Source: a virus. Taken from it: DNA of 44,564 nt. This document shows, one piece after another, positions 1 to 44,564 of the stretch (position 1 is the first letter of the stretch; every line of letters begins with the position of its first letter). A program made the position numbers and the translations under genes. The notes below the pieces were generated by a model, which searched no databases, had not been told where the DNA came from, and saw only the letters and a list, made by a program, of their open reading frames with translations. Location: the IMG/VR virus record IMGVR_UViG_3300030090_004789, positions 1-44,564 of that record. The stretch is one strand, 5' to 3'.

Positions 1-152
1 ATGTTCTGAAGGAATTTAGCTCCTGCTTCCTTGGCTGTTTTCTGCATAGTTTCCGATAGCACTGTCCTTGCAAACACACTTGCCGCTGACTTAGCAGCAG
101 CACCTGTTCCAAGGGTTAGATAAGTTAATGGATCTAGTAATACATCAGCGGC
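1..152. repeat. Left copy of imperfect terminal overlap
   Basis: Bases 1-152 align without gaps to 44413-44564 with 10 mismatches (about 93% identity). The last 33 bases of the pair are identical. Both copies read in the same minus-strand frame. The mismatches change only about three residues (AKEAGAK here, ASKAGDK at the right end). This is what a circularly permuted or circular phage genome looks like when the ends of a metagenomic contig come from slightly different strains. A true duplication inside the gene is less likely. Confidence 0.85.
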
Positions 153-563
153 AAAACCTGCTACCTTGTGTCCAAACTTCCTTTCATCTTCAGGTACTTC
201 ACCCATCCAACCGCCTTCACCGAAGAAGACATCCTGCCAAGTACCCTTTTGCTTTCCAGTCAACCCTCGCAACGCACCCAGGGCTGCATCTTTAGCACCC
301 TGCGACAGAGACTCTCCTGTTCTTATTGAATCGGTTATTTCTTTAGCTATGTTGGCAGTGAAGTATTGACCTCTTTGCAGTAAATCAAAAAATCCAGCAA
401 CAGGTCTTATCCTTCTTTTTTCTTCTTCCTCTTCTCCCTTTACTTGTTGTATATAAGGAACAAGTTGTTGTTGGTAAGGAGTTAACTGGCTCCCTGGTCT
501 TCTTGGTCTTCTTGGTCTCGTGGGTCTTCTCGGTCTTGTGGGTCTTCGTGAAAAGTCAGACAT
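1..563 (-). CDS. Large internal virion/DNA-ejection-like protein, N-terminal part (continues at 44412)
   Basis: This frame opens with ATG at 563-561 and runs off the left edge without a stop. It continues in frame at 44412 if the 152-base end repeat is collapsed. The joined gene is 3618 nt, exactly 1206 codons, giving about 1205 residues. The N-terminus is extremely Arg/Pro-rich (residues about 6-23), followed by a Gln-rich stretch and an acidic EEEEE run. Helical segments follow, including a Gly/Ala-rich stretch (GTGAAAKSAAS) near the join. No good Shine-Dalgarno precedes the ATG. The preceding gene stops at 578, so translation may be coupled. Large helical proteins at this place in podovirus-like genomes are usually ejected internal proteins; that role is inferred. 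Confidence 0.75.
   Translation of the reverse strand, partial: MSDFSRRPTRPRRPTRPRRPRRPGSQLTPYQQQLVPYIQQVKGEEEEEKRRIRPVAGFFDLLQRGQYFTANIAKEITDSIRTGESLSQGAKDAALGALRGLTGKQKGTWQDVFFGEGGWMGEVPEDERKFGHKVAGFAADVLLDPLTYLTLGTGAAAKSAASVFARTVLSETMQKTAKEAGAKFLQN
496..551 (-). repeat. Short tandem repeat coding an Arg/Pro-rich tail
   Basis: On the plus strand the motif GGTCTTCTT / GGTCTCGTG / GGTCTTCTC / GGTCTTGTG recurs in about 9-base steps. On the minus strand it codes alternating RRP, RPT and RPR units near the N-terminus of the large virion protein. The run is basic enough to bind DNA. It probably grows and shrinks by slippage. Confidence 0.7.
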
Positions 564-577
564 AGTTTTTTAAATTA

Positions 578-2008
578 TTAAAACTTTCTTCTCCTAGGAA
601 GACCGCCTCCGATTTTTCTCGCCCATTCTCCAACTCCGGACATTAGCCTCTCGCCCTGATTACCCTGCCAATACGCCAAGGCTTGATCGTACTCTTTTTG
701 AGTGTTAAACATCCATCTTTCTGGCATTATTTTGCTTTTAGGGTCACGGCTCCAGACGTAATCTTCTGGAATAGGTGCTGGAGCACGGTAAGCGTCATCG
801 TCTGCGCTTTGTCCTTGGTTAACGGGAACGTTAGGGTCTCCTTCGGCTCCAGGATTTAAAGCTATAGGCGTTTCTATTATACTTGTTTGTACCAAAGCCG
901 AAGGTTTTTTGTTTAGCGAATTTCCGTGAAACGCTTCTAATGACGTTATTGTTATTTCGGGGTAAATGCCGGATTCTCTTAATGTATTTATGATGTCTGT
1001 TACTCTTTTATTTAATTCGTTTTGTTCTTTTTCTCCCCATATTACATTGCCTTTAGCGTCTGTTTGGATATTCATGTTGCCTTCTGCCATTAATCTTATG
1101 CCTTTGTAGGCTTCCGTTGCGCTTGCTATAAATTTAGGGTCCCCAAGAGCTGCGTTTTTCATTGCGTCTTCGTTTTGTATTGCTTCTAATCTTCCTCTGA
1201 GCATCAATTCTGTTGCTGCTATTAAACTATCTGTTATTCTTTTGTTTTCGTTTTCGTCATCTTCGTTAAACGTATTAGAACTAATAAGTGCGCTGGCAGA
1301 AGCAATACTATCTTCTATGTTTTCTTGGGTTAAAACTGACGCAGGAAACATATCGCTTATATCTTCAATAACATTAGCTCTTAACTCTTGTGTTTGTTCA
1401 GCAAGTTCCATGTCTATGGATAGTCGTTCTAACCTGTTACTTTCGTTGATAGCTTCTTGACTTTCTTTCCATTGTCTGTCTAATTGCGCCTGTCTTGCTA
1501 TTTCCCTTTGCCGGTCAATTGCTCGGTTTATTCTGTCTTGCTCATCCTTTCTGTGTAAACGCAACGCTGCAAGGTTTTGCTGGTTTACTGTGTTTGAAAA
1601 CTCTTTTTCCCATTGGTCGCTTTGAATTTCAAACTGTTTTGTTTGTAGTTCTATTTCTTCTGCCCTGTCTCTTTGAGCAATATAGCGGTCAAGGTTTCTT
1701 TCTCCCTGCTCTACTTTTCTTTGCCATTGCTTGTCGGCAAAATCCCTGGCATCTATATGTTTTTCCCATTCAAACTGTTCCTGTTCCCTGTCTATGTCTT
1801 CTTGTCGTTCACGTTGTCTGGTTTTTTCTTTTTCTAATCCGGTAAAGTAACCGGTAACGTCTTTGAGGGTGCCTTGCAACATCTGTTGTCCCTGAAATCT
1901 TTCCGCTCTTTTTCTTTCAGCGGCGCTCTTTTTCATTTGGGCTATGTCGCCTACTGTCTTACTTATGTTCGCCCATCTCTGTCCTAAGTTAAATTGAGGC
2001 ATTGCCAT
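578..2008 (-). CDS. Coiled-coil internal virion-like protein
   Basis: 476 residues, almost wholly helical and charged from about residue 20 to 230, with long heptad-like runs rich in Gln, Glu, Arg and Lys, then a more mixed C-terminal half. The C-terminus is basic (GLPRRRKF). It sits between two other large helical proteins on the same strand, 12 bases after its upstream neighbour, and directly precedes the very large protein that crosses the contig ends. That trio resembles the internal or ejection protein set of podoviruses (compare T7 gp14-gp15-gp16), but sequence alone does not prove homology. No enzymatic motif is visible. Confidence 0.7.
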   Translation of the reverse strand: MAMPQFNLGQRWANISKTVGDIAQMKKSAAERKRAERFQGQQMLQGTLKDVTGYFTGLEKEKTRQRERQEDIDREQEQFEWEKHIDARDFADKQWQRKVEQGERNLDRYIAQRDRAEEIELQTKQFEIQSDQWEKEFSNTVNQQNLAALRLHRKDEQDRINRAIDRQREIARQAQLDRQWKESQEAINESNRLERLSIDMELAEQTQELRANVIEDISDMFPASVLTQENIEDSIASASALISSNTFNEDDENENKRITDSLIAATELMLRGRLEAIQNEDAMKNAALGDPKFIASATEAYKGIRLMAEGNMNIQTDAKGNVIWGEKEQNELNKRVTDIINTLRESGIYPEITITSLEAFHGNSLNKKPSALVQTSIIETPIALNPGAEGDPNVPVNQGQSADDDAYRAPAPIPEDYVWSRDPKSKIMPERWMFNTQKEYDQALAYWQGNQGERLMSGVGEWARKIGGGLPRRRKF

Positions 2009-2020
2009 GTTTATATCTCC

Positions 2021-3547
2021 TTACTTTTGTCCACCAAGTCCAGCTAAGATTGTTGCGCCTACGCTTCCGAGCCACCCTGTTGGATTAAATATGGTGTTAA
2101 CCGCCGCTAAAGCTGCTGCTATTCCTTGAAAGACCGAACCAAAAGCTGCGGCGTTTTCAGCATCGCTTGGTTCGCTGGCATCGTCTAGTGCCTGTTGACC
2201 CATTCTTAATTGCTCTTGTTGTAGCCATACTTCAAAAGCATCTAAAGCAGGTTGCACCGTAGTGGAATACTCTGCCATCCAACTATTATAAGCATGTTCG
2301 TCAAATCCAATAGACAGCATCGCTGCCTTGGTAATGTTTTCTATGCTTTGCTGTAATGCGCCTACTTCGTTTTCATACTCCAACTGCATCATGCCAACAG
2401 CCTGGGTATACGCCTGTACTTCTAGTTGCATCATCCGTGATGCGTTAGCCAGGAAGTCCTGTGCGCTAGCTTGCCCTTCTTGAAACAAAGGAAAGAACTG
2501 ATCTTTCTTGGCTTCAAACTGCATGAGTTTACGTTCAAAGTCCTGATTCATCATCATCACTTCGCCCTGTAATCTGCTGTCCCTGATACTTCTCGCAGCT
2601 TCATCAGACATTTGTAATGCCCTCATATAAGAACCAGTCTGCGAATACATGTTTTCTACTTGCCTGTTAGCCGTGTCCCTGTCAGCGGTATATCCTGAGT
2701 ATACCAGCCTCTCCATGCGATCCCATTCTTCCTCGCCAAGACCTTCCATGTCTTCTAATGCTGTGTTTCTGCCTTCTTCTATCCAGCTTCTATACTGTTC
2801 TTCTGCTGTCCCATCAGCGTTATCTTCAAAACCCATTAGCGTGGCAGCGTGACTAAAAGCTGATGCTGTGTCTGGACCTGCTTGCATTCTTTGTATTGCA
2901 TCGTAGAGTCCACCTAACGGTCCCGTGTTTGTGTCTGATGATGGTCCATACTCACCAAAATCAGGTCTTTCTATTTCTGTTAGTGTTCTTTCAATGCCAC
3001 GTTCAGGGTCTGCGTATCTAGTCCTTTCTATGTACTCGTATTGAGGCTCACCTGCTTCGTTGTAGCCAGTCAGGTAAGCGTAAGTATCAGTAGCTGTATG
3101 TGCTTCAGGAGTTCCTTCTGAGTATATTATAGGCTCATAAAGAAGGGAATATAAATCCCACATATACCTGTCGCCGGTCTTCCTTGCCTGGTCTTTGGCT
3201 ATGTTCGCCTGTTGTTTGGCAAGATCAAGGGTCGGTTGTAAATCGGGCATAGTCTCCCAATTTATTGCTGTCTCTTCAGTCTGTGGAACTTCCGGTTGCT
3301 GTGCAGTAACTTCAGGAGCGTCAACCATAGGAGGATCGGCGGTTTGTTCATCAGTATTGTTAATTATTGCTAAGTTTTGTTCTTTTAACCTTGCTTGTTT
3401 TTCAGCTAATTCTCTTGCAGCTCTAGCTGCTGCCTCTTTTTTAGCTTTTTGTTTTTGGTAGTCTTCGTCATATATAGAACGACCTGACCCTACCGCACCA
3501 CCTGATCCTACTGTACCAGTAATACCTGCTCCTGTTGATATAGCCAT
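2021..3547 (-). CDS. Internal virion-like protein with hydrophobic C-terminus
   Basis: 508 residues. A Gly/Ser-rich N-terminus is followed by a coiled-coil region rich in Lys, Glu and Ala (about residues 30-60), then an acidic middle rich in Tyr, Glu and Asp, then Met- and Gln-rich helices (about residues 280-400). The last 45 residues are hydrophobic and small-residue rich (QGIAAALAAVN, SVGATILAGLGG), able to insert in a membrane. That fits a protein ejected into the cell envelope with the DNA. The ATG overlaps the stop of the nozzle-like gene as TAATG, indicating translational coupling. Confidence 0.65.
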   Translation of the reverse strand: MAISTGAGITGTVGSGGAVGSGRSIYDEDYQKQKAKKEAAARAARELAEKQARLKEQNLAIINNTDEQTADPPMVDAPEVTAQQPEVPQTEETAINWETMPDLQPTLDLAKQQANIAKDQARKTGDRYMWDLYSLLYEPIIYSEGTPEAHTATDTYAYLTGYNEAGEPQYEYIERTRYADPERGIERTLTEIERPDFGEYGPSSDTNTGPLGGLYDAIQRMQAGPDTASAFSHAATLMGFEDNADGTAEEQYRSWIEEGRNTALEDMEGLGEEEWDRMERLVYSGYTADRDTANRQVENMYSQTGSYMRALQMSDEAARSIRDSRLQGEVMMMNQDFERKLMQFEAKKDQFFPLFQEGQASAQDFLANASRMMQLEVQAYTQAVGMMQLEYENEVGALQQSIENITKAAMLSIGFDEHAYNSWMAEYSTTVQPALDAFEVWLQQEQLRMGQQALDDASEPSDAENAAAFGSVFQGIAAALAAVNTIFNPTGWLGSVGATILAGLGGQK

Positions 3548-5568
3548 TAGAATGGTTTCTCCTCTACGGCTACGGAATAGCCGATAAATTTAGCTTCTGT
3601 TTTATAATCATGTTCCATATATACACCGAGGTTTTTTCCGTCCTGATCAGGAGGTATAGTTAAGTCCTCGGTATGGATACCGCTGGATACGGAAGCCGTC
3701 AAAACAGCGGAGCTTGAAGCAAAACCATATCTGCTTCTGGTGTAAAATTTTAAGGTATAGTTTACTCCCTGGGTTTGTGATACATCACCTACCAAAGGTT
3801 TAAACATCTCGTAAGCCTTGTCGGTTAACTGGTTGCCGAAGTCGTGATACTTTGACTGGAACTTGGCGGTAATAGTAACCGAGGTTGTAGCTATGTCTTT
3901 CTCGCCGGTATTCATCCGCAACATAAAGTTCTTGTTGTGATCCATTGTTTGCATAGCACCGGTATCGCCAGTACCACGAAAGTCAAGGAACTGATCTACT
4001 CTAAATCCTGTGTGTTTGTAGAAACTTAACCTGAAATCACCGTCTTCATCCTGTCTTATCGTGTCAGGGTCAGCAACTAAAGTAACGCTGTTGGAAGGGA
4101 AACTTATCCACAATCTACCAAGATACTCGGTACTTACTGCGTCAGTTAATGTCAGCGCATTAACGGTTTCTTCTATATGACTGGATACTTTTGCCAGGTT
4201 TGTGCCGTCAAATGTGTAAACTCCGTCTCTTGCTACAAAGTATATCCTGCTTTTTACCACAGTTGCTGATTTGCCACTAATAGGTCCAATAAGGTCTGGA
4301 GACAGTGGTTTTAGGTCATAATTAGCAAAAGAATTGCCTTTTAACCCATATATCCTGCCTTCTGTGAGTACAGCTAAGTAATCAAGGTGGGGAACGAAAG
4401 CCTGTATGTTACCACCGCCGTCATCCGCACCAAAAAGGTCACTTCCTCTCCATCCTTTAACCGTTTGTTCTCCTACGGCACCTGCTGCTGCTGGAAGTAC
4501 TATAGGTGACATCCTGAACCAGTTGTCATACCCAAGAATTACATGGTTTCTGTGATGTGCTACTTTAGATGCTTTGTAGTTAACATTTAACTGTGACAGG
4601 TATTGGGTATGTTGCAGTTCTAACCCTTGAGAATTTAAAGATCCACCATTTACATGGTTGGATATCATTCTGGTACAGAATCTTCCTTTCATTACTGAAG
4701 GAAAATTAGCCGTTGCAGCGTCTGCTTCTGCCTTACCTAGTGGCTGAAATAAAAGCTCCCTGGTGTTTGGGTCAACTGGAACGTTAAACTCTACTACTTT
4801 ATTAGAGGCTACCGTCCATGTTGCTGTAGCTATAGGAGTAGCAGTGTTCCACGTTAAACTTGCCGCCGATGAAGCCTTGCCGTAATACTGAAAAGTAAAC
4901 GAAGCATCTGAATTTGCCACTGACGTTTTTACCACAAACTTATTATAAGTAAGGTCAGCCGCTATCCACATTCCTGAATTGGTATTACTGGTAATTTGAA
5001 AGTTTGCCGTAGTAGAATTCTGGGCATCAGTAGTATCGTTTGTATACGTCCCTGCCGACCCTGTTAATTGTCCTGCATACCAGTCTTTGTCGTTCCTGTA
5101 TCTGGTGTCATACTTCTCTAAGGTTTGTCCGTAAACCGTGGATACCGTAGGGAAGATAAGGTGTTCTTTGTCCACCCCGTTAACAGCCACTATCTGTTCG
5201 TGGATTCTGGCAAAGGAAAAAGATGCACTTGCCGTGAAAGCCAGAGTAGTGACTGATCCGTTATCATCCAGTTTAGTTATAGTCGAGTAATCCGTTGCAC
5301 CAGTTTTGTTGTAAAACATGTGTGTGCTACCGTTTCCTTCTATTGCTACAAAGGTATACCAGGTCGCACCTATCTTATGCCTTACCGCTCCTCTTAAAGA
5401 ACTGGTAAAGGTTACCGTCTTTTGTACTCCACCCCTTTTCTTTAGACCACCATTCCACCAGACGTTCTCTAACTGGTAGCATTCGTTGTCTTTCATTAAC
5501 TCATTAGGGTACGAGGTATCAAAGAAACCCCCTCGGAAATCTTTGAAGTTAAAAACGGTGGCTGCCAC
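3547..5568 (-). CDS. Tail nozzle/tubular protein B-like
   Basis: 673 residues, beta-rich. The N-terminus (FRGGFFDTSYPNELMKDNE, then ENVWWNGGLKKRGG) is typical of podovirus proteins related to T7 gp12-like or phage stabilisation proteins that form the tail nozzle. The middle has repeated short beta segments with Ser, Thr and Gly loops, as in beta-propellers. The start is GTG at 5568, overlapping the previous stop as TAGTG. It follows the tubular A-like adaptor directly, the usual gene order. It should assemble at the distal end of the short tail; this is inferred from order and N-terminal pattern. Confidence 0.7.
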   Translation of the reverse strand: MAATVFNFKDFRGGFFDTSYPNELMKDNECYQLENVWWNGGLKKRGGVQKTVTFTSSLRGAVRHKIGATWYTFVAIEGNGSTHMFYNKTGATDYSTITKLDDNGSVTTLAFTASASFSFARIHEQIVAVNGVDKEHLIFPTVSTVYGQTLEKYDTRYRNDKDWYAGQLTGSAGTYTNDTTDAQNSTTANFQITSNTNSGMWIAADLTYNKFVVKTSVANSDASFTFQYYGKASSAASLTWNTATPIATATWTVASNKVVEFNVPVDPNTRELLFQPLGKAEADAATANFPSVMKGRFCTRMISNHVNGGSLNSQGLELQHTQYLSQLNVNYKASKVAHHRNHVILGYDNWFRMSPIVLPAAAGAVGEQTVKGWRGSDLFGADDGGGNIQAFVPHLDYLAVLTEGRIYGLKGNSFANYDLKPLSPDLIGPISGKSATVVKSRIYFVARDGVYTFDGTNLAKVSSHIEETVNALTLTDAVSTEYLGRLWISFPSNSVTLVADPDTIRQDEDGDFRLSFYKHTGFRVDQFLDFRGTGDTGAMQTMDHNKNFMLRMNTGEKDIATTSVTITAKFQSKYHDFGNQLTDKAYEMFKPLVGDVSQTQGVNYTLKFYTRSRYGFASSSAVLTASVSSGIHTEDLTIPPDQDGKNLGVYMEHDYKTEAKFIGYSVAVEEKPF

Positions 5569-6584
5569 TAAATGCCTCCTGTCTGGTCTACGTTGACATT
5601 AGGTGGCTGAAATACCCGATAAGAAGGAAACAGAGTCGGGTTTTGATTGCTCTCCCTTACCTTGTAGGCTACAGCCATACGGTAAAACTCGCCATACAGG
5701 TTTCTTGCTTCATCAAATTGCTGTTTTTCTTCCATGAGTTTTGACACACCGTAATACACAGGAGCCATATGCTCATTCGCTGGTAATGGACAAGTAGTAC
5801 TATTGTCATCACCGTTGGTTGCCAGATCAGCAAATGCCTGTTTGTACCTTATATGGAACAGTTCCTGTGTGGTTGGTGAAGGGTATACTCTTATCCTGTC
5901 GTTTTTGATTGCATAATATGATGGTCGCCCTGATGATTCAGGGGATATAAAGAGTTCATAAGGCGCTCGTCTTAACCGATACTGTCCCCATTCCACGAAC
6001 TCCATCTCTAAAAAGGTAGAAGGAAGTGCTGTCTCTACTATAGCGTCCTGTCCTATACCTGATCGCCACGTTCCTCCTGTTTGGGTTGCGTCTGCACTTC
6101 CAAATAGAATCGCCCTTGCGTCTACATATTGTTTATCTTGCGGTGCTTCTATGGTAATAGAAGTAGGTGAACCTCTTGGAGTTATGAGAAACGTCCACAA
6201 GTTGTCACCAGACGTAGTAAATGAAACCGTACTACTGTCGGCACTTCCTCCTATAGCTGAGCTTAAAGTGTCTTGCAAGTCTCCTGCTATAGTCGCTCCT
6301 GCTACGTTGGTTCTGTTATTTGTGGTTATAGCTACATCTGTAGCTGCTAAATTAGCAGTTCCACCTGATGTGGTTATTCGTATTGCCCAGTTGGTTCGTG
6401 AATCAAACACTGGAGCAACGGTAAGATAGTCTTCTCCAGGAACACCATTAGCGATCTTGCAGAATTCCCTTACCCCTTCATTAATATAATCCATGACGAC
6501 ATCATCGGTATTCGTGACCGTCACCGAATTAGATGAAACTCTTGCGAGTCTTTTTACTCTGGTAGTTTGGGCTGATAGCGTCAT
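5568..6584 (-). CDS. Head-to-tail adaptor / tail tubular protein A-like
   Basis: 338 residues. The N-terminal helix region (VVMDYINEGVREFC) and the C-terminal helix region (HMAPVYYGVSKLMEEKQQFDEARNLY) are typical of head-tail connector proteins that dock under the portal. Between them, about residues 50-180 form a Ser/Thr-rich beta segment that looks like an inserted Ig-like or carbohydrate-binding domain. The region GRPSYYAIKNDRIRVYPSP also occurs widely in tail tubular A-type proteins. The gene overlaps its upstream neighbour by 4 bases (ATGA) and lies immediately before the nozzle gene. Confidence 0.75.
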   Translation of the reverse strand: MTLSAQTTRVKRLARVSSNSVTVTNTDDVVMDYINEGVREFCKIANGVPGEDYLTVAPVFDSRTNWAIRITTSGGTANLAATDVAITTNNRTNVAGATIAGDLQDTLSSAIGGSADSSTVSFTTSGDNLWTFLITPRGSPTSITIEAPQDKQYVDARAILFGSADATQTGGTWRSGIGQDAIVETALPSTFLEMEFVEWGQYRLRRAPYELFISPESSGRPSYYAIKNDRIRVYPSPTTQELFHIRYKQAFADLATNGDDNSTTCPLPANEHMAPVYYGVSKLMEEKQQFDEARNLYGEFYRMAVAYKVRESNQNPTLFPSYRVFQPPNVNVDQTGGI

Positions 6585-8023
6585 TTGTTATTACTCCTAA
6601 TTGCTCTCAAGGCTGCTGCTGCAACTGTTCCCTGACCTGGAAAAGGTAACCATGAACCAATTCCCTGTTTTAACTTTGAACCAACATTAATATAGGGACC
6701 TGTGGGGTTTTTTGTTTCAGGATGAATCAATGGTTCACGAGGTTTATACAGGTCGGGATGAACCAATGGTTCAGGAGGCGTATATAGATCAGGGTTAATT
6801 AACGGTTCAGTTTCGCTAGGTGAATCGATCATTTTTTCGTGTTCTGGAACGTCTTCCCAATAGCCCGTAGCTTCTGAAATGTTTTCTATAACTTCTTTTA
6901 ACCTTTCCATTATGCTTGCAAAAGATTTTGTGCCTCCTAACTGTTGAGGTCTTATGGGGTTATCCGGGTTTTGTTTATTGTATTCTTCTATTTTTATGTC
7001 AAGATCTTCTTGTTCTTCTCTTCGTTTTCCTAAATCAAATTTATCGTAATCTTCCCCAACCATTTCTGCTACTCTGTGTAATAGTTGACCTGACCCTCTT
7101 TCGCTAAAAGTCCCCAATTCAGGGTTGTAAGTTATGCTTGTTTCTATTTTGGGAAAAGCCTCTTTATCAAAAGTAGGAACAGTAGAAAAATGAGTCTTCC
7201 CGGTAAGGGTGTCGTAATCAACTACTTTTACATTTTCCGCCAGAGAGGGATTTTGTTCTTTTAGTTTTTCGTATGCATCTATTGCTTGGCTTCCTAACTT
7301 TCCTATATAGCTCAGTTCTACATAATTTTTTGTTGAAACTTGCTTTCCTACGTCTTTTGCAGAGATATCTTGAGCGTGTATTATTGGTATATCTGTTTTT
7401 TCACGAAAAGCATTGGCACCACTTGCATTAAAACCTGCTCCAGTATCTAACAAGCTGTTTACTTCGCCAAATTTTTTGTCATTTATAATACCTGATAAAG
7501 CATTTGCTGGTGAATTTGGTTGGTTCCTCCTGCTTGTTCTTCCTACATTTTCTATTATTTCTTCTACGTTAAAATCGTCTTTTCTTATGCTTTTACCGTG
7601 TTCGTCAACTGGTATAAGATTTTTGTTGTGCCAAACAGTGGCTTCACCGCTAATTGGAGCTAACTGGTTTTCGTTTTCCTTGACAACGTAAACCATTCGC
7701 CAATTTCCTTTACTTTCATCTAAATGCTTCCATCGAGCAACTTCTGGATTTGTAATATTTTTTTGCGGTCCTAAAAAGTCTATGTATCCTTGCCAAGTTT
7801 TTTTTGTTTTAGTAGCTCCCTGAAGGGACGATTTGTCATCTCTTACGGCAACAACTAAATGACCCCCAACAGCTACTTTGTCCCACGCCTTCTGAACAAA
7901 TTCGTCCCTTATCGCTTTTTCTGGTATCACGTTAAGAACATGAGAAGAAAAAACTATATCGAACTTTCCTTCAGGATAAGTTTTAGTTGGCTGGATAGTT
8001 GGGGTTCCTGGGTCAATCGCCAT
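6581..8023 (-). CDS. Virion-region protein with split methyltransferase-like segments and Pro-rich repeats
   Basis: 480 residues. Residues about 3-115 resemble the second half of a Rossmann methyltransferase: an acidic motif II-like start (AIDPG), then KFDIVFSSHVLNVIP (motif IV-like) and VGGHLVVAVRDD (motif VI-like). Residues about 188-222 resemble the first half (SLLDTGAGFNASGA as a motif I-like glycine loop, then IIHAQDIS). The order is thus reversed relative to a normal enzyme. The rest is helical, and a proline-rich repeat lies near residues 405-440. The C-terminus is basic and small. Its place among structural genes suggests a virion-associated protein. Methyltransferase activity is doubtful. 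Confidence 0.55.
   Translation of the reverse strand: MAIDPGTPTIQPTKTYPEGKFDIVFSSHVLNVIPEKAIRDEFVQKAWDKVAVGGHLVVAVRDDKSSLQGATKTKKTWQGYIDFLGPQKNITNPEVARWKHLDESKGNWRMVYVVKENENQLAPISGEATVWHNKNLIPVDEHGKSIRKDDFNVEEIIENVGRTSRRNQPNSPANALSGIINDKKFGEVNSLLDTGAGFNASGANAFREKTDIPIIHAQDISAKDVGKQVSTKNYVELSYIGKLGSQAIDAYEKLKEQNPSLAENVKVVDYDTLTGKTHFSTVPTFDKEAFPKIETSITYNPELGTFSERGSGQLLHRVAEMVGEDYDKFDLGKRREEQEDLDIKIEEYNKQNPDNPIRPQQLGGTKSFASIMERLKEVIENISEATGYWEDVPEHEKMIDSPSETEPLINPDLYTPPEPLVHPDLYKPREPLIHPETKNPTGPYINVGSKLKQGIGSWLPFPGQGTVAAAALRAIRSNNK
6719..6816 (-). repeat. 36-base tandem repeat coding EPL-x-x-PDLY units
   Basis: Three diverged units of about 36 bases lie in tandem inside the preceding entry's gene. 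On the minus strand they code EPLINPDLYTPP, EPLVHPDLYKPR and EPLIHPETKNPT. The pattern of Pro and aromatic residues suggests an extended linker or a short linear motif used several times to bind a partner. Confidence 0.7.
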
Positions 8024-8153
8024 TCTTCTTCCTATGTTTCTTTTTTAGCGAGGCAGCACAGACAGCATAGGAATTAACCGTCTGCTGTGCTGCGTTCACT
8101 TTGTCTATACATCTATCGTATTTGCCTTTAGGCACCCCCTTGGGTACAGGCAT
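8013..8153 (-). CDS. Small conserved basic phage protein (46 aa)
   Basis: This gene is short and runs from ATG at 8153-8151 to TGA at 8015-8013. It begins MPVPKGVPKGKYDRCIDKV and ends with a basic Lys/Arg tail. The opening MPVPKG followed by a single Cys, and later YAVC, is a pattern I associate with very small proteins in many phage structural operons. Their function is unknown. The start overlaps the upstream stop as TAATG, and the end overlaps the downstream gene by 11 bases, so it is tightly embedded in the operon. Coding is supported by context rather than by an enzymatic motif. Confidence 0.65.
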   Translation of the reverse strand: MPVPKGVPKGKYDRCIDKVNAAQQTVNSYAVCAASLKKKHRKKNGD

Positions 8154-8500
8154 TATACAGCCCTTTCACCTCGTCTGTAGCCGACAAAAATTCCGGTAAC
8201 AGTCCCTTCTTTATCCAGGTTAAGTCTCAAACTCGTATTGGAGTCGGAAGCTCTTAGACCTCTTTCCCCAAGACTGAACTGTTCAAAACCGCCTGTAGCA
8301 CGGACCATAAACCGGAAGATACTTGCAGAACCTTCCATTACGTCTATGGTAGCGCTCTCGGTAGCGTTACTCCAAGCTATGAATCCCTTGGTTAGAAACC
8401 ACTTAGTTGAAGCAGCCGAAGCAAAAATCTGTACAGAGCCAGTAGCAGTTATACTGACTCTTGTACTTAGGGGTGCGCCTCTGTTGGCTTCCCCAGACAT
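8153..8500 (-). CDS. Small beta-rich virion protein, decoration-like
   Basis: 115 residues, predicted beta-rich with alternating Ser, Thr and hydrophobic residues and no charged coiled-coil. It is one of three consecutive small beta proteins just downstream of the major capsid gene. Such proteins in tailed phages are commonly capsid decoration or head-fibre proteins. The segment FIAWSNATES resembles the FIAWGN ending of the neighbouring gene, hinting at a shared fold. ATG at 8500; spacing to the upstream gene is zero. No homolog is recognised by name. Confidence 0.6.
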   Translation of the reverse strand: MSGEANRGAPLSTRVSITATGSVQIFASAASTKWFLTKGFIAWSNATESATIDVMEGSASIFRFMVRATGGFEQFSLGERGLRASDSNTSLRLNLDKEGTVTGIFVGYRRGERAV

Positions 8501-8848
8501 TTAATTACCCCACGCTATAAACGGCAATGCTGTCCAGCTACCTATCTGGGTTTGACTAGGTATTTCTCCCAACAGTTGCGCTGTTGAGGTTGCTGAACCA
8601 ATATTTCCCCTTATTACCACCACTTCGCTTGCAGGTCGGTATTCAAATATAAACCCGGAAGCCGGAGGTATCATTACACCACTCACATTCCTGAAGCCAG
8701 AAAAGGTAAGCGTAATGCCACCCGGAGTAGCCGGATAAGTAGTTTGAAAAGCCAAAGACCCAAAAGCAAACTTGGTGTCCCTTGCAGCGTGGGAATTAAC
8801 GTTTAAATTGTTCTGGAGTCTTGCTGCATATGTTACTGTAACAGCCAT
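8501..8848 (-). CDS. Small beta-rich virion protein, decoration-like
   Basis: 115 residues, the same length as its downstream neighbour, with Gly, Ser, Thr and aromatic residues in a beta pattern. It ends in LPFIAWGN. A GGAGT ribosome site lies about seven bases before the ATG at 8848. Position between the capsid and adaptor genes suggests a head decoration or head-completion role. The shared length and the related FIAW-N motif suggest that this and the next gene could be diverged paralogs, which only alignment can settle. Confidence 0.6.
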   Translation of the reverse strand: MAVTVTYAARLQNNLNVNSHAARDTKFAFGSLAFQTTYPATPGGITLTFSGFRNVSGVMIPPASGFIFEYRPASEVVVIRGNIGSATSTAQLLGEIPSQTQIGSWTALPFIAWGN

Positions 8849-8858
8849 ATTATTACTC

Positions 8859-9329
8859 CTATGTTATTCCGCAAACTTTGCGACCTAATAAAAACAAATC
8901 GTGGGAAGTTGAAGCACTTGCCGAGGTTCTGCATACTGCAAAATCCGCAACATAAGCCGTGTCAGAAGCTCCTGAACCAACTATTGTAGCATCCTTCCAT
9001 TGAAAGGTCATACCTGCGGTTCCAGTAGTGCTTGTTGTTGTTACAGAATCTGCATTACCTCCAACTTGCAACCACCCGAATGTTCCTGAAGCAACAGCGT
9101 CATCAGGTACGCCAATATAATAATTCCCATGAGCAGCAGCAGTTTCTGAACCAAATCCACTGTCGGCTACCGCAAGGGTTAGTAACCCGCTTGCTCCACC
9201 TCTAATGGCATAGATAGTACCTGCCGTTAAGTCTCCATGAGCTTTTGCCTTTAACCATGTTTTCCCGTTTGAGTCAACACGAGGCATTATGGTTCCGCCA
9301 AAGGAACCTCTTTCAGTATTAAAAGCCAC
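8859..9329 (-). CDS. Capsid decoration/stabilising-like protein
   Basis: 156 residues starting with GTG at 9329 behind an AGGAG site. It is Gly/Ala/Ser/Thr-rich throughout, with a Thr/Ser run (TTTSTTGTAG) and a Ser/Ala run (TSASASTSHD). It sits 10 bases after the major capsid gene, the usual place of a decoration or head-stabilising protein. The Ser/Thr-rich exposed segments make it a possible acceptor for the glycosylation genes elsewhere in the genome; that idea is speculative. Confidence 0.6.
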   Translation of the reverse strand: MAFNTERGSFGGTIMPRVDSNGKTWLKAKAHGDLTAGTIYAIRGGASGLLTLAVADSGFGSETAAAHGNYYIGVPDDAVASGTFGWLQVGGNADSVTTTSTTGTAGMTFQWKDATIVGSGASDTAYVADFAVCRTSASASTSHDLFLLGRKVCGIT

Positions 9330-9339
9330 TTATTTTCTC

Positions 9340-10305
9340 CTAGTTTGTGTAATCGAGAGCAGTATACTTAAAGTTTACTTTTCTCATCTTACATACAATA
9401 TTGCCAGCCCACGAAACCGCTTTAGCCATCGCATTGATGTATCCAGCTTGAAACAGTTCCTTCCACGGAGTTGTCTTGAAGTCATAGTCAGGATGACATC
9501 TGAATTCAAAGTATTTGCAACATAGTCCGTACATGTAAGTACCACTACCAGCGGTGCTTGCATCGAGAGCGTAATCACCAACGATAGGTATACCGTGGAA
9601 TTTAACCGTGGTAAAACCAGCGTCAGCCATCATGGTATCCTCGAACCTTTCCTGGGGTTGAATCAAAGACTCAGCCTTGTTGTAAAGGTCTCTGGAAGTA
9701 ACAATCAAATCAGGTTTATCAGGACCGAAGGTCGCTAAATTAATCTGATGTGATAGTGAATTGGAGTCACCATAAAGATATAATTCAGTAGCTGAAGTAT
9801 TCTCTATAGCAGCCCATTCAGAGGCATCTGCAACAGCTATTCCTGCATAACTGTCCCCTGCGTCAACGATCTCGTCCAAACCACTGAAAGCCTTGGAAGA
9901 CTGGGTAGTATTGTAGAGGTCTGCCTGGAACTTGTTAAACATGTCCTGCTGAAGTTCGTCCGTTTTCTCTCGAAGGAGGTTGATAATCTGTGGTTTACCA
10001 GTGTTTTTAACACGTTCATCCCACGAAATCATCGCATCTGCTACAGTAAATTTGTAGTCAAGAACACCACCGGTTCGGGTTTCTTTCTGTCCGAACTCAA
10101 TCTGTTCTCTTGGGTTTACGTTGATTGCTGAATCCAAAGTATTATATCGGATAGCAAATTGTATTTGTGTACCACCGTCCCAGCGTACTTTCTTCTCTTG
10201 TTTCAGTTTATAAAACAGCGGTGATTTCTCGTACACCTGCTGAGTGATGGTTTTGTCGTAAAATTTATCCGAGACGGTATTAGCCTCGTCAATTCCTAAT
10301 GCCAC
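9340..10305 (-). CDS. Major capsid protein (HK97-fold type)
   Basis: 321 residues with a GTG start behind GGGG. The order of features fits the major capsid proteins of podovirus-like phages: a helical N-terminal arm (SDKFYDKTITQQVYEKSPLF), a long spine-helix region (about residues 105-130, LLREKTDELQQDMFNKFQ), then LIVTSRDLYNKAESL and a beta-rich C-terminus ending in a KVNFKYTALDY segment. It directly follows the scaffold gene and precedes three small beta proteins. It should form the icosahedral shell. Assignment rests on size, order and the DLIVTSRDLY pattern seen in many such capsids. Confidence 0.85.
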   Translation of the reverse strand: MALGIDEANTVSDKFYDKTITQQVYEKSPLFYKLKQEKKVRWDGGTQIQFAIRYNTLDSAINVNPREQIEFGQKETRTGGVLDYKFTVADAMISWDERVKNTGKPQIINLLREKTDELQQDMFNKFQADLYNTTQSSKAFSGLDEIVDAGDSYAGIAVADASEWAAIENTSATELYLYGDSNSLSHQINLATFGPDKPDLIVTSRDLYNKAESLIQPQERFEDTMMADAGFTTVKFHGIPIVGDYALDASTAGSGTYMYGLCCKYFEFRCHPDYDFKTTPWKELFQAGYINAMAKAVSWAGNIVCKMRKVNFKYTALDYTN

Positions 10306-10315
10306 TTTTTAGCCC

Positions 10316-11122
10316 CTAGTTGGGCAGCTTTACACCTGCATACTCCTGCATTGCTGCGTCTGCTGCCTCGTCTATACTGGCGTATTTACGACCACTGTCT
10401 GTTTTAGGTTTACCGCCACTTGCTCTTGGCAGTCTTGCTGCCTTTTGCATAGCCGGTCCTATTGGCGGCGAAGAATCCTGAACAGCACCGCTGTTCTTGC
10501 CTCGCATAGCCCAATACACCATTTCCAGTAGAGGTTCGGGATTGCCGTCACCGAGCGCATCAAGCATCTCAAGGGCATTGTCCTGGTCAAAGTCTTCATA
10601 CCTTGACTGCATTTGTCCCATAAGATCGTTGAGATATTTTTCACGTTGTTCTGTTGCCCTTTCATCTTTGAAAGACTGTAGTTCAGCACGAATTTCATCT
10701 ACAGCAGAATTAGTATGCTCTCTAGATCTATCCAGTAAGTCGTTAGGACCTACCGGTTCCTGTGTTAATTGGGCAAGTTGCGCCTGAGCTTGCGGTGACA
10801 AACCCCTATAGGCAGCATCCATGTCGTCATAACGTTTCTTGGTATCTAAGAAAGCCTTCATCTCTCCCTGATGTTTTTCTCTTTCGCTATCAAACGCTTT
10901 CCTTTCATCAGAAAGTTTTTGGGTCTTTCTGGTGTAGTCAGCTTCACGAAAATGAGAATCACGCCAAGCACGTTCCAAATCCTCTTTGGAGTCAAATCGA
11001 TCAACCTTACCGTCTAAATATGAGTAACTAAAAAACGGTTCTGGCTGCCCTGCGTCAGGACTTCCCTGCTCCGCTATGGGCTGACCCTCTAGGGGTTCCA
11101 CTGGAGTTGAAGCGTCTGCCAT
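10316..11122 (-). CDS. Scaffolding protein
   Basis: 268 residues, acidic and mostly helical, with a coiled-coil stretch (about residues 40-95, rich in Glu, Arg, Lys and Asp) and a second helical part. It ends in a basic/helical tail (KYASIDEAADAAMQEYAGVKLPN). The region YSYLDGKVDRFDSKEDLERAWRDSHFREADYTRKTQ matches the general layout of phage scaffold proteins. It lies just upstream of the capsid gene, the canonical position. It should guide procapsid assembly and leave before or during packaging. Confidence 0.8.
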   Translation of the reverse strand: MADASTPVEPLEGQPIAEQGSPDAGQPEPFFSYSYLDGKVDRFDSKEDLERAWRDSHFREADYTRKTQKLSDERKAFDSEREKHQGEMKAFLDTKKRYDDMDAAYRGLSPQAQAQLAQLTQEPVGPNDLLDRSREHTNSAVDEIRAELQSFKDERATEQREKYLNDLMGQMQSRYEDFDQDNALEMLDALGDGNPEPLLEMVYWAMRGKNSGAVQDSSPPIGPAMQKAARLPRASGGKPKTDSGRKYASIDEAADAAMQEYAGVKLPN

Positions 11123-11130
11123 TGTTTAAA

Positions 11131-11565
11131 CTACCTCCGTAGTAGTGATGATAAATCTTGAGGTGCTGGTTGCGCTGCTCTCCCTGGAGTCGCTCCTGCA
11201 CCTGCCGGTCTTTGTCCCATAGGACTTTGTCCCATTGGTCTTTGTGGAGCCGGTCTTCCACCTGACATTCCTGCCATACTTTGCATCTTTCCTTGCGGAG
11301 ATGCATTTTGTGCTAATTTAGTTAACTGAGTAACTGGTCCGTCTACATCTACACCATAACTCTGTAAAAACTGACGTATGGTTGTATCTGGTCCCACTCC
11401 TCTTCCCTGACTTTGCCGAAACATCATGTCTGTGGGGTTTAAAGGAGATTCAGTCGCTCTTGTTGCCGACTGCATTCCTGACCCTCCAGGTGAAGGCATC
11501 TGAGTTCTCCCCATAGGAGAAGCACCCCCTGGTGAAGGCATTGGTCTACGCATTGGGTCTGACAT
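11131..11565 (-). CDS. Low-complexity Met/Pro/Gly-rich protein
   Basis: 144 residues, mostly disordered: Met, Pro, Gly, Gln and Ser dominate both ends (SPGGASPMGRTQMPSPGG, then RPMGQSPMGQRPAG). A short ordered part near residues 55-85 reads TTIRQFLQSYGVDVDGPVTQLTKLA. The gene overlaps the end of the portal gene by 20 bases and precedes the scaffold gene. Small unknown proteins are common between portal and scaffold. A role in portal or scaffold assembly is plausible but unproven. Confidence 0.65.
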   Translation of the reverse strand: MSDPMRRPMPSPGGASPMGRTQMPSPGGSGMQSATRATESPLNPTDMMFRQSQGRGVGPDTTIRQFLQSYGVDVDGPVTQLTKLAQNASPQGKMQSMAGMSGGRPAPQRPMGQSPMGQRPAGAGATPGRAAQPAPQDLSSLLRR

Positions 11566-13438
11566 TTTCTTGTCCTCCTACGACTTCAAGCATTCCAGGT
11601 AGACCTGCTCCTGCTTGTTGCTGTTCCGATTGTTGCGGTTGTTGGTTTTCCGCATCGGCTCGTTTCTTTATTTCCTGAATAATGTTTTTATATTTAGGTA
11701 TCCTGAGTTGGTTAAGAACTGCTTCCCATATTGGAACACTGGTTGCAGGGCTGGCATTAGCCATTTCCAGTAACCTTAACAATAAGTTAGCCAGCGATTG
11801 TTTATCCATAGGTAGGGTTGAGTTGGTCTGTATTTCTAAATCGAAAGAAGCATACACGGGATCAACTTCCTGTAACCCTCCATACTTAGTAAGGAAAGCA
11901 TTGTAATCCTGTACTACCTGACTGTTTTCCTGTTCCATTTCCTGTTCTGTAGGTTGTAGAGCCTCTCTTACCCACCCAGCGTTATTGCTTACTGTGTAAT
12001 AAGATATCTCTCCGTCTTCAACTAAAGAAAAGTGTTTGGTATCTATATAGAACTGTTGCATATTGTGCAACCGCAACCATTGTAGTCTGCCTATAGAGTT
12101 TTCCAAGTTTCGTACCCTTTGGCGTGTTCTGGTATAAGCACTTTCTATAAGAGTAGAAATTTCCGTTGCTGATTGACGCTGGCTTTTTGATGTCCGTCCC
12201 TTGGTTATATCAGCCTGACCTGATGACTCTTCAATAGCTTGCATCAAAAAGTTGAGATAATTGTAGACCGTTTGGTCAAGAGGTTGCGTAGGTGCCTTTT
12301 CCAGAGGAGGTCGTGATGAGTTGGATAAGGCGTTGTAGGTGAATATGCCACCGCCACTACGCAGTTCTGTCTTTACTGTTTCTACTTCTAACCCAGCGTT
12401 ACTATCCAGTAACCAGGGAGGATCGCAGTAATATCTTTGCCACTGATCCATAAGTTGCATAGACCGATTTACTGCTTTGTTCATTTCTTCTATCTGGTCT
12501 ACTTCGCCCATTCCAAAGAATTCGTGAGGTACGAGGTAGTCATAAAGTTCTACATAAGGCGGTTTTCCGTGAGTATATACCGATGGTTTATCTTCTAATA
12601 ATACTCCTTCAGTAAAAATAACGAACCTTCCGTAAGGGTATTTTTTTCTGCTTTTCTTTTCTGCGTTTTCCTCTTTTTTCTCTACTTCGTCTCCTTTTTC
12701 GTTAACGTAGTAGTCTTCCATTTCATCGTCTTTTAACCATACTTCGTAGAGTGTTGCTGACTGAGCATCGGAATCTTCGTAGGCTTCTTTCTCTCCGGTG
12801 TCGTTCACCATCATGTGCCACTCGTCGTCAAGTGCGTCAGCTTTTACGTCTTTGCCTTTTTCGGGCCAGTTCATCCTTATGTAAGCCAAAGACCTGCGTG
12901 TTCTGGTTCCACACATAGGTGCTTTCCATAAACGGTCAAAACCACGAGCTATAAAAAAGGTTCTTGGGTCTACGTTTTCAACGATGTCTTCCTGCTCTTC
13001 CTCGTCATATAAGCACTTAACTATGCCTATCTTCATAATAAGAGCGTCCATTACCCACCGTAACACCACATCGTCCATGTCGAGTACGTCCCAGTCATAG
13101 TCAAGTTTAAGGCTAAGAGCCTCTATATACCTCTGCATATAAGGAACTCTCGCCCTGACTGACCACTGTGGCTTATTGTCGGTTAGTAAAGGAGCTATAG
13201 TACTTACTGTAGAATGCACTAAATTCAAGGCTACAGTAGAATCCGAGTTTCTTAGTTTGCCTTCTCCGTCAAGGTTCCACCACTCTCCTTTGTAACGTTT
13301 CAAGTATCGGGTCATTTCTTCACGGGTTGATTTGGTGGAATTAAAGCATCCGTCCACTTCCTGTCTAAGTTGTTTTATGTTAATGTCTGACTTCTCATCT
13401 ATGCGCCCAAGCAGTCTTTTAAGAACGTTTTCAGCCAT
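11546..13438 (-). CDS. Portal protein
   Basis: 630 residues, typical in size for podovirus portals. The sequence has the usual features: an N-terminal helical part with YKGEWWNLDGEG, a segment IAPLLTDNKPQWSVRAR, then YDYLVPHEFFGMGEVDQIEEMNKAVNRSMQLM, typical of the portal core, and a C-terminal helical crown (TEISTLIESAYTRTRQRVRNLENS) before a Gln-rich tail. It forms the dodecameric ring through which DNA enters and leaves. It is preceded by small genes and the sugar genes, and followed by scaffold and capsid. Confidence 0.85.
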   Translation of the reverse strand: MAENVLKRLLGRIDEKSDINIKQLRQEVDGCFNSTKSTREEMTRYLKRYKGEWWNLDGEGKLRNSDSTVALNLVHSTVSTIAPLLTDNKPQWSVRARVPYMQRYIEALSLKLDYDWDVLDMDDVVLRWVMDALIMKIGIVKCLYDEEEQEDIVENVDPRTFFIARGFDRLWKAPMCGTRTRRSLAYIRMNWPEKGKDVKADALDDEWHMMVNDTGEKEAYEDSDAQSATLYEVWLKDDEMEDYYVNEKGDEVEKKEENAEKKSRKKYPYGRFVIFTEGVLLEDKPSVYTHGKPPYVELYDYLVPHEFFGMGEVDQIEEMNKAVNRSMQLMDQWQRYYCDPPWLLDSNAGLEVETVKTELRSGGGIFTYNALSNSSRPPLEKAPTQPLDQTVYNYLNFLMQAIEESSGQADITKGRTSKSQRQSATEISTLIESAYTRTRQRVRNLENSIGRLQWLRLHNMQQFYIDTKHFSLVEDGEISYYTVSNNAGWVREALQPTEQEMEQENSQVVQDYNAFLTKYGGLQEVDPVYASFDLEIQTNSTLPMDKQSLANLLLRLLEMANASPATSVPIWEAVLNQLRIPKYKNIIQEIKKRADAENQQPQQSEQQQAGAGLPGMLEVVGGQENVRPNA

Positions 13439-13677
13439 TAATCTTTAATCCTTCTCGAACCAGACTCTCTTAACCACGTTTCACGTTGACCTTTAGTGTC
13501 AAAGTACTTACCTGCTCCAGGACTCCATCCTGATCTAAAATCCATTCTATATGTAGCAGGAGCATTAAACACCGTCTTCCCTTCCTTACCGCATGTAGGA
13601 CAAACGGCTTGATCTCTGCGGAGGACTAACGCCTCGTAAGCTCCGTGGTCCTTGCACTGGGCTTCCACTAAGGGCAT
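13438..13677 (-). CDS. Small zinc-ribbon protein (FmdB-like)
   Basis: 79 residues. Cys at about residue 8 and a CPTCGKEGK knuckle near residue 31 make a short zinc-ribbon like that of FmdB-type regulators. Many podoviruses carry one next to the portal gene. The C-terminus is basic (GQRETWLRESGSRRIKD). Its stop and the portal start touch at 13438. Function in phages is unknown; it may bind nucleic acid or the packaging machinery. Confidence 0.7.
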   Translation of the reverse strand: MPLVEAQCKDHGAYEALVLRRDQAVCPTCGKEGKTVFNAPATYRMDFRSGWSPGAGKYFDTKGQRETWLRESGSRRIKD

Positions 13678-13801
13678 TTGTGTTGCCTCTCATTCCTGGT
13701 CTTGAAGATATTAGGGGATTCTTTGCCTTGCTTTGGCTCATAAGCCGGTGAATTGCCTCTGGAGGTGCGCCTGACTCTAGTAACAGTTCCCATATATTCA
13801 A
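13586..13801 (-). CDS. Small hypothetical protein overlapping the zinc-ribbon gene
   Basis: 71 residues with a TTG start at 13801 directly after the stop of the previous gene (TAATTG), or ATG at 13741 as an alternative. The first 40 residues lie outside any other gene and look coding (NIWELLLESGAPPEAIHRLMSQ, an amphipathic helix). The last 30 overlap the zinc-ribbon gene in another frame and are basic and Ser-rich. The coupling to the gene upstream favours expression, but the C-terminal part may be fortuitous. Confidence 0.45.
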   Translation of the reverse strand: MNIWELLLESGAPPEAIHRLMSQSKAKNPLISSRPGMRGNTNALSGSPVQGPRSLRGVSPPQRSSRLSYMR

Positions 13802-14068
13802 TTAGTACATTCCCATTTCTTTCTTTTTCATGCCACGGGCTACTTTCCCGTAACCCATGTTTTTAGCTGATGCAGCCTTTAGGTATTGAGACGCATCATT
13901 CCCTGTAGGAGTTTTCATGTAGGTCTTAGCTATTGACCCACCAGGTTTTGTATTCATGTATTTATTTGAACTACCAGGTCCGGTTTTGGTGTTCATATAC
14001 TCGGTGTTGTGAGGGTTGCCGTATTTCTTATTCGGTGCGCTCAGATATGAAGGTGTTCCGTAAGCCAT
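13802..14068 (-). CDS. Small Tyr/Asn/Lys repeat protein
   Basis: 88 residues, low complexity, with the motif YMNTK-x-G or YMKTPTG repeated three times (near residues 24, 37 and 50), and a basic Met-rich C-terminus (RGMKKKEMGMY). It looks unfolded and basic. Its start lies 41 bases inside the end of the cytidylyltransferase gene, so it is translated from the same message. Function unknown; similar small repeat proteins occur around portal genes and may be minor head proteins. Confidence 0.55.
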   Translation of the reverse strand: MAYGTPSYLSAPNKKYGNPHNTEYMNTKTGPGSSNKYMNTKPGGSIAKTYMKTPTGNDASQYLKAASAKNMGYGKVARGMKKKEMGMY

Positions 14069-14750
14069 TGTTTAATAAACTCTCCGTAAGTTCTTTGTGG
14101 GATACTACTTCCCAATTAAACAATTTATACATCATGCGTACCCTGTCAAGGTCGGTTTGGGTGTCTACAGACCAGTCCATGAAGCTAACGTCATCTTTCT
14201 GTAAAATGACCTCGTGATCGAATAACCCTGGGTTCTCATATATAAAGGTCGTAACATGTTCTCTGCCACTATCAGTTAGCCTGTTTAACCTTAATAATGT
14301 GTCATATTGCATAACTTCTACATCTGTCCCTTTAGGGAAAGTACGGTATTGTACGTTACTACAAATATCGTGACTGCCTATAGCGGACATGGCAGATTCT
14401 ATGATTTCAGGGTCTATTAACGGACAATCGGCAGTAATTCTTATTATTACTTCAGCACCGCAAAAGTTGACTGCATGAAGGTATCTGGTTAAAACATCGT
14501 CTTCGTCACCGCTACGATGCCAGTATGACCAAATAGGTACGTTATTATAGGTACTGTCTACAAAGTCAGCTATCCTCTTATCTGGAGTAGCCACTACAAT
14601 ACAGTCTACTCCCTGAGCTAACCATGTTCGGTCAATAACCCATTGTAGCATAGTTTTCGGACCTATTGGTTTTAGCACCTTACCAGGAAGTCGTTTAGAA
14701 CCTAACCTTGCCTGTATTATAGCTGCTACTCTTGGTTCAAATTTGGGCAT
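14028..14750 (-). CDS. CMP-sugar synthetase-like cytidylyltransferase (SpsF/NeuA type)
   Basis: 240 residues. The N-terminus carries the nucleotide-binding signature IIQARLGSKRLPGKVL (residues 11-26), and RITADCPLIDP near residue 105 is the second conserved block of SpsF/KdsB/NeuA-type cytidylyltransferases. Enzymes of this group load CMP onto 2-keto sugars; in pseudaminic or legionaminic gene clusters an SpsF- or PseF-like enzyme makes the CMP-activated donor. Here it overlaps the methylase gene by 25 bases and ends a four-gene sugar set directly after terminase. The natural substrate is inferred from its neighbours, since this family also includes other specificities. Confidence 0.75.
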   Translation of the reverse strand: MPKFEPRVAAIIQARLGSKRLPGKVLKPIGPKTMLQWVIDRTWLAQGVDCIVVATPDKRIADFVDSTYNNVPIWSYWHRSGDEDDVLTRYLHAVNFCGAEVIIRITADCPLIDPEIIESAMSAIGSHDICSNVQYRTFPKGTDVEVMQYDTLLRLNRLTDSGREHVTTFIYENPGLFDHEVILQKDDVSFMDWSVDTQTDLDRVRMMYKLFNWEVVSHKELTESLLNNGLRNTFISERTE

Positions 14751-15325
14751 TCAAACAACCCCCACGTTACATCGTCCCAGCCTTCAGTATGAATGTAACC
14801 GCTGTCTATTGGTTCTAACCTTAAATCTTCGTAAAGTTCCATGTAGGGACCTGTCCATAGCATTCCTTTTTCTCCCCGATATGCTTTCTCTTCAAATTGA
14901 GGAGAACAGTACTCCATGCAAAGAACCTTATCGTTAGAACATCTAACTATTTCTTTCATAGCGCTCTTAACCTGTTTGGGATGCTGGTGAATCAATACCC
15001 CTGAAGTAAATACCAGGGAAAACTGACCGTCTGTAAAAGGAAGTTCATATATAGACCCAAACTTTACCGATGCTTTTGGACAGTTTTTTTTAGCCCTTCT
15101 TAACGAACTCTTGTTTATGTCTACTCCCCAACAGGGGACTTTTTCTGCAACATACCTTAAATTTAACCCAGCATTACAACCTGCTTCTAATACGTTATCC
15201 GGCTTCCAGTGATCCAAAAACTTATCCCACCATAGTTTCCTGTCCTCGGATTCCTGTAAGTTCCTTTTGGTGTACTTGTTACCAAACTCCCCTGCCCATA
15301 TCTTCTCTAAAGCCTTACTTCCCAT
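14726..15325 (-). CDS. Pseudaminic-acid-associated class I methyltransferase
   Basis: 199 residues. The start has IWAGEFGNKYTKRN (residues 9-22), which resembles the opening of the methylases named 'pseudaminic acid biosynthesis-associated methylase'. The SAM-binding loop is VLEAGCNAGLNLRYV (residues 45-59), followed by the acidic VDIN at 68-71 and motif IV-like FSLVFTSGVLIHQ. These proteins lie in nonulosonic acid clusters of bacteria and are thought to methylate the sugar or its acyl group. It overlaps its neighbours on both sides (19 and 25 bases), so the four sugar genes are translated together. Confidence 0.75.
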   Translation of the reverse strand: MGSKALEKIWAGEFGNKYTKRNLQESEDRKLWWDKFLDHWKPDNVLEAGCNAGLNLRYVAEKVPCWGVDINKSSLRRAKKNCPKASVKFGSIYELPFTDGQFSLVFTSGVLIHQHPKQVKSAMKEIVRCSNDKVLCMEYCSPQFEEKAYRGEKGMLWTGPYMELYEDLRLEPIDSGYIHTEGWDDVTWGLFECPNLNQE

Positions 15326-15993
15326 CCTTTCTCCTCTAAGTATTCTTTTGCCTCTTTAGGCGTACTCTGGGTAAACTGCCATAAAGCACCTGCAGCTACA
15401 CCGGATGCTCCAGCGCTTAGTGCCAAGTGCATATCTTCGTAAGTTCCACATCCGGAAGAAGCAACTATTGGCACATTAAGTTCTTTCACTGCGCTTTTAA
15501 TCGATTCTATGTCATAACCTTTAAACATACCGTCTCTTTCTACTGCCTGAATTATAACTTCTCCTATATAAGATAAGCGTTTAAACTCCCGATTCCTTGA
15601 CAATACCGCTACTACTGATTGACATCCTATAGCTTCACTTATCTCTTTGGTCAATCCTGGTATACTTAAAGCGTTAGAACCTAAAGCTATTTTATCAGCA
15701 CCGCATTCTTTTACAAGAGTAATTGCTGTTTCTTTATTGCAAATATTACCACCTACTGTTAAAGGAACAAAGTTTACCTTTGCTATTTTAGCAATAGTAT
15801 CATAATCGGGAGGTCTGTTTTCTTTTTTTGCCGTTATATCAAACACCACCATTTCATCAACCTGTCTGATATTGTGTACACTTGCTGCCTGTATAGGGTT
15901 TCCTACTACTCTCCAGCCTTCAAACTGTTTACCTTTTACCAAGTTACCACGGTCAATAAGTAAAGTAGGAATAACTCTTTTTGCTAATCCCAC
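15307..15993 (-). CDS. HisF-like ammonia-channelling subunit (WbuZ-type)
   Basis: 228 residues, a (beta/alpha)8 barrel of the HisF family: LAKRVIPTLLIDRGNLVKG at the start, LTVGGNI in the middle, and VPIVASSGCGTYED / GASGVAAGALW at the end. The two catalytic Asp of true HisF are replaced: position 12 (HisF Asp11) is Leu, and the Asp130 position in VVAVLSRNREF is also Leu. It is therefore not a histidine enzyme. WbuZ/HisF2-like proteins pass ammonia to an adjacent PseA/WbpG-like amidotransferase, which is the next gene upstream. GTG start at 15993, overlapping the previous stop as TAGTG. The HisH glutaminase partner is absent from this window. Confidence 0.8.
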   Translation of the reverse strand: MGLAKRVIPTLLIDRGNLVKGKQFEGWRVVGNPIQAASVHNIRQVDEMVVFDITAKKENRPPDYDTIAKIAKVNFVPLTVGGNICNKETAITLVKECGADKIALGSNALSIPGLTKEISEAIGCQSVVAVLSRNREFKRLSYIGEVIIQAVERDGMFKGYDIESIKSAVKELNVPIVASSGCGTYEDMHLALSAGASGVAAGALWQFTQSTPKEAKEYLEEKGWEVRL

Positions 15994-17075
15994 TATTCTT
16001 CTTTATGCTCTACTCTCGGATCTAGTATTGATCCTTTTATAATATCCCTATTGGTAAACATCTCGCATAGTTCTTTGAACCTTTCTATGCTTATATTTAA
16101 CGGTTCCAGTATTTCTTCTAAAGATTTATCCAGATACAACCAGGGAAACTTGCCGTCCCATTGCAGTGCATGTTTCTTTCCTTCTTCCCTTGTTATTATT
16201 CCTCTTCTGATGAGGGAGCAGGACATGTCGGTTGCTCTGCCAAACCCGTATTTAAGGAATTTAAAGAAGTCGTGGATACCTGTTTGGTAGTTATCGAGGT
16301 TTTCATAAGGGAAACCGCTTGACTGCACTTCTCTACTAAAATACTTGAAACCGTGGTCACGAGCTTTAATAGCGTTCTCATGTCCGTCCCACGGAAAGTA
16401 ATAACCCATAAAGACCCCTGTGATTCCAGACACTTGTTCTGGATATTGATAGAGCTGGATGTCTTCGCTGCTAAACGGAAGATCGGTGACACGAAGTCCC
16501 AGCAATCCCCCGAATTCTTCAAGCCAACTTCTATCAAGCATTCGTGAACCGTTACTTTCTTGGTTTGGTCCGCCGTATTCATTTTGTGGATTCTCCCCCC
16601 AAAGTATCAGAGGTATCTCATAATCAATAGCAACCTTAACTGGAATGGTAAAAATGGATACATGTTCTGCCCATGATATGTCACCTACAGTTTCCAAACA
16701 GAGTTTATTTAACTCTCTTCTTATTTTCAGGTTAGGCTGTATCTCTATTAAATCTACCCCAAGATTTGCTATGTTATCGAGGTTCTCCCTACCTATGCCG
16801 GATAAATGACATGTCCTGGCGTTTACCGCCAGAGGATTACCTCCCATTTCCAAGACCTTTAAAACCTGTGCATGTGAATCTTTGCCTCCACTCACTGGTA
16901 CAACACAGGTATGTTTGCCTTTAGAATTGGTTAATAACTCACGAAACTCCTCTTCTCTTTGTTTCCAGTCGATCTTACTTCTATAAGCGTAATTTATGCA
17001 AGCAGAACATAAACCGTTTTCAAACTTTAAATCAGGCTTAGTATCAGGCATGATGCAGTTTTTACAATACTTCAT
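15993..17075 (-). CDS. N-acetyl-sugar amidotransferase (PseA/WbpG family)
   Basis: 360 residues. An N-terminal zinc-binding region has Cys pairs YCKNCIMPDTKPD (about 3-15) and CSACINY (23-29). The PP-loop ATP pyrophosphatase motif SGGKDS lies at residues 62-67. This combination is the hallmark of the family that turns an N-acetyl group into an acetamidino group on sugars such as pseudaminic acid (PseA in Campylobacter) or on O-antigen uronic acids (WbpG in Pseudomonas). It needs ATP and ammonia, consistent with the HisF-like gene beside it. Its stop touches the start of that gene, and its own start overlaps the end of terminase by 4 bases. Confidence 0.85.
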   Translation of the reverse strand: MKYCKNCIMPDTKPDLKFENGLCSACINYAYRSKIDWKQREEEFRELLTNSKGKHTCVVPVSGGKDSHAQVLKVLEMGGNPLAVNARTCHLSGIGRENLDNIANLGVDLIEIQPNLKIRRELNKLCLETVGDISWAEHVSIFTIPVKVAIDYEIPLILWGENPQNEYGGPNQESNGSRMLDRSWLEEFGGLLGLRVTDLPFSSEDIQLYQYPEQVSGITGVFMGYYFPWDGHENAIKARDHGFKYFSREVQSSGFPYENLDNYQTGIHDFFKFLKYGFGRATDMSCSLIRRGIITREEGKKHALQWDGKFPWLYLDKSLEEILEPLNISIERFKELCEMFTNRDIIKGSILDPRVEHKEE

Positions 17076-18682
17076 ACAGCAAACTTATCAGTGTAAGTGT
17101 TTTTAGGCTCTTTTTTAAATAGGTTCTCTACCGTAAAAGCATCAGGTTGTCCAAATATAGGGTCTGACCAGTGTCTAAACGAGATAGAACCAGGCAGTTG
17201 AAATATCATAGCTGCCGAATCAACCAGGTCGTCTTTACCTTCATAATTAGGCGTAAGCATTTCCATTTGATCCATTAACTTTGTTAGACTGTGATATATC
17301 TTTACCTTTCCTTGTCTTAACATTGACCCCAAGGTCAAATTAATCCGTTCAAACTTACTTCCTTTAATCGATTTTAACTTTATTGACTCTATGGGTAACT
17401 TCACTTCTTTATTCTGCGCTCTTTCCCATTGTTTCTTTACCATGTCGATAATAACCTGAAGGTTAGCCATAACCCCGAACTCTATACCTATTCTGGCAAA
17501 GTTATACTTCTCGTTCTTCTCCAGTAAAATTCTGGCTATGTCGTCACCCTTTTTCTTCATTCCAAATGACTCTAAGATATATACCCTTGCTATCTTATCT
17601 ACTGCTGCTATGGTTATAGCCGTCTCATCTGAATGAGTACCTACTGTACCGGCAGGGTCAACTGTCATGTAATAGGCATACTCGCCTTTAGGCAGGGTTA
17701 CAAAGGTAGGTTGTGGTGCAGGGAATATCTTGTCTTCGTCCGGTGTGGGGTTTACCATATACTGACAGGAAAACAGATAGCTTCCCATCCTCTTCTTTAA
17801 CCTTTCCAGCATCTTTAACGTGAAGTAGTTATACACAGGTTTACCGTTCTCTACCGCAGGTCTTCTAAACACGTTATCGTAAATACCATCGTTTTCTATG
17901 CTTGAATAAAGATCAGAGTAATGGTAAGGTGTACCTGTCATTATCTCCTGTCCACCTGGTTCAAGAATAGCCTGTACATACCCATACCATTCCCTTACTT
18001 TAGCTAATCTCTCGGCGGTTCTAACTACATCATCATCTATAAGGTCATCATAATAGTGAATATCAAAGTGCTTACCTACTACTGTTGATTCTGCACCGTA
18101 AACCTCTATCTGGTTCTCCTGTACCTGTGACCCTTTTTCTCTCCATACTGTCAGTACATCAGCAGTAGACCGTACCCATGCCTGTTCTTTCTTGCCTGGT
18201 AGAGGTACTTGATCAGGGAACAGCTTCTGTATGTTGGGGTGTTGAAACAGTCTTTTAATAGATACGAGCTGGTTCTGTACCAAACCGGTGGTTACTGAAT
18301 AGAACCCTATCCTTATGTTAGGGTCTTTAAGGATATCCTGTACTATCTTTACCTTTACCCAGGCTGATTTAAGGTGACCACGGGGAACGATAATCATTTT
18401 ATCCCCCTTGGAGGACAAAGCGCTACACATCCAGCCGTGAAACTTATCGTCTAACAGATAAAACCACTTACCTCCAGGACGTTTTCTCCTTGCTTCCTTC
18501 ATGCCAAGCACTTCTGATCCAAGAAAGTACAGGTCGGTTAGACACTTCCACCTGGTCCACAACAGCATGGCTTTTTCCATCATATCCCCTGAGTTCTTCC
18601 AGAGATCGTCTACAGGAGTCTTGGGATCTAATCCTAAGTCAATCAGAATGTCTTTTAGTTTGTTTTTATCTTTTGTTGTCAT
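17072..18682 (-). CDS. terL: Terminase large subunit
   Basis: 536 residues. ATPase motifs are visible: Walker A-like PRGHLKSA (residues 100-107), Walker B region HYYDDLIDDD (about 209-218) and a coupling motif MTGTPYHYSDLY (about 248-259). The nuclease half has TVDPAGTVGTHSDETA (about 340-353), IGIEFGV, and KDDLVDSAAM near the C-terminus, giving the acidic triad of the RNase H-like fold. It cuts and pumps DNA into the procapsid. The gene starts a run of overlapping genes that passes through four sugar genes before reaching portal. No clear Shine-Dalgarno precedes the ATG. Confidence 0.93.
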   Translation of the reverse strand: MTTKDKNKLKDILIDLGLDPKTPVDDLWKNSGDMMEKAMLLWTRWKCLTDLYFLGSEVLGMKEARRKRPGGKWFYLLDDKFHGWMCSALSSKGDKMIIVPRGHLKSAWVKVKIVQDILKDPNIRIGFYSVTTGLVQNQLVSIKRLFQHPNIQKLFPDQVPLPGKKEQAWVRSTADVLTVWREKGSQVQENQIEVYGAESTVVGKHFDIHYYDDLIDDDVVRTAERLAKVREWYGYVQAILEPGGQEIMTGTPYHYSDLYSSIENDGIYDNVFRRPAVENGKPVYNYFTLKMLERLKKRMGSYLFSCQYMVNPTPDEDKIFPAPQPTFVTLPKGEYAYYMTVDPAGTVGTHSDETAITIAAVDKIARVYILESFGMKKKGDDIARILLEKNEKYNFARIGIEFGVMANLQVIIDMVKKQWERAQNKEVKLPIESIKLKSIKGSKFERINLTLGSMLRQGKVKIYHSLTKLMDQMEMLTPNYEGKDDLVDSAAMIFQLPGSISFRHWSDPIFGQPDAFTVENLFKKEPKNTYTDKFAV

Positions 18683-18790
18683 AAATAAAATAGGGCGGCA
18701 CGTTTATGTGTTGAGTAAGACATTTTCAGCTACATAATAACCGGATTCTGTTAAAAATTAAGTTAGCACCGCCCTCACCAGCAACGCTGG
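18683..18790 (-). promoter_or_regulatory. Intergenic region with inverted repeats before terL
   Basis: This 108-base gap separates the 2OG oxygenase gene from terL in an otherwise tightly packed operon. On the minus strand, immediately after the oxygenase stop, there is a perfect CCAGC-GTT-GCTGG hairpin. A wider inverted repeat AGGGCGG / CCGCCCT encloses about 63 bases and is followed by a T-rich stretch. A 14-codon frame (MSYSTHKRAALFYL) ends in TGA overlapping the terL ATG. These features suggest a late promoter, RNA processing or attenuation point; no promoter match is convincing. Confidence 0.4.
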
Positions 18791-19636
18791 CTATCCTATT
18801 AAACCACTTCTGCCAAGATTACCACCATAGGGCAATGCTTCCATCGCACCAGTTAAAGTCAGGTCATGTTCAGGGTTCCATACCCTTGCTACCACGGCAA
18901 CTGAATAAACGTCACTGAGGTTCTGGTTTGACCTGTGTACCATACGTCTGTCAAATAGTAACAGATCAGTAGGGTCTGCTTCAACGTCTTCCTGAATATA
19001 GTTCTTTAAAAAGGATTCGGGTATCTCGTATTGTACAAAATGATTAGCCTTATTCTCGCTATCCTTGTTAAAACCCTTGTAATCAGCAAACGGAAAGTCC
19101 CTGTTGTGACTGTAAGCCTTGAAAGACATTGAGCCGTTCTCGTAGTTTTTTTTATTAAATACAGGAAACCATATGTTTAAAAAGTTCCTTCTCTTCGGGT
19201 AATAGTGTGCTTCTGAATGCCACTTATACAGTAGCCTGTCGGTGTGGGGACGGTTAACAAATAAAGCAGGACCGTTTACCAGCAGGTTTTCCTTAGCGCA
19301 TTTTAACTCTTGCTGGCAGGTGTCCAGAAACTTATCGTTAAATATCTTGCGTATTTGCGGTACATGGGGAAGCATGGACTGTACCTGGTACAACGCTTCC
19401 TTGTCATCCTTTTCCATCATTTCATAAATAGCACAGAACACTGCAAACGGTTCCTTGTCTTCCAACTGGTCAACCTGACTACGGTAAACGTCTATTTTCC
19501 TTGCTTGTAGTTTATAGATAGCAACTACAGCTTCCTCAAACTCCCTGATCTCTTCTTCGGTAAAGAAGCCACGGTAGTGTTTAAATCCCTGTTTATCGTC
19601 AGGGTCGTTAATCTTGGGGTATATTCTATTAGGCAT
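18791..19636 (-). CDS. Phytanoyl-CoA dioxygenase-like 2OG-Fe(II) oxygenase
   Basis: 281 residues. Iron and cosubstrate residues of the PhyH group are in place: WHSEAHYYP gives the His-x-Glu pair (H140, E142), MVHRSNQN gives the distal His (H234), and VVARVW gives the Arg (R251) that holds 2-oxoglutarate. Such enzymes hydroxylate small molecules or sugar- and lipid-linked groups and also occur in some cyanophages. The gene lies just upstream of terL and the sugar genes and overlaps the next gene upstream by 8 bases. A role in tailoring the phage-made sugar is possible; the substrate is unknown. Confidence 0.75.
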   Translation of the reverse strand: MPNRIYPKINDPDDKQGFKHYRGFFTEEEIREFEEAVVAIYKLQARKIDVYRSQVDQLEDKEPFAVFCAIYEMMEKDDKEALYQVQSMLPHVPQIRKIFNDKFLDTCQQELKCAKENLLVNGPALFVNRPHTDRLLYKWHSEAHYYPKRRNFLNIWFPVFNKKNYENGSMSFKAYSHNRDFPFADYKGFNKDSENKANHFVQYEIPESFLKNYIQEDVEADPTDLLLFDRRMVHRSNQNLSDVYSVAVVARVWNPEHDLTLTGAMEALPYGGNLGRSGLIG

Positions 19637-20105
19637 TATTCATATCCAGCAGCTTGCGTTCCACTATTTCGTTTCTTGGTCTAAAGGTTCTTATTTTATC
19701 AATAGCTATTAACTGGGAATGGAACTCCTGCGCCATTGAGTTCATGGCATCTCTTTCTGCGGTACGTTCTTCAAGTTGTCCTTCCAGTTCCATTGCCCTG
19801 CCTTTCCACCATTTAATGGTATCCCTGGTTTTCCAGTGGAGTTTTTCCATTGCCCGATTAAGGGAATCCCTGTTTCTTACCGTCCTCCCTATTATATAGG
19901 CGAATAACGACAGTAAAAACAAGCCTGAGATACCCCACAAATACCACAAAGGCGGTACCTGGATTAACAGGTAGCGTAATCGCCCTATAGAAGGCCCAGG
20001 AATAAGAAAATGTACGTCAGTGATATAAAACCACCCAAAAGCCAACAAAGCTCCACAGAGAGCCGTTATGAGCGTCACAGACACCCTTTTAATTATAGTC
20101 CCCAT
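19629..20105 (-). CDS. Membrane protein with two TM segments and a coiled coil
   Basis: 158 residues. Two hydrophobic segments, about residues 9-29 (VTLITALCGALLAFGWFYI) and 50-73 (PPLWYLWGISGLFLLSLFAYIIG), are followed by a long charged helix with Glu, Arg and Lys (about 78-130, including MELEGQLEERTAERDAM). The layout suits an inner-membrane anchor with a cytoplasmic or periplasmic coiled coil. Near a signal-bearing protein and a holin-like protein it might take part in lysis or superinfection exclusion. No family is recognised. It overlaps its neighbours by 8 and 13 bases. Confidence 0.65.
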   Translation of the reverse strand: MGTIIKRVSVTLITALCGALLAFGWFYITDVHFLIPGPSIGRLRYLLIQVPPLWYLWGISGLFLLSLFAYIIGRTVRNRDSLNRAMEKLHWKTRDTIKWWKGRAMELEGQLEERTAERDAMNSMAQEFHSQLIAIDKIRTFRPRNEIVERKLLDMNNA

Positions 20106-20290
20106 CTTGTCTCCTCGTCTAACTTGATAAGTCTGCGTTCAGCAGGTAATTCAGGTTTATCGGCAATAGCTTTTTCGTAATGGTTCCAGCATAAGTTGTG
20201 TCCCTGGTAGCGGTGAATGGCATATCTTTCACATAGCTCACAATGCAATACAAAAGAGCGTGGATCGTGGGTATCGTGGAGCTTACTCAT
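20093..20290 (-). CDS. Small zinc-finger-like protein
   Basis: 65 residues with HCELCERYAIHRYQGHNLCWNHY in the middle, a Cys-x2-Cys plus Cys/His arrangement that could bind one zinc ion. It overlaps the membrane protein gene by 13 bases and the upstream gene by 8, so it belongs to the same message. Function unknown; small single-finger proteins of this kind are common in phage accessory positions. Confidence 0.6.
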   Translation of the reverse strand: MSKLHDTHDPRSFVLHCELCERYAIHRYQGHNLCWNHYEKAIADKPELPAERRLIKLDEETRWGL

Positions 20291-20684
20291 CTATTTTTAT
20301 CAGGTTAACCCCTGTTACCCCTAAATCCACGAACAAATAGCCCTTTTTATAGAGAATGCGGTCTTCTGCTTCACTATAACGGTGGTCAATGTAATATCTG
20401 CCCAACGGAATCCATTTATAGCTTTCATCCGGACGGGCAAGAATTCTACCGCCTCTGGCGGCGTACTCAAGGTACGATGTCTCTTCTCCTCTAATACGGG
20501 TAGTCCAAAAACCGTCCTTCCTTATCCACCACACATCAGGTTCAGGGTCCTCTATATTATAAAAAGACCACGTTACCTGTAATTCAGGGATAGCAGTCCA
20601 GGTTCCCTCCAGCCGTTCATCAGTAGCAATAGGCTGTATTGCCATCATAAATAGAAAGCCATAACCGGATAGTTTTTCCAACAT
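20283..20684 (-). CDS. Secreted hypothetical protein
   Basis: 133 residues from the ATG at 20684, chosen because GGAGGAG lies just before it; a first ATG at 20696 would add MEEY and has a poorer ribosome site. The N-terminus LEKLSGYGFLFMMAIQPIATDE looks like a short signal peptide, though its hydrophobic core is weak. The rest is beta-rich with many Trp and Tyr (EGTWTAIPELQVTWSFY, WWIRKDGFWTTRI), like a small lipocalin-style or periplasmic barrel. No family recognised. It starts the minus-strand group that leads to terL, opposite a divergent plus-strand gene. Confidence 0.55.
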   Translation of the reverse strand: MLEKLSGYGFLFMMAIQPIATDERLEGTWTAIPELQVTWSFYNIEDPEPDVWWIRKDGFWTTRIRGEETSYLEYAARGGRILARPDESYKWIPLGRYYIDHRYSEAEDRILYKKGYLFVDLGVTGVNLIKIDE

Positions 20685-20752
20685 GTACTCCTCCATCCCT
20701 TTACGTTAGCAAATGTATTGCATGAAGGGCAATACTTAAAGTAGAATAAACT

Positions 20753-20944
20753 ATGACTGAAACCAGTAAGTGGAAACCTGTGGCTAGGTGGATAGTAGGT
20801 ATTATTGTCGCTACTTTATTCTCGGCGGCTACCGTAATAGTCCTTTTAGGTGAAGACAGAGAACTAAGACTCCTTATATTAGGCGCACTCATAGGAGCAT
20901 TCACCACGATAGTAGGGTTCTACTTCGGCTCAGCAGAAAAATAA
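20753..20944 (+). CDS. Two-TM small membrane protein, candidate holin
   Basis: 63 residues. Short charged ends flank two hydrophobic segments: about 12-31 (WIVGIIVATLFSAATVIVLL) and 40-58 (LLILGALIGAFTTIVGFYFG). Ends are TETSKWKPVAR and GSAEK. Size and topology fit a class II holin, and the ALIGAFTTIVGFYFGS ending recurs in small phage membrane proteins. It is on the plus strand, alone among minus-strand genes, with a possible promoter just upstream (TTGCAT at about 20718, TAGAAT at about 20741). A minus-strand frame also crosses here but has no supporting features. Confidence 0.6.
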   Translation: MTETSKWKPVARWIVGIIVATLFSAATVIVLLGEDRELRLLILGALIGAFTTIVGFYFGSAEK

Positions 20945-20978
20945 CCCCAAGTGTAATACAGCATTAGACCCATAATCC

Positions 20979-21049
20979 ACCAGGTAAGTGTGGGAGTGGG
21001 ACTCTATTCGATCGCGGGCGGAGGATAACCCCCACACCCTATAACCTGC
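20979..21049. other. Structured noncoding segment next to terS
   Basis: The 157 bases between the holin-like gene and terS have no convincing gene. Bases 20988-20994 (GTGTGGG) pair perfectly with 21031-21037 (CCCACAC). An outer CAGGT (20981-20985) pairs with ACCTG (21044-21048). The loop of about 36 bases is G-rich. It lacks the T-arm and anticodon pattern of a tRNA and has no T-run for termination. It could be a small RNA or, given the adjacent small terminase gene, a packaging recognition site. Confidence 0.4.
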
Positions 21050-21101
21050 CCTGGTTGGGCTGTCAGCGTGCCTACAATCAATCCTACAGATTTAACGGTG
21101 T

Positions 21102-21593
21102 CTACTTACTACTATCATCTAGTAGTCGTGAACTATGCTTTTTAAGCCATCTGCTCATGCTTTCATGAACTAATGATACTTGTGCGTCTGCTTTTGCGTA
21201 GTCTCCCGATAGTCGGTTGATCATGTCTAATGCTTTTAGTTGTATAGTTGGGTCATGCTTGCTAACGCTAGAAATGGTATTGCCTTCTGAATCTGTAGCA
21301 ACTGTTTTACTGGTGGGCGCTTTGATTATGTTAGCTAATAGCTGAACTCTCGATCTGATTTCTAAGGACGTATCTTTCAATGCCTGTCTTAGTTCGTTAG
21401 ATAGTTGCGAATTAGTATCATTTAACATTCTTGACACTTTGGTCTTGCTACTACTTTCCTTTATATGGGGATATGCTGAGATAGCGCTCCTGGTTTGATT
21501 GCCAAATGTTGGGGAGTTTGGATCTATAAAGTTAGTTATAAACTTTGATCTACTTTCTTTCTCTCTAGGGTTATCTGGTTTTACGTTAGCCAT
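21102..21593 (-). CDS. Terminase small subunit-like
   Basis: 163 residues. The N-terminal half reads as a helix-turn-helix small terminase (SKFITNFIDPNSPTFGNQTRSAISAYP, then SKTKVSRMLND), followed by helices with IRSRVQLLANIIKAP and LKALDMINRLSGDYAKA, the usual oligomerisation part of phage small terminases. It would recognise the packaging start and regulate the large subunit. It is separated from terL by about 2.4 kb of small genes. It heads the leftward transcription unit and faces the rightward AT-rich block across an 84-base gap. Confidence 0.65.
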   Translation of the reverse strand: MANVKPDNPREKESRSKFITNFIDPNSPTFGNQTRSAISAYPHIKESSSKTKVSRMLNDTNSQLSNELRQALKDTSLEIRSRVQLLANIIKAPTSKTVATDSEGNTISSVSKHDPTIQLKALDMINRLSGDYAKADAQVSLVHESMSRWLKKHSSRLLDDSSK

Positions 21594-21677
21594 ATGATGG
21601 AAGAATATAGTCCGCCGTCGCCGATCGTGTAAAGTACCAGGATAAACAACCGATAATATTATTAAGGAGCGTATAAA

Positions 21678-21833
21678 ATGAATAATAATAAATTAACCTG
21701 GTCGAACGGTTGGAACGTTAAAGACATAGATAACGCTATTTATTGGAGACAAAAAAGACTAAAAAATTTAGACATAGATAAAATTATTAATACTAGAAAA
21801 ATACCTATTAGACTAATAAATGCTATTGAGTAA
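21678..21833 (+). CDS. Small early hypothetical protein (51 aa)
   Basis: A short gene from ATG at 21678 to TAA at 21831-21833. AAGGAG lies at 21664-21669, eight bases before the start. The protein is Asn/Lys/Ile-rich (NNNKLTWSNGWNVKDIDNAIYWRQKRLKNLDIDKIIN), helical and basic. It is the first gene of the rightward block, facing terS, which suggests early expression and host-directed function. No family recognised. Confidence 0.6.
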   Translation: MNNNKLTWSNGWNVKDIDNAIYWRQKRLKNLDIDKIINTRKIPIRLINAIE

Positions 21834-21887
21834 ACTTAAATACTATGCATAATAATAGATATTAAATAAAAGAGTCCTGGAGGATTT

Positions 21888-22241
21888 ATGCAACAAATAA
21901 AAGTACTGACCTATTCAAAGAAAAATTATAATTATGATACTATAAGCAGAAGTTTTACTAATAAAGCAACTTTTACAGCAGTAGTAAACCTTAATGGTAA
22001 AAGAAAACAATTAACAATTACTTCAAAAGATAAAAAGTACTTTTCCCATTTTGGTAAAGAAGACTTGAGAATTAAAACAATAAAAAAGTTGATTTCTAAA
22101 CATGAGACTTATTGGGGTATTTTTCCTAATTGGACTACTGATAATCCTGATATTACTATTAAAACTGAAGTAAAAAAGTTTAAACATTACATGAATAATA
22201 AAAACTGGAATGTAAAGTTTCATATTATAACACTAAATTAA
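21888..22241 (+). CDS. Basic hypothetical protein of the early block
   Basis: 117 residues, very rich in Lys, Asn, Thr and Ile, behind a strong GGAGG site. The pattern alternates beta strands (QQIKVLTYSKKNYNY, ATFTAVVNLNGKRKQLTITSK) with a helical part (DLRIKTIKKLISKHE). A Trp/Pro segment YWGIFPNWTTDNPDITI follows. An intrinsic terminator follows 20 bases after the stop, so this and the 51-residue gene form one short transcription unit. Base composition is noticeably more AT-rich than in the structural genes. Function unknown. Confidence 0.6.
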   Translation: MQQIKVLTYSKKNYNYDTISRSFTNKATFTAVVNLNGKRKQLTITSKDKKYFSHFGKEDLRIKTIKKLISKHETYWGIFPNWTTDNPDITIKTEVKKFKHYMNNKNWNVKFHIITLN

Positions 22242-22260
22242 TTTAATCAGTTACTAATTA

Positions 22261-22290
22261 AACCCTATCATTAACTTGATAGGGTTTTTT
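22261..22290 (+). terminator. Intrinsic terminator
   Basis: AACCCTATCA (22261-22270) pairs perfectly with TGATAGGGTT (22277-22286) across a 6-base loop, followed by T's (22285-22291). It ends the first rightward transcription unit. Confidence 0.88.
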
Positions 22291-22295
22291 TATGC

Positions 22296-22327
22296 TTGCA
22301 TAGTTATTCTATTTATGAGAATATGAT
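22296..22327 (+). promoter_or_regulatory. Candidate promoter
   Basis: TTGCAT (22296-22301) and TATGAT (22322-22327) are separated by 20 bases, longer than ideal for a sigma70-type promoter. It lies directly after the terminator and just before the ribosome site of the next gene. The surroundings are very AT-rich, so the exact -10 is uncertain. Confidence 0.35.
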
Positions 22328-22351
22328 TATATTATATTTATGGAGGCAAAT

Positions 22352-23215
22352 ATGAATTGTTACGATCTGTTAAAGACAAATAACCATGTAGTGAAAGAGT
22401 CACACAATAAGAAATTAAATAGTAAGCATAGTAAAAACAAGGTTAATGCTACTTTTGCTGATAAAAAGACTTGCCCGACTACTTGTATTCTACATGAAGA
22501 TAATGACGGTGGTTGTTATAATCCCAACGGTTATCGTACCAGGTTGATGAGGAATAGGTTAACTAATGGGGAAACTATCAACCATAAAACTACTAAAACT
22601 GGAGTAGACTTCACACAATATATCAAAGACATTAGAAGTTTACCCGATAATGAATTATTAAGGATTCATGTAGACGGCGACCTTCCAAACGTCGGCGACG
22701 GTCACACCCTAGACGCTGAAAAGTCACTGCTACTAGCTAGCGCAACCAAAAACAAGAAAGCCTATTTATATACTCACTATCCGGTTGAATTAGCAGACTT
22801 TTATAATGATAGTTCGTTAGGTAAAACCGTAGCCGATAGAAAAATTAAAGTTAAAAACAACCGTAGCAAGTACCAGGCAATTATCAAGCATAACCTGGAA
22901 GTATTAACTGCTATGAGTTTAACCGATTCGCTAACCGTCAATCTATCGGCTAACAATTTGGATCATGCGATACGATTAAGAAAAAAGTTTTCTTTACCAG
23001 TTGCAACCGTTGCCCATTCAAAGAATTTCAAAGGTAAACAAGTTAAAAATAATGTAACCTTTATTCAATGTCCAGCAACTATGAAAGATAGTAAAATAGG
23101 TTGTAATAATTGTGGCGGATCTAGGGGCGCATTATGCACTAGAAAAGATAGAAATTATGTTGTTACGTTTCCAGCTCATGGATCGGGTAAAAAATCAATA
23201 GATGCTAATCAATAA
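22352..23215 (+). CDS. Cys-rich phage protein (Gp88-like pattern)
   Basis: 287 residues from the ATG at 22352; the in-frame ATG at 22340 is part of the TTTATGGAGG leader and its use would waste the GGAGG site. Cys motifs: CPTTC and GGCYNPNG near the start, and CPATMKDSKIGCNNCGGSRGALC near the C-terminus, the latter suitable for zinc or an Fe-S cluster. The middle has LRIHVDGDLPNVGDG and a barrel-like alternation (YLYTHYPVELADF, LTVNLSANNLDHAIRLRKKFSLPVATV). This order matches a group of phage proteins of unknown function related in layout to mycobacteriophage Gp88. The last block VTFPAHGSGKKSID is also typical. Biochemical role is not known. Confidence 0.6.
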   Translation: MNCYDLLKTNNHVVKESHNKKLNSKHSKNKVNATFADKKTCPTTCILHEDNDGGCYNPNGYRTRLMRNRLTNGETINHKTTKTGVDFTQYIKDIRSLPDNELLRIHVDGDLPNVGDGHTLDAEKSLLLASATKNKKAYLYTHYPVELADFYNDSSLGKTVADRKIKVKNNRSKYQAIIKHNLEVLTAMSLTDSLTVNLSANNLDHAIRLRKKFSLPVATVAHSKNFKGKQVKNNVTFIQCPATMKDSKIGCNNCGGSRGALCTRKDRNYVVTFPAHGSGKKSIDANQ

Positions 23216-23230
23216 ACCTATCTGAAGATT

Positions 23231-23284
23231 CAAGTTAGTTACTTGATGAAACCCAGGATTGTTCCTGGGTAATAGGAAACTAGA
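23231..23284 (+). ncRNA. Hammerhead-like structured leader lacking stem II
   Basis: Between two plus-strand genes, TTGATGA (23243-23249) runs directly into a perfect hairpin: ACCCAGGA (23251-23258), loop TTGT, TCCTGGGT (23263-23270). This is followed by A and a strand that can pair back (AACT with AGTT, with an internal loop). The order matches the hammerhead at 24799-24851 if that element lost stem II and part of its GAAA. As it stands the catalytic core is incomplete, so this is a structured leader and at most a ribozyme relic. Confidence 0.3.
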
Positions 23285-23294
23285 GGAGTATAAA

Positions 23295-23552
23295 ATGTCA
23301 GCCAAAATAGAAATACCGTTACGATTAGATGAATTAACTTTTGAACAACAATTAAAGATAATTTGGATAGTTAATTCAATTGCGTCCCATCGACATGATG
23401 AAAAAATTGATACTTTTATAAATTCTAAGCTAGAAGAATTTAGACTTAACCTTGATGAAAATATGCATGATTTTGTATTTAAAAAAGATACTGCTAAAAA
23501 GATTACTAATCCCCGTAGTGATTACAGCTTTCCTTATGGAATAAAAAATTAA
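23295..23552 (+). CDS. Small hypothetical protein
   Basis: 85 residues from the ATG at 23295, chosen because GAGGAG lies at 23283-23288; a longer frame starting at 23259 would run through the leader hairpin. The protein is helical and mixed in charge (AKIEIPLRLDELTFEQQLKIIW, then DEKIDTFINSKLEEFRLNLDE). No motif recognised. An intrinsic terminator follows 24 bases after the stop, so it ends the second rightward unit. Confidence 0.6.
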   Translation: MSAKIEIPLRLDELTFEQQLKIIWIVNSIASHRHDEKIDTFINSKLEEFRLNLDENMHDFVFKKDTAKKITNPRSDYSFPYGIKN

Positions 23553-23576
23553 CAGAACGATAAAAGACTAGTTTAC

Positions 23577-23606
23577 TATCCCAGGTTAAATCCTGGGATA
23601 TTTTTT
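23577..23606 (+). terminator. Intrinsic terminator
   Basis: TATCCCAGG (23577-23585) pairs perfectly with CCTGGGATA (23592-23600) around a 6-base loop, followed by six T's. It closes the unit containing the Cys-rich protein and the 85-residue protein. Confidence 0.9.
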
Positions 23607-23624
23607 GCTATTTTTTGCTCAAAA

Positions 23625-23716
23625 TCGACAAACTAAGCAAATAATCGACGAACTAGCGACCAACTAAACAACGGTCGACGAACTAGGCGACGAGCCAAGT
23701 AATCGACGTTCTGAGC
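23625..23716. repeat. Array 1 of TCGACGAACTAAG-like repeats
   Basis: Units start at about 23625 (TCGACAAACTAAG), 23645 (TCGACGAACTAG), 23656 (GCGACCAACTAA), 23675 (TCGACGAACTAGG), 23687 (GCGACGAGCCAAG) and 23703 (TCGACGTTCTGAG). All point the same way. The spacing is irregular, 11-20 bases. The array lies between a terminator and a promoter, in 241 bases without a gene. A closely matching second array occurs at 25211. Best read as binding sites for a phage regulator or a replication initiator (iterons). Confidence 0.6.
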
Positions 23717-23735
23717 TGTTAGATTAACTTAACAC

Positions 23736-23764
23736 TTGCTTAATCCTATTGATGGGTATAGAAT
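23736..23764 (+). promoter_or_regulatory. Sigma70-like promoter
   Basis: TTGCTT (23736-23741) and TAGAAT (23759-23764) are spaced by exactly 17 bases. The gene start is 30 bases downstream and the repeat array ends about 20 bases upstream, as expected for a regulated promoter. Confidence 0.6.
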
Positions 23765-23793
23765 AGAAGAACAATATATTTATGGAGGTAAAT

Positions 23794-24798
23794 ATGAAAT
23801 TCACCAAAAAAGATAGAATAGAAGCTGAGTTTATTATTGAAGGTAATGATGAAACTTACAAAGGTTTTCATTACGACCAATACTGGAACGGCTGGGCATG
23901 TCCCTATTTTACTAAGGAAGTTCGTGATAAATGGATTGCCGACGAAAAAAAGATTTTTCTTGATAAACCAGATGCTACTTTTAGAAAAGAGGACATGGAA
24001 TTTATAGAAGGGTACGAAGGAATAGAACCAGACGAAGAAGGGATTTATTCCTTTGGTTATTCTTTGTGTTGGAGAATAGCAGACGATAAATATAAAAAGT
24101 CCATTCTCTCAGATTTGCTACACGATGGATGGACTACCGCAGGTAATTTAATACCAAAGTGGATAGCAAAATTGGCAACCGAAAACAAGAATGACCTAGT
24201 AAATAAAAAAGTTACGTTTTTATCACCATTAAATTTAATGATAGATAGGACTGAGCTTAACGTTGAAAATTTATCTGGTGCTATATCTAGCATAGAATAC
24301 CAAAACGACGACCTTCCTCTTATATGGATAAAACTTGATAAAAAATATCCCATTTTAGATGAATGGAAGAACTGCATTGTATTAGAACCCTATGGTAATG
24401 ACGATGATGAAGGTAAAGTTTCATCGGCAATAGTAGATATTTTAACTCAATCCGAAACGATAACTACACTATGGGACATGAAATTAAAAGAGGGCGATAG
24501 AGTAAAATTCATAGATGACGTTGTCGCCTATTTTGACCGTTGGACTCCCCTAAAACTCAAAGGACTAAAGGGGACTGTTACTATCGTAGATGATGCTACT
24601 ATAGAAGATGGAAAAAGAATGGAAAGTCGAGGACGAATGCAAGATTTACTATTATGGATCAAATTAGATAAATACAACGAAATTTTGGACGATTGGAATA
24701 ACGAGGTTTCTTTGAGCTGTGCAGATGGCGATCACTTTGAACCACTGATAAAAGACGTTTGGGAAAATAACCAGAAGATTCTTAAAATCATAAGCTAG
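23794..24798 (+). CDS. Hypothetical protein with duplicated domain
   Basis: 334 residues from the ATG at 23794, preferred over the ATG at 23782 because GGAGG lies between them. It contains two related segments: DLVNKKVTFLSPLNLMIDRTELNVENLSGAISS...LIWIKLDKKYPILDEWKN and EGDRVKFIDDV...LKLKGLKGTVTIVD...LLLWIKLDKYNEILDDWNNEV. The shared core is LWIKLDK-x-x-x-ILD-x-WN, a small beta-barrel-like unit (KOW/SH3-like, by appearance). N-terminal residues (FHYDQYWNGWACPYFTKEV) are Trp/Tyr-rich. Function unknown. Its stop codon abuts the hammerhead element. Confidence 0.65.
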   Translation: MKFTKKDRIEAEFIIEGNDETYKGFHYDQYWNGWACPYFTKEVRDKWIADEKKIFLDKPDATFRKEDMEFIEGYEGIEPDEEGIYSFGYSLCWRIADDKYKKSILSDLLHDGWTTAGNLIPKWIAKLATENKNDLVNKKVTFLSPLNLMIDRTELNVENLSGAISSIEYQNDDLPLIWIKLDKKYPILDEWKNCIVLEPYGNDDDEGKVSSAIVDILTQSETITTLWDMKLKEGDRVKFIDDVVAYFDRWTPLKLKGLKGTVTIVDDATIEDGKRMESRGRMQDLLLWIKLDKYNEILDDWNNEVSLSCADGDHFEPLIKDVWENNQKILKIIS

Positions 24799-24851
24799 TT
24801 TCACCTGATGAGACCAGAAGGTCGAAACCCTACTGCGGTAGGGTAGTGGAA
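24799..24851 (+). ncRNA. Hammerhead ribozyme, type I
   Basis: All conserved parts are present in order. Stem I 5' strand TTTCAC (24799-24804); core CTGATGA (24805-24811); stem II GACC-AGAA-GGTC (24812-24823); core GAAA (24824-24827); stem III CCCTAC-TGCG-GTAGGG (24828-24843); TA (24844-24845), where U pairs with the last A of GAAA and A is the base before the cut; then stem I 3' strand GTGGAA (24846-24851). Stem I forms six pairs including one G-U. The expected cleavage is after 24845. It sits between a stop codon ending at 24798 and the AGGGG ribosome site of the gene at 24871, so self-cleavage would separate the two cistrons and leave a short 5'-hydroxyl leader. Confidence 0.88.
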
Positions 24852-24870
24852 TACATAAGGGGATACTAAA

Positions 24871-25134
24871 ATGAATAGCGACCAACGATGGGAGATAGCC
24901 GACTCACTGAATTTAAAAGGTGAAATACTAATAACTGATAGCTACTATGACGCTAGCACTGATGAAGTGACAGTAGTAATATATCTAGCATATGAAGGAC
25001 AGTACGCAGGAGAGAAGGCGGTGGACTTGATGGACAGCGATGATAGAATTTTTGAGATAGATGTTATAGAAGATCATGACGATCATGGTAAAAGAATAAA
25101 TACTGCTTATAAAATCTTAGTTAAAGTTGTATAA
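24871..25134 (+). CDS. Small acidic hypothetical protein
   Basis: 87 residues, acidic (many Asp and Glu; DSDDRIFEIDVIEDHDDHG), with a beta-alpha pattern (GEILITDSYYDASTDEVTVVIYLAYEG). AGGGG at 24858-24862 is the ribosome site. It is the only gene between the ribozyme and the next terminator, so its message would begin at the ribozyme cut. Such acidic early proteins can mimic DNA or bind host enzymes; that is a guess. No family recognised. Confidence 0.6.
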   Translation: MNSDQRWEIADSLNLKGEILITDSYYDASTDEVTVVIYLAYEGQYAGEKAVDLMDSDDRIFEIDVIEDHDDHGKRINTAYKILVKVV

Positions 25135-25150
25135 ATAATTAGTTTCTACC

Positions 25151-25178
25151 AACCCCTAGTGAAAACTAGGGGTTTTTT
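25151..25178 (+). terminator. Intrinsic terminator
   Basis: AACCCCTAGT (25151-25160) pairs perfectly with ACTAGGGGTT (25165-25174) around a GAAA tetraloop, followed by T's. It ends the ribozyme-led unit. Confidence 0.92.
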
Positions 25179-25210
25179 ATTACCCTATTCCAGGAAGCTG
25201 CCATATATAA

Positions 25211-25247
25211 TCGACAGACTAAGCACAATCGACGTGCGACGAACTAC
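25211..25247. repeat. Array 2 of TCGACGAACTAAG-like repeats
   Basis: Units TCGACAGACTAAGCA (25211), TCGACGT (25229) and GCGACGAACTA (25236) repeat the sequence of the array at 23625; the first unit differs by one base over 15. It again lies just after a terminator and before an AT-rich promoter-like stretch in a 180-base gap, so the two arrays probably bind the same protein. Confidence 0.55.
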
Positions 25248-25280
25248 GGATTATTAGCTATGAATTCTTTATCTAAACAA

Positions 25281-25309
25281 TTGCTTATTATAGCACAAAT
25301 TAAATTTAA
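25281..25309 (+). promoter_or_regulatory. Weak candidate promoter
   Basis: TTGCTT (25281-25286) repeats the -35 of the promoter at 23736. A 17-base spacer leads to ATTTAA (25304-25309), a poor -10. It lies after repeat array 2 and before the gene at 25359. Confidence 0.3.
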
Positions 25310-25358
25310 CTATTGACCAGAATAGTAATTAAATGAGAGTATTAACCAGGGGGAAATC

Positions 25359-25661
25359 GTGACGACAACATCAATTAGTGGCAGTGAATTTGGGAAGGCA
25401 GGTAATTACATTTATTGGGAAGATGTGACAGACGAAGAACTGGATGCCATGCAAAAAGATTATTGGGAACTTCTCACCAAAAAGTTCGAAGAACTGTGCA
25501 GGGAGAGGGGATCTAGTGCATGGCTAGAACTTGACTTGTCAGCAGTCTACCATGACGTAGACGATAGAATCTTCATAGACTTTAGTGAAGTTCTGGCAGA
25601 GGCTAGAGAATATGCCTTCGACGAAGCAGTAAGTAAAAGTGAGTCAGGTGACTACAAATAA
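25359..25661 (+). CDS. Small acidic hypothetical protein
   Basis: 100 residues with a GTG start at 25359 behind AGGGGG. Acidic and helical: EDVTDEELDAMQKDYWELLTKKFEELCRERG, then a beta segment WLELDLSAVYHDVDDRIFIDFSEV and a helix EAREYAFDEAVSKSE. Looks like a compact alpha/beta domain. It is the first gene after repeat array 2 and begins a run of small genes leading to the methyltransferase. No family recognised. Confidence 0.6.
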   Translation: MTTTSISGSEFGKAGNYIYWEDVTDEELDAMQKDYWELLTKKFEELCRERGSSAWLELDLSAVYHDVDDRIFIDFSEVLAEAREYAFDEAVSKSESGDYK

Positions 25662-25670
25662 AAATAAATA

Positions 25671-25725
25671 ACAGAAGGGCAAGGGCTGTAACGACTAAAG
25701 TCAAATATGCCCTTGCCTACTCTGT
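25671..25725 (+). other. Two-stem structured intergenic element
   Basis: ACAGA (25671-25675) pairs with TCTGT (25721-25725). Inside, GGCAAGGGC (25678-25686) pairs perfectly with GCCCTTGCC (25709-25717). The 22-base loop can form a small GAC-TAAA-GTC hairpin. No T-run follows, so it is not a standard terminator; the next gene's ribosome site (AGGGGG) comes right after it. It may control translation or RNA stability. Confidence 0.45.
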
Positions 25726-25738
25726 TTAGGGGGAAATA

Positions 25739-25915
25739 ATGAAGAAAAGAAAATTTTATGCAACACGTACAGAGACAAGGGTAGTTACAGTTTACGTTGA
25801 AGCATCCAACAGAGAGGAAGCTGAAGAGTTGCTAGCACAAGATTACGATTCTCATCACGAGATAAAAACCAAACATGACACTTGGGACTACGACCTGGAA
25901 GGTGATAATGAGTAA
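25739..25915 (+). CDS. Small hypothetical protein (58 aa)
   Basis: This short gene runs from ATG at 25739-25741 to TAA at 25913-25915 behind AGGGGG. It begins with a basic strand (KKRKFYATRTETRVVTVYVEA), continues with a helix (SNREEAEELLAQDY) and ends acidic. The strand-helix order suits small beta-grasp-like early proteins of phages. It overlaps the next gene by 8 bases (ATGAGTAA), which supports coding. Confidence 0.6.
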   Translation: MKKRKFYATRTETRVVTVYVEASNREEAEELLAQDYDSHHEIKTKHDTWDYDLEGDNE

Positions 25916-26126
25916 GGAACTAACGCCAGGCATGGCTGAATACCATGAATTAATGCGACAACTCAACGCAGTCAACGACCTCGTGCTGTCTAAACTGGAA
26001 CAGCAACACGACGAAAGAATAGAAGAAATCAGGGAAAGGAATGAAGATCATGCACAAAAATACGGTGGTGAGCCTATCAATCCTGAAGCAGATATAGATA
26101 TCCCTGCCATAGACGACGAGCTATGA
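25908..26126 (+). CDS. Small coiled-coil hypothetical protein
   Basis: 72 residues from the ATG at 25908, which overlaps the upstream stop; a longer frame from 25875 would run through the end of the previous gene. Mostly helical and charged (MRQLNAVNDLVLSKLEQQHDERIEEIRERNEDHAQ split across a long helix), with an acidic tail. Its TGA overlaps the ATG of the methyltransferase gene by 4 bases, so the two are co-translated; it might be an accessory to it, but no motif shows this. Confidence 0.6.
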   Translation: MSKELTPGMAEYHELMRQLNAVNDLVLSKLEQQHDERIEEIRERNEDHAQKYGGEPINPEADIDIPAIDDEL

Positions 26127-26992
26127 ATCACATATCTCTATTTACAGGGATAGGGGGAATCGACCTGGCTAGCGAATGGGCAGGGTTTGATACTATATTA
26201 CAAGTTGAAAATGACCCCTATTGTTTAAAAGTGCTTGAAAAACACTGGCCAACCGTAGAAAGATGTACCGACATAAGGAGCTTAAATGGAAGAAAATACC
26301 GAGGATCAGTTGACCTTGTTTCAGGGGGATTCCCCTGTCAGCCTTACAGCGGAGCAGGAAAAAGAAAGGCGTTCGCTGATGACCGTGACCTCTGGCCGGA
26401 AATGTTTAGAATCATACAGGAAGTCAGACCAAATTGGGTGCTTGGTGAGAATGTTAGTAACTTCACCAACCTGGGTCTCGACCGCACGATATCTAATTTG
26501 GAAAGTGAAGGTTACGAAGTCCAAACATTCAATATTCCTGCTGTCGCCGTCTCGGCATGGCATCAAAGGGCAAGAATATTCGTTGTGGCCTACTCCGACA
26601 GCCAGAAAAAGACAAGCGTATTACGAACAACCGACACCGTCGATGTTGAACGGAACTCACGGTTGGGGGTTAGCCGCGGCGGTGACAGACTCGAACAGGG
26701 AAGAACCGGCCAGGCTATGGCCGACTCCCAACGCATTGGACAATCGGGACAGGGATTGCATGGAAGACCCTGCAATCCAAAGGAGAATACGGTTAGGGAA
26801 GCAAGTGGGTCTGAGTACCGCAGTAAAGGAAACTCGCCAGACTGGAACTCTATGTCCGACATTCGTCGAGTATCTCATGGGATTCCCAAAAGGGTGGACC
26901 GACTTAGAGCATTAGGGAATGCGGTAGTCCCACAACAGGTCTACCCAATACTGGAAGCAATAGCAAAAATACATAAGGGGGAGTTAACATGA
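26123..26992 (+). CDS. C5-cytosine DNA methyltransferase
   Basis: 289 residues. Motif I FTGIGG (residues 7-12), motif IV with the catalytic Cys SGGFPCQPYSGAG (Cys72), motif VI GENV (108-111), motif VIII HQRARIFVV (about 146-154), and near the end LRALGNAVVPQQVYPI (motif X). The target recognition part is short, roughly 100 residues. It methylates cytosine at C5 in a defined DNA word, probably to protect phage DNA against host restriction; no cognate nuclease gene is seen beside it. It overlaps both neighbours by 4 bases. Most of its length is also covered by a second gene in the +1 frame. Confidence 0.9.
   Translation: MNHISLFTGIGGIDLASEWAGFDTILQVENDPYCLKVLEKHWPTVERCTDIRSLNGRKYRGSVDLVSGGFPCQPYSGAGKRKAFADDRDLWPEMFRIIQEVRPNWVLGENVSNFTNLGLDRTISNLESEGYEVQTFNIPAVAVSAWHQRARIFVVAYSDSQKKTSVLRTTDTVDVERNSRLGVSRGGDRLEQGRTGQAMADSQRIGQSGQGLHGRPCNPKENTVREASGSEYRSKGNSPDWNSMSDIRRVSHGIPKRVDRLRALGNAVVPQQVYPILEAIAKIHKGELT
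26286..26915 (+). CDS. Nested +1-frame gene inside the methyltransferase
   Basis: 209 residues, wholly inside the methyltransferase gene in another frame. AAGGAG at 26275-26280 is perfectly placed five bases before the ATG, which is unexpected by chance. The protein has features I recognise from proteins found with phage methyltransferase genes: TSGRKCLESY, then STARYLIWKVKVTKSKHSIFLLSPS, twice LWPTP followed by T/NA, and a C-terminal SPTFVEYLMGFPKGWTDLE-like ending (here CPTFVEYLMGFPKGWTDLEH). No stop interrupts 630 bases. A role in recognition or regulation of the methyltransferase is possible but unknown. Confidence 0.6.
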   Translation: MEENTEDQLTLFQGDSPVSLTAEQEKERRSLMTVTSGRKCLESYRKSDQIGCLVRMLVTSPTWVSTARYLIWKVKVTKSKHSIFLLSPSRHGIKGQEYSLWPTPTARKRQAYYEQPTPSMLNGTHGWGLAAAVTDSNREEPARLWPTPNALDNRDRDCMEDPAIQRRIRLGKQVGLSTAVKETRQTGTLCPTFVEYLMGFPKGWTDLEH

Positions 26993-27306
26993 CACGAGAA
27001 GAATACGAAGAAAACAACCTAAGGGAAGTACAAGGCTACCCACCAAAGGAGAAAAAAATGGAATTAATCGACATTAAAGATATTGAATCTAACGATTTTA
27101 TTAAAAAGAAGATTCGCAGCTTGCCGTTACTGCATGAATTAGAAGTTGTTAACAGTAACTACGATTATGGAATTAAAACACCAAGAGAGCCAGGGGGGAG
27201 CTACAGGGCGACTATTATTCAGAGAATCGACGGCGGGCTGTTATATCATTCTATTTTCGGCGACAAATTTACGACCACTTTCGTGGCAAGGGAGCATAAC
27301 CGATGA
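26989..27306 (+). CDS. Hypothetical protein
   Basis: 105 residues, ATG overlapping the methyltransferase stop (ATGA). A second in-frame Met at residue 24 (27058) follows a GGAGAAAAAA stretch and could be the real start of a shorter form (MELIDIKDIESNDFIKK). The rest mixes helix and strand with a Gly-rich loop (TPREPGGSYRATIIQRIDGGLLYHSIF). No family recognised. It ends 4 bases into the next gene, so these small genes form one operon with the methyltransferase. Confidence 0.55.
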   Translation: MTREEYEENNLREVQGYPPKEKKMELIDIKDIESNDFIKKKIRSLPLLHELEVVNSNYDYGIKTPREPGGSYRATIIQRIDGGLLYHSIFGDKFTTTFVAREHNR

Positions 27307-27485
27307 TTCAAATGAACGCACCGATGTTAGCTAAGAAGTTAGGCATGACACCTGACGGCGTGTTAAAATGTGCCAACCGTTTAGGAGTAGGCACTCGCAT
27401 AGGGAAATTTATCTTTTTTGACGAAGCAGCCATAGAACAGATCACTCACAACCGACCCAAGGTAGGGAGACCCAAGGCTGAGTGA
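27303..27485 (+). CDS. Small helix-turn-helix DNA-binding protein
   Basis: 60 residues. LAKKLGMTPDGVLKCANRLGVGTRIGKFIFFDEAAIEQI reads as a winged helix-turn-helix of the MerR/excisionase or DUF-type phage regulator class: two helices with a turn, then a strand (GKFIFFDEAA) that would form the wing, and a basic tail GRPKAE. It overlaps both neighbours by 4 bases. It is the best candidate in the rightward block for a regulator that could bind the repeat arrays at 23.6 and 25.2 kb; that link is inference. Confidence 0.6.
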   Translation: MIQMNAPMLAKKLGMTPDGVLKCANRLGVGTRIGKFIFFDEAAIEQITHNRPKVGRPKAE

Positions 27486-27769
27486 GCAGTTACAAATGGG
27501 AGAAGATCAATGGGTCTTCTCCCTTCCGCTGTGAGTTTAACCTCGAAACAGTTTTTAAATCTTACTTTTCACCTGACCTGGAATACTTTGAAGATGACCA
27601 CGAATGCGGTCTGAAGGCTACCTATAAAATAAGCGACGAGAACAGCGACTTTTGGGTATGTGGTCGGCACATGGGAAGTTTGTTCCCTACGGTAAAAGAA
27701 GAAATAGCACAAACCGACAAAGAGCGACTAAAAAAAATAAGAGATGCGTGGTATAAGAAAAGAAGGTAA
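27482..27769 (+). CDS. Small Cys/His-containing hypothetical protein
   Basis: 95 residues with a GTG start overlapping the previous stop (GTGA); there is no in-frame ATG early. Residues ECGLKATYKISDENSDFWVCGRHMG give a Cys...Cys-x2-His arrangement that resembles a half zinc site and the pattern of the convergent gene at 27771 (CDKTARFMVTDYK...WHCMSHV), so the two could be distant relatives on opposite strands. The C-terminus is basic. It ends the rightward operon, two bases from the convergent gene. Confidence 0.55.
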   Translation: MSSYKWEKINGSSPFRCEFNLETVFKSYFSPDLEYFEDDHECGLKATYKISDENSDFWVCGRHMGSLFPTVKEEIAQTDKERLKKIRDAWYKKRR

Positions 27770-27796
27770 CCTATTGTTTTGCCCTTCTTCTTTTCT
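27756..27796. terminator. Bidirectional terminator at the convergent junction
   Basis: AGAAAAGAAGG (27756-27766) pairs with CCTTC plus TTTTCT (27783-27796) with a 3-base bulge. The right arm is T-rich on the plus strand (TTTTCTTTTT) and the left arm gives a T-rich run on the minus strand. It overlaps the ends of both convergent genes, so it can stop transcription from either side. Confidence 0.5.
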
Positions 27797-28067
27797 TTTT
27801 AGCACTTTCTATGCGGTTATAGGCTCTCCATGCACTATGAAACAATATCTTTACATGCGACATGCAGTGCCACGAGTCCTGGTTTAGCTTGTAATCGGTA
27901 ACCATGAACCGTGCTGTCTTATCACAGCCGTTTGCTTCACAGTTATATTTGGGTGAACATCTTTTTAGACGGTAGGTGGAAGGCGAAATAGAGACTGTTG
28001 TAGAGCTTCCCTTGCCAGTATTTGCGCCATTGAAGGGTGTGGTATTCTGTTTCATAAACATCTTCAA
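27771..28067 (-). CDS. Small Cys-rich basic protein
   Basis: 98 residues at most; the first 40 overlap the acetyltransferase gene in another frame and are doubtful. The last 60 have RCSPKYNCEANGCDKTARFM and WHCMSHV, four Cys and one His that could bind zinc, then a basic helical tail (ESAKKKRRRAKQ). The true start is unclear since no good ATG lies after the overlap. It ends the leftward sugar operon. Confidence 0.45.
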   Translation of the reverse strand: MKMFMKQNTTPFNGANTGKGSSTTVSISPSTYRLKRCSPKYNCEANGCDKTARFMVTDYKLNQDSWHCMSHVKILFHSAWRAYNRIESAKKKRRRAKQ

Positions 28068-28476
28068 GTTCGTTTATCATCTTCTCCCAAAAACTAACGT
28101 TGCCGCAATAATACACCTCACCATGTACTGTTTGTAAACCCATATTTAAAAACGCTTCGTCTAACAGCATTTTAACGCAATCCCTGCCAATACCGCCTAC
28201 AAGAGGGTCTTTTATAAGTGATATCTCAGCAATCCCACTCTCCCAGATAATTCCAGTAAAACCACCACAGGCTACTAAGCCATGCAGAGTTCCAGCATCG
28301 CCTGTTTCTTCTATAATAGCAAAGAACCTGCGGCGTGAACAGTTTGCCAGGTCATCCTGAAACTTTAATTGTTCTGCATCTGACCGCATAAAGGGGGTAC
28401 GCAGGGTGTGTCTTTCTTTAATCCGCCAGTTATTTATTTGAGTGGCGTGTTTGGGTTCTAATGGTGCTAACATCAT
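27943..28476 (-). CDS. GNAT acetyltransferase (PseH-like)
   Basis: 177 residues. Start MLAPLEPKHATQINNWRIKE matches the opening of RimJ/RimL/PseH-type GNAT enzymes. The acetyl-CoA loop is in the region DPLVGGIGRDCVKMLLDEAF (about residues 92-111), and VHGEVYYCGNVSFWEKM matches the conserved V-x-x-x-N-x-x-S/A block. PseH transfers acetyl from acetyl-CoA to the 4-amino group of the UDP-sugar made by PseC, the third step to pseudaminic acid. It overlaps the NeuB/PseI-like gene by 4 bases (ATGA), in a cluster with PseC- and PseB-like genes. Confidence 0.7.
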   Translation of the reverse strand: MMLAPLEPKHATQINNWRIKERHTLRTPFMRSDAEQLKFQDDLANCSRRRFFAIIEETGDAGTLHGLVACGGFTGIIWESGIAEISLIKDPLVGGIGRDCVKMLLDEAFLNMGLQTVHGEVYYCGNVSFWEKMINELEDVYETEYHTLQWRKYWQGKLYNSLYFAFHLPSKKMFTQI

Positions 28477-29108
28477 ATCTGTTTTAGCTCCTCTGGATCT
28501 AGTGCAAAACCACCCATAGAGTCAGGGTTGGTTGGATCATTCTTCTTTAACACGAAGTGCTTCTCCCAAACGACAGGCGCTTCCTGTTTAAACAGTTCCA
28601 GACCAACCGTGTGGTCACTCACATAAACATGACCAGGGAATTTGTAATCTTCTATCTTGGCAGGGTAGGTCGGCACACAGGCAAGAGGGTAATTATACTT
28701 GGGTGGCAACCTATCCCAGTTTACTAATTCATCTCTTACATCATAAGAAACTACTATTGGTATTTTCCGAGGTACTTCACCAGCCAGCCAATACAAATCA
28801 GGACGACAGGCTATCTTCACGAAACAGGGATCATGAACCAAAAGAAAGGATAAACTGTCCAAATCAAACACGCTCGCTGTCACCTGGAATCCTTTCGACT
28901 CACCGTAGTTTTTCAAATACAAGAACACATCACGTTCAAGAGGTTTGTTCGGGGGTATGTCTTTAAACAGTTGTGTCTTAATAATGATTTCTAAATCAGG
29001 GTTTGTTTTCTTGTGTTTCAGCACTGGTTCTAAAGCATCTACGGTAGCAATAACCGCTTCAAAGTCTGGCAAACTTGCTCCTGAACCAACGTCAAATATC
29101 CACTTCAT
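28473..29108 (-). CDS. Minimal NeuB/PseI-like nonulosonate synthase
   Basis: 211 residues from the ATG at 29108, chosen because AGGAG lies seven bases before it and the preceding gene ends at 29111. Family signs in order: IIIKTQLF (the K-x-Q strand), TASVFDLDSLSFL, FVKIACRPDLYWLA (cf. F-K-I-A-S in the family), CVPTYPAKIEDY, VSDHTVGLELF (His166), and VWEKHFVLKKNDP (His184) followed by FALDPEELK. These match the PEP-condensing barrel of NeuB/PseI/LegI. The usual N-H-x-G near the start is not seen, and the C-terminal SAF domain (about 60 residues plus linker) is missing; normal members are about 340 residues. It is a reduced form that may use a separate SAF partner, or may have changed function. 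Confidence 0.75.
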   Translation of the reverse strand: MKWIFDVGSGASLPDFEAVIATVDALEPVLKHKKTNPDLEIIIKTQLFKDIPPNKPLERDVFLYLKNYGESKGFQVTASVFDLDSLSFLLVHDPCFVKIACRPDLYWLAGEVPRKIPIVVSYDVRDELVNWDRLPPKYNYPLACVPTYPAKIEDYKFPGHVYVSDHTVGLELFKQEAPVVWEKHFVLKKNDPTNPDSMGGFALDPEELKQI

Positions 29109-29110
29109 TC

Positions 29111-30061
29111 TTAGTCTCCTGTCGCCTCGTGTATGGTTTTTATCACATAGTCTTGTTCTTCTTTGGTCATTTGCGGATACAACGGGATACTTAAAGTACT
29201 TGCCCAATACGTCTCTGCATTTTGGTGTCCCCTTTCTAACGGTTCATAGTGGCGTTGTGTTCCTATCCCTTCCTTTCTTAGAAACCATGCAGCCTTAACA
29301 GGGTCGTCAAATTTACACACAGCTAAGTGGTAATTATATGTAATAGACGATATAAAATTATACAAAGGGATACCTTCATCTTCGTAACGTTTTAAAATCT
29401 TTTCTTTTAGCCACATTTCGTGTTCGACTCTATCTAACCTTGATAATCCCAAAGCCGCACTTATTTCCGACATCCTAAAGTTTAGTGAAGGGTTCTGTTC
29501 TGTGCCAAACTCTCGCATTAACTTCAGCCCTTCGTACATTTCTTTTGAATCGGTAACCACTATACCACCCTCACCTACACCCAGGTTCTTGATGGCGTGA
29601 AGACTAAAGCAGGTCATAAGAGAATTTCCTACATTGTTACTGCCGAATGCGTGGCTTGCGTCCTCTATTATGCTTCTGTAAGAAGGGACGTATCCAGCCA
29701 GGTCTACCTTGACGTTTGCGCTACGGTTAATGCCGTTGTCTTCCGTGTCAACCACCATGTAGTTATTCTTAGTCAACTGCGCCGCTCTTAGTGTGGCTTT
29801 AAATGTTATAGCAGGTATTTGCAGTATCTGTTTATTTTTAAAGGTTCTCTCGTCGTAGGTGCGGTAGGCACAATACAAGGCAGCCGTACCACTGGAAACC
29901 GCAACAGCATACGTTTTTCCCAGATATTCAGCGCAAGCCTCTTCAAACTCGTGGACTAACTTCCCCTGGGTTAGATGACTGCTGTGCAACACCTTGTTTA
30001 CCATTTTGATATCTTGATCTGTTATCTCTGAATGCTTGATTTGGGGGATTGATATATTCAC
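29111..30061 (-). CDS. DegT/DnrJ aminotransferase (PseC-like)
   Basis: 316 residues with a GTG start. SSGTAAL (56-62) holds the PLP phosphate, EDASHAFGS (133-141) has the Asp that contacts the pyridine nitrogen, and SLHAIKNLGVGEGG (153-166) has the PLP lysine (K158). This is the sugar aminotransferase fold; next to PseB it should convert the 4-keto sugar to the 4-amino sugar using glutamate, as PseC does. Members usually have about 380 residues, so this copy is trimmed. It starts 119 bases inside the end of the PseB-like gene. Confidence 0.85.
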   Translation of the reverse strand: MNISIPQIKHSEITDQDIKMVNKVLHSSHLTQGKLVHEFEEACAEYLGKTYAVAVSSGTAALYCAYRTYDERTFKNKQILQIPAITFKATLRAAQLTKNNYMVVDTEDNGINRSANVKVDLAGYVPSYRSIIEDASHAFGSNNVGNSLMTCFSLHAIKNLGVGEGGIVVTDSKEMYEGLKLMREFGTEQNPSLNFRMSEISAALGLSRLDRVEHEMWLKEKILKRYEDEGIPLYNFISSITYNYHLAVCKFDDPVKAAWFLRKEGIGTQRHYEPLERGHQNAETYWASTLSIPLYPQMTKEEQDYVIKTIHEATGD

Positions 30062-30989
30062 GAATCTCGCTCCTTGTCAGTCTGTCCTTTCTATTGTCGC
30101 TGGTGTACTCTTCGGTAACCGGCGTTCCTTTGATGTGGTAGACGATACTGTCATCATAAGAGACAGCAGGTTCTATTAAGTAATGATCCTTGTATCTTTG
30201 CGCTCTTGGTAACTCTTCTTTTGATATCAATATTTCGTGGATCTTCTCGTTAGGTTTGACTCCTATTACCGGTCTTGGCAGTCGTTGATGGACGGTAGCC
30301 GCTAAATCTACAATCTTAAACGTGGGTGAATGTCCAACTACCAGCGACCCAGGGGGATAGGTTAAGGACAACTCTACCATCTTAACCGCCTGTTTTTTGG
30401 TCATCCAGAACCTTGTCATCTCAGGATCGGTGATAGGTAACGGACTTTTCTTTTTAGCTAGATCCTGGAACAAGGGTAATACTGATCCTGTACTTCCCAT
30501 TACATTCCCATATCTCACTGCACTAAACAGAGTACTATAGTAGTTGTAATTCAAGGTAAGTGACTCTGCCAATGCCTTGGTCTTACCGTAATGGGTAGTG
30601 GGATTCACCGCTTTATCCGTACTCAGGAAAGTCATTCTTACCTTATTTTTATGACAGGCAGCTAACACGTTATGCGTTCCTGCTACATTTATACTGTAAG
30701 CCTCAGAAGGGTTATACTCGGCAGTAGCAATACTCTTTAAAGCAGCCGTGTGGATACATATATCCACTCCCTTCATCGCCATGTTTAACCGTTCTTTATC
30801 CCGAATGTCACCCATAAAACCACGCAAAGCCGTAACGTGAAAGAAGTCTCGTTTTAATTCCTCGTGTTTGTGTGGGTCTCTCGCATAGGCTATGATTCTT
30901 TTGCAGTGTTTGACTGACAGGTAATCAATTAACGCCCTGCCTAAATAACCTGTACCGCCGGTGATTAGTACTGATTTATTTTCCCACAT
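29943..30989 (-). CDS. UDP-GlcNAc 4,6-dehydratase (PseB-like)
   Basis: 348 residues. NAD-binding GGTGYLG (11-17), HTAALK (80-85), catalytic STDKAVNP (123-130) and YGKTK (134-138), then VRYGNVMGSTGSVLPLF and ITDPEMTRFWM, all typical of the inverting dehydratase PseB/FlaA1. It converts UDP-GlcNAc to the 4-keto-6-deoxy sugar with C5 inversion, the first step to pseudaminic acid. The family normally ends near YTSDN...EIREYI; here 30-odd extra residues follow, read through the start of the PseC-like gene. ATG at 30989, one base overlap with the Maf-like gene. Confidence 0.87.
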   Translation of the reverse strand: MWENKSVLITGGTGYLGRALIDYLSVKHCKRIIAYARDPHKHEELKRDFFHVTALRGFMGDIRDKERLNMAMKGVDICIHTAALKSIATAEYNPSEAYSINVAGTHNVLAACHKNKVRMTFLSTDKAVNPTTHYGKTKALAESLTLNYNYYSTLFSAVRYGNVMGSTGSVLPLFQDLAKKKSPLPITDPEMTRFWMTKKQAVKMVELSLTYPPGSLVVGHSPTFKIVDLAATVHQRLPRPVIGVKPNEKIHEILISKEELPRAQRYKDHYLIEPAVSYDDSIVYHIKGTPVTEEYTSDNRKDRLTRSEIREYINPPNQAFRDNRSRYQNGKQGVAQQSSNPGEVSPRV

Positions 30990-32257
30990 TAGTCGTCCAG
31001 GTGAGCCTTCATGTATTCATCTACTGCCATTCTAACAAAGTCCGTCTTGTTAGGGATTTTTTTAGCTTCCGCAAACGCCTCTATCCTGTTTTTCTCTTCT
31101 GGTTTAAAGTAGATATCCCATGACTTGTCTACTATCTTTTCTCTTCTTTTCATGTCTCTTTGTATTCTCCAATTGTGTATAGGTAGCCGTAATTTCCAGT
31201 ACCATTCTTGGTCATATAAACGATACCTAAGATAAAACGGTATTAACTTGATTTTATTTTGACCGCTAACGTTTCTCATTTCTACTCCGGCAGGGCTGCG
31301 CTGAATAAAGATTTCCCTTTTTCTTAAATATTCCTTTCCTATTTTATACTGTTCTTCAGGGTCGGGAAGGGGGTGTTCTTCGTTTAGTTTTGACGGATGC
31401 AGGTAAGGCAATTCCCCCATTATCCCTCTTGATAAGCTAATTACTTTTAGTCCGGACAATGAAGTTAGAATTAAAGTTGAAAATTTATAAAACAATCCAA
31501 GTTGGTCTGTTTTTACTCCGTTCAGGCTCATTTCAGTAGTTCTTTCTTTAGGAATACCATTATCAGAAACAGTTATCCATTTACCTTCTTCTTTTTTATA
31601 ATTAGTAAAACGGTACTTATCATCAGGGTAGCCTAAGTCGTATCCTGCCAAGTAAACTTGGCTATACTCTAAACCTTGACAAATAGCCATCGCTGTATTC
31701 ACAACATTACCAGAGTTCATTATATAACTGCCGATACCTTGATCGTTTTCACCTAACTGCGAATACATTTTAGGAATAATATCAACAGAAAAATCGTCTC
31801 CTGGATCATACATCCTAAAAAAGTAAACATCTCCTTTCCAGCATTCCAGGTACTCCCTCGGTATCTGTGGGTGGGTAAGTAACGTTGTCTTGTCTGAGTC
31901 ACCGTATTCTTTCGCTAAGTAAATCATAGTTGGGTCGGCATCAATTAGCACCACATAAGTAGGTATGATACCGTTAGCTTCACATACAGATAATTGTGAA
32001 GTGGAACATAGTATCGCTCCCTTCCAGTCTTTCAAGTAGGGGACGGTGTCATCTAAACTCGGACCAGAACCTAAAATAATAGCTGGACCCTTGCCGTGGG
32101 GTAATTGGTTGTAATCGCAGTTCTTTACAGAAAATCTTTTTTCAATCTCGGCGTAGCTTCTTGCCGAGTTGCGCACCCAGATTGAATGCCATGCTGTACG
32201 GACATCGTCGTTATATTTTGCGCTAGACGGCATCGTCTCCAAAAGAGGTTTTTTCAT
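30989..32257 (-). CDS. Maf/DUF115-like glycosyltransferase with a C-terminal RHH-like domain
   Basis: 422 residues. GKGPAIILGSGPSLDDTVPYLKDWKGAILCSTSQ and GIIPTYVVLIDADPTM are the signature of the DUF115 group, which includes motility accessory factor (Maf) enzymes that attach nonulosonic acids to flagellins. Also present: GSYIMNSGNVVNTAMAIC and LAGYDLG, again Maf-like. The last 45 residues (DIYFKPEEKNRIEAFAE, then IPNKTDFVRMAVDEYM) look like a ribbon-helix-helix unit, an unusual addition. Typical Maf proteins are longer (600 or more). Placed directly before the PseB-like gene, it should transfer the finished sugar to a protein. Confidence 0.75.
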   Translation of the reverse strand: MKKPLLETMPSSAKYNDDVRTAWHSIWVRNSARSYAEIEKRFSVKNCDYNQLPHGKGPAIILGSGPSLDDTVPYLKDWKGAILCSTSQLSVCEANGIIPTYVVLIDADPTMIYLAKEYGDSDKTTLLTHPQIPREYLECWKGDVYFFRMYDPGDDFSVDIIPKMYSQLGENDQGIGSYIMNSGNVVNTAMAICQGLEYSQVYLAGYDLGYPDDKYRFTNYKKEEGKWITVSDNGIPKERTTEMSLNGVKTDQLGLFYKFSTLILTSLSGLKVISLSRGIMGELPYLHPSKLNEEHPLPDPEEQYKIGKEYLRKREIFIQRSPAGVEMRNVSGQNKIKLIPFYLRYRLYDQEWYWKLRLPIHNWRIQRDMKRREKIVDKSWDIYFKPEEKNRIEAFAEAKKIPNKTDFVRMAVDEYMKAHLDD

Positions 32258-32505
32258 CTTACGTCTGTCCCTTCAAACACACTTCTCCTTCTGGTTCGTT
32301 TCTTTTCCACTGTAGCGTTATACTTAATTTCGTAATTCATTCCTATTATAAGTTCGTCAAAATGATCTCTTATCTCTTTTAGTCTGTCATGCACAAATCC
32401 TGTCCCTGCATGAACGTCAGCATAGATAAGGTCGCCTAACATTTTTATTTTATCGGTTCTTCTAGTTACGGTACTTCTTCTTGAAGAAACGCTAGTCGTA
32501 CTCAT
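32254..32505 (-). CDS. Small basic hypothetical protein
   Basis: 83 residues. A Ser/Thr/Arg-rich start (STTSVSSRRSTVTRRTDK) precedes a helical core (MLGDLIYADVHAGTGFVHDRLKEIRDHFDELI) and a basic end (TVEKKRTRRRSVFEG). It overlaps the Maf-like gene by 4 bases and the upstream gene by 4. No family recognised; it may bind nucleic acid. Confidence 0.55.
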   Translation of the reverse strand: MSTTSVSSRRSTVTRRTDKIKMLGDLIYADVHAGTGFVHDRLKEIRDHFDELIIGMNYEIKYNATVEKKRTRRRSVFEGTDVR

Positions 32506-32729
32506 TTTTCTATTTCCGCCGCTATATCTTCTAACTGTAAAGCTATCTGCGTAAGCACACCTATCGGTATAATAACCATTTTTATTGGTTTAACCTTTCC
32601 ACGCTTTTCAATACCAAATGTGCCTTCGGGTTGTTTAAGGGGTTCCGCAATTCTAAACAGTCGCTCGGACGGTTCAAGGCTTTCGAGAAGCATTTGTGGC
32701 GTTCCAGGAACCGCTCTCTTTTTTGGCAT
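32502..32729 (-). CDS. Small hypothetical protein overlapping the HNH gene
   Basis: 75 residues with a GGGAG site about seven bases before the ATG at 32729. The N-terminus is basic (PKKRAVPGTPQMLLESL) and the C-terminus hydrophobic and helical (MVIIPIGVLTQIALQLEDIAAEIEK). It overlaps the C-terminal part of the HNH gene by 148 bases in a different frame. Both its ribosome site and its coupling to the following gene (4-base overlap) favour expression. Function unknown. Confidence 0.55.
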   Translation of the reverse strand: MPKKRAVPGTPQMLLESLEPSERLFRIAEPLKQPEGTFGIEKRGKVKPIKMVIIPIGVLTQIALQLEDIAAEIEK

Positions 32730-33010
32730 TCAATATCTCCCCATCGTTCTCCGCCTCTACAATAACTGCCGAACACAACATGATATCTGTTGCTCACTGG
32801 AACGAGGTTCCATAGGCTATGTAGCAGTAAAGGATACAATTTCCTGTTGGTTTTCGTATTGTGAAGGTGTTGGTGGTGTAAATCCGTCACCTTTTCACGT
32901 TCATTACTTTTGCTTAATGCTATTGGACACCAAGGTCCATATTTCTCTACCAGAATACGCATCTTTGCGTCTCTGTCGGGTATTTTTACCGGTGCATTTT
33001 TAACTTTCAA
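32582..33010 (-). CDS. HNH-like endonuclease
   Basis: 142 residues with a TTG start at 33010, or ATG at 32962 as alternative. CPIALSKSNEREKVTDLHHQHLHNTKTNRKLYP, then LHSLWNLVPVSNRYH, follows the order of phage HNH proteins: the paired His (DLHH), a middle Asn in LWNLVPV, and the last His in NRYH. It may be a free-standing homing-type nuclease or help in packaging or recombination. Here it sits in the replication block, next to a Cas4-like nuclease. The last 50 residues overlap another gene. Confidence 0.65.
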   Translation of the reverse strand: MKVKNAPVKIPDRDAKMRILVEKYGPWCPIALSKSNEREKVTDLHHQHLHNTKTNRKLYPLLLHSLWNLVPVSNRYHVVFGSYCRGGERWGDIECQKRERFLERHKCFSKALNRPSDCLELRNPLNNPKAHLVLKSVERLNQ

Positions 33011-33383
33011 TTAAGGTTACCTCATCCTGATGTGCCAGTTGATGTAAAGTATCTATCAGTATAGCAAACTGACTTGTAGTTGCTGTCTTGGGATCAATTG
33101 GACAATCCACTATCTCCCCTGTAGTTAATCTTATCTTTTGAGTAGGGTATCCTCGGTGGGTAGCTTCCATCATCACCACCCAAGTTGCCTCGCTACGACC
33201 AAATCCTCGATATTGGCTCCACTGGCGCAAGTGTCCTTGGAAGTGGTTATTTTGGCTCTTTTTACCTGTAGTGCGTTTGTTTGTACCAAGTTTAAACAGT
33301 TTAGCCGCAAAACTTGAAAAGTTGTCAAGTCCACACTGGTTAAATACTTTCTCTATTTCTGCTAAGTTCCAGACTCTGCTCAT
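33000..33383 (-). CDS. Hypothetical protein
   Basis: 127 residues, ATG coupled to the previous tiny gene (ATGA). It is basic near the middle (TNKRTTGKKSQNNHFQGHLRQWSQYRGFGRSEATWVVMMEA) and ends with a helix (TSQFAILIDTLHQLAHQDEVTLIES). The Gln/Arg/Trp-rich centre may bind nucleic acid. No family recognised. Location between the HNH and Cas4-like genes suggests a DNA transaction role. Confidence 0.55.
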   Translation of the reverse strand: MSRVWNLAEIEKVFNQCGLDNFSSFAAKLFKLGTNKRTTGKKSQNNHFQGHLRQWSQYRGFGRSEATWVVMMEATHRGYPTQKIRLTTGEIVDCPIDPKTATTSQFAILIDTLHQLAHQDEVTLIES

Positions 33384-33457
33384 TTATCTTTTCGTGTTAC
33401 CACCCAGATGAGCAGCCCTAACAAGGTATATCCTATTAAGGCTGCCCAAATTACCAT
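33380..33457 (-). CDS. Tiny single-TM peptide (25 aa)
   Basis: ATG at 33457-33455 overlaps the stop of the Cas4-like gene, and TGA at 33382-33380 overlaps the ATG of the next gene, so both ends are coupled by short overlaps. The peptide is one hydrophobic segment (VIWAALIGYTLLGLLIWVV) with a basic end (TRKDK). Such a fit is unlikely by chance. It may be a small membrane effector; function unknown. Confidence 0.5.
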   Translation of the reverse strand: MVIWAALIGYTLLGLLIWVVTRKDK

Positions 33458-34209
33458 GTTGCCTTGCAAGCATTAGCTACCGGACAATAGCCGTTGCATC
33501 TTCGTCCATTCCACGTTTCCCGATCATTACATTTAATAGGAAGTTCTTTGTTGGTGACAGCGTTAACTAACGCATCCCTCTTTTCTTTAAAGAAGGTTTT
33601 CACCTCGTCATCGTCATACCAGGGAACGTCTAAAAACTTATTAGTTTCTTCTATTCCGTTTTTCTTTGCCGAGAACGTACCACCATCACGCACAATAACA
33701 AAGAGTTTCATTTCGTTTATGTCACGGTTGGGAAACTGTTCTTGCGCCATAATACGGTACATATTTACCTGCATCCCATAGTCAAACCACGCATTCTGGC
33801 TCTTGAGCATTTTCACCTTGTAAGAACCTAATGTCTTGTAATCAACAATTCTCCAGGTTCCATCAGGCTTTTCCTCTAATAGATCGGTAATACCAGTAAC
33901 ATAGTCAGTGCGTAAACTTAATTCAGCATCTGCTTCTTCAGGCGCACTATTCTCTAAGTTCTTGTGCGCTCCAATCCCCAAAACTAACCACGCAGCATCG
34001 TCTGGAGAGTAACCCCACTCGGTCATGATCTTGAGGTATTCTTGCCTCGTCCCGTTGAGTAGTTGCGTTACTGAGGGTGTGCCAGTCCACTCACGCTGTG
34101 ACAGCACTTGGTTTAAATAGGTTTTCGGATAGTACTCTGCTAATGCTCCCTTTTCTACTTCTTCCAGGCTGTACTTCTTCCCCCCATGTTCCAGCCAGCC
34201 TAAAGGCAT
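33451..34209 (-). CDS. Cas4/RecB-like PD-(D/E)XK nuclease
   Basis: 252 residues. GITDLL (Asp109) and IVDYKT (Asp123, Lys125) form the PD-(D/E)XK site, and MQVNMY (Gln147) is the QxxxY motif of the RecB/Cas4 group. The C-terminus has a Cys cluster (KCNDRETWNGRRCNGYCPVANAC, here spread over two lines of sequence) that could hold a 4Fe-4S cluster as in Cas4 and AddB. Proteins of this type process DNA ends in recombination or replication. It is in the replication region beside small DNA-binding proteins and helicase. Confidence 0.8.
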   Translation of the reverse strand: MPLGWLEHGGKKYSLEEVEKGALAEYYPKTYLNQVLSQREWTGTPSVTQLLNGTRQEYLKIMTEWGYSPDDAAWLVLGIGAHKNLENSAPEEADAELSLRTDYVTGITDLLEEKPDGTWRIVDYKTLGSYKVKMLKSQNAWFDYGMQVNMYRIMAQEQFPNRDINEMKLFVIVRDGGTFSAKKNGIEETNKFLDVPWYDDDEVKTFFKEKRDALVNAVTNKELPIKCNDRETWNGRRCNGYCPVANACKATW

Positions 34210-34493
34210 TACTCTACCGTCCCCTGTTTACAGCCATGAAAGTTTTCTTTGTCATCACCGCCACCTGCTTGTGCCGAGTTGGTATAGTAAGGTTTTCCAG
34301 CCTTGCTCATCTGTTTCCAAACTTCTTTTCCGCAGCTTTTACAGTTAAACGACAACCCTAACTTGGGCGTGTTGGTGTCAGTGGGTGGCGTTACTGTTTT
34401 CTGACCATTACCATTTTGCTGTAGTTCTTTTATTACATGGTTCACTTGATCTACTATATCGGTTAGTGCCTGTATAACTTCGCCTCGTTTCAT
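34209..34493 (-). CDS. Small protein with a zinc-ribbon-like C-terminus
   Basis: 94 residues. A helical start (RGEVIQALTDIVDQVNHVIKELQQ) and a Pro/Thr linker precede FNCKSCGKEVWKQMSKAGKPYYTN and a final HGC, giving Cys-x2-Cys plus His/Cys for one zinc ion. The aromatic and basic residues between them suggest single-strand DNA or RNA binding. It abuts the nuclease gene. No family recognised. Confidence 0.6.
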   Translation of the reverse strand: MKRGEVIQALTDIVDQVNHVIKELQQNGNGQKTVTPPTDTNTPKLGLSFNCKSCGKEVWKQMSKAGKPYYTNSAQAGGGDDKENFHGCKQGTVE

Positions 34494-34672
34494 GTTGACT
34501 CCTTGCCAAAACGTCTTTGTTCGTGTAGTTCAGGGTTTTTTAAGGCTTCCCTAAGTAGCCCTCGAATTGCCATTGAGAGATTGTCTCCATACTTTTTAGC
34601 GGCAACCAAATCCAGTTCCTGATGTAAATCAGGTTCCATTCGTAATAGAACGGTTTTGCTTTTTATTCGCAT
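34490..34672 (-). CDS. Ribbon-helix-helix-like DNA-binding protein
   Basis: 60 residues. A basic strand (KSKTVLLRMEPDLHQEL) is followed by two helices (DLVAAKKYGDNLSMAIRGLLREALKN), the layout of Arc/MetJ-type regulators that bind DNA as dimers. It overlaps the next gene by 4 bases. It could regulate this transcription unit or take part in partition-like replication control. Confidence 0.65.
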   Translation of the reverse strand: MRIKSKTVLLRMEPDLHQELDLVAAKKYGDNLSMAIRGLLREALKNPELHEQRRFGKEST

Positions 34673-34708
34673 TGGTTCATTATATATTTGCTATACATAC
34701 AAAGCAAG

Positions 34709-34969
34709 CTAAAAGTCCCATTCTTCTTCACTTTTTTCATCAAACACATCGCTAACTTCTTTACCGGTAACCTCTTTTTTTGGCTTTTCAAATAATTCTT
34801 TACCGGTTCCTCTTTTCCCTGGAAACGCTTTGTCCATGTCTCCTACCGCTACCATAATCGAATCAATAAAATCATCTAAGGCTCCGTTCAAGTCACTCAT
34901 GGTGATGTTTAAACGGTCACGAAAACCCTGTAAGCTCGCTACTATTTTCTTTGCATCCTCTGATGTCAT
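34709..34969 (-). CDS. Small acidic protein with SSB-tail-like end
   Basis: 86 residues, helical N-terminal half (DAKKIVASLQGFRDRLNITMSDLNGALDDFIDSIM) and an acidic, disordered C-terminus ending EKSEEEWDF. That ending looks like the acidic-hydrophobic tip (D-D-x-x-P-F) that SSB proteins use to recruit partners, but no OB fold is present. Next to the helicase gene (4-base overlap), it may be a loader or clamp-like helper; this is inference. Confidence 0.5.
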   Translation of the reverse strand: MTSEDAKKIVASLQGFRDRLNITMSDLNGALDDFIDSIMVAVGDMDKAFPGKRGTGKELFEKPKKEVTGKEVSDVFDEKSEEEWDF

Positions 34970-36129
34970 ATTCCCTCCTGGCTAAATACCATTAACTCTG
35001 CATTGAACGCCAAGTTTATTTTTCTTGGCGCACCATGCCTGTTTTTAGCGACATCAAGAATAGCTTCCTCTGAGTCCCTCTCCCTGATGAGCAGACCTAC
35101 TAGATCTGCGTCCTGTTCTATCGACCCTGACTCTCTCAAATCAGCCAGGGTAGGCTTCTCTTTTTCAGCAACCCTACCCAGCTGTGCCAACCCGATAATG
35201 GGTATCTTTCTCTCCATGGCTGTGAGTTTTATTTCTCTGGTTATCTCGCCGACCATCTCCCAGCGTTGTCTACCGCTTACGCCAGAGATCAAATTAAGGT
35301 AATCAATGATCACCAATTTTGCTCCCTCTTCCACATCTCTGCGTATTTGCTCTTTTATGGTAGCCATCCTGCTGTCTCCTGCATGGATGAAAACTCCACT
35401 ATTGCTTAAAATTTTGAAAGCATCCTGCAACCTTCTCTTTTCATCAGCGTCTACTTTACCTCTGATAAGTCGTGAAAAAGGTATATTGGATTCCAAGCAC
35501 AGTATTCTTTGTGCGATTGACAAAGCCGGCATCTCCAAAGAAAAGAAACTAACCTTGTGTTCTTTTCTGATGTGTGATGCAAGATTTACAGCGAGGGCAG
35601 TCTTTCCAACCGCCGGTCTTGCACCAAGCACGATAAAGTGACCTTGTTGTAGTCCATTTGTACAGCGGTTTAATAGCGGTATGCCTGTACCTATTCCTCT
35701 GGTTCCACCTGTCTTCATCTGTTCTAATGCCTGTCCCAACAGGTCTTTAAACGTGTCTTCTTTTGGTGGTTTTAGGTTTCTCATTTCTGTTTGCAAAAAA
35801 TCGAACACCTCTAAAGGGTCTTTCTCTTTCTCCATTGCCAACCCTAATTGGCGCATAATTCTTTCTTTCTTTAGCATTTGACAGTAGTGTTCAATGTTAG
35901 ACGAAGAAGCAAACTCTCCTTCCAGTTCCATAATTCTGGATAAAGGTATGCCCTTCTTTACCAATAAAGAAGTATCTGGTCGTAAACCGTCTTTACTTAC
36001 GGCTAAAATGGCTTGATATAATTTACGGTCTTCTGGTTCCGCAAAATCCCTTGGTTCTATTAATGCTACTACTCTTCCAATGCAACCTGGGTCGCAGAGC
36101 ATAGCTGCTAAAATTTCGGATTCCCCCAT
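34966..36129 (-). CDS. Replicative DNA helicase, DnaB type
   Basis: 387 residues. N-terminal helical domain about 1-100 (SEILAAMLCDPGCIGRVV, DFAEPEDRKLYQAI), linker, then a RecA-like ATPase: Walker A GARPAVGKTAL (169-179), FFSLEMP, Walker B KLVIIDYLNLIS (271-282), then IIGLAQLGR and a basic finger region KNRHGAPRKINL. This fits DnaB, slightly shorter than the usual 450 residues. It unwinds DNA at the phage fork. No primase or polymerase gene is visible, so the host replisome is presumably recruited. Confidence 0.9.
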   Translation of the reverse strand: MGESEILAAMLCDPGCIGRVVALIEPRDFAEPEDRKLYQAILAVSKDGLRPDTSLLVKKGIPLSRIMELEGEFASSSNIEHYCQMLKKERIMRQLGLAMEKEKDPLEVFDFLQTEMRNLKPPKEDTFKDLLGQALEQMKTGGTRGIGTGIPLLNRCTNGLQQGHFIVLGARPAVGKTALAVNLASHIRKEHKVSFFSLEMPALSIAQRILCLESNIPFSRLIRGKVDADEKRRLQDAFKILSNSGVFIHAGDSRMATIKEQIRRDVEEGAKLVIIDYLNLISGVSGRQRWEMVGEITREIKLTAMERKIPIIGLAQLGRVAEKEKPTLADLRESGSIEQDADLVGLLIRERDSEEAILDVAKNRHGAPRKINLAFNAELMVFSQEGI

Positions 36130-36134
36130 AATAA

Positions 36135-36302
36135 CTATTGTCCCCTTGCGTCATCGTGATGGTAAAGATGTTTGTGTTCTTTACAATAGATGTTGCCGTT
36201 CCTTACTTTGTTCTGACACCTGTTGCTTTCATCTGTTATATGGTGACATAATCGTTCTTTTCTTTTGTCACTTTCCCTTACTAATTGTTCAAATGTAGGC
36301 AT
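36135..36302 (-). CDS. Small zinc-finger-like protein
   Basis: 55 residues from the ATG at 36302, chosen because AAGGAG lies five bases before it; a longer frame would start at 36329 inside the upstream gene. CHHITDESNRCQNKVRNGNIYCKEHKHLYHH gives three Cys and several His in a single-zinc pattern. It sits between initiator-like and helicase genes, the place of a helicase loader in some phages, but its size is too small for an AAA loader. Confidence 0.55.
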   Translation of the reverse strand: MPTFEQLVRESDKRKERLCHHITDESNRCQNKVRNGNIYCKEHKHLYHHDDARGQ

Positions 36303-36304
36303 GT

Positions 36305-37000
36305 TTACTCCTTCCACACAGTTTCGCATTTATTGCATTCATATCTACCACCGCCTAAACTGGCGTAACCTTTGCTTCCACAAGCAGGACAACTCGGCTC
36401 CTTTTTCTCTTTCGGTTCAGCACCGTTAAGAAGTGATGATAAATGACTATGTACTATTTTATAGGTAATTGGTTCGTTTTTATTGAAAGGAAAGATATCT
36501 CGTTTGAATGCTCTTGCTATGACCTTCTTCAGTTGATCAATACCACCGATTTCCTGAATATCCTTTTTCGCTAGTTTATATTCTAATGGTAAAATACGAT
36601 AAGAAAGACCAGCATACTTTCTCCATAAATCAGTAAATTCCTTACTACTAAATATATAGTTATCTGAATCTAGTTCGTGTGCTTTATTTTTACTGGTACC
36701 AGTGTCTGTATTTGACTGGTCACCGATCCAGTAGATGTTACTTTTGCCGGTGGTCTTGTCTACAAATAACTTTTCATGTCCTTCTAAAGACCTGATAGCT
36801 TTTATTATCGTGGGTCTTGAAAGGCTACACAATTTGGCTAATCTGGCTAAAGACGGATAACATTTACCGTCTTTGTCAGCATGTTGGCATAGCATGACAT
36901 ACACTAACTTACTTGAACCCGTTATCGATTCATCAGTTAATACATGATCTTCTACTATGGTAAAAGGGACTTTACGTTTCGCTATTGTCTTGCGTGGCAT
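36305..37000 (-). CDS. Replication initiator-like protein, winged HTH plus zinc ribbon
   Basis: 231 residues with GGAGG nine bases before the ATG. The N-terminal part (VLTDESITGSSKLVYVMLCQHADKDGKCYPSLARLAKLCSLSRPTIIKAIRSLE, in pieces) is the winged helix-turn-helix of the HTH_36 group often found in phage replication proteins. The C-terminus has CPACGSKGYASLGGGRYECNKC, a four-Cys zinc ribbon. A middle helical part (LWRKYAGLSYRILP) may bind helicase. Placed directly before the helicase, it resembles lambda-O-type initiators by position. Confidence 0.7.
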   Translation of the reverse strand: MPRKTIAKRKVPFTIVEDHVLTDESITGSSKLVYVMLCQHADKDGKCYPSLARLAKLCSLSRPTIIKAIRSLEGHEKLFVDKTTGKSNIYWIGDQSNTDTGTSKNKAHELDSDNYIFSSKEFTDLWRKYAGLSYRILPLEYKLAKKDIQEIGGIDQLKKVIARAFKRDIFPFNKNEPITYKIVHSHLSSLLNGAEPKEKKEPSCPACGSKGYASLGGGRYECNKCETVWKE

Positions 37001-37029
37001 GATTGACTTCCTCCAAAGTTATGCCCACC

Positions 37030-37140
37030 TTATTTCTTTTTAAATTTCTTGTCAAACCTGGTGTTATAAAATAATGAAATTATTGAACATAATAGAGCTA
37101 TAAAGACTAACGTTCCTAAGATTATTACTGCTGTTTCCAT
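37030..37140 (-). CDS. Small single-TM protein (36 aa)
   Basis: ATG at 37140-37138 behind a perfect GGAGGTG. The peptide is METAVIILGTLVFIALLC, then SIISLFYNT and a basic tail (RFDKKFKKK): one membrane segment, N-terminus outside by the positive-inside rule. It lies between the lysis-like block and the replication genes. Its size and charge fit a small phage membrane effector or pinholin-type protein; no family recognised. Confidence 0.6.
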   Translation of the reverse strand: METAVIILGTLVFIALLCSIISLFYNTRFDKKFKKK

Positions 37141-37152
37141 AAAACACCTCCG

Positions 37153-37650
37153 TCATTCTAAAAGAATTCCCACAGTAGCACCAATTACTATACCAATTGC
37201 TCCCCAAATTACAAGTTCATTTTGTAACTTATTTATTGAGGATTCCTGCTCTTTTAAGATAGTGTTCGATAAGTTCAATTGATCGTTCAATCGTGTAGAA
37301 GTCGTCGATGCCTCCACTAAGAGCAACTCCAAGCTGGTCGAATGCGCTTTCGACTCCGTTAAGAGAGTTTTGGAGGTTGCCAAGTTCTTCTCGGCTCGCA
37401 TCAAGTTTAGTTTCAATTTTTTTAACTGCGCTTTGAGACTGTTCCAGGCTTCGCTGAAGCTCTCGGTTCGTGTCTCTGAGTTCGCCGATGTCCCCTCTTC
37501 CAGTTCTGCTGCCCATAAAGAATCCGCCAATAGCCATAACAATGGACAAAATAACCATAAACATAATTGACCTTTTATCATTAAACATGTACCATCCTTG
37601 TGGATTTCCTCCAAAATCCAAAACTCTTCCCTGCCGGAGAGACTTTTCAT
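37153..37650 (-). CDS. Signal/coiled-coil/TM protein, nested-pair frame A (spanin-like layout)
   Basis: 165 residues with AAGGAG shortly before the ATG at 37650; an ATG at 37581 would give a 142-residue form starting at the hydrophobic part. Features: hydrophobic segment CLWLFCPLLWLLADSLWAA (about 29-48), a coiled coil from about 60 to 140 rich in Leu, Lys, Glu and Ser, and a C-terminal membrane segment VIWGAIGIVIGATVGILLE. Overlaps frame B (37229-37588) over its whole length in another frame. This double layout resembles nested lysis genes such as Rz/Rz1, though the signatures of a lipoprotein are not seen. Confidence 0.5.
   Translation of the reverse strand: MKSLSGREEFWILEEIHKDGTCLMIKGQLCLWLFCPLLWLLADSLWAAELEEGTSANSETRTESFSEAWNSLKAQLKKLKLNLMRAEKNLATSKTLLTESKAHSTSLELLLVEASTTSTRLNDQLNLSNTILKEQESSINKLQNELVIWGAIGIVIGATVGILLE
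37229..37588 (-). CDS. TM plus coiled-coil protein, nested-pair frame B
   Basis: 119 residues from the ATG at 37588, chosen because AAGGA lies about six bases before it; an ATG at 37621 adds 11 residues. A membrane segment near the start (SIMFMVILSIVMAIGGFFMG) is followed by a long coiled coil (DIGELRDTNRELQRSLEQ, then VKKIETKLDASREELGNL) and a helical end (DDFYTIERSIELIEHYL). The single N-terminal TM with a long periplasmic-length helix matches i-spanin topology. It is fully nested in frame A on the same strand. Both frames look protein-like, which is unusual. Confidence 0.55.
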   Translation of the reverse strand: MFNDKRSIMFMVILSIVMAIGGFFMGSRTGRGDIGELRDTNRELQRSLEQSQSAVKKIETKLDASREELGNLQNSLNGVESAFDQLGVALSGGIDDFYTIERSIELIEHYLKRAGILNK

Positions 37651-37700
37651 TTACTCCTTTTTTATTGGTGATACAATAACTTTACCCTAATCCGGCAGGG
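37628..37700. other. 10-base inverted repeat around the start of frame A
   Basis: CCCTGCCGGA (37629-37638) and TCCGGCAGGG (37691-37700) are perfect inverted copies separated by 52 bases. The plus strand then has a T-run (TTTTTTATTTTT). On the minus strand the loop contains the AAGGAG site and ATG of frame A, so pairing could hide or expose that start. On the plus strand it could end antisense transcription. Confidence 0.5.
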
Positions 37701-37704
37701 TTTT

Positions 37705-38145
37705 TTATTTTTGTAATGGGATCAGTTGTTTAAACACTCGGTAACTGTCTAACTCACCAAATGCCCTGGTTCTAGACTTTACCCAGGGATCGTATGTTCC
37801 GTACACGAAGTGGTACCACCATTCTTTAGGAGCAGGTCTTTTTAGTTTCCATAACTCTACCGCTACTTCATCGTCTGCTAACTCGTAATCGGCAGCAAAT
37901 TTACCTAAAAATTTTAGTTTACCACCCCAATAATCTACTATTGCCTGTGCTGATTCAATGTAACAGTCTTTTCTCATTGCTCCCGATTTAATTAAAGCAT
38001 CGTAACCTGTTATTATTCTACCTGGAGATATAGTGCTTCCTACCTGACCGTGTTCCCATGCCATCATGGTTAGGCTCATAAAATAGCAACCGTAGTTATA
38101 TATTTCTTTTCTTTCTGAAAGAGAAGTTGACCGCTGTCCAATCAT
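37705..38145 (-). CDS. C39/DUF261-like cysteine peptidase, candidate endolysin
   Basis: 146 residues. YNYGCYFMSLTMMAWE (Cys about residue 20) and WWYHFVYGTYDPW (His about 112) give the Cys-His order of papain-like C39/DUF261 proteins, found in phages where the function is poorly known. There is no signal peptide. It is the only hydrolase candidate in the genome and lies next to membrane/coiled-coil frames that look like spanin or holin, so an endolysin role is likely. A distinct function such as peptide cleavage cannot be excluded. Confidence 0.6.
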   Translation of the reverse strand: MIGQRSTSLSERKEIYNYGCYFMSLTMMAWEHGQVGSTISPGRIITGYDALIKSGAMRKDCYIESAQAIVDYWGGKLKFLGKFAADYELADDEVAVELWKLKRPAPKEWWYHFVYGTYDPWVKSRTRAFGELDSYRVFKQLIPLQK

Positions 38146-38154
38146 GCGCGCTCC

Positions 38155-38466
38155 TTACGTCTTGGGTATTTTTTTAATCATTACCTGCCAAGCCTCAAGA
38201 GGCACGAACAGGTCTACTGTGGTATCAGATAAATGTACTGACTTCTTGTCTATTCTTACAAGTCGGTATTCAATATCATCAACTATGATCCTGCTCTGGT
38301 AACCAAGGCTACTGCTTCGGATAGAGAAGTAGAGGATATACCGCCTAATTACCGCTGTCAGGGTCTGGAATAAGCTGTACAACAGTATCAACCCGATAGC
38401 GTTCATAATTAAAGTTGGACTAAGACCTACAGCCATTTGTGATGCGATGTTAGTTACTGATTCCAT
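38155..38466 (-). CDS. Small membrane protein
   Basis: 103 residues. One hydrophobic segment about residues 15-42 (LSPTLIMNAIGLILLYSLFQTLTAVI) is followed by a basic stretch (RRYILYFSIRSSSLGYQSR) and a beta-rich C-terminal part (IIVDDIEYRLVRIDKKSVHLSDTTVDLFVPLEAW), like a tiny OB or SH3 unit facing the cytoplasm. It lies between tail genes and the peptidase gene, so a holin-like or lysis-related role is possible. No family recognised. Confidence 0.55.
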   Translation of the reverse strand: MESVTNIASQMAVGLSPTLIMNAIGLILLYSLFQTLTAVIRRYILYFSIRSSSLGYQSRIIVDDIEYRLVRIDKKSVHLSDTTVDLFVPLEAWQVMIKKIPKT

Positions 38467-38894
38467 TAGAGGTTATCGACTTCAGCTTTAATTTCTTTTC
38501 TTTTTTGCATCATAGCCTTGAACCTGACTATTGCAGCGTCAGAATTTGATGCTCCATCCAGCTTTGCTTCTTCTGCGTCTTCAGTAATTTCTGTCCTTAC
38601 ATATAAAGGATATTCTATTTCAAACCGTCTTCTGGTTTCGTTTTCTTTTTGCTCGTTAGTTAACTTGTCCGTTTCTTGTTTGGCTTTTCCATCTGTAATT
38701 TTCCATTGACGGTTTCCGTGTATGTCTTTTAAACTCGACATATCCGTAAATATTTTGTCATCTGACCAAAAATATTCCTTTCCGTCTGGTTCCTCTACTT
38801 TGCTTGTGGTTCCATCTTGGTTGATTATATCTGGAGCAGGAAACCATTTAGCTACCCTGTCACGAATAAACACCACTTTTCTAATGTACCTCAT
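38466..38894 (-). CDS. Tail-region hypothetical protein
   Basis: 142 residues from the ATG at 38894, which overlaps the previous stop (ATGA) and has GGAAG upstream; a start at 38924 would lie inside the upstream gene. Acidic and helical in the second half (KQETDKLTNEQKENETRRRFEIEY, then ITEDAEEAKLDGASNSDAAIVRFKAMMQKRKEIKAEV). Genes in this place after a tailspike are often tail-fibre assembly or attachment proteins; no motif confirms it. Confidence 0.55.
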   Translation of the reverse strand: MRYIRKVVFIRDRVAKWFPAPDIINQDGTTSKVEEPDGKEYFWSDDKIFTDMSSLKDIHGNRQWKITDGKAKQETDKLTNEQKENETRRRFEIEYPLYVRTEITEDAEEAKLDGASNSDAAIVRFKAMMQKRKEIKAEVDNL

Positions 38895-39346
38895 CGCATA
38901 ATTCTTCCATAATACATCATCCATAATCCGTCATCGACAGTTTGTCCGGCTGTGGTCCAATACTCAAATTTTCCAGGGTCAGTACCTCTAGCAGGTAATA
39001 TGTGCATCTGTGACAGCCTCGTACCTGAACCGCTTCCGCCATACGCTGCCTGACGAAATCCGATTTGTTCATCGCCGTCATTATTCCCCGTGTCGCCAAC
39101 TTCTCTATATTTGAGTATTCCCCATGTGGCAGATCCCGTTAGCATACAGTTTATCAATACAATTAAACACAGAACGTCCGTTCCTGCCAAAGAAGTAAAA
39201 TCGGCAGTTTCCCCTCCGGCTGTTTGTGAAATTGAAGAGTCTGTTATATCGTAACTGCTTGATCGTGAGGTGGATTTTAACATCTCCACCTGTCCCTGAT
39301 AATATTTATTTTCTATTAACTGTATTGTTTTATCCCATGAATTCAT
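38891..39346 (-). CDS. Tail-associated hypothetical protein
   Basis: 151 residues, beta-rich with Gly/Ser/Thr (SRSSSYDITDSSISQTAGGETADFTSLAG) and aromatic residues in the C-terminal half (FEYWTTAGQTVDDGLWMMYYGRIMR). The ATG overlaps the end of the tailspike gene. Such a small beta protein next to a tailspike may be a receptor-binding tip or a chaperone. No family recognised. Confidence 0.5.
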   Translation of the reverse strand: MNSWDKTIQLIENKYYQGQVEMLKSTSRSSSYDITDSSISQTAGGETADFTSLAGTDVLCLIVLINCMLTGSATWGILKYREVGDTGNNDGDEQIGFRQAAYGGSGSGTRLSQMHILPARGTDPGKFEYWTTAGQTVDDGLWMMYYGRIMR

Positions 39347-41361
39347 TAATATAATGTCCCCGTTCCACTGTCAGCTAGACAGTTGTTATTGCTGTTTTGA
39401 TACCCTGTTGGGTACATTCTGACTTCGTCTACATATAAATATTCATCCGCACCTGAAGCTGTCCACGCAAAGTATATATTTACCGCCGTAGCTGCCGTCC
39501 TGACAGTTCGTGTGACTGTTATTCTTTGCCAACTACCGTAAGTGTTAGCAGCACCTCCGCTTGTCCATCCCCAACTGCCTTGATAGTCCTGAAATGTTAT
39601 TCCAAAGTTTGTTCCGGTTATACCTACTCCGGCAGGAATGTAACAATAAGCTGTTATGGTATACTCAACTCCTGAAACTATGGCATGTAAATCGTCTGTA
39701 GCAGCGGCGTTGTCGTGAAGATACATATACACTGTTCCACTACCGTTGCTTATCATTTTATGGCTATAGCTACCAGAATATTTCTGTTCACTGGACCTTG
39801 CAGAAGTACCTTTAAGATTAGACGTAGCTGCGGTTCCGTCTATAGAAGGTCTAGTTGTGGACTCACAGCCTCCTAGTTGTACCAACTGTCCACAGTCAGA
39901 TACTTTATTCCCTGACAGGAAGGTTCTGTCTACGTTTGAATCGGCTATCACTATGCCTGAATTGCAGTTATCTATAACATTAGTCAACACCGCACAGTCG
40001 TCAGGATGGTCACTTCCAGAAGTTGCTAAACGTATTGCTGCACCGCCAGCATCAGCTTTGTTCCACCCTTTTAAGTTGTAAATAGTGTTTCCCTGTATGT
40101 TTTTTCTTTTTCCTCCAGTGTTGGTTATACCTAACGCTTCAGCGTTAACGTTTTGCGTAGTAATGTCATGTACCTGATTACCCTGTATTACCGTAGGTTC
40201 TGAAGTGCCTTCGTCTCCGATGATGCTAATTCCTACTAAGTCCACTCCATCAGATGAACTGGTAGATAAGTTGTACACCTCGCAATTTACTACCGATACT
40301 CCCCTGGTAGACTCATCGGGGGTTTCTGCTAAAATTCCGATACATCCGGTAGCAGAAGTTAAAGTGTGTACTACACAGTCTTCTATTATACCCTGCGTGT
40401 TATTAAGGTATATCCCCCTGTCGGTTCCGTTCTTTGCTATAACGTTTCTTATTATGGCGTTTTCGCAGTTGTTTACTTCCAGTCCATACCTGGTCCAGTC
40501 GTCGATAATAATGTTTTCTACCAGTATTTCAGACGCAAACTCTAAAAGTATGGCGTTTTTATTATTGGTGTCAGCCCTTGTTATTTTAAAGTTTTTTAGC
40601 TGTATCTGGTCACCAAAATACGTTCCGTCAGGATCGTGTAATGTCGTTATACCGTGGTAAACGTGATCCACATCTATCACCGAGCCTGTGTATGCTCCTT
40701 CTATAATACAGCCGTTACGCAAAAATACGGATGTGTTTTCTATTTTTATTGTCCCACTGGTCAAGGTAACTATACCGCCACTAAACGCTTCTGAAACATA
40801 CCTGAGAGCAGCGTTTAACTCCACCTCGTCTTCCACTCCGTCACAGTAGTAGTCGGCTTTCTCTACATAAGTAGAAGTTCCCACCACTACTGATGGTGCT
40901 TGTTTTTCTCCGTCACCGCAAAAAATGATCTTTTCGTTGTCAGATATAATAGCTCCCGAACTGTCTTCGCTTGCTCCTTCACCAGAAAGAAACAGTACTC
41001 CTATTCTTCTCCAGTCCTCGTTGTCGGGATGATAATAAGAAAAGTATCTGTCGTTATACACCGGCACTCTTGCGTCTACATGAAAAATTCCCATTCTGTC
41101 CATATAAATATAATAATGCTTACCCGTGTCAGGACTTGTTTCTACCCAATCGTTACCTGATAAATAGTAGTCTACTGGTAGTTCCGTACTTACTCCGCCA
41201 ATATTAGCCATGCCGGCGGTTATCTTTACCTGATAACTGTCCTGCCAAATAGGTTGCAGTCCTTCCTTGTAAGCCGGCGGAAGGTTAAACACCTCACTTT
41301 GGGTGTCAATAGTATCGTGGTAATTTCTTGCTGCTATTACTCTTCTGAAAGAGTCGCTCAT
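39346..41361 (-). CDS. Tailspike/tail fibre with right-handed beta-helix
   Basis: 671 residues. An N-terminal part (about 1-150) likely binds the virion. From about residue 165 (ADYYCDGVEDEVELNAALRYV, the classic opening of pectate-lyase-type tailspikes) to about 500 runs a right-handed beta-helix with repeated short turns (ILVENIIIDDWTRYGLEVNNCENAIIRNVIAKN, NTQGIIEDCVVHTLT, in short repeats). The last 150 residues form a jelly-roll, carbohydrate-binding-like domain (YSGSYSHKMISNGSG, AWTASGADEYLYVDEVRMYP). It should bind and perhaps cut a surface glycan. No catalytic residues can be assigned by eye. Confidence 0.8.
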   Translation of the reverse strand: MSDSFRRVIAARNYHDTIDTQSEVFNLPPAYKEGLQPIWQDSYQVKITAGMANIGGVSTELPVDYYLSGNDWVETSPDTGKHYYIYMDRMGIFHVDARVPVYNDRYFSYYHPDNEDWRRIGVLFLSGEGASEDSSGAIISDNEKIIFCGDGEKQAPSVVVGTSTYVEKADYYCDGVEDEVELNAALRYVSEAFSGGIVTLTSGTIKIENTSVFLRNGCIIEGAYTGSVIDVDHVYHGITTLHDPDGTYFGDQIQLKNFKITRADTNNKNAILLEFASEILVENIIIDDWTRYGLEVNNCENAIIRNVIAKNGTDRGIYLNNTQGIIEDCVVHTLTSATGCIGILAETPDESTRGVSVVNCEVYNLSTSSSDGVDLVGISIIGDEGTSEPTVIQGNQVHDITTQNVNAEALGITNTGGKRKNIQGNTIYNLKGWNKADAGGAAIRLATSGSDHPDDCAVLTNVIDNCNSGIVIADSNVDRTFLSGNKVSDCGQLVQLGGCESTTRPSIDGTAATSNLKGTSARSSEQKYSGSYSHKMISNGSGTVYMYLHDNAAATDDLHAIVSGVEYTITAYCYIPAGVGITGTNFGITFQDYQGSWGWTSGGAANTYGSWQRITVTRTVRTAATAVNIYFAWTASGADEYLYVDEVRMYPTGYQNSNNNCLADSGTGTLY

Positions 41362-44300
41362 GAACCTACCTGTCGAGTCGTAATTCCGCCTCTTCTTTTC
41401 CAGTAATCTTCACTTCTGTTCTGGTATCCAGGCAAATATCTTCTTTGTGTTTGCAGTAGCTTCTCGGATTCCCGATAGATGTCTTCCCTTCTTCTGTCTG
41501 CCTGTACTTCCTGTTCGTATTCTTTTAACCGCACCCCAAAGTAAAAAGCTATAGTACGGAACAGCTCATTCATGCCTTCGTAATAATCCACCTTGCCGGA
41601 CACCCTTTCTATAGCATCTTCAAATTCAGGGTCTACTACCTTTACCCCTTCTTCGATGCTCTCTATTACTTCAGCCAGTGTTCTTAATCCAGGCAGGTTG
41701 TTGTCTAATATTCTTTGCGCCCTTGCATCCATTACTACCCTGTTATCATCCCTTGCTACATCAACACCTATGCCTTCACTAAAACCACTCATTCTCATAA
41801 AGCCGTCAAGAAAGTTCAGCACCTTGGGAGATTTAGCAAAGAACTGCAATATTGTGGGTGCTATCTCCATAGTAAAGGTTCTTCCTCTTTGTTGTGGTTC
41901 ATCCCCACCTATTTCTATCATGGAATATCTTCCGCCCTTAATATTTTTATCCCTAAAGAAGTCCCTGCCGGTGACTACTTCAGCTATAGTTTTAATTATC
42001 GGGTGGGCGGAACTTGTAATAGTTCTTGAGGTGTCCTTTAAATCCATTTTAGGCAACATGGTTTCACGGTCAAAAGTAATCGGTAGCATATTAAGGTCCA
42101 TTACCGCCATTTCAGGTTGTAACAGCATTCTTCTTCCTTCTTTCTCTGTTGATATCGGGAAGAACCCTTCGTCCTGCATCCAGTCAGGCATTAATTCATA
42201 ATCAAAGTCTTCATCTTTCGCAAACACGCCAATAGTCTTGGGTAGTATGCTGTACATGTCCCTGTATAACACGAGTCCTGATAACTGGTTCGCTATGTTC
42301 TTTCTTAACCAGGTATAAAACGGTATTACATTCTTCATTACTTTTTGCTCAAATTGTGTTAGGTCGCCATAGTCAAGGAACCACTTCTTGGCTTCGTTGG
42401 AAGCATACTCTAACGCTCCTGGGGTACTTACCCCACCAGCCCTTTCAAAGTCTTTTATAAATGACATAAACCGTGCATGGTTTTCAATTATATTTCCTGC
42501 TCCCCTTGAAAGCCTGAACCCTAAGAAGTCCCTCGAAGCAGGGTTATAGGTTTCAGGTTTTTTTAAAGACTTCTCTAACGTATCCCTGCCGAGTAACTCG
42601 CCTATTGTTTCTTCTACATCGAAACCCATAGTACGCTGGGATATAACATCTTTCTCTAGCGCTATCTCTGCTAACTCCCGAATAGTTAAACCGCCAACCG
42701 TTGTTTCCAGCATCATCTTTGCCTGTGTTGGTGTTAAATCCATGTTACCTTTAAGGAATTCATAGTACTTATTACGGTTAAGACCATAAGAAGTTCCCAC
42801 AAGTGCTTTTACCTGGCTTGCAGGGTTCATCCAGTCCCATCCGTGTTTTAAAAACCCCTGCATGTGGTTGGATACTGCATTCCTCATATGGAATCGTGGA
42901 GTCATTGTCGCCCACCCCTTCCACACGCTGGTAAACCATGACCAGAAATCACGCATTCCCTTTAACCCTTCGTCAGTATTGGCAGCGTCATGGGTTCTGT
43001 TTATTATCTCTGCCAAGTCATCATCAAATAAGTAACCCTGCAAAGAAGGGTCCCTGGAAAAAGACAACCCCTTACTTGGCGCTCCTGTCGTGTGCAGAAA
43101 ACTTTCTAAATTTTTTACCTCTTGTTCGTTGCGTTTGCCTGGTATTCTGCCGGATATATCACTTATAGGGATGCCAAACTCTTTAAACTGGTTAATCATG
43201 TTTGACCTTGTGACTGCTCTTGCGTGAAGCATTGCCCTGTAGGCATAGGCTTCTTCAAGATCAAGACTTATGTTAGCTTGGTTTTTATTTTTTAACACAT
43301 AATCTAAATATTGATCATCCGTATAATGGGCGCCTATTTCTTTGTTTTTTATTGCGCTTTCTTTTCCTTGCCTAATATAATCCGGACCCCAAACTGCTCT
43401 TAAATAAGCCTTATTGGCTTGGTAGGTTGCTTCCGGACTTAATACTTTTTCTTTAGTAAAGATAGGTTTAGAAGTGCCTATTTGTTTTCCACGTCTAGGT
43501 TCGCCTGTAACGGATGCCGTTTTTCTAAAAGTTGGTAAATAGTTAATCTCCAAATTAACCGCTCTTTCTATGTTTCCTTCTTTATATATCTGGTTCTCTA
43601 TGTTTCTCCAGTCTTCACTGGTAGCCTTTAGTTTGTCATAGGCTTCTAATATCCTGTCTCTTTGGTTCGGGTCTTTAGCTTTGTCGTTTATTATATTTCT
43701 GGCAGTAATAGAAAGGTCGTAATCTATAGTTCTTCCCCCTGCTTCTAACGTTTCCCCAACTATTTCATAGGCTTCACTTATTGAACTACGCAGGAGGTCT
43801 TTATCTCCTTCGTCTAATCCTGCGAACAGTTTTTGTATCCGCATAGTCTGGTCTGATACTATCTTGTGGTAACCGCTGTCTAACTCACGGTTCTTTAGCC
43901 TTAGCATATTTTGGTAGGGTGAACCGCCGAAACCGAAAGCCTTTCTAATGCTTCCTACTACTCCAGTGTTCATTACCGTCCACCAGGCGTTGGATAGTTT
44001 TTCTCCAGCAGGACTCCTTCCTATCTTCTCTCCCATCTCATTCCAGAACTTTGCTAAAGGACGATTGCCGTATTCAAACACGGTTTTACCCATCATCCTT
44101 GCCGCACCTCTACCAAAAGGGTCGGTTGCTTCTTCTCTTAGTTTTAACAGTCCTTCCCTGCTTCTTTCTGCAAGTCCTCCACCCGTTTTATCTATTACTT
44201 TGCCAGATAAATCTTTTAAAGGCATTCTGACATGCCTTCCTGCCATTTGCCCTAAATCTTCTTTTAGAGTCTTGTCTAATATGTTTTCTGCTACTTCCTG

Positions 44301-44564
44301 CCCTAACTTTCCTTTGTATTTGTCTAACAGTTCCTGTCTGGACAGAACGGTGGCATCTTTTAACGCTCTGGAGTAGATATCACCTGCCCATTTAGCAGCT
44401 TGTTTTGTCCCCAGATTTTGAAGGAATTTATCTCCTGCTTTACTGGCTGTTTTCTGCATAGTTTCCGATAGCACTGTCCTTGCAAACACACTTGCCGCCG
44501 ATTTAGCAGCAGCACCTGTTCCAAGGGTTAAATAAGTTAATGGATCTAGTAATACATCAGCGGC
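41358..44564 (-). CDS. Large internal virion/DNA-ejection-like protein, main part (continues from 563..1)
   Basis: The open frame runs off the right edge and joins the N-terminal part at 1-563 to give about 1205 residues in all. Mostly helical. Recognisable blocks: MTPRFHMRNAVSNHMQGFLKHGWDW in the middle, FLDYGDLTQFEQKVMKNVIPFYTW and RKNIANQLSGLVLY, which recur in very large virion proteins of podovirus-like phages. Long charged helices occur near both ends. No lysozyme or polymerase motif is evident. The gene follows the 476-residue coiled-coil gene across the join and precedes the tailspike (4-base overlap). It probably enters the cell with the DNA. Confidence 0.75.
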   Translation of the reverse strand, partial: AADVLLDPLTYLTLGTGAAAKSAASVFARTVLSETMQKTASKAGDKFLQNLGTKQAAKWAGDIYSRALKDATVLSRQELLDKYKGKLGQEVAENILDKTLKEDLGQMAGRHVRMPLKDLSGKVIDKTGGGLAERSREGLLKLREEATDPFGRGAARMMGKTVFEYGNRPLAKFWNEMGEKIGRSPAGEKLSNAWWTVMNTGVVGSIRKAFGFGGSPYQNMLRLKNRELDSGYHKIVSDQTMRIQKLFAGLDEGDKDLLRSSISEAYEIVGETLEAGGRTIDYDLSITARNIINDKAKDPNQRDRILEAYDKLKATSEDWRNIENQIYKEGNIERAVNLEINYLPTFRKTASVTGEPRRGKQIGTSKPIFTKEKVLSPEATYQANKAYLRAVWGPDYIRQGKESAIKNKEIGAHYTDDQYLDYVLKNKNQANISLDLEEAYAYRAMLHARAVTRSNMINQFKEFGIPISDISGRIPGKRNEQEVKNLESFLHTTGAPSKGLSFSRDPSLQGYLFDDDLAEIINRTHDAANTDEGLKGMRDFWSWFTSVWKGWATMTPRFHMRNAVSNHMQGFLKHGWDWMNPASQVKALVGTSYGLNRNKYYEFLKGNMDLTPTQAKMMLETTVGGLTIRELAEIALEKDVISQRTMGFDVEETIGELLGRDTLEKSLKKPETYNPASRDFLGFRLSRGAGNIIENHARFMSFIKDFERAGGVSTPGALEYASNEAKKWFLDYGDLTQFEQKVMKNVIPFYTWLRKNIANQLSGLVLYRDMYSILPKTIGVFAKDEDFDYELMPDWMQDEGFFPISTEKEGRRMLLQPEMAVMDLNMLPITFDRETMLPKMDLKDTSRTITSSAHPIIKTIAEVVTGRDFFRDKNIKGGRYSMIEIGGDEPQQRGRTFTMEIAPTILQFFAKSPKVLNFLDGFMRMSGFSEGIGVDVARDDNRVVMDARAQRILDNNLPGLRTLAEVIESIEEGVKVVDPEFEDAIERVSGKVDYYEGMNELFRTIAFYFGVRLKEYEQEVQADRRREDIYRESEKLLQTQRRYLPGYQNRSEDYWKRRGGITTRQVGS
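44413..44564. repeat. Right copy of imperfect terminal overlap
   Basis: Matches 1-152 without gaps, with 10 differences, in the same reading frame. Six of the ten lie in the first 20 aligned bases or in the cluster at 44441-44443, as expected if one contig end diverges from the other. Collapsing the two copies restores one uninterrupted gene. Confidence 0.85.

Follow-up and report, generated by a model that had tools for sequence, protein, structure and literature searches.

The phage genome segment analysed here, a window of 44,564 nucleotides, quite probably encodes a system by which the phage makes CMP-pseudaminate, tailors it with acetamidino and methyl groups, and O-glycosylates its own head protein; we infer both the chemistry and the acceptor from the genes. 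A cassette of four sugar genes between the large terminase (terL) and portal genes would represent the tailoring and activation half of this Pse-type nonulosonate pathway. A second sugar cluster is located at 27.9-32.3 kb. The genes are listed in Table 1.

Table 1. Positions of the genes of the putative sugar pathway and of the neighbouring head genes in the window
Gene product	Position	Strand	Basis of assignment
Three small proteins with 19-22% Ser/Thr, encoded immediately behind MCP	8153..9329	-	
Major capsid protein (MCP)	9340..10305	-	PHROG 9953, E 2.8e-39
Portal protein (P22-like)	11546..13438	-	PF16510, E 1.8e-22; PHROG 156
Zn-ribbon small protein, precedes portal	13438..13677	-	Conserved position
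88-aa protein, YMNTK/YMKT repeats, flanked by the SpsF and Zn-ribbon genes	13802..14068	-	ORF
SpsF/KdsB-type cytidylyltransferase	14028..14750	-	PF02348 CTP_transf_3
Pseudaminic-acid-biosynthesis-associated methylase	14726..15325	-	TIGR03587
WbuZ/HisF2-like amidotransferase partner, GTG start	15307..15993	-	TIGR03572, PF00977
WbuX/PseA-type N-acetyl sugar amidotransferase	15993..17075	-	TIGR03573
terL, large terminase subunit	17072..18682	-	PHROG 38, E 2.8e-67
PhyH-type Fe(II)/2OG dioxygenase, 5' of terL	18791..19636	-	PF05721, E 7.1e-11
PseH-like GNAT acetyltransferase	27943..28476	-	Weak: TIGR03585, E 0.0028; PF13302, E 0.0034
Divergent NeuB/PseI-like synthase, barrel only	28473..29207	-	PF03102, E 6.2e-7 over the C-terminal part
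Short PseC-like aminotransferase (316 aa)	29111..30061	-	TIGR03588, E 1.3e-54
PseB, UDP-GlcNAc 4,6-dehydratase	29943..30989	-	TIGR03589
Maf/PseD-like (DUF115, MptE-like) glycosyltransferase	30989..32257	-	PF01973

The four ORFs of the cassette are real and are encoded on a single strand. They overlap one another, as stated in the original prediction, and its reading of the sugar genes as embedded in the packaging and head operon holds as well. Because all of them are located on the (-) strand, the order of transcription is terL, WbuX, WbuZ, methylase, SpsF, small ORF, Zn-ribbon and portal. Along this order, the overlaps are 4 nt for terL/WbuX (17072-17075), 1 nt for WbuX/WbuZ (15993), 19 nt for WbuZ/methylase (15307-15325), 25 nt for methylase/SpsF (14726-14750) and 41 nt for SpsF/88-aa ORF (14028-14068). 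The 88-aa protein matches no family in the profile search. The Zn-ribbon gene is located directly 5' of the portal gene in relatives with either a filled or an empty slot, and is the portal-side edge of the slot. The dN/dS values of all four cassette genes against strain L002 are about 0.04-0.18, and these genes are under purifying selection. The scan for regulatory signals is uninformative: promoter-like sites are fewer than in shuffled sequences, and the number of terminator-like sites differs from that in the shuffles by no more than one to two SD. The placement of the sugar genes suggests that the sugar is destined for the virus's own shell.

The slot between terL and portal contains sugar genes in ten related IMG/VR contigs; terL is 44-51% identical in slot-bearing relatives. 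All four genes are present in six of them (L002, L006, L011-L014). Three others (L048, L054, L059) have the same order without WbuZ, and their WbuX belongs to a different clade in a tree built with FastTree; the remaining one contains WbuX alone. The four-gene order is not due to chance, because it recurs in the first six contigs and, without WbuZ, in the next three. In sister phages the slot is empty (terL–Zn-ribbon–portal), and PseB and Maf are missing as well, whereas the second cluster is present in all three slot-bearing records of at least 44 kb (G000, G004, G014). All eight sugar genes are detected in 15 contigs, mostly as one shuffled cluster, and seven of them in nine further contigs; WbuX is found in 79 IMG/VR contigs. 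An almost complete set of the enzymes for a sialic-acid-like sugar is thus encoded by this and dozens of other uncultured phages. The proposal that the cassettes at 14-17 kb and 28-32 kb constitute one pathway is thus supported by their occurrence as a single cluster in other phages and by their joint presence or absence. The original prediction would have been contradicted by relatives that carry the slot cassette without the second cluster; no such case was found, although the remaining slot contigs are partial and do not provide a full test. In INPHARED (50,697 GenBank phage records), tblastn with WbuX, Maf (two queries) and the methylase gave no match, and neither did megablast with positions 8000-30000 of the window. 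As for the host, mini-PseC identified three loci in GTDB, in MAGs named Thiobacillaceae, Sulfuricaulis and Arcicella. These loci are too weak for an assignment, and the contigs in the Thiobacillaceae and Sulfuricaulis MAGs look phage-like.

WbuX scores 270 bits (E 3.4e-80) against TIGR03573, exceeding the cut-off of 203, and its alignment profile matches PDB 8wex (E 3.6e-51). The SGGKDS loop and the CxxC..CxxC pattern are invariant in the nine phage copies compared. WbuX is predicted to install the acetamidino group. WbuZ scores 176 bits (E 7.4e-52) against TIGR03572, which is under the cut-off of 300 and yet the top-scoring family; it also matches PF00977 (E 7.9e-36). The methylase (123.8 bits, E 9.5e-36) exceeds the curated cut-off of 112.05. 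SpsF matches PF02348 (102 bits, E 4e-29) and the cytidylyltransferase PDB 6oew (E 3.3e-25), and is a candidate for the CMP-Pse synthetase in the role of PseF. Relatives of the PhyH-type dioxygenase, found with its own profile at 267 bits, are located inside the Pse clusters of two other contigs (L043 and L061), and this protein is possibly a further tailoring enzyme.

In the second cluster, TIGR03589 is the top family for PseB of both the window (287 bits, E 1.7e-85) and contig L009 (344 bits), although both are under the equivalog cut-off of 408. The closest solved structure to the PseC-like protein is 2fn6 (E 5.8e-24), which we take to be H. pylori PseC; in most of these phages PseC is cut down to about 200 aa. 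The synthase of the window is homologous to full-length phage PseI, but scores 22 bits with the PseI model and lacks the SAF domain. A glutamate is presumably replaced in it, as judged by alignment to the active-site positions that we assume for this family. The full-length synthase of L009 scores 386.5 bits, above the PseI cut-off of 340.25 and below the NeuB cut-off. The PseH-like protein is 27.5% identical to the gene product at the same position in L006, and its assignment by sequence similarity is weak.

PseG is not detected with TIGR03590 in any of nine records or with PF04101 (Glyco_tran_28_C) in any of 31, and the HisH glutaminase is not detected with PF00117 in the nine or with TIGR01855 in the 31, the controls being positive in both cases. 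A NeuC-type epimerase is found in only two of the 31 records (G046, G047). Without PseG and HisH, the pathway encoded by the phage falls short of the textbook one, and its genes account neither for the hydrolysis of the UDP-sugar nor for a source of ammonia. These absences, the shortened PseC and synthase, and the lack of WbuZ in some relatives might mean that the sugar genes were acquired, have partly decayed and have no present function. This is highly improbable, because the reading frames are open and dN/dS is low, the gene set is kept in phages that differ in capsid and terminase type, several types of each being represented, and WbuX together with WbuZ is replaced in the same slot by another intact WbuX.

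The Maf-like protein exceeds the gathering score of PF01973 (74.4 bits against 34.6, E 1.3e-20). It is under the cut-off of the PseD model NF050051 (31 bits against 670, E 9.3e-8), and with 422 aa is shorter than this model (640 positions). It matches the Maf structure PDB 5mu5 with an E-value of 2.2e-5, or 1.8e-17 by profile, and CstII with about 1e-4. Its structural model is of moderate confidence (pLDDT 63, pTM 0.67), and the top Foldseek match of this model is again 5mu5 (E 1.4e-9), with CMP-sialate transferases and, for the DUF115 fold, HPPK (E 1e-3) among the other matches. A GxGPS loop is conserved in the Maf-like proteins. By sequence and model, the protein is predicted to be a CMP-nonulosonate:protein O-transferase. 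Alternatively, Maf-like proteins may not be protein glycosyltransferases, the sugar or an intermediate serving some other end, such as hypermodification of DNA, counter-defence or a sink for nucleotide sugars. The HPPK match and the diverse glycans on phage DNA, as described in work cited in PMC12619734, would fit such a role, but it is distinctly unlikely, because Maf and CMP-sialate transferases rank above HPPK by fold, Maf clearly does so by profile, and the methylase belongs to a Pse-associated family above its cut-off.

In 12 of the 17 records with a Maf-like gene, it comes immediately after the major capsid gene (capsid families PHROG 9953 and 334), and in the other 5 it immediately precedes PseB; in the window it adjoins PseB, not the capsid gene. 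When the search was started from the transferase, the capsid gene was found just upstream in all 20 readable contexts. Neither the 12 nor the 20 cases count as independent, given the relatedness of phages that share a capsid family. In seven more distant, partial contigs of 7.7-41.5 kb (L162-L168), Maf is located behind the capsid gene and neither WbuX nor PseB is seen, so that the linkage of Maf to the capsid gene does not require the Pse pathway. The location of Maf-like relatives directly behind the major capsid gene is the best evidence, at the level of gene order, for a virion target; neither the transferase nor this linkage was part of the original prediction. The sugar might instead be made late to re-glycosylate flagellin, LPS or capsule of the host, and thereby, for example, block superinfection or re-adsorption of the progeny. 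Bacterial Maf proteins glycosylate flagellin, Pse is found in surface polysaccharides, and there is precedent for phage enzymes acting on capsular nonulosonates, for example the O-acetyltransferases of A. baumannii phages (PMC6586298). Modification of the host surface is nevertheless unlikely, because it does not predict placement in the head operon, either of the transferase in those 12 of 17 records or of the tailoring genes between terL and portal.

For glycosylation of the virion, the three Ser/Thr-rich proteins encoded behind MCP are candidate glycan acceptors. They match no family in the profile search and are 72, 77 and 86% identical to those of strain L002, whereas MCP is 100% identical. 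The MCP family of the window has Maf-like genes behind it in other phages. Homology of a post-capsid protein of the window to its counterpart in the other Maf phages is not supported (hhalign probability 0.3), and the two groups have post-capsid proteins without detectable homology to each other. An acceptor sequence signature was looked for and not found, and the AlphaFold model of the post-capsid protein g8859 (pLDDT 44) is unusable.

In the proposed mechanism, PseB, the trimmed PseC and PseH would convert UDP-GlcNAc to a UDP-diacetamido-trideoxy sugar, which would be freed from UDP by a hydrolase with PseG function that is not phage-encoded. The NeuB/PseI-like enzyme would condense the freed sugar with PEP, and SpsF would activate the product to CMP-Pse. 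WbuX, with WbuZ, would convert an N-acetyl to an acetamidino group. Further decoration of the sugar would come from the methylase and perhaps from PhyH. The Maf-like transferase would then O-link it in the cytoplasm to Ser/Thr of a head protein. The likeliest acceptors would be either the capsid protein or the small Ser/Thr-rich proteins whose genes follow directly. C. jejuni Maf2/PseD attaches acetamidino Pse (PMC13130089), Maf acts in the cytoplasm (PMC4065374), and its targets are surface-exposed Ser/Thr residues (PMC11339370). The position of the cassette after terL would allow the sugar to be supplied while the capsid is built. The benefit might be a shielded or altered particle surface.

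The system shares PseB-, PseC- and PseH-like enzymes, a Pse-type synthase (a relative of which is above the PseI cut-off), a cytidylyltransferase, a Pse-methylase and a Maf/PseD-like transferase with bacterial flagellin glycosylation (PseB-PseC-PseH-PseG-PseI-PseF and Maf; Campylobacter, Helicobacter, Aeromonas). It differs in that it is phage-encoded, lacks PseG, has in most phages a PseC of ~200 aa, and has its transferase in the capsid operon or sugar cluster rather than in a flagellar locus. It resembles WbuX-WbuY-WbuZ (PseA-HisH-HisF) in that WbuX is above its cut-off and directly followed by a WbuZ/HisF2-like gene, but HisH/WbuY is absent in the 31 records, and the second WbuX clade of the slot also lacks WbuZ. 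The Maf-like protein is similar in profile and fold to the GT42 CMP-sialic-acid transferases CstI and CstII; these act on oligosaccharides, whereas the phage proteins belong to the DUF115/Maf family. In mycobacteriophages, glycans have been observed on capsid and tail-tube proteins (Freeman et al. 2023, as cited in PMC11256854 and PMC12619734), and phage glycosyltransferases are proposed, according to these citing papers, to modify head proteins of the phage that encodes them. Here, the virion glycan is deduced from genes, the sugar is different, and its pathway is phage-encoded.

Virion glycosylation itself is thus already known. No phage-encoded Pse pathway was found in the literature searched, which excluded most subscription papers, and a phage-made Pse-type sugar on the phage's own shell is unreported there. 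We lean towards the view that these phages represent a widespread, undescribed class of uncultured phages with a compact pathway (an aminotransferase of ~200 aa and no PseG or HisH), a Maf-type transferase in the capsid operon and heads coated with a sialic-acid-like sugar. If this is true, phages synthesize an acidic, sialic-acid-like sugar and decorate their own virions with it, as bacteria are known to do with their flagella. It would give a concrete, testable reason for the presence of nonulosonate genes in environmental phages, and would offer compact enzymes and possibly a tool for protein sialylation.

The record of 44,564 bases, which derives from a virus, has ends (positions 4-152 and 44416-44564) that share an imperfect redundancy of 149 bp with 94.6% identity, and it is therefore probably a near-complete genome assembled from two slightly different copies. 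Its sugar genes and neighbouring features are listed in the table. The overlaps along terL and the four sugar genes of the terL-portal interval (the slot) are 4, 1, 19 and 25 nt, in agreement with the original prediction. Comparison of the WbuX profile with solved structures gives the N-acetyl sugar amidotransferase 8wex, with an E-value of 3.6e-51.

Features of the window and of related contigs (L numbers)
Feature	Position	Strand	Remark
terL	17072-18682	minus	upstream of the four sugar genes
WbuX	slot	minus	TIGR03573, above cut-off
WbuZ/HisF-like	slot	minus	best-scoring family, yet below cut-off
Pse-associated methylase	slot	minus	TIGR03587, above cut-off
SpsF	slot	minus	CTP_transf_3
88-aa protein	13802-14068		YMNTK/YMKT repeats; no obvious kinship to relatives' short ORFs there
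Portal, P22-like	11546-13438	minus	after the four sugar genes and two small ORFs
Three small post-capsid genes	8153-9329		
Second cluster	27943-32257	minus, as the four-gene slot	DUF115/Maf-like, PseB, shortened PseC, NeuB/PseI-like synthase, PseH-like GNAT (weak)
PhyH-type dioxygenases	18791-19636; L043 7186-7962; L061 7795-8571		adjoining or within Pse clusters
ORF resembling C5-cytosine DNA methyltransferase	26123-26992	plus	inside plus-strand gene block 21888-27769
Second-clade WbuX	L048 4205-5260; L054 6204-7274; L059 635-1696		terL-portal slot, without WbuZ

The insertion between terL and portal recurs in related phages, sugar genes being present at this position in ten other contigs, among which L011/L012 and L013/L014 are near-duplicates. 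The slot contains four sugar genes in the near-identical strain L002 and in L006, L011, L012, L013 and L014, and three, without WbuZ, in L048, L054 and L059, the last of which begins within the slot. L033 contains WbuX as the sole sugar gene, together with other inserted genes. In the sister phages identified by a terL profile search (L089-L100, L102 and L103), terL is followed by 0-2 small ORFs, a Zn-ribbon gene and portal, with no sugar gene in the slot. This arrangement is the empty insertion site.

The identities between L006 and L054 are 73% for terL, 60% for portal and 30% for WbuX. The WbuX proteins of L048, L054 and L059 form a separate clade with a support of 0.99, the other members of which are also without WbuZ. 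Because WbuX differs this much between phages with similar terL and portal, and belongs to a separate clade, the slot amidotransferase has apparently been exchanged, from WbuX with WbuZ to a WbuX of another lineage lacking the HisF partner. Replacement by a different version argues for selection on the amidotransferase activity.

The closest solved relative of the window PseC is 2fn6 (E 5.8e-24), the PseC of H. pylori. In IMG/VR, 79 contigs match a WbuX profile. When the fetched loci are scored with profiles built from these sugar genes, all eight (PseB, PseC, NeuB/PseI, PseH, WbuX, WbuZ, SpsF and methylase) are present in 15 loci and seven in nine, mostly as one cluster with varying gene order. 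The synthase of contig L009 scores 386.5 bits against the curated pseudaminic acid synthase cut-off of 340.25, and is under the NeuB cut-off. Because relatives usually carry these genes in a single cluster, and because the L009 synthase exceeds the pseudaminic acid (Pse) cut-off, the two clusters of the window most simply represent one pathway split in two. The grouping of the same genes in other loci thus supports the proposal that the slot complements the distant cluster. PseB is detected in 3 of 21 terL-related records (G000, G004 and G014), which are the only slot-bearing records of at least 44 kb; the remaining slot-bearing contigs, at 13-24 kb, are too short to show the second cluster. 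Neither PseB nor Maf is found in any slot-empty record, including two of 44-47 kb. The PhyH-type dioxygenases by Pse clusters possibly represent a hydroxylation step.

Neither PseG (TIGR03590 and the broader Glyco_tran_28_C) nor HisH is found in up to 31 phage records, and the controls respond. In bacteria, PseG releases the sugar for PseI, and HisH is the ammonia source for WbuX/WbuZ. Either both functions are supplied by the host, or the phage route differs. The phage PseC is mostly about 200 aa long; it retains the part that binds the cofactor and stops short of the small domain. A family of DegT/PseC-like aminotransferases of about 200 aa in L003, L004, L009, L010, L022, L079 and others keeps the cofactor Lys/Asp motifs and is missing the C-terminal domain. 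The window synthase has no SAF domain and, by alignment, is without one presumed active-site glutamate; its activity is putative.

By sequence, the Maf-like protein resembles Maf 5mu5 (E 2.2e-5 with phmmer, 1.8e-17 with a profile) and, at about 1e-4, the CMP-sialate transferase CstII. Its AlphaFold model is of moderate confidence (pLDDT 63, pTM 0.67), and Foldseek retrieves 5mu5 first (E 1.4e-9), CstII at 4.9e-4 and archaeal HPPK at 1e-3. PF01973 is present in 17 of the 46 phage records searched. In 12 of these 17 records, Maf-like genes immediately follow the major capsid gene (capsid type PHROG 9953 in ten, PHROG 334 in two), and in the other five (G000, G004, G014, G040 and G041) the Maf-like gene immediately precedes PseB. 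A separate search from the capsid-type Maf gives 21 loci, with the capsid gene just upstream in all 20 with readable context; these 20 cases are not independent events, because the phages are related within each capsid family, and this record set overlaps the first, which was fetched via WbuX. Seven more distant records with Maf behind the capsid gene (L162-L168), all partial, show neither WbuX nor PseB, and their Maf-like proteins may draw on host-made sugars or another donor.

Most likely, the phage produces a CMP-activated pseudaminic-type sugar, to which WbuX/WbuZ would give an acetamidino group and a methyl group would also be added, before the tailored sugar is O-linked to a head protein. 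In C. jejuni, acetamidino Pse is attached by Maf2/PseD (PMC13130089). Maf-dependent glycosylation is cytoplasmic and precedes export (PMC4065374), and one Maf recognizes surface-accessible Ser/Thr (PMC11339370). These properties fit the assembly of a phage in the cytoplasm. On circumstantial grounds, the acceptor candidates of the window comprise the capsid protein and the three small post-capsid proteins, which contain 19-22% Ser/Thr. These three proteins are 72, 77 and 86% identical to those of L002, and the capsid proteins are 100% identical. The high synonymous divergence of the post-capsid genes, whose products are candidate surface proteins, points to an exchange of alleles more than to rapid point mutation. 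We infer the timing of sugar-gene expression solely from gene order.

WbuX, Maf and the methylase give no tblastn match at E 1e-5 among 50,697 phage records. PseC relatives of about 200 aa are present in Flavobacterium phage immuto, Synechococcus phage S-SCSM2R and huge phages. Three phage records have NeuB relatives. The open-access articles searched gave no account of a phage that encodes a Pse pathway together with a Maf transferase; an earlier description may exist in subscription journals or preprints, most of which lie outside this scope. Virion glycosylation itself is already known, because mycobacteriophage virions are glycosylated (Freeman et al. 2023, as cited in PMC11256854 and PMC12619734). 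Compared with mycobacteriophages, a phage with its own Pse pathway and Maf transferase would represent a variant of virion glycosylation.

What the first reader, a model, noticed from the sequence alone, without database searches (positions are those of the whole stretch)
24799..24851. Complete type I hammerhead ribozyme between two phage genes
Every core base (CUGAUGA, GAAA, UA) and three stems of 6, 4 and 6 pairs are present, starting at the first base after a stop codon and ending 6 bases before a ribosome site. Cleavage after 24845 would process a polycistronic early message. The placement suggests gene regulation rather than a retroelement or satellite.
Basis: seen in the sequence. Interest (0 to 1): 0.85.

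Follow-up and report, generated by a model that had tools for sequence, protein, structure and literature searches.

The report
Phage hammerhead ribozymes between paired genes

Summary
Window 24799-24851 (+) is a complete type I hammerhead: stems of 6, 4 and 6 pairs, every core base, predicted cut 24845|24846. A covariance model built without this sequence finds it at 45.9 bits, E=3e-12. Rfam does not call it, but Rfam also misses most phage relatives. The motif recurs in over 100 viral loci, with compensatory changes at all six stem I positions, which the search pattern did not constrain. Each lies in a two-gene unit: gene, stop codon, hammerhead, short leader with ribosome site, small gene, terminator. 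The cuts fall 47 and 56 nt after the stops and 25 and 23 nt before the ATGs. In relatives the cut lies a median 47 nt (type I) or 38 nt (type III) after the upstream stop and rarely within 20 nt of it. Best explanation: cistron separation into independently translatable mRNAs. It is a new member of a known kind (phage hammerheads, published by 2011). Cleavage itself and 'early' transcription are untested.

The parts
24799..24851 (+). Type I hammerhead ribozyme (copy B), predicted cut 24845|24846
   Evidence: core, stems and fold; leave-one-out model 45.9 bits, E 3.3e-12; covariation in relatives
24799..24804 (+). Stem I 5' strand TTTCAC, pairs with 24846-24851 GTGGAA (G24798-T24852 adds a seventh pair)
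24805..24811 (+). Catalytic core CTGATGA
24812..24823 (+). Stem II GACC-AGAA-GGTC
24824..24827 (+). Core GAAA (last A pairs with T24844)
24828..24843 (+). Stem III CCCTAC-TGCG-GTAGGG
24844..24845 (+). U16.1 and H17 (A); predicted cleavage after 24845
   Evidence: established hammerhead chemistry
24846..24870 (+). 25-nt leader left on the downstream mRNA, with ribosome site AAGGGG 24857-24862; no predicted structure
23782..24798 (+). Upstream gene, 338 aa, unknown function (weak N-terminal match to phrog_9945)
24871..25134 (+). Downstream gene, 87 aa, no known family
25151..25174 (+). Intrinsic terminator closing the unit
23217..23276 (+). Second type I hammerhead (copy A): stem I CCTAT/ATAGG, core CTGAAGA, stem II with U·U at 10.1-11.1, GAAA, stem III CCCAGGA/TCCTGGG; predicted cut 23271|23272
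   Evidence: models R1 and R2, fold z -3.9, shuffles
22340..23215 (+). Gene upstream of copy A, DUF7227 (PF23872)
23295..23552 (+). Small gene downstream of copy A, 85 aa
23577..23600 (+). Intrinsic terminator closing the copy A unit

Best explanation
Window 24799-24851 is a natural type I hammerhead ribozyme that separates two cistrons of a phage message. A transcript of the plus-strand unit folds the ribozyme in the gap between the two genes (sequence and fold shown). It then cuts itself after A24845 (inferred from the intact core). The upstream mRNA would end in the hairpin-rich ribozyme with a 2',3'-cyclic phosphate, 47 nt past its stop codon. The downstream mRNA would start with a 5'-hydroxyl and a 25-nt open leader carrying the ribosome site, and run about 335 nt to the terminator. 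Both halves stay translatable, because the cut leaves room for termination upstream and initiation downstream, so the two genes can be translated and decay independently (inferred). A second, weaker hammerhead serves the preceding two-gene unit in the same way.
For: Intact core, stems and fold; leave-one-out model E 3e-12; shuffles. Covariation in relatives: 98.7% of pair cells paired, all six stem I pairs with changes on both sides, score 0.716 against 0.151 in shuffles and at most 0.103 when slid. Relatives lie between genes: 1 of 119 inside an ORF against 46% of shifted positions; upstream stop at the ribozyme's 5' edge in 49% against 3.8%; this together with an ATG 15-50 nt after the cut in 36% against 0.8%. 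Stop-to-cut spacing is narrow for type I (median 47) and type III (median 38), with 3% and 8% under 20 nt against 32-36% in controls after collapsing similar neighbourhoods; the window has 47 and 56. Two units of the window share one layout with terminators. The leader left after cleavage has no predicted structure. Published precedent: hammerhead arrays flank genes in prophages, three arrays cleave in vitro and the A. tumefaciens one in E. coli (PMC3088659).
Against: No activity data. H17 is A (GUA), a minority cleavage site. The stem I end carries G-U instead of the U·U or A·A mismatch that goes with particular loop II sequences in relatives, so the contact that speeds cleavage may be weaker. 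Neither gene has a known function, so the benefit of separation is unknown. Short phage intergenic gaps by themselves favour tight packing, which could produce part of the type I spacing. No relative of this phage covering the locus was found, so conservation within its own lineage is untested.
Confidence: 0.62

Rival explanations
1. Translation-gated switch. The ribozyme is real, but its main job is to sense translation of the upstream gene: a ribosome at the stop codon covers stem I and blocks cleavage, so the cut (and the fate of the two messages) depends on upstream translation.
For: Stop codon abuts or lies within stem I in many type I relatives and exactly abuts it in the window; the ribosome footprint reaches past the stop (general knowledge).
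Against: Type III forms sit 20-40 nt beyond the stop, outside the footprint, in otherwise the same gene gaps; compact genomes alone could place the stop at the edge.
Confidence: 0.15
2. 3'-end maker. The ribozyme acts mainly as a terminator substitute that gives the upstream mRNA a hairpin-protected end, and the downstream effect is incidental.
For: Type I topology leaves the whole folded ribozyme on the upstream product; no terminator lies between the two genes.
Against: Type III relatives leave the ribozyme on the downstream product in the same kind of gap; the next gene and its ribosome site follow closely in most relatives.
Confidence: 0.1
3. Inactive or nearly inactive relic of an ancestral hammerhead that is no longer used.
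For: GUA site, minority stem I end, and the neighbouring copy A with a U·U next to the core.
Against: All core bases and three perfect stems are kept in an otherwise fast-diverging phage; 12 of 157 detections in viral loci also use GUA.
Confidence: 0.1
4. Chance resemblance without ribozyme ancestry or function.
For: No Rfam match at gathering threshold.
Against: Leave-one-out E 3e-12, shuffles, covariation and placement of relatives.
Confidence: 0.01

Closest known systems
Type I hammerhead ribozymes of bacteria and prophages (Perreault et al. 2011, PMC3088659; reviewed in PMC6155905)
   Same: Same core, topology and place near phage genes; multiple copies around short gene blocks; [quoted passage not shown]
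   Different: The flanking genes here have no detected relatives; one of the two copies has a core-adjacent U·U mismatch. The stop-to-cut regularity measured here is not mentioned in that paper's main text ('stop codon' does not occur there).
HHphage of haloviruses HF1 and HF2 (PMC3088659)
   Same: Virus hammerhead just upstream of a start codon (13 nt), with a reported in vivo 5' end near the cleavage site.
   Different: A structural variant in an archaeal virus before a helicase gene; here the core is canonical and lies between two genes of unknown function.
Rfam RF02275 Hammerhead_HH9 and RF00163 Hammerhead_1
   Same: HH9 is the best Rfam match, aligned across the whole element (24.6 bits).
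   Different: Far below the HH9 gathering score of 52; pairs of the outer HH9 helix are not formed; RF00163 is not reported.
Type I hammerhead in Rhizobium phages RHEph01 and vB_RleA_TRX32-1 (Paadamvirus)
   Same: Cultured phages with an unannotated type I hammerhead (40.0 and 35.4 bits).
   Different: Different gene context (near a MarR-type regulator and an integrase in RHEph01), longer stem III, unrelated phage lineage.

Membership tests
Hammerhead ribozyme | Core C3 U4 G5 A6 N7 G8 A9, G12 A13 A14, A15.1-U16.1, H17 | tested here: met
   CUGAUGA 24805-24811, GAAA 24824-24827, U24844, A24845
Hammerhead ribozyme | Three helices around the core, with the pairs next to the core formed | tested here: met
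   6, 4 and 6 pairs; MFE fold identical. In copy A the pair 10.1-11.1 is U·U, so copy A meets this only in part
Hammerhead ribozyme | Type I topology: stem I open, stems II and III closed by loops | tested here: met
Hammerhead ribozyme | Statistical match to a hammerhead covariance model | tested here: met
   Own leave-one-out model E 3.3e-12; Rfam gathering thresholds not reached, best Rfam match a hammerhead family
Hammerhead ribozyme | Stem I to loop II tertiary contact | tested here: inconclusive
   Relatives show U·U with loops NNNA and A·A with loops UNNU; the window has G-U with AGAA, a minority combination
Hammerhead ribozyme | Self-cleavage 3' of H17 giving 5'-OH and 2',3'-cyclic phosphate | not testable with these tools
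   needs in vitro transcription and 5'-end mapping
Phage/prophage gene-flanking hammerheads (Perreault et al. 2011) | Lies between phage genes on the coding strand, often several per locus | tested here: met
   Two copies in this virus record, each between a stop and a start; terminase, portal and major head protein genes present
Retroelement- or satellite-associated hammerhead | Tandem or dispersed copies of a repeat unit carrying the motif | tested here: not met
   The two copies share only core and structure; no direct-repeat family listed joins them

The most novel reading that the evidence does not exclude
Phage hammerheads of different topology obey one layout rule: the cut is placed about 30-55 nt after the upstream stop codon and rarely nearer than 20 nt, because both halves must remain usable mRNAs. 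Type I ribozymes achieve this by starting at the stop codon, type III by starting 20-40 nt beyond it. Hammerheads would then be a standard cistron separator in viral genomes, largely invisible to Rfam, and type I forms could in addition be gated by the ribosome sitting on the stop codon.
Probability: 0.45. Interest if true: 0.7.

Novelty: new member of a known kind. Interest (0 to 1): 0.52.

Why it matters
What hammerheads do in phages has been an open question since they were found there. This window is an unusually clean case: two copies in two neighbouring two-gene units, with terminators that define the expected product sizes. The survey gives a measurable rule (stop-to-cut spacing shared by two topologies) that turns the general idea of RNA processing into a testable one. 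It also indicates that standard Rfam annotation misses most such elements in viral contigs.

Tried and rejected
Rfam at gathering threshold found nothing in the window; taken as low sensitivity, because in five phage loci only one of many model- or criteria-supported hammerheads was called. Relatives of the flanking genes (338 aa, 87 aa, DUF7227) were not found in viral contigs, nor of the 338-aa protein in phage records, so synteny of the ribozyme could not be tested. Terminase found two near-identical contigs (L148, L149; 99%), but by position neither reaches the ribozymes. No gene family dominates next to the relatives: flanking genes include RNA polymerase, ligase, endolysin and anti-restriction protein, so a link to one gene function was rejected. 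The MFE of a longer stretch around copy A (23218-23300) gave a competing fold while the tighter stretch gives the hammerhead, so copy A is held with less confidence. Weak matches of models R1 and R2 elsewhere in the window (8-15 bits) were judged chance. One alignment (A2) misplaced long stem III sequences and was not used for a model. Literature searches for mechanism gave no experimental test of phage hammerhead function beyond the 2011 paper.

Full report
What is there. Between the stop codon TAG (24796-24798) of a 338-aa gene and the ATG (24871) of an 87-aa gene lies a complete type I hammerhead: stem I TTTCAC/GTGGAA, CTGATGA, stem II GACC-AGAA-GGTC, GAAA, stem III CCCTAC-TGCG-GTAGGG, then T-A, cut predicted at 24845|24846. 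Its minimum-energy RNA fold is exactly this structure (-21.6 kcal/mol, z -3.05). Rfam reports nothing at gathering threshold; its best match is Hammerhead_HH9 at 24.6 bits against a threshold of 52.

Is it more than chance. A pattern that fixed the core, the stem II closing pair and the first three pairs of stem III was run over the viral contigs and returned 35 stretches. Stem I was not part of the pattern, yet all but one of the listed sites had at least five continuous stem I pairs. In an alignment of 26 sequences all six stem I pairs show changes on both sides; 98.7% of pair cells are paired; the covariation score is 0.716 against 0.151 for shuffles and at most 0.103 for slid partners. A model built from 22 other sequences scores the window site 45.9 bits, E 3.3e-12. 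A strict finder on 400 dinucleotide shuffles of the window gave 3 loose hits, none of this quality. The same pattern in 257 Gb of bacterial and archaeal genome contigs gave 3 stretches, so the element looks mainly viral, although the sizes of the two collections were not normalised.

A second hammerhead. The model also found 23204-23289 (20.1 bits, E 0.0017; 16.8 bits, E 0.0083 with the model built without the window). Read by hand: stem I CCUAU/AUAGG, core CUGAAGA (position 7 is free in hammerheads), stem II UCAAGU/ACUUGA behind a U·U mismatch, GAAA, stem III CCCAGGA/UCCUGGG, U-A, cut 23271|23272. Its own fold is the hammerhead (z -3.9), though a longer stretch has a competing fold. A mismatch next to the core is a defect for which Perreault et al. 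rejected candidates (PMC3088659), so this copy may be slow or decaying. It lies between the DUF7227 gene (22340-23215) and a small gene starting at 23295.

Two units with one layout. In both units the order is longer gene, stop, hammerhead, 23-25 nt leader with ribosome site, small gene, intrinsic terminator (23577-23600 and 25151-25174). The cuts lie 56 and 47 nt after the stops. The two copies share no sequence beyond the motif, so they are not copies of a mobile repeat. The island is on the plus strand between minus-strand blocks, one with head, portal and terminase genes and one with replication genes. The record is a 44,564-base virus record of IMG/VR. Its terminase is about 25% identical to podovirus terminases, and its methyltransferase gene resembles Lacticaseibacillus and Paenibacillus phage genes; the host is uncertain.

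What the relatives say about function. In the loci fetched there are 157 detections of type I hammerheads, 119 of them unique. One of 119 lies inside an ORF of at least 100 aa on its strand, against 46% of shifted positions. An upstream ORF ends within -8 to +20 nt of the core in 49% against 3.8%, and this together with an ATG 15-50 nt after the cut in 36% against 0.8%. Many loci hold two or more. Some 50 type III hammerheads came with the scan; in them the ribozyme mostly starts 20-40 nt after the stop. Measured to the cut, the two topologies converge: medians of 47 nt (type I) and 38 nt (type III) after the stop. After collapsing similar neighbourhoods 3% and 8% are under 20 nt, against 32% and 36% in shifted controls. 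In type I the ribozyme's own length enforces part of this; in type III it does not. Flanking gene families vary widely. Caveats: ORFs were called by simple rules, and the sample was chosen by sequence patterns.

Mechanism. Shown: motif, fold, covariation, placement, terminator-like sites. Inferred: cleavage, product ends, function. The best reading is cistron separation: the cut leaves a stop with trailing sequence upstream and an open leader with ribosome site downstream (no predicted structure). A hairpin-rich 3' end and a 5'-hydroxyl would change decay of the two products (general knowledge, not tested). Ribosome gating of the type I form is possible because the stop abuts stem I; the type III placement argues that it is not the common function.

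Tertiary contact. In relatives with a four-pair stem II and a four-base loop, the mismatch at the end of stem I and loop II go together: U·U with loops ending in A in 31 of 32 (the other ends in G), A·A with loops of form UNNU in 13 of 13 (the sequences are related, so this is not a test of independent events). This fits the known stem I to loop II contact (PMC3088659). The window's copy has G-U with AGAA, a minority combination, and a GUA site; both could make it slower than its relatives.

Comparison with the known. Phage and prophage hammerheads, gene-flanking arrays and the transcript-processing idea were published in 2011. That paper's main text does not mention stop codons, and the searches made here found no report of the spacing rule; only open-licence papers were searched. 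The finding is a new member of a known kind with a useful general observation attached.

Noticed in passing
window 23217-23276: Second type I hammerhead with intact core and a U·U mismatch next to the core, between the DUF7227 gene and a small gene.
   Followed up: yes
window 25670-25726: Very stable long hairpin (-27.8 kcal/mol, z -5.1) between genes 25359-25661 and 25739-25915, without an Rfam match; possibly another processing or regulatory RNA element of the same plus-strand island.
   Followed up: partly
window 23621-23700 and 25207-25246: Repeats of the form TAATCGACGAACTA just after the terminators of the two hammerhead units and before the next gene; possible promoter or protein-binding sites.
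   Followed up: no
L017, L018, L020, L066, L092, L102, L127, L128: Viral loci with three or more type I hammerheads, several under 1.5 kb apart around single genes; L102 and L128 also carry type III forms.
   Followed up: partly
L132, L133, L136, L138, L146 and others: Type III hammerheads with a recurrent stem I loop (UGUGUG or UGAGUG) just upstream of start codons in viral contigs.
   Followed up: partly
L150:2486-2578 and L151:2486-2578: Unannotated type I hammerhead in cultured Rhizobium phages RHEph01 and TRX32-1, usable as a laboratory model.
   Followed up: partly
relatives listed: Two tertiary-contact classes of phage type I hammerheads: stem I end U·U with loop II ending in A, or A·A with loop II UNNU.
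   Followed up: partly
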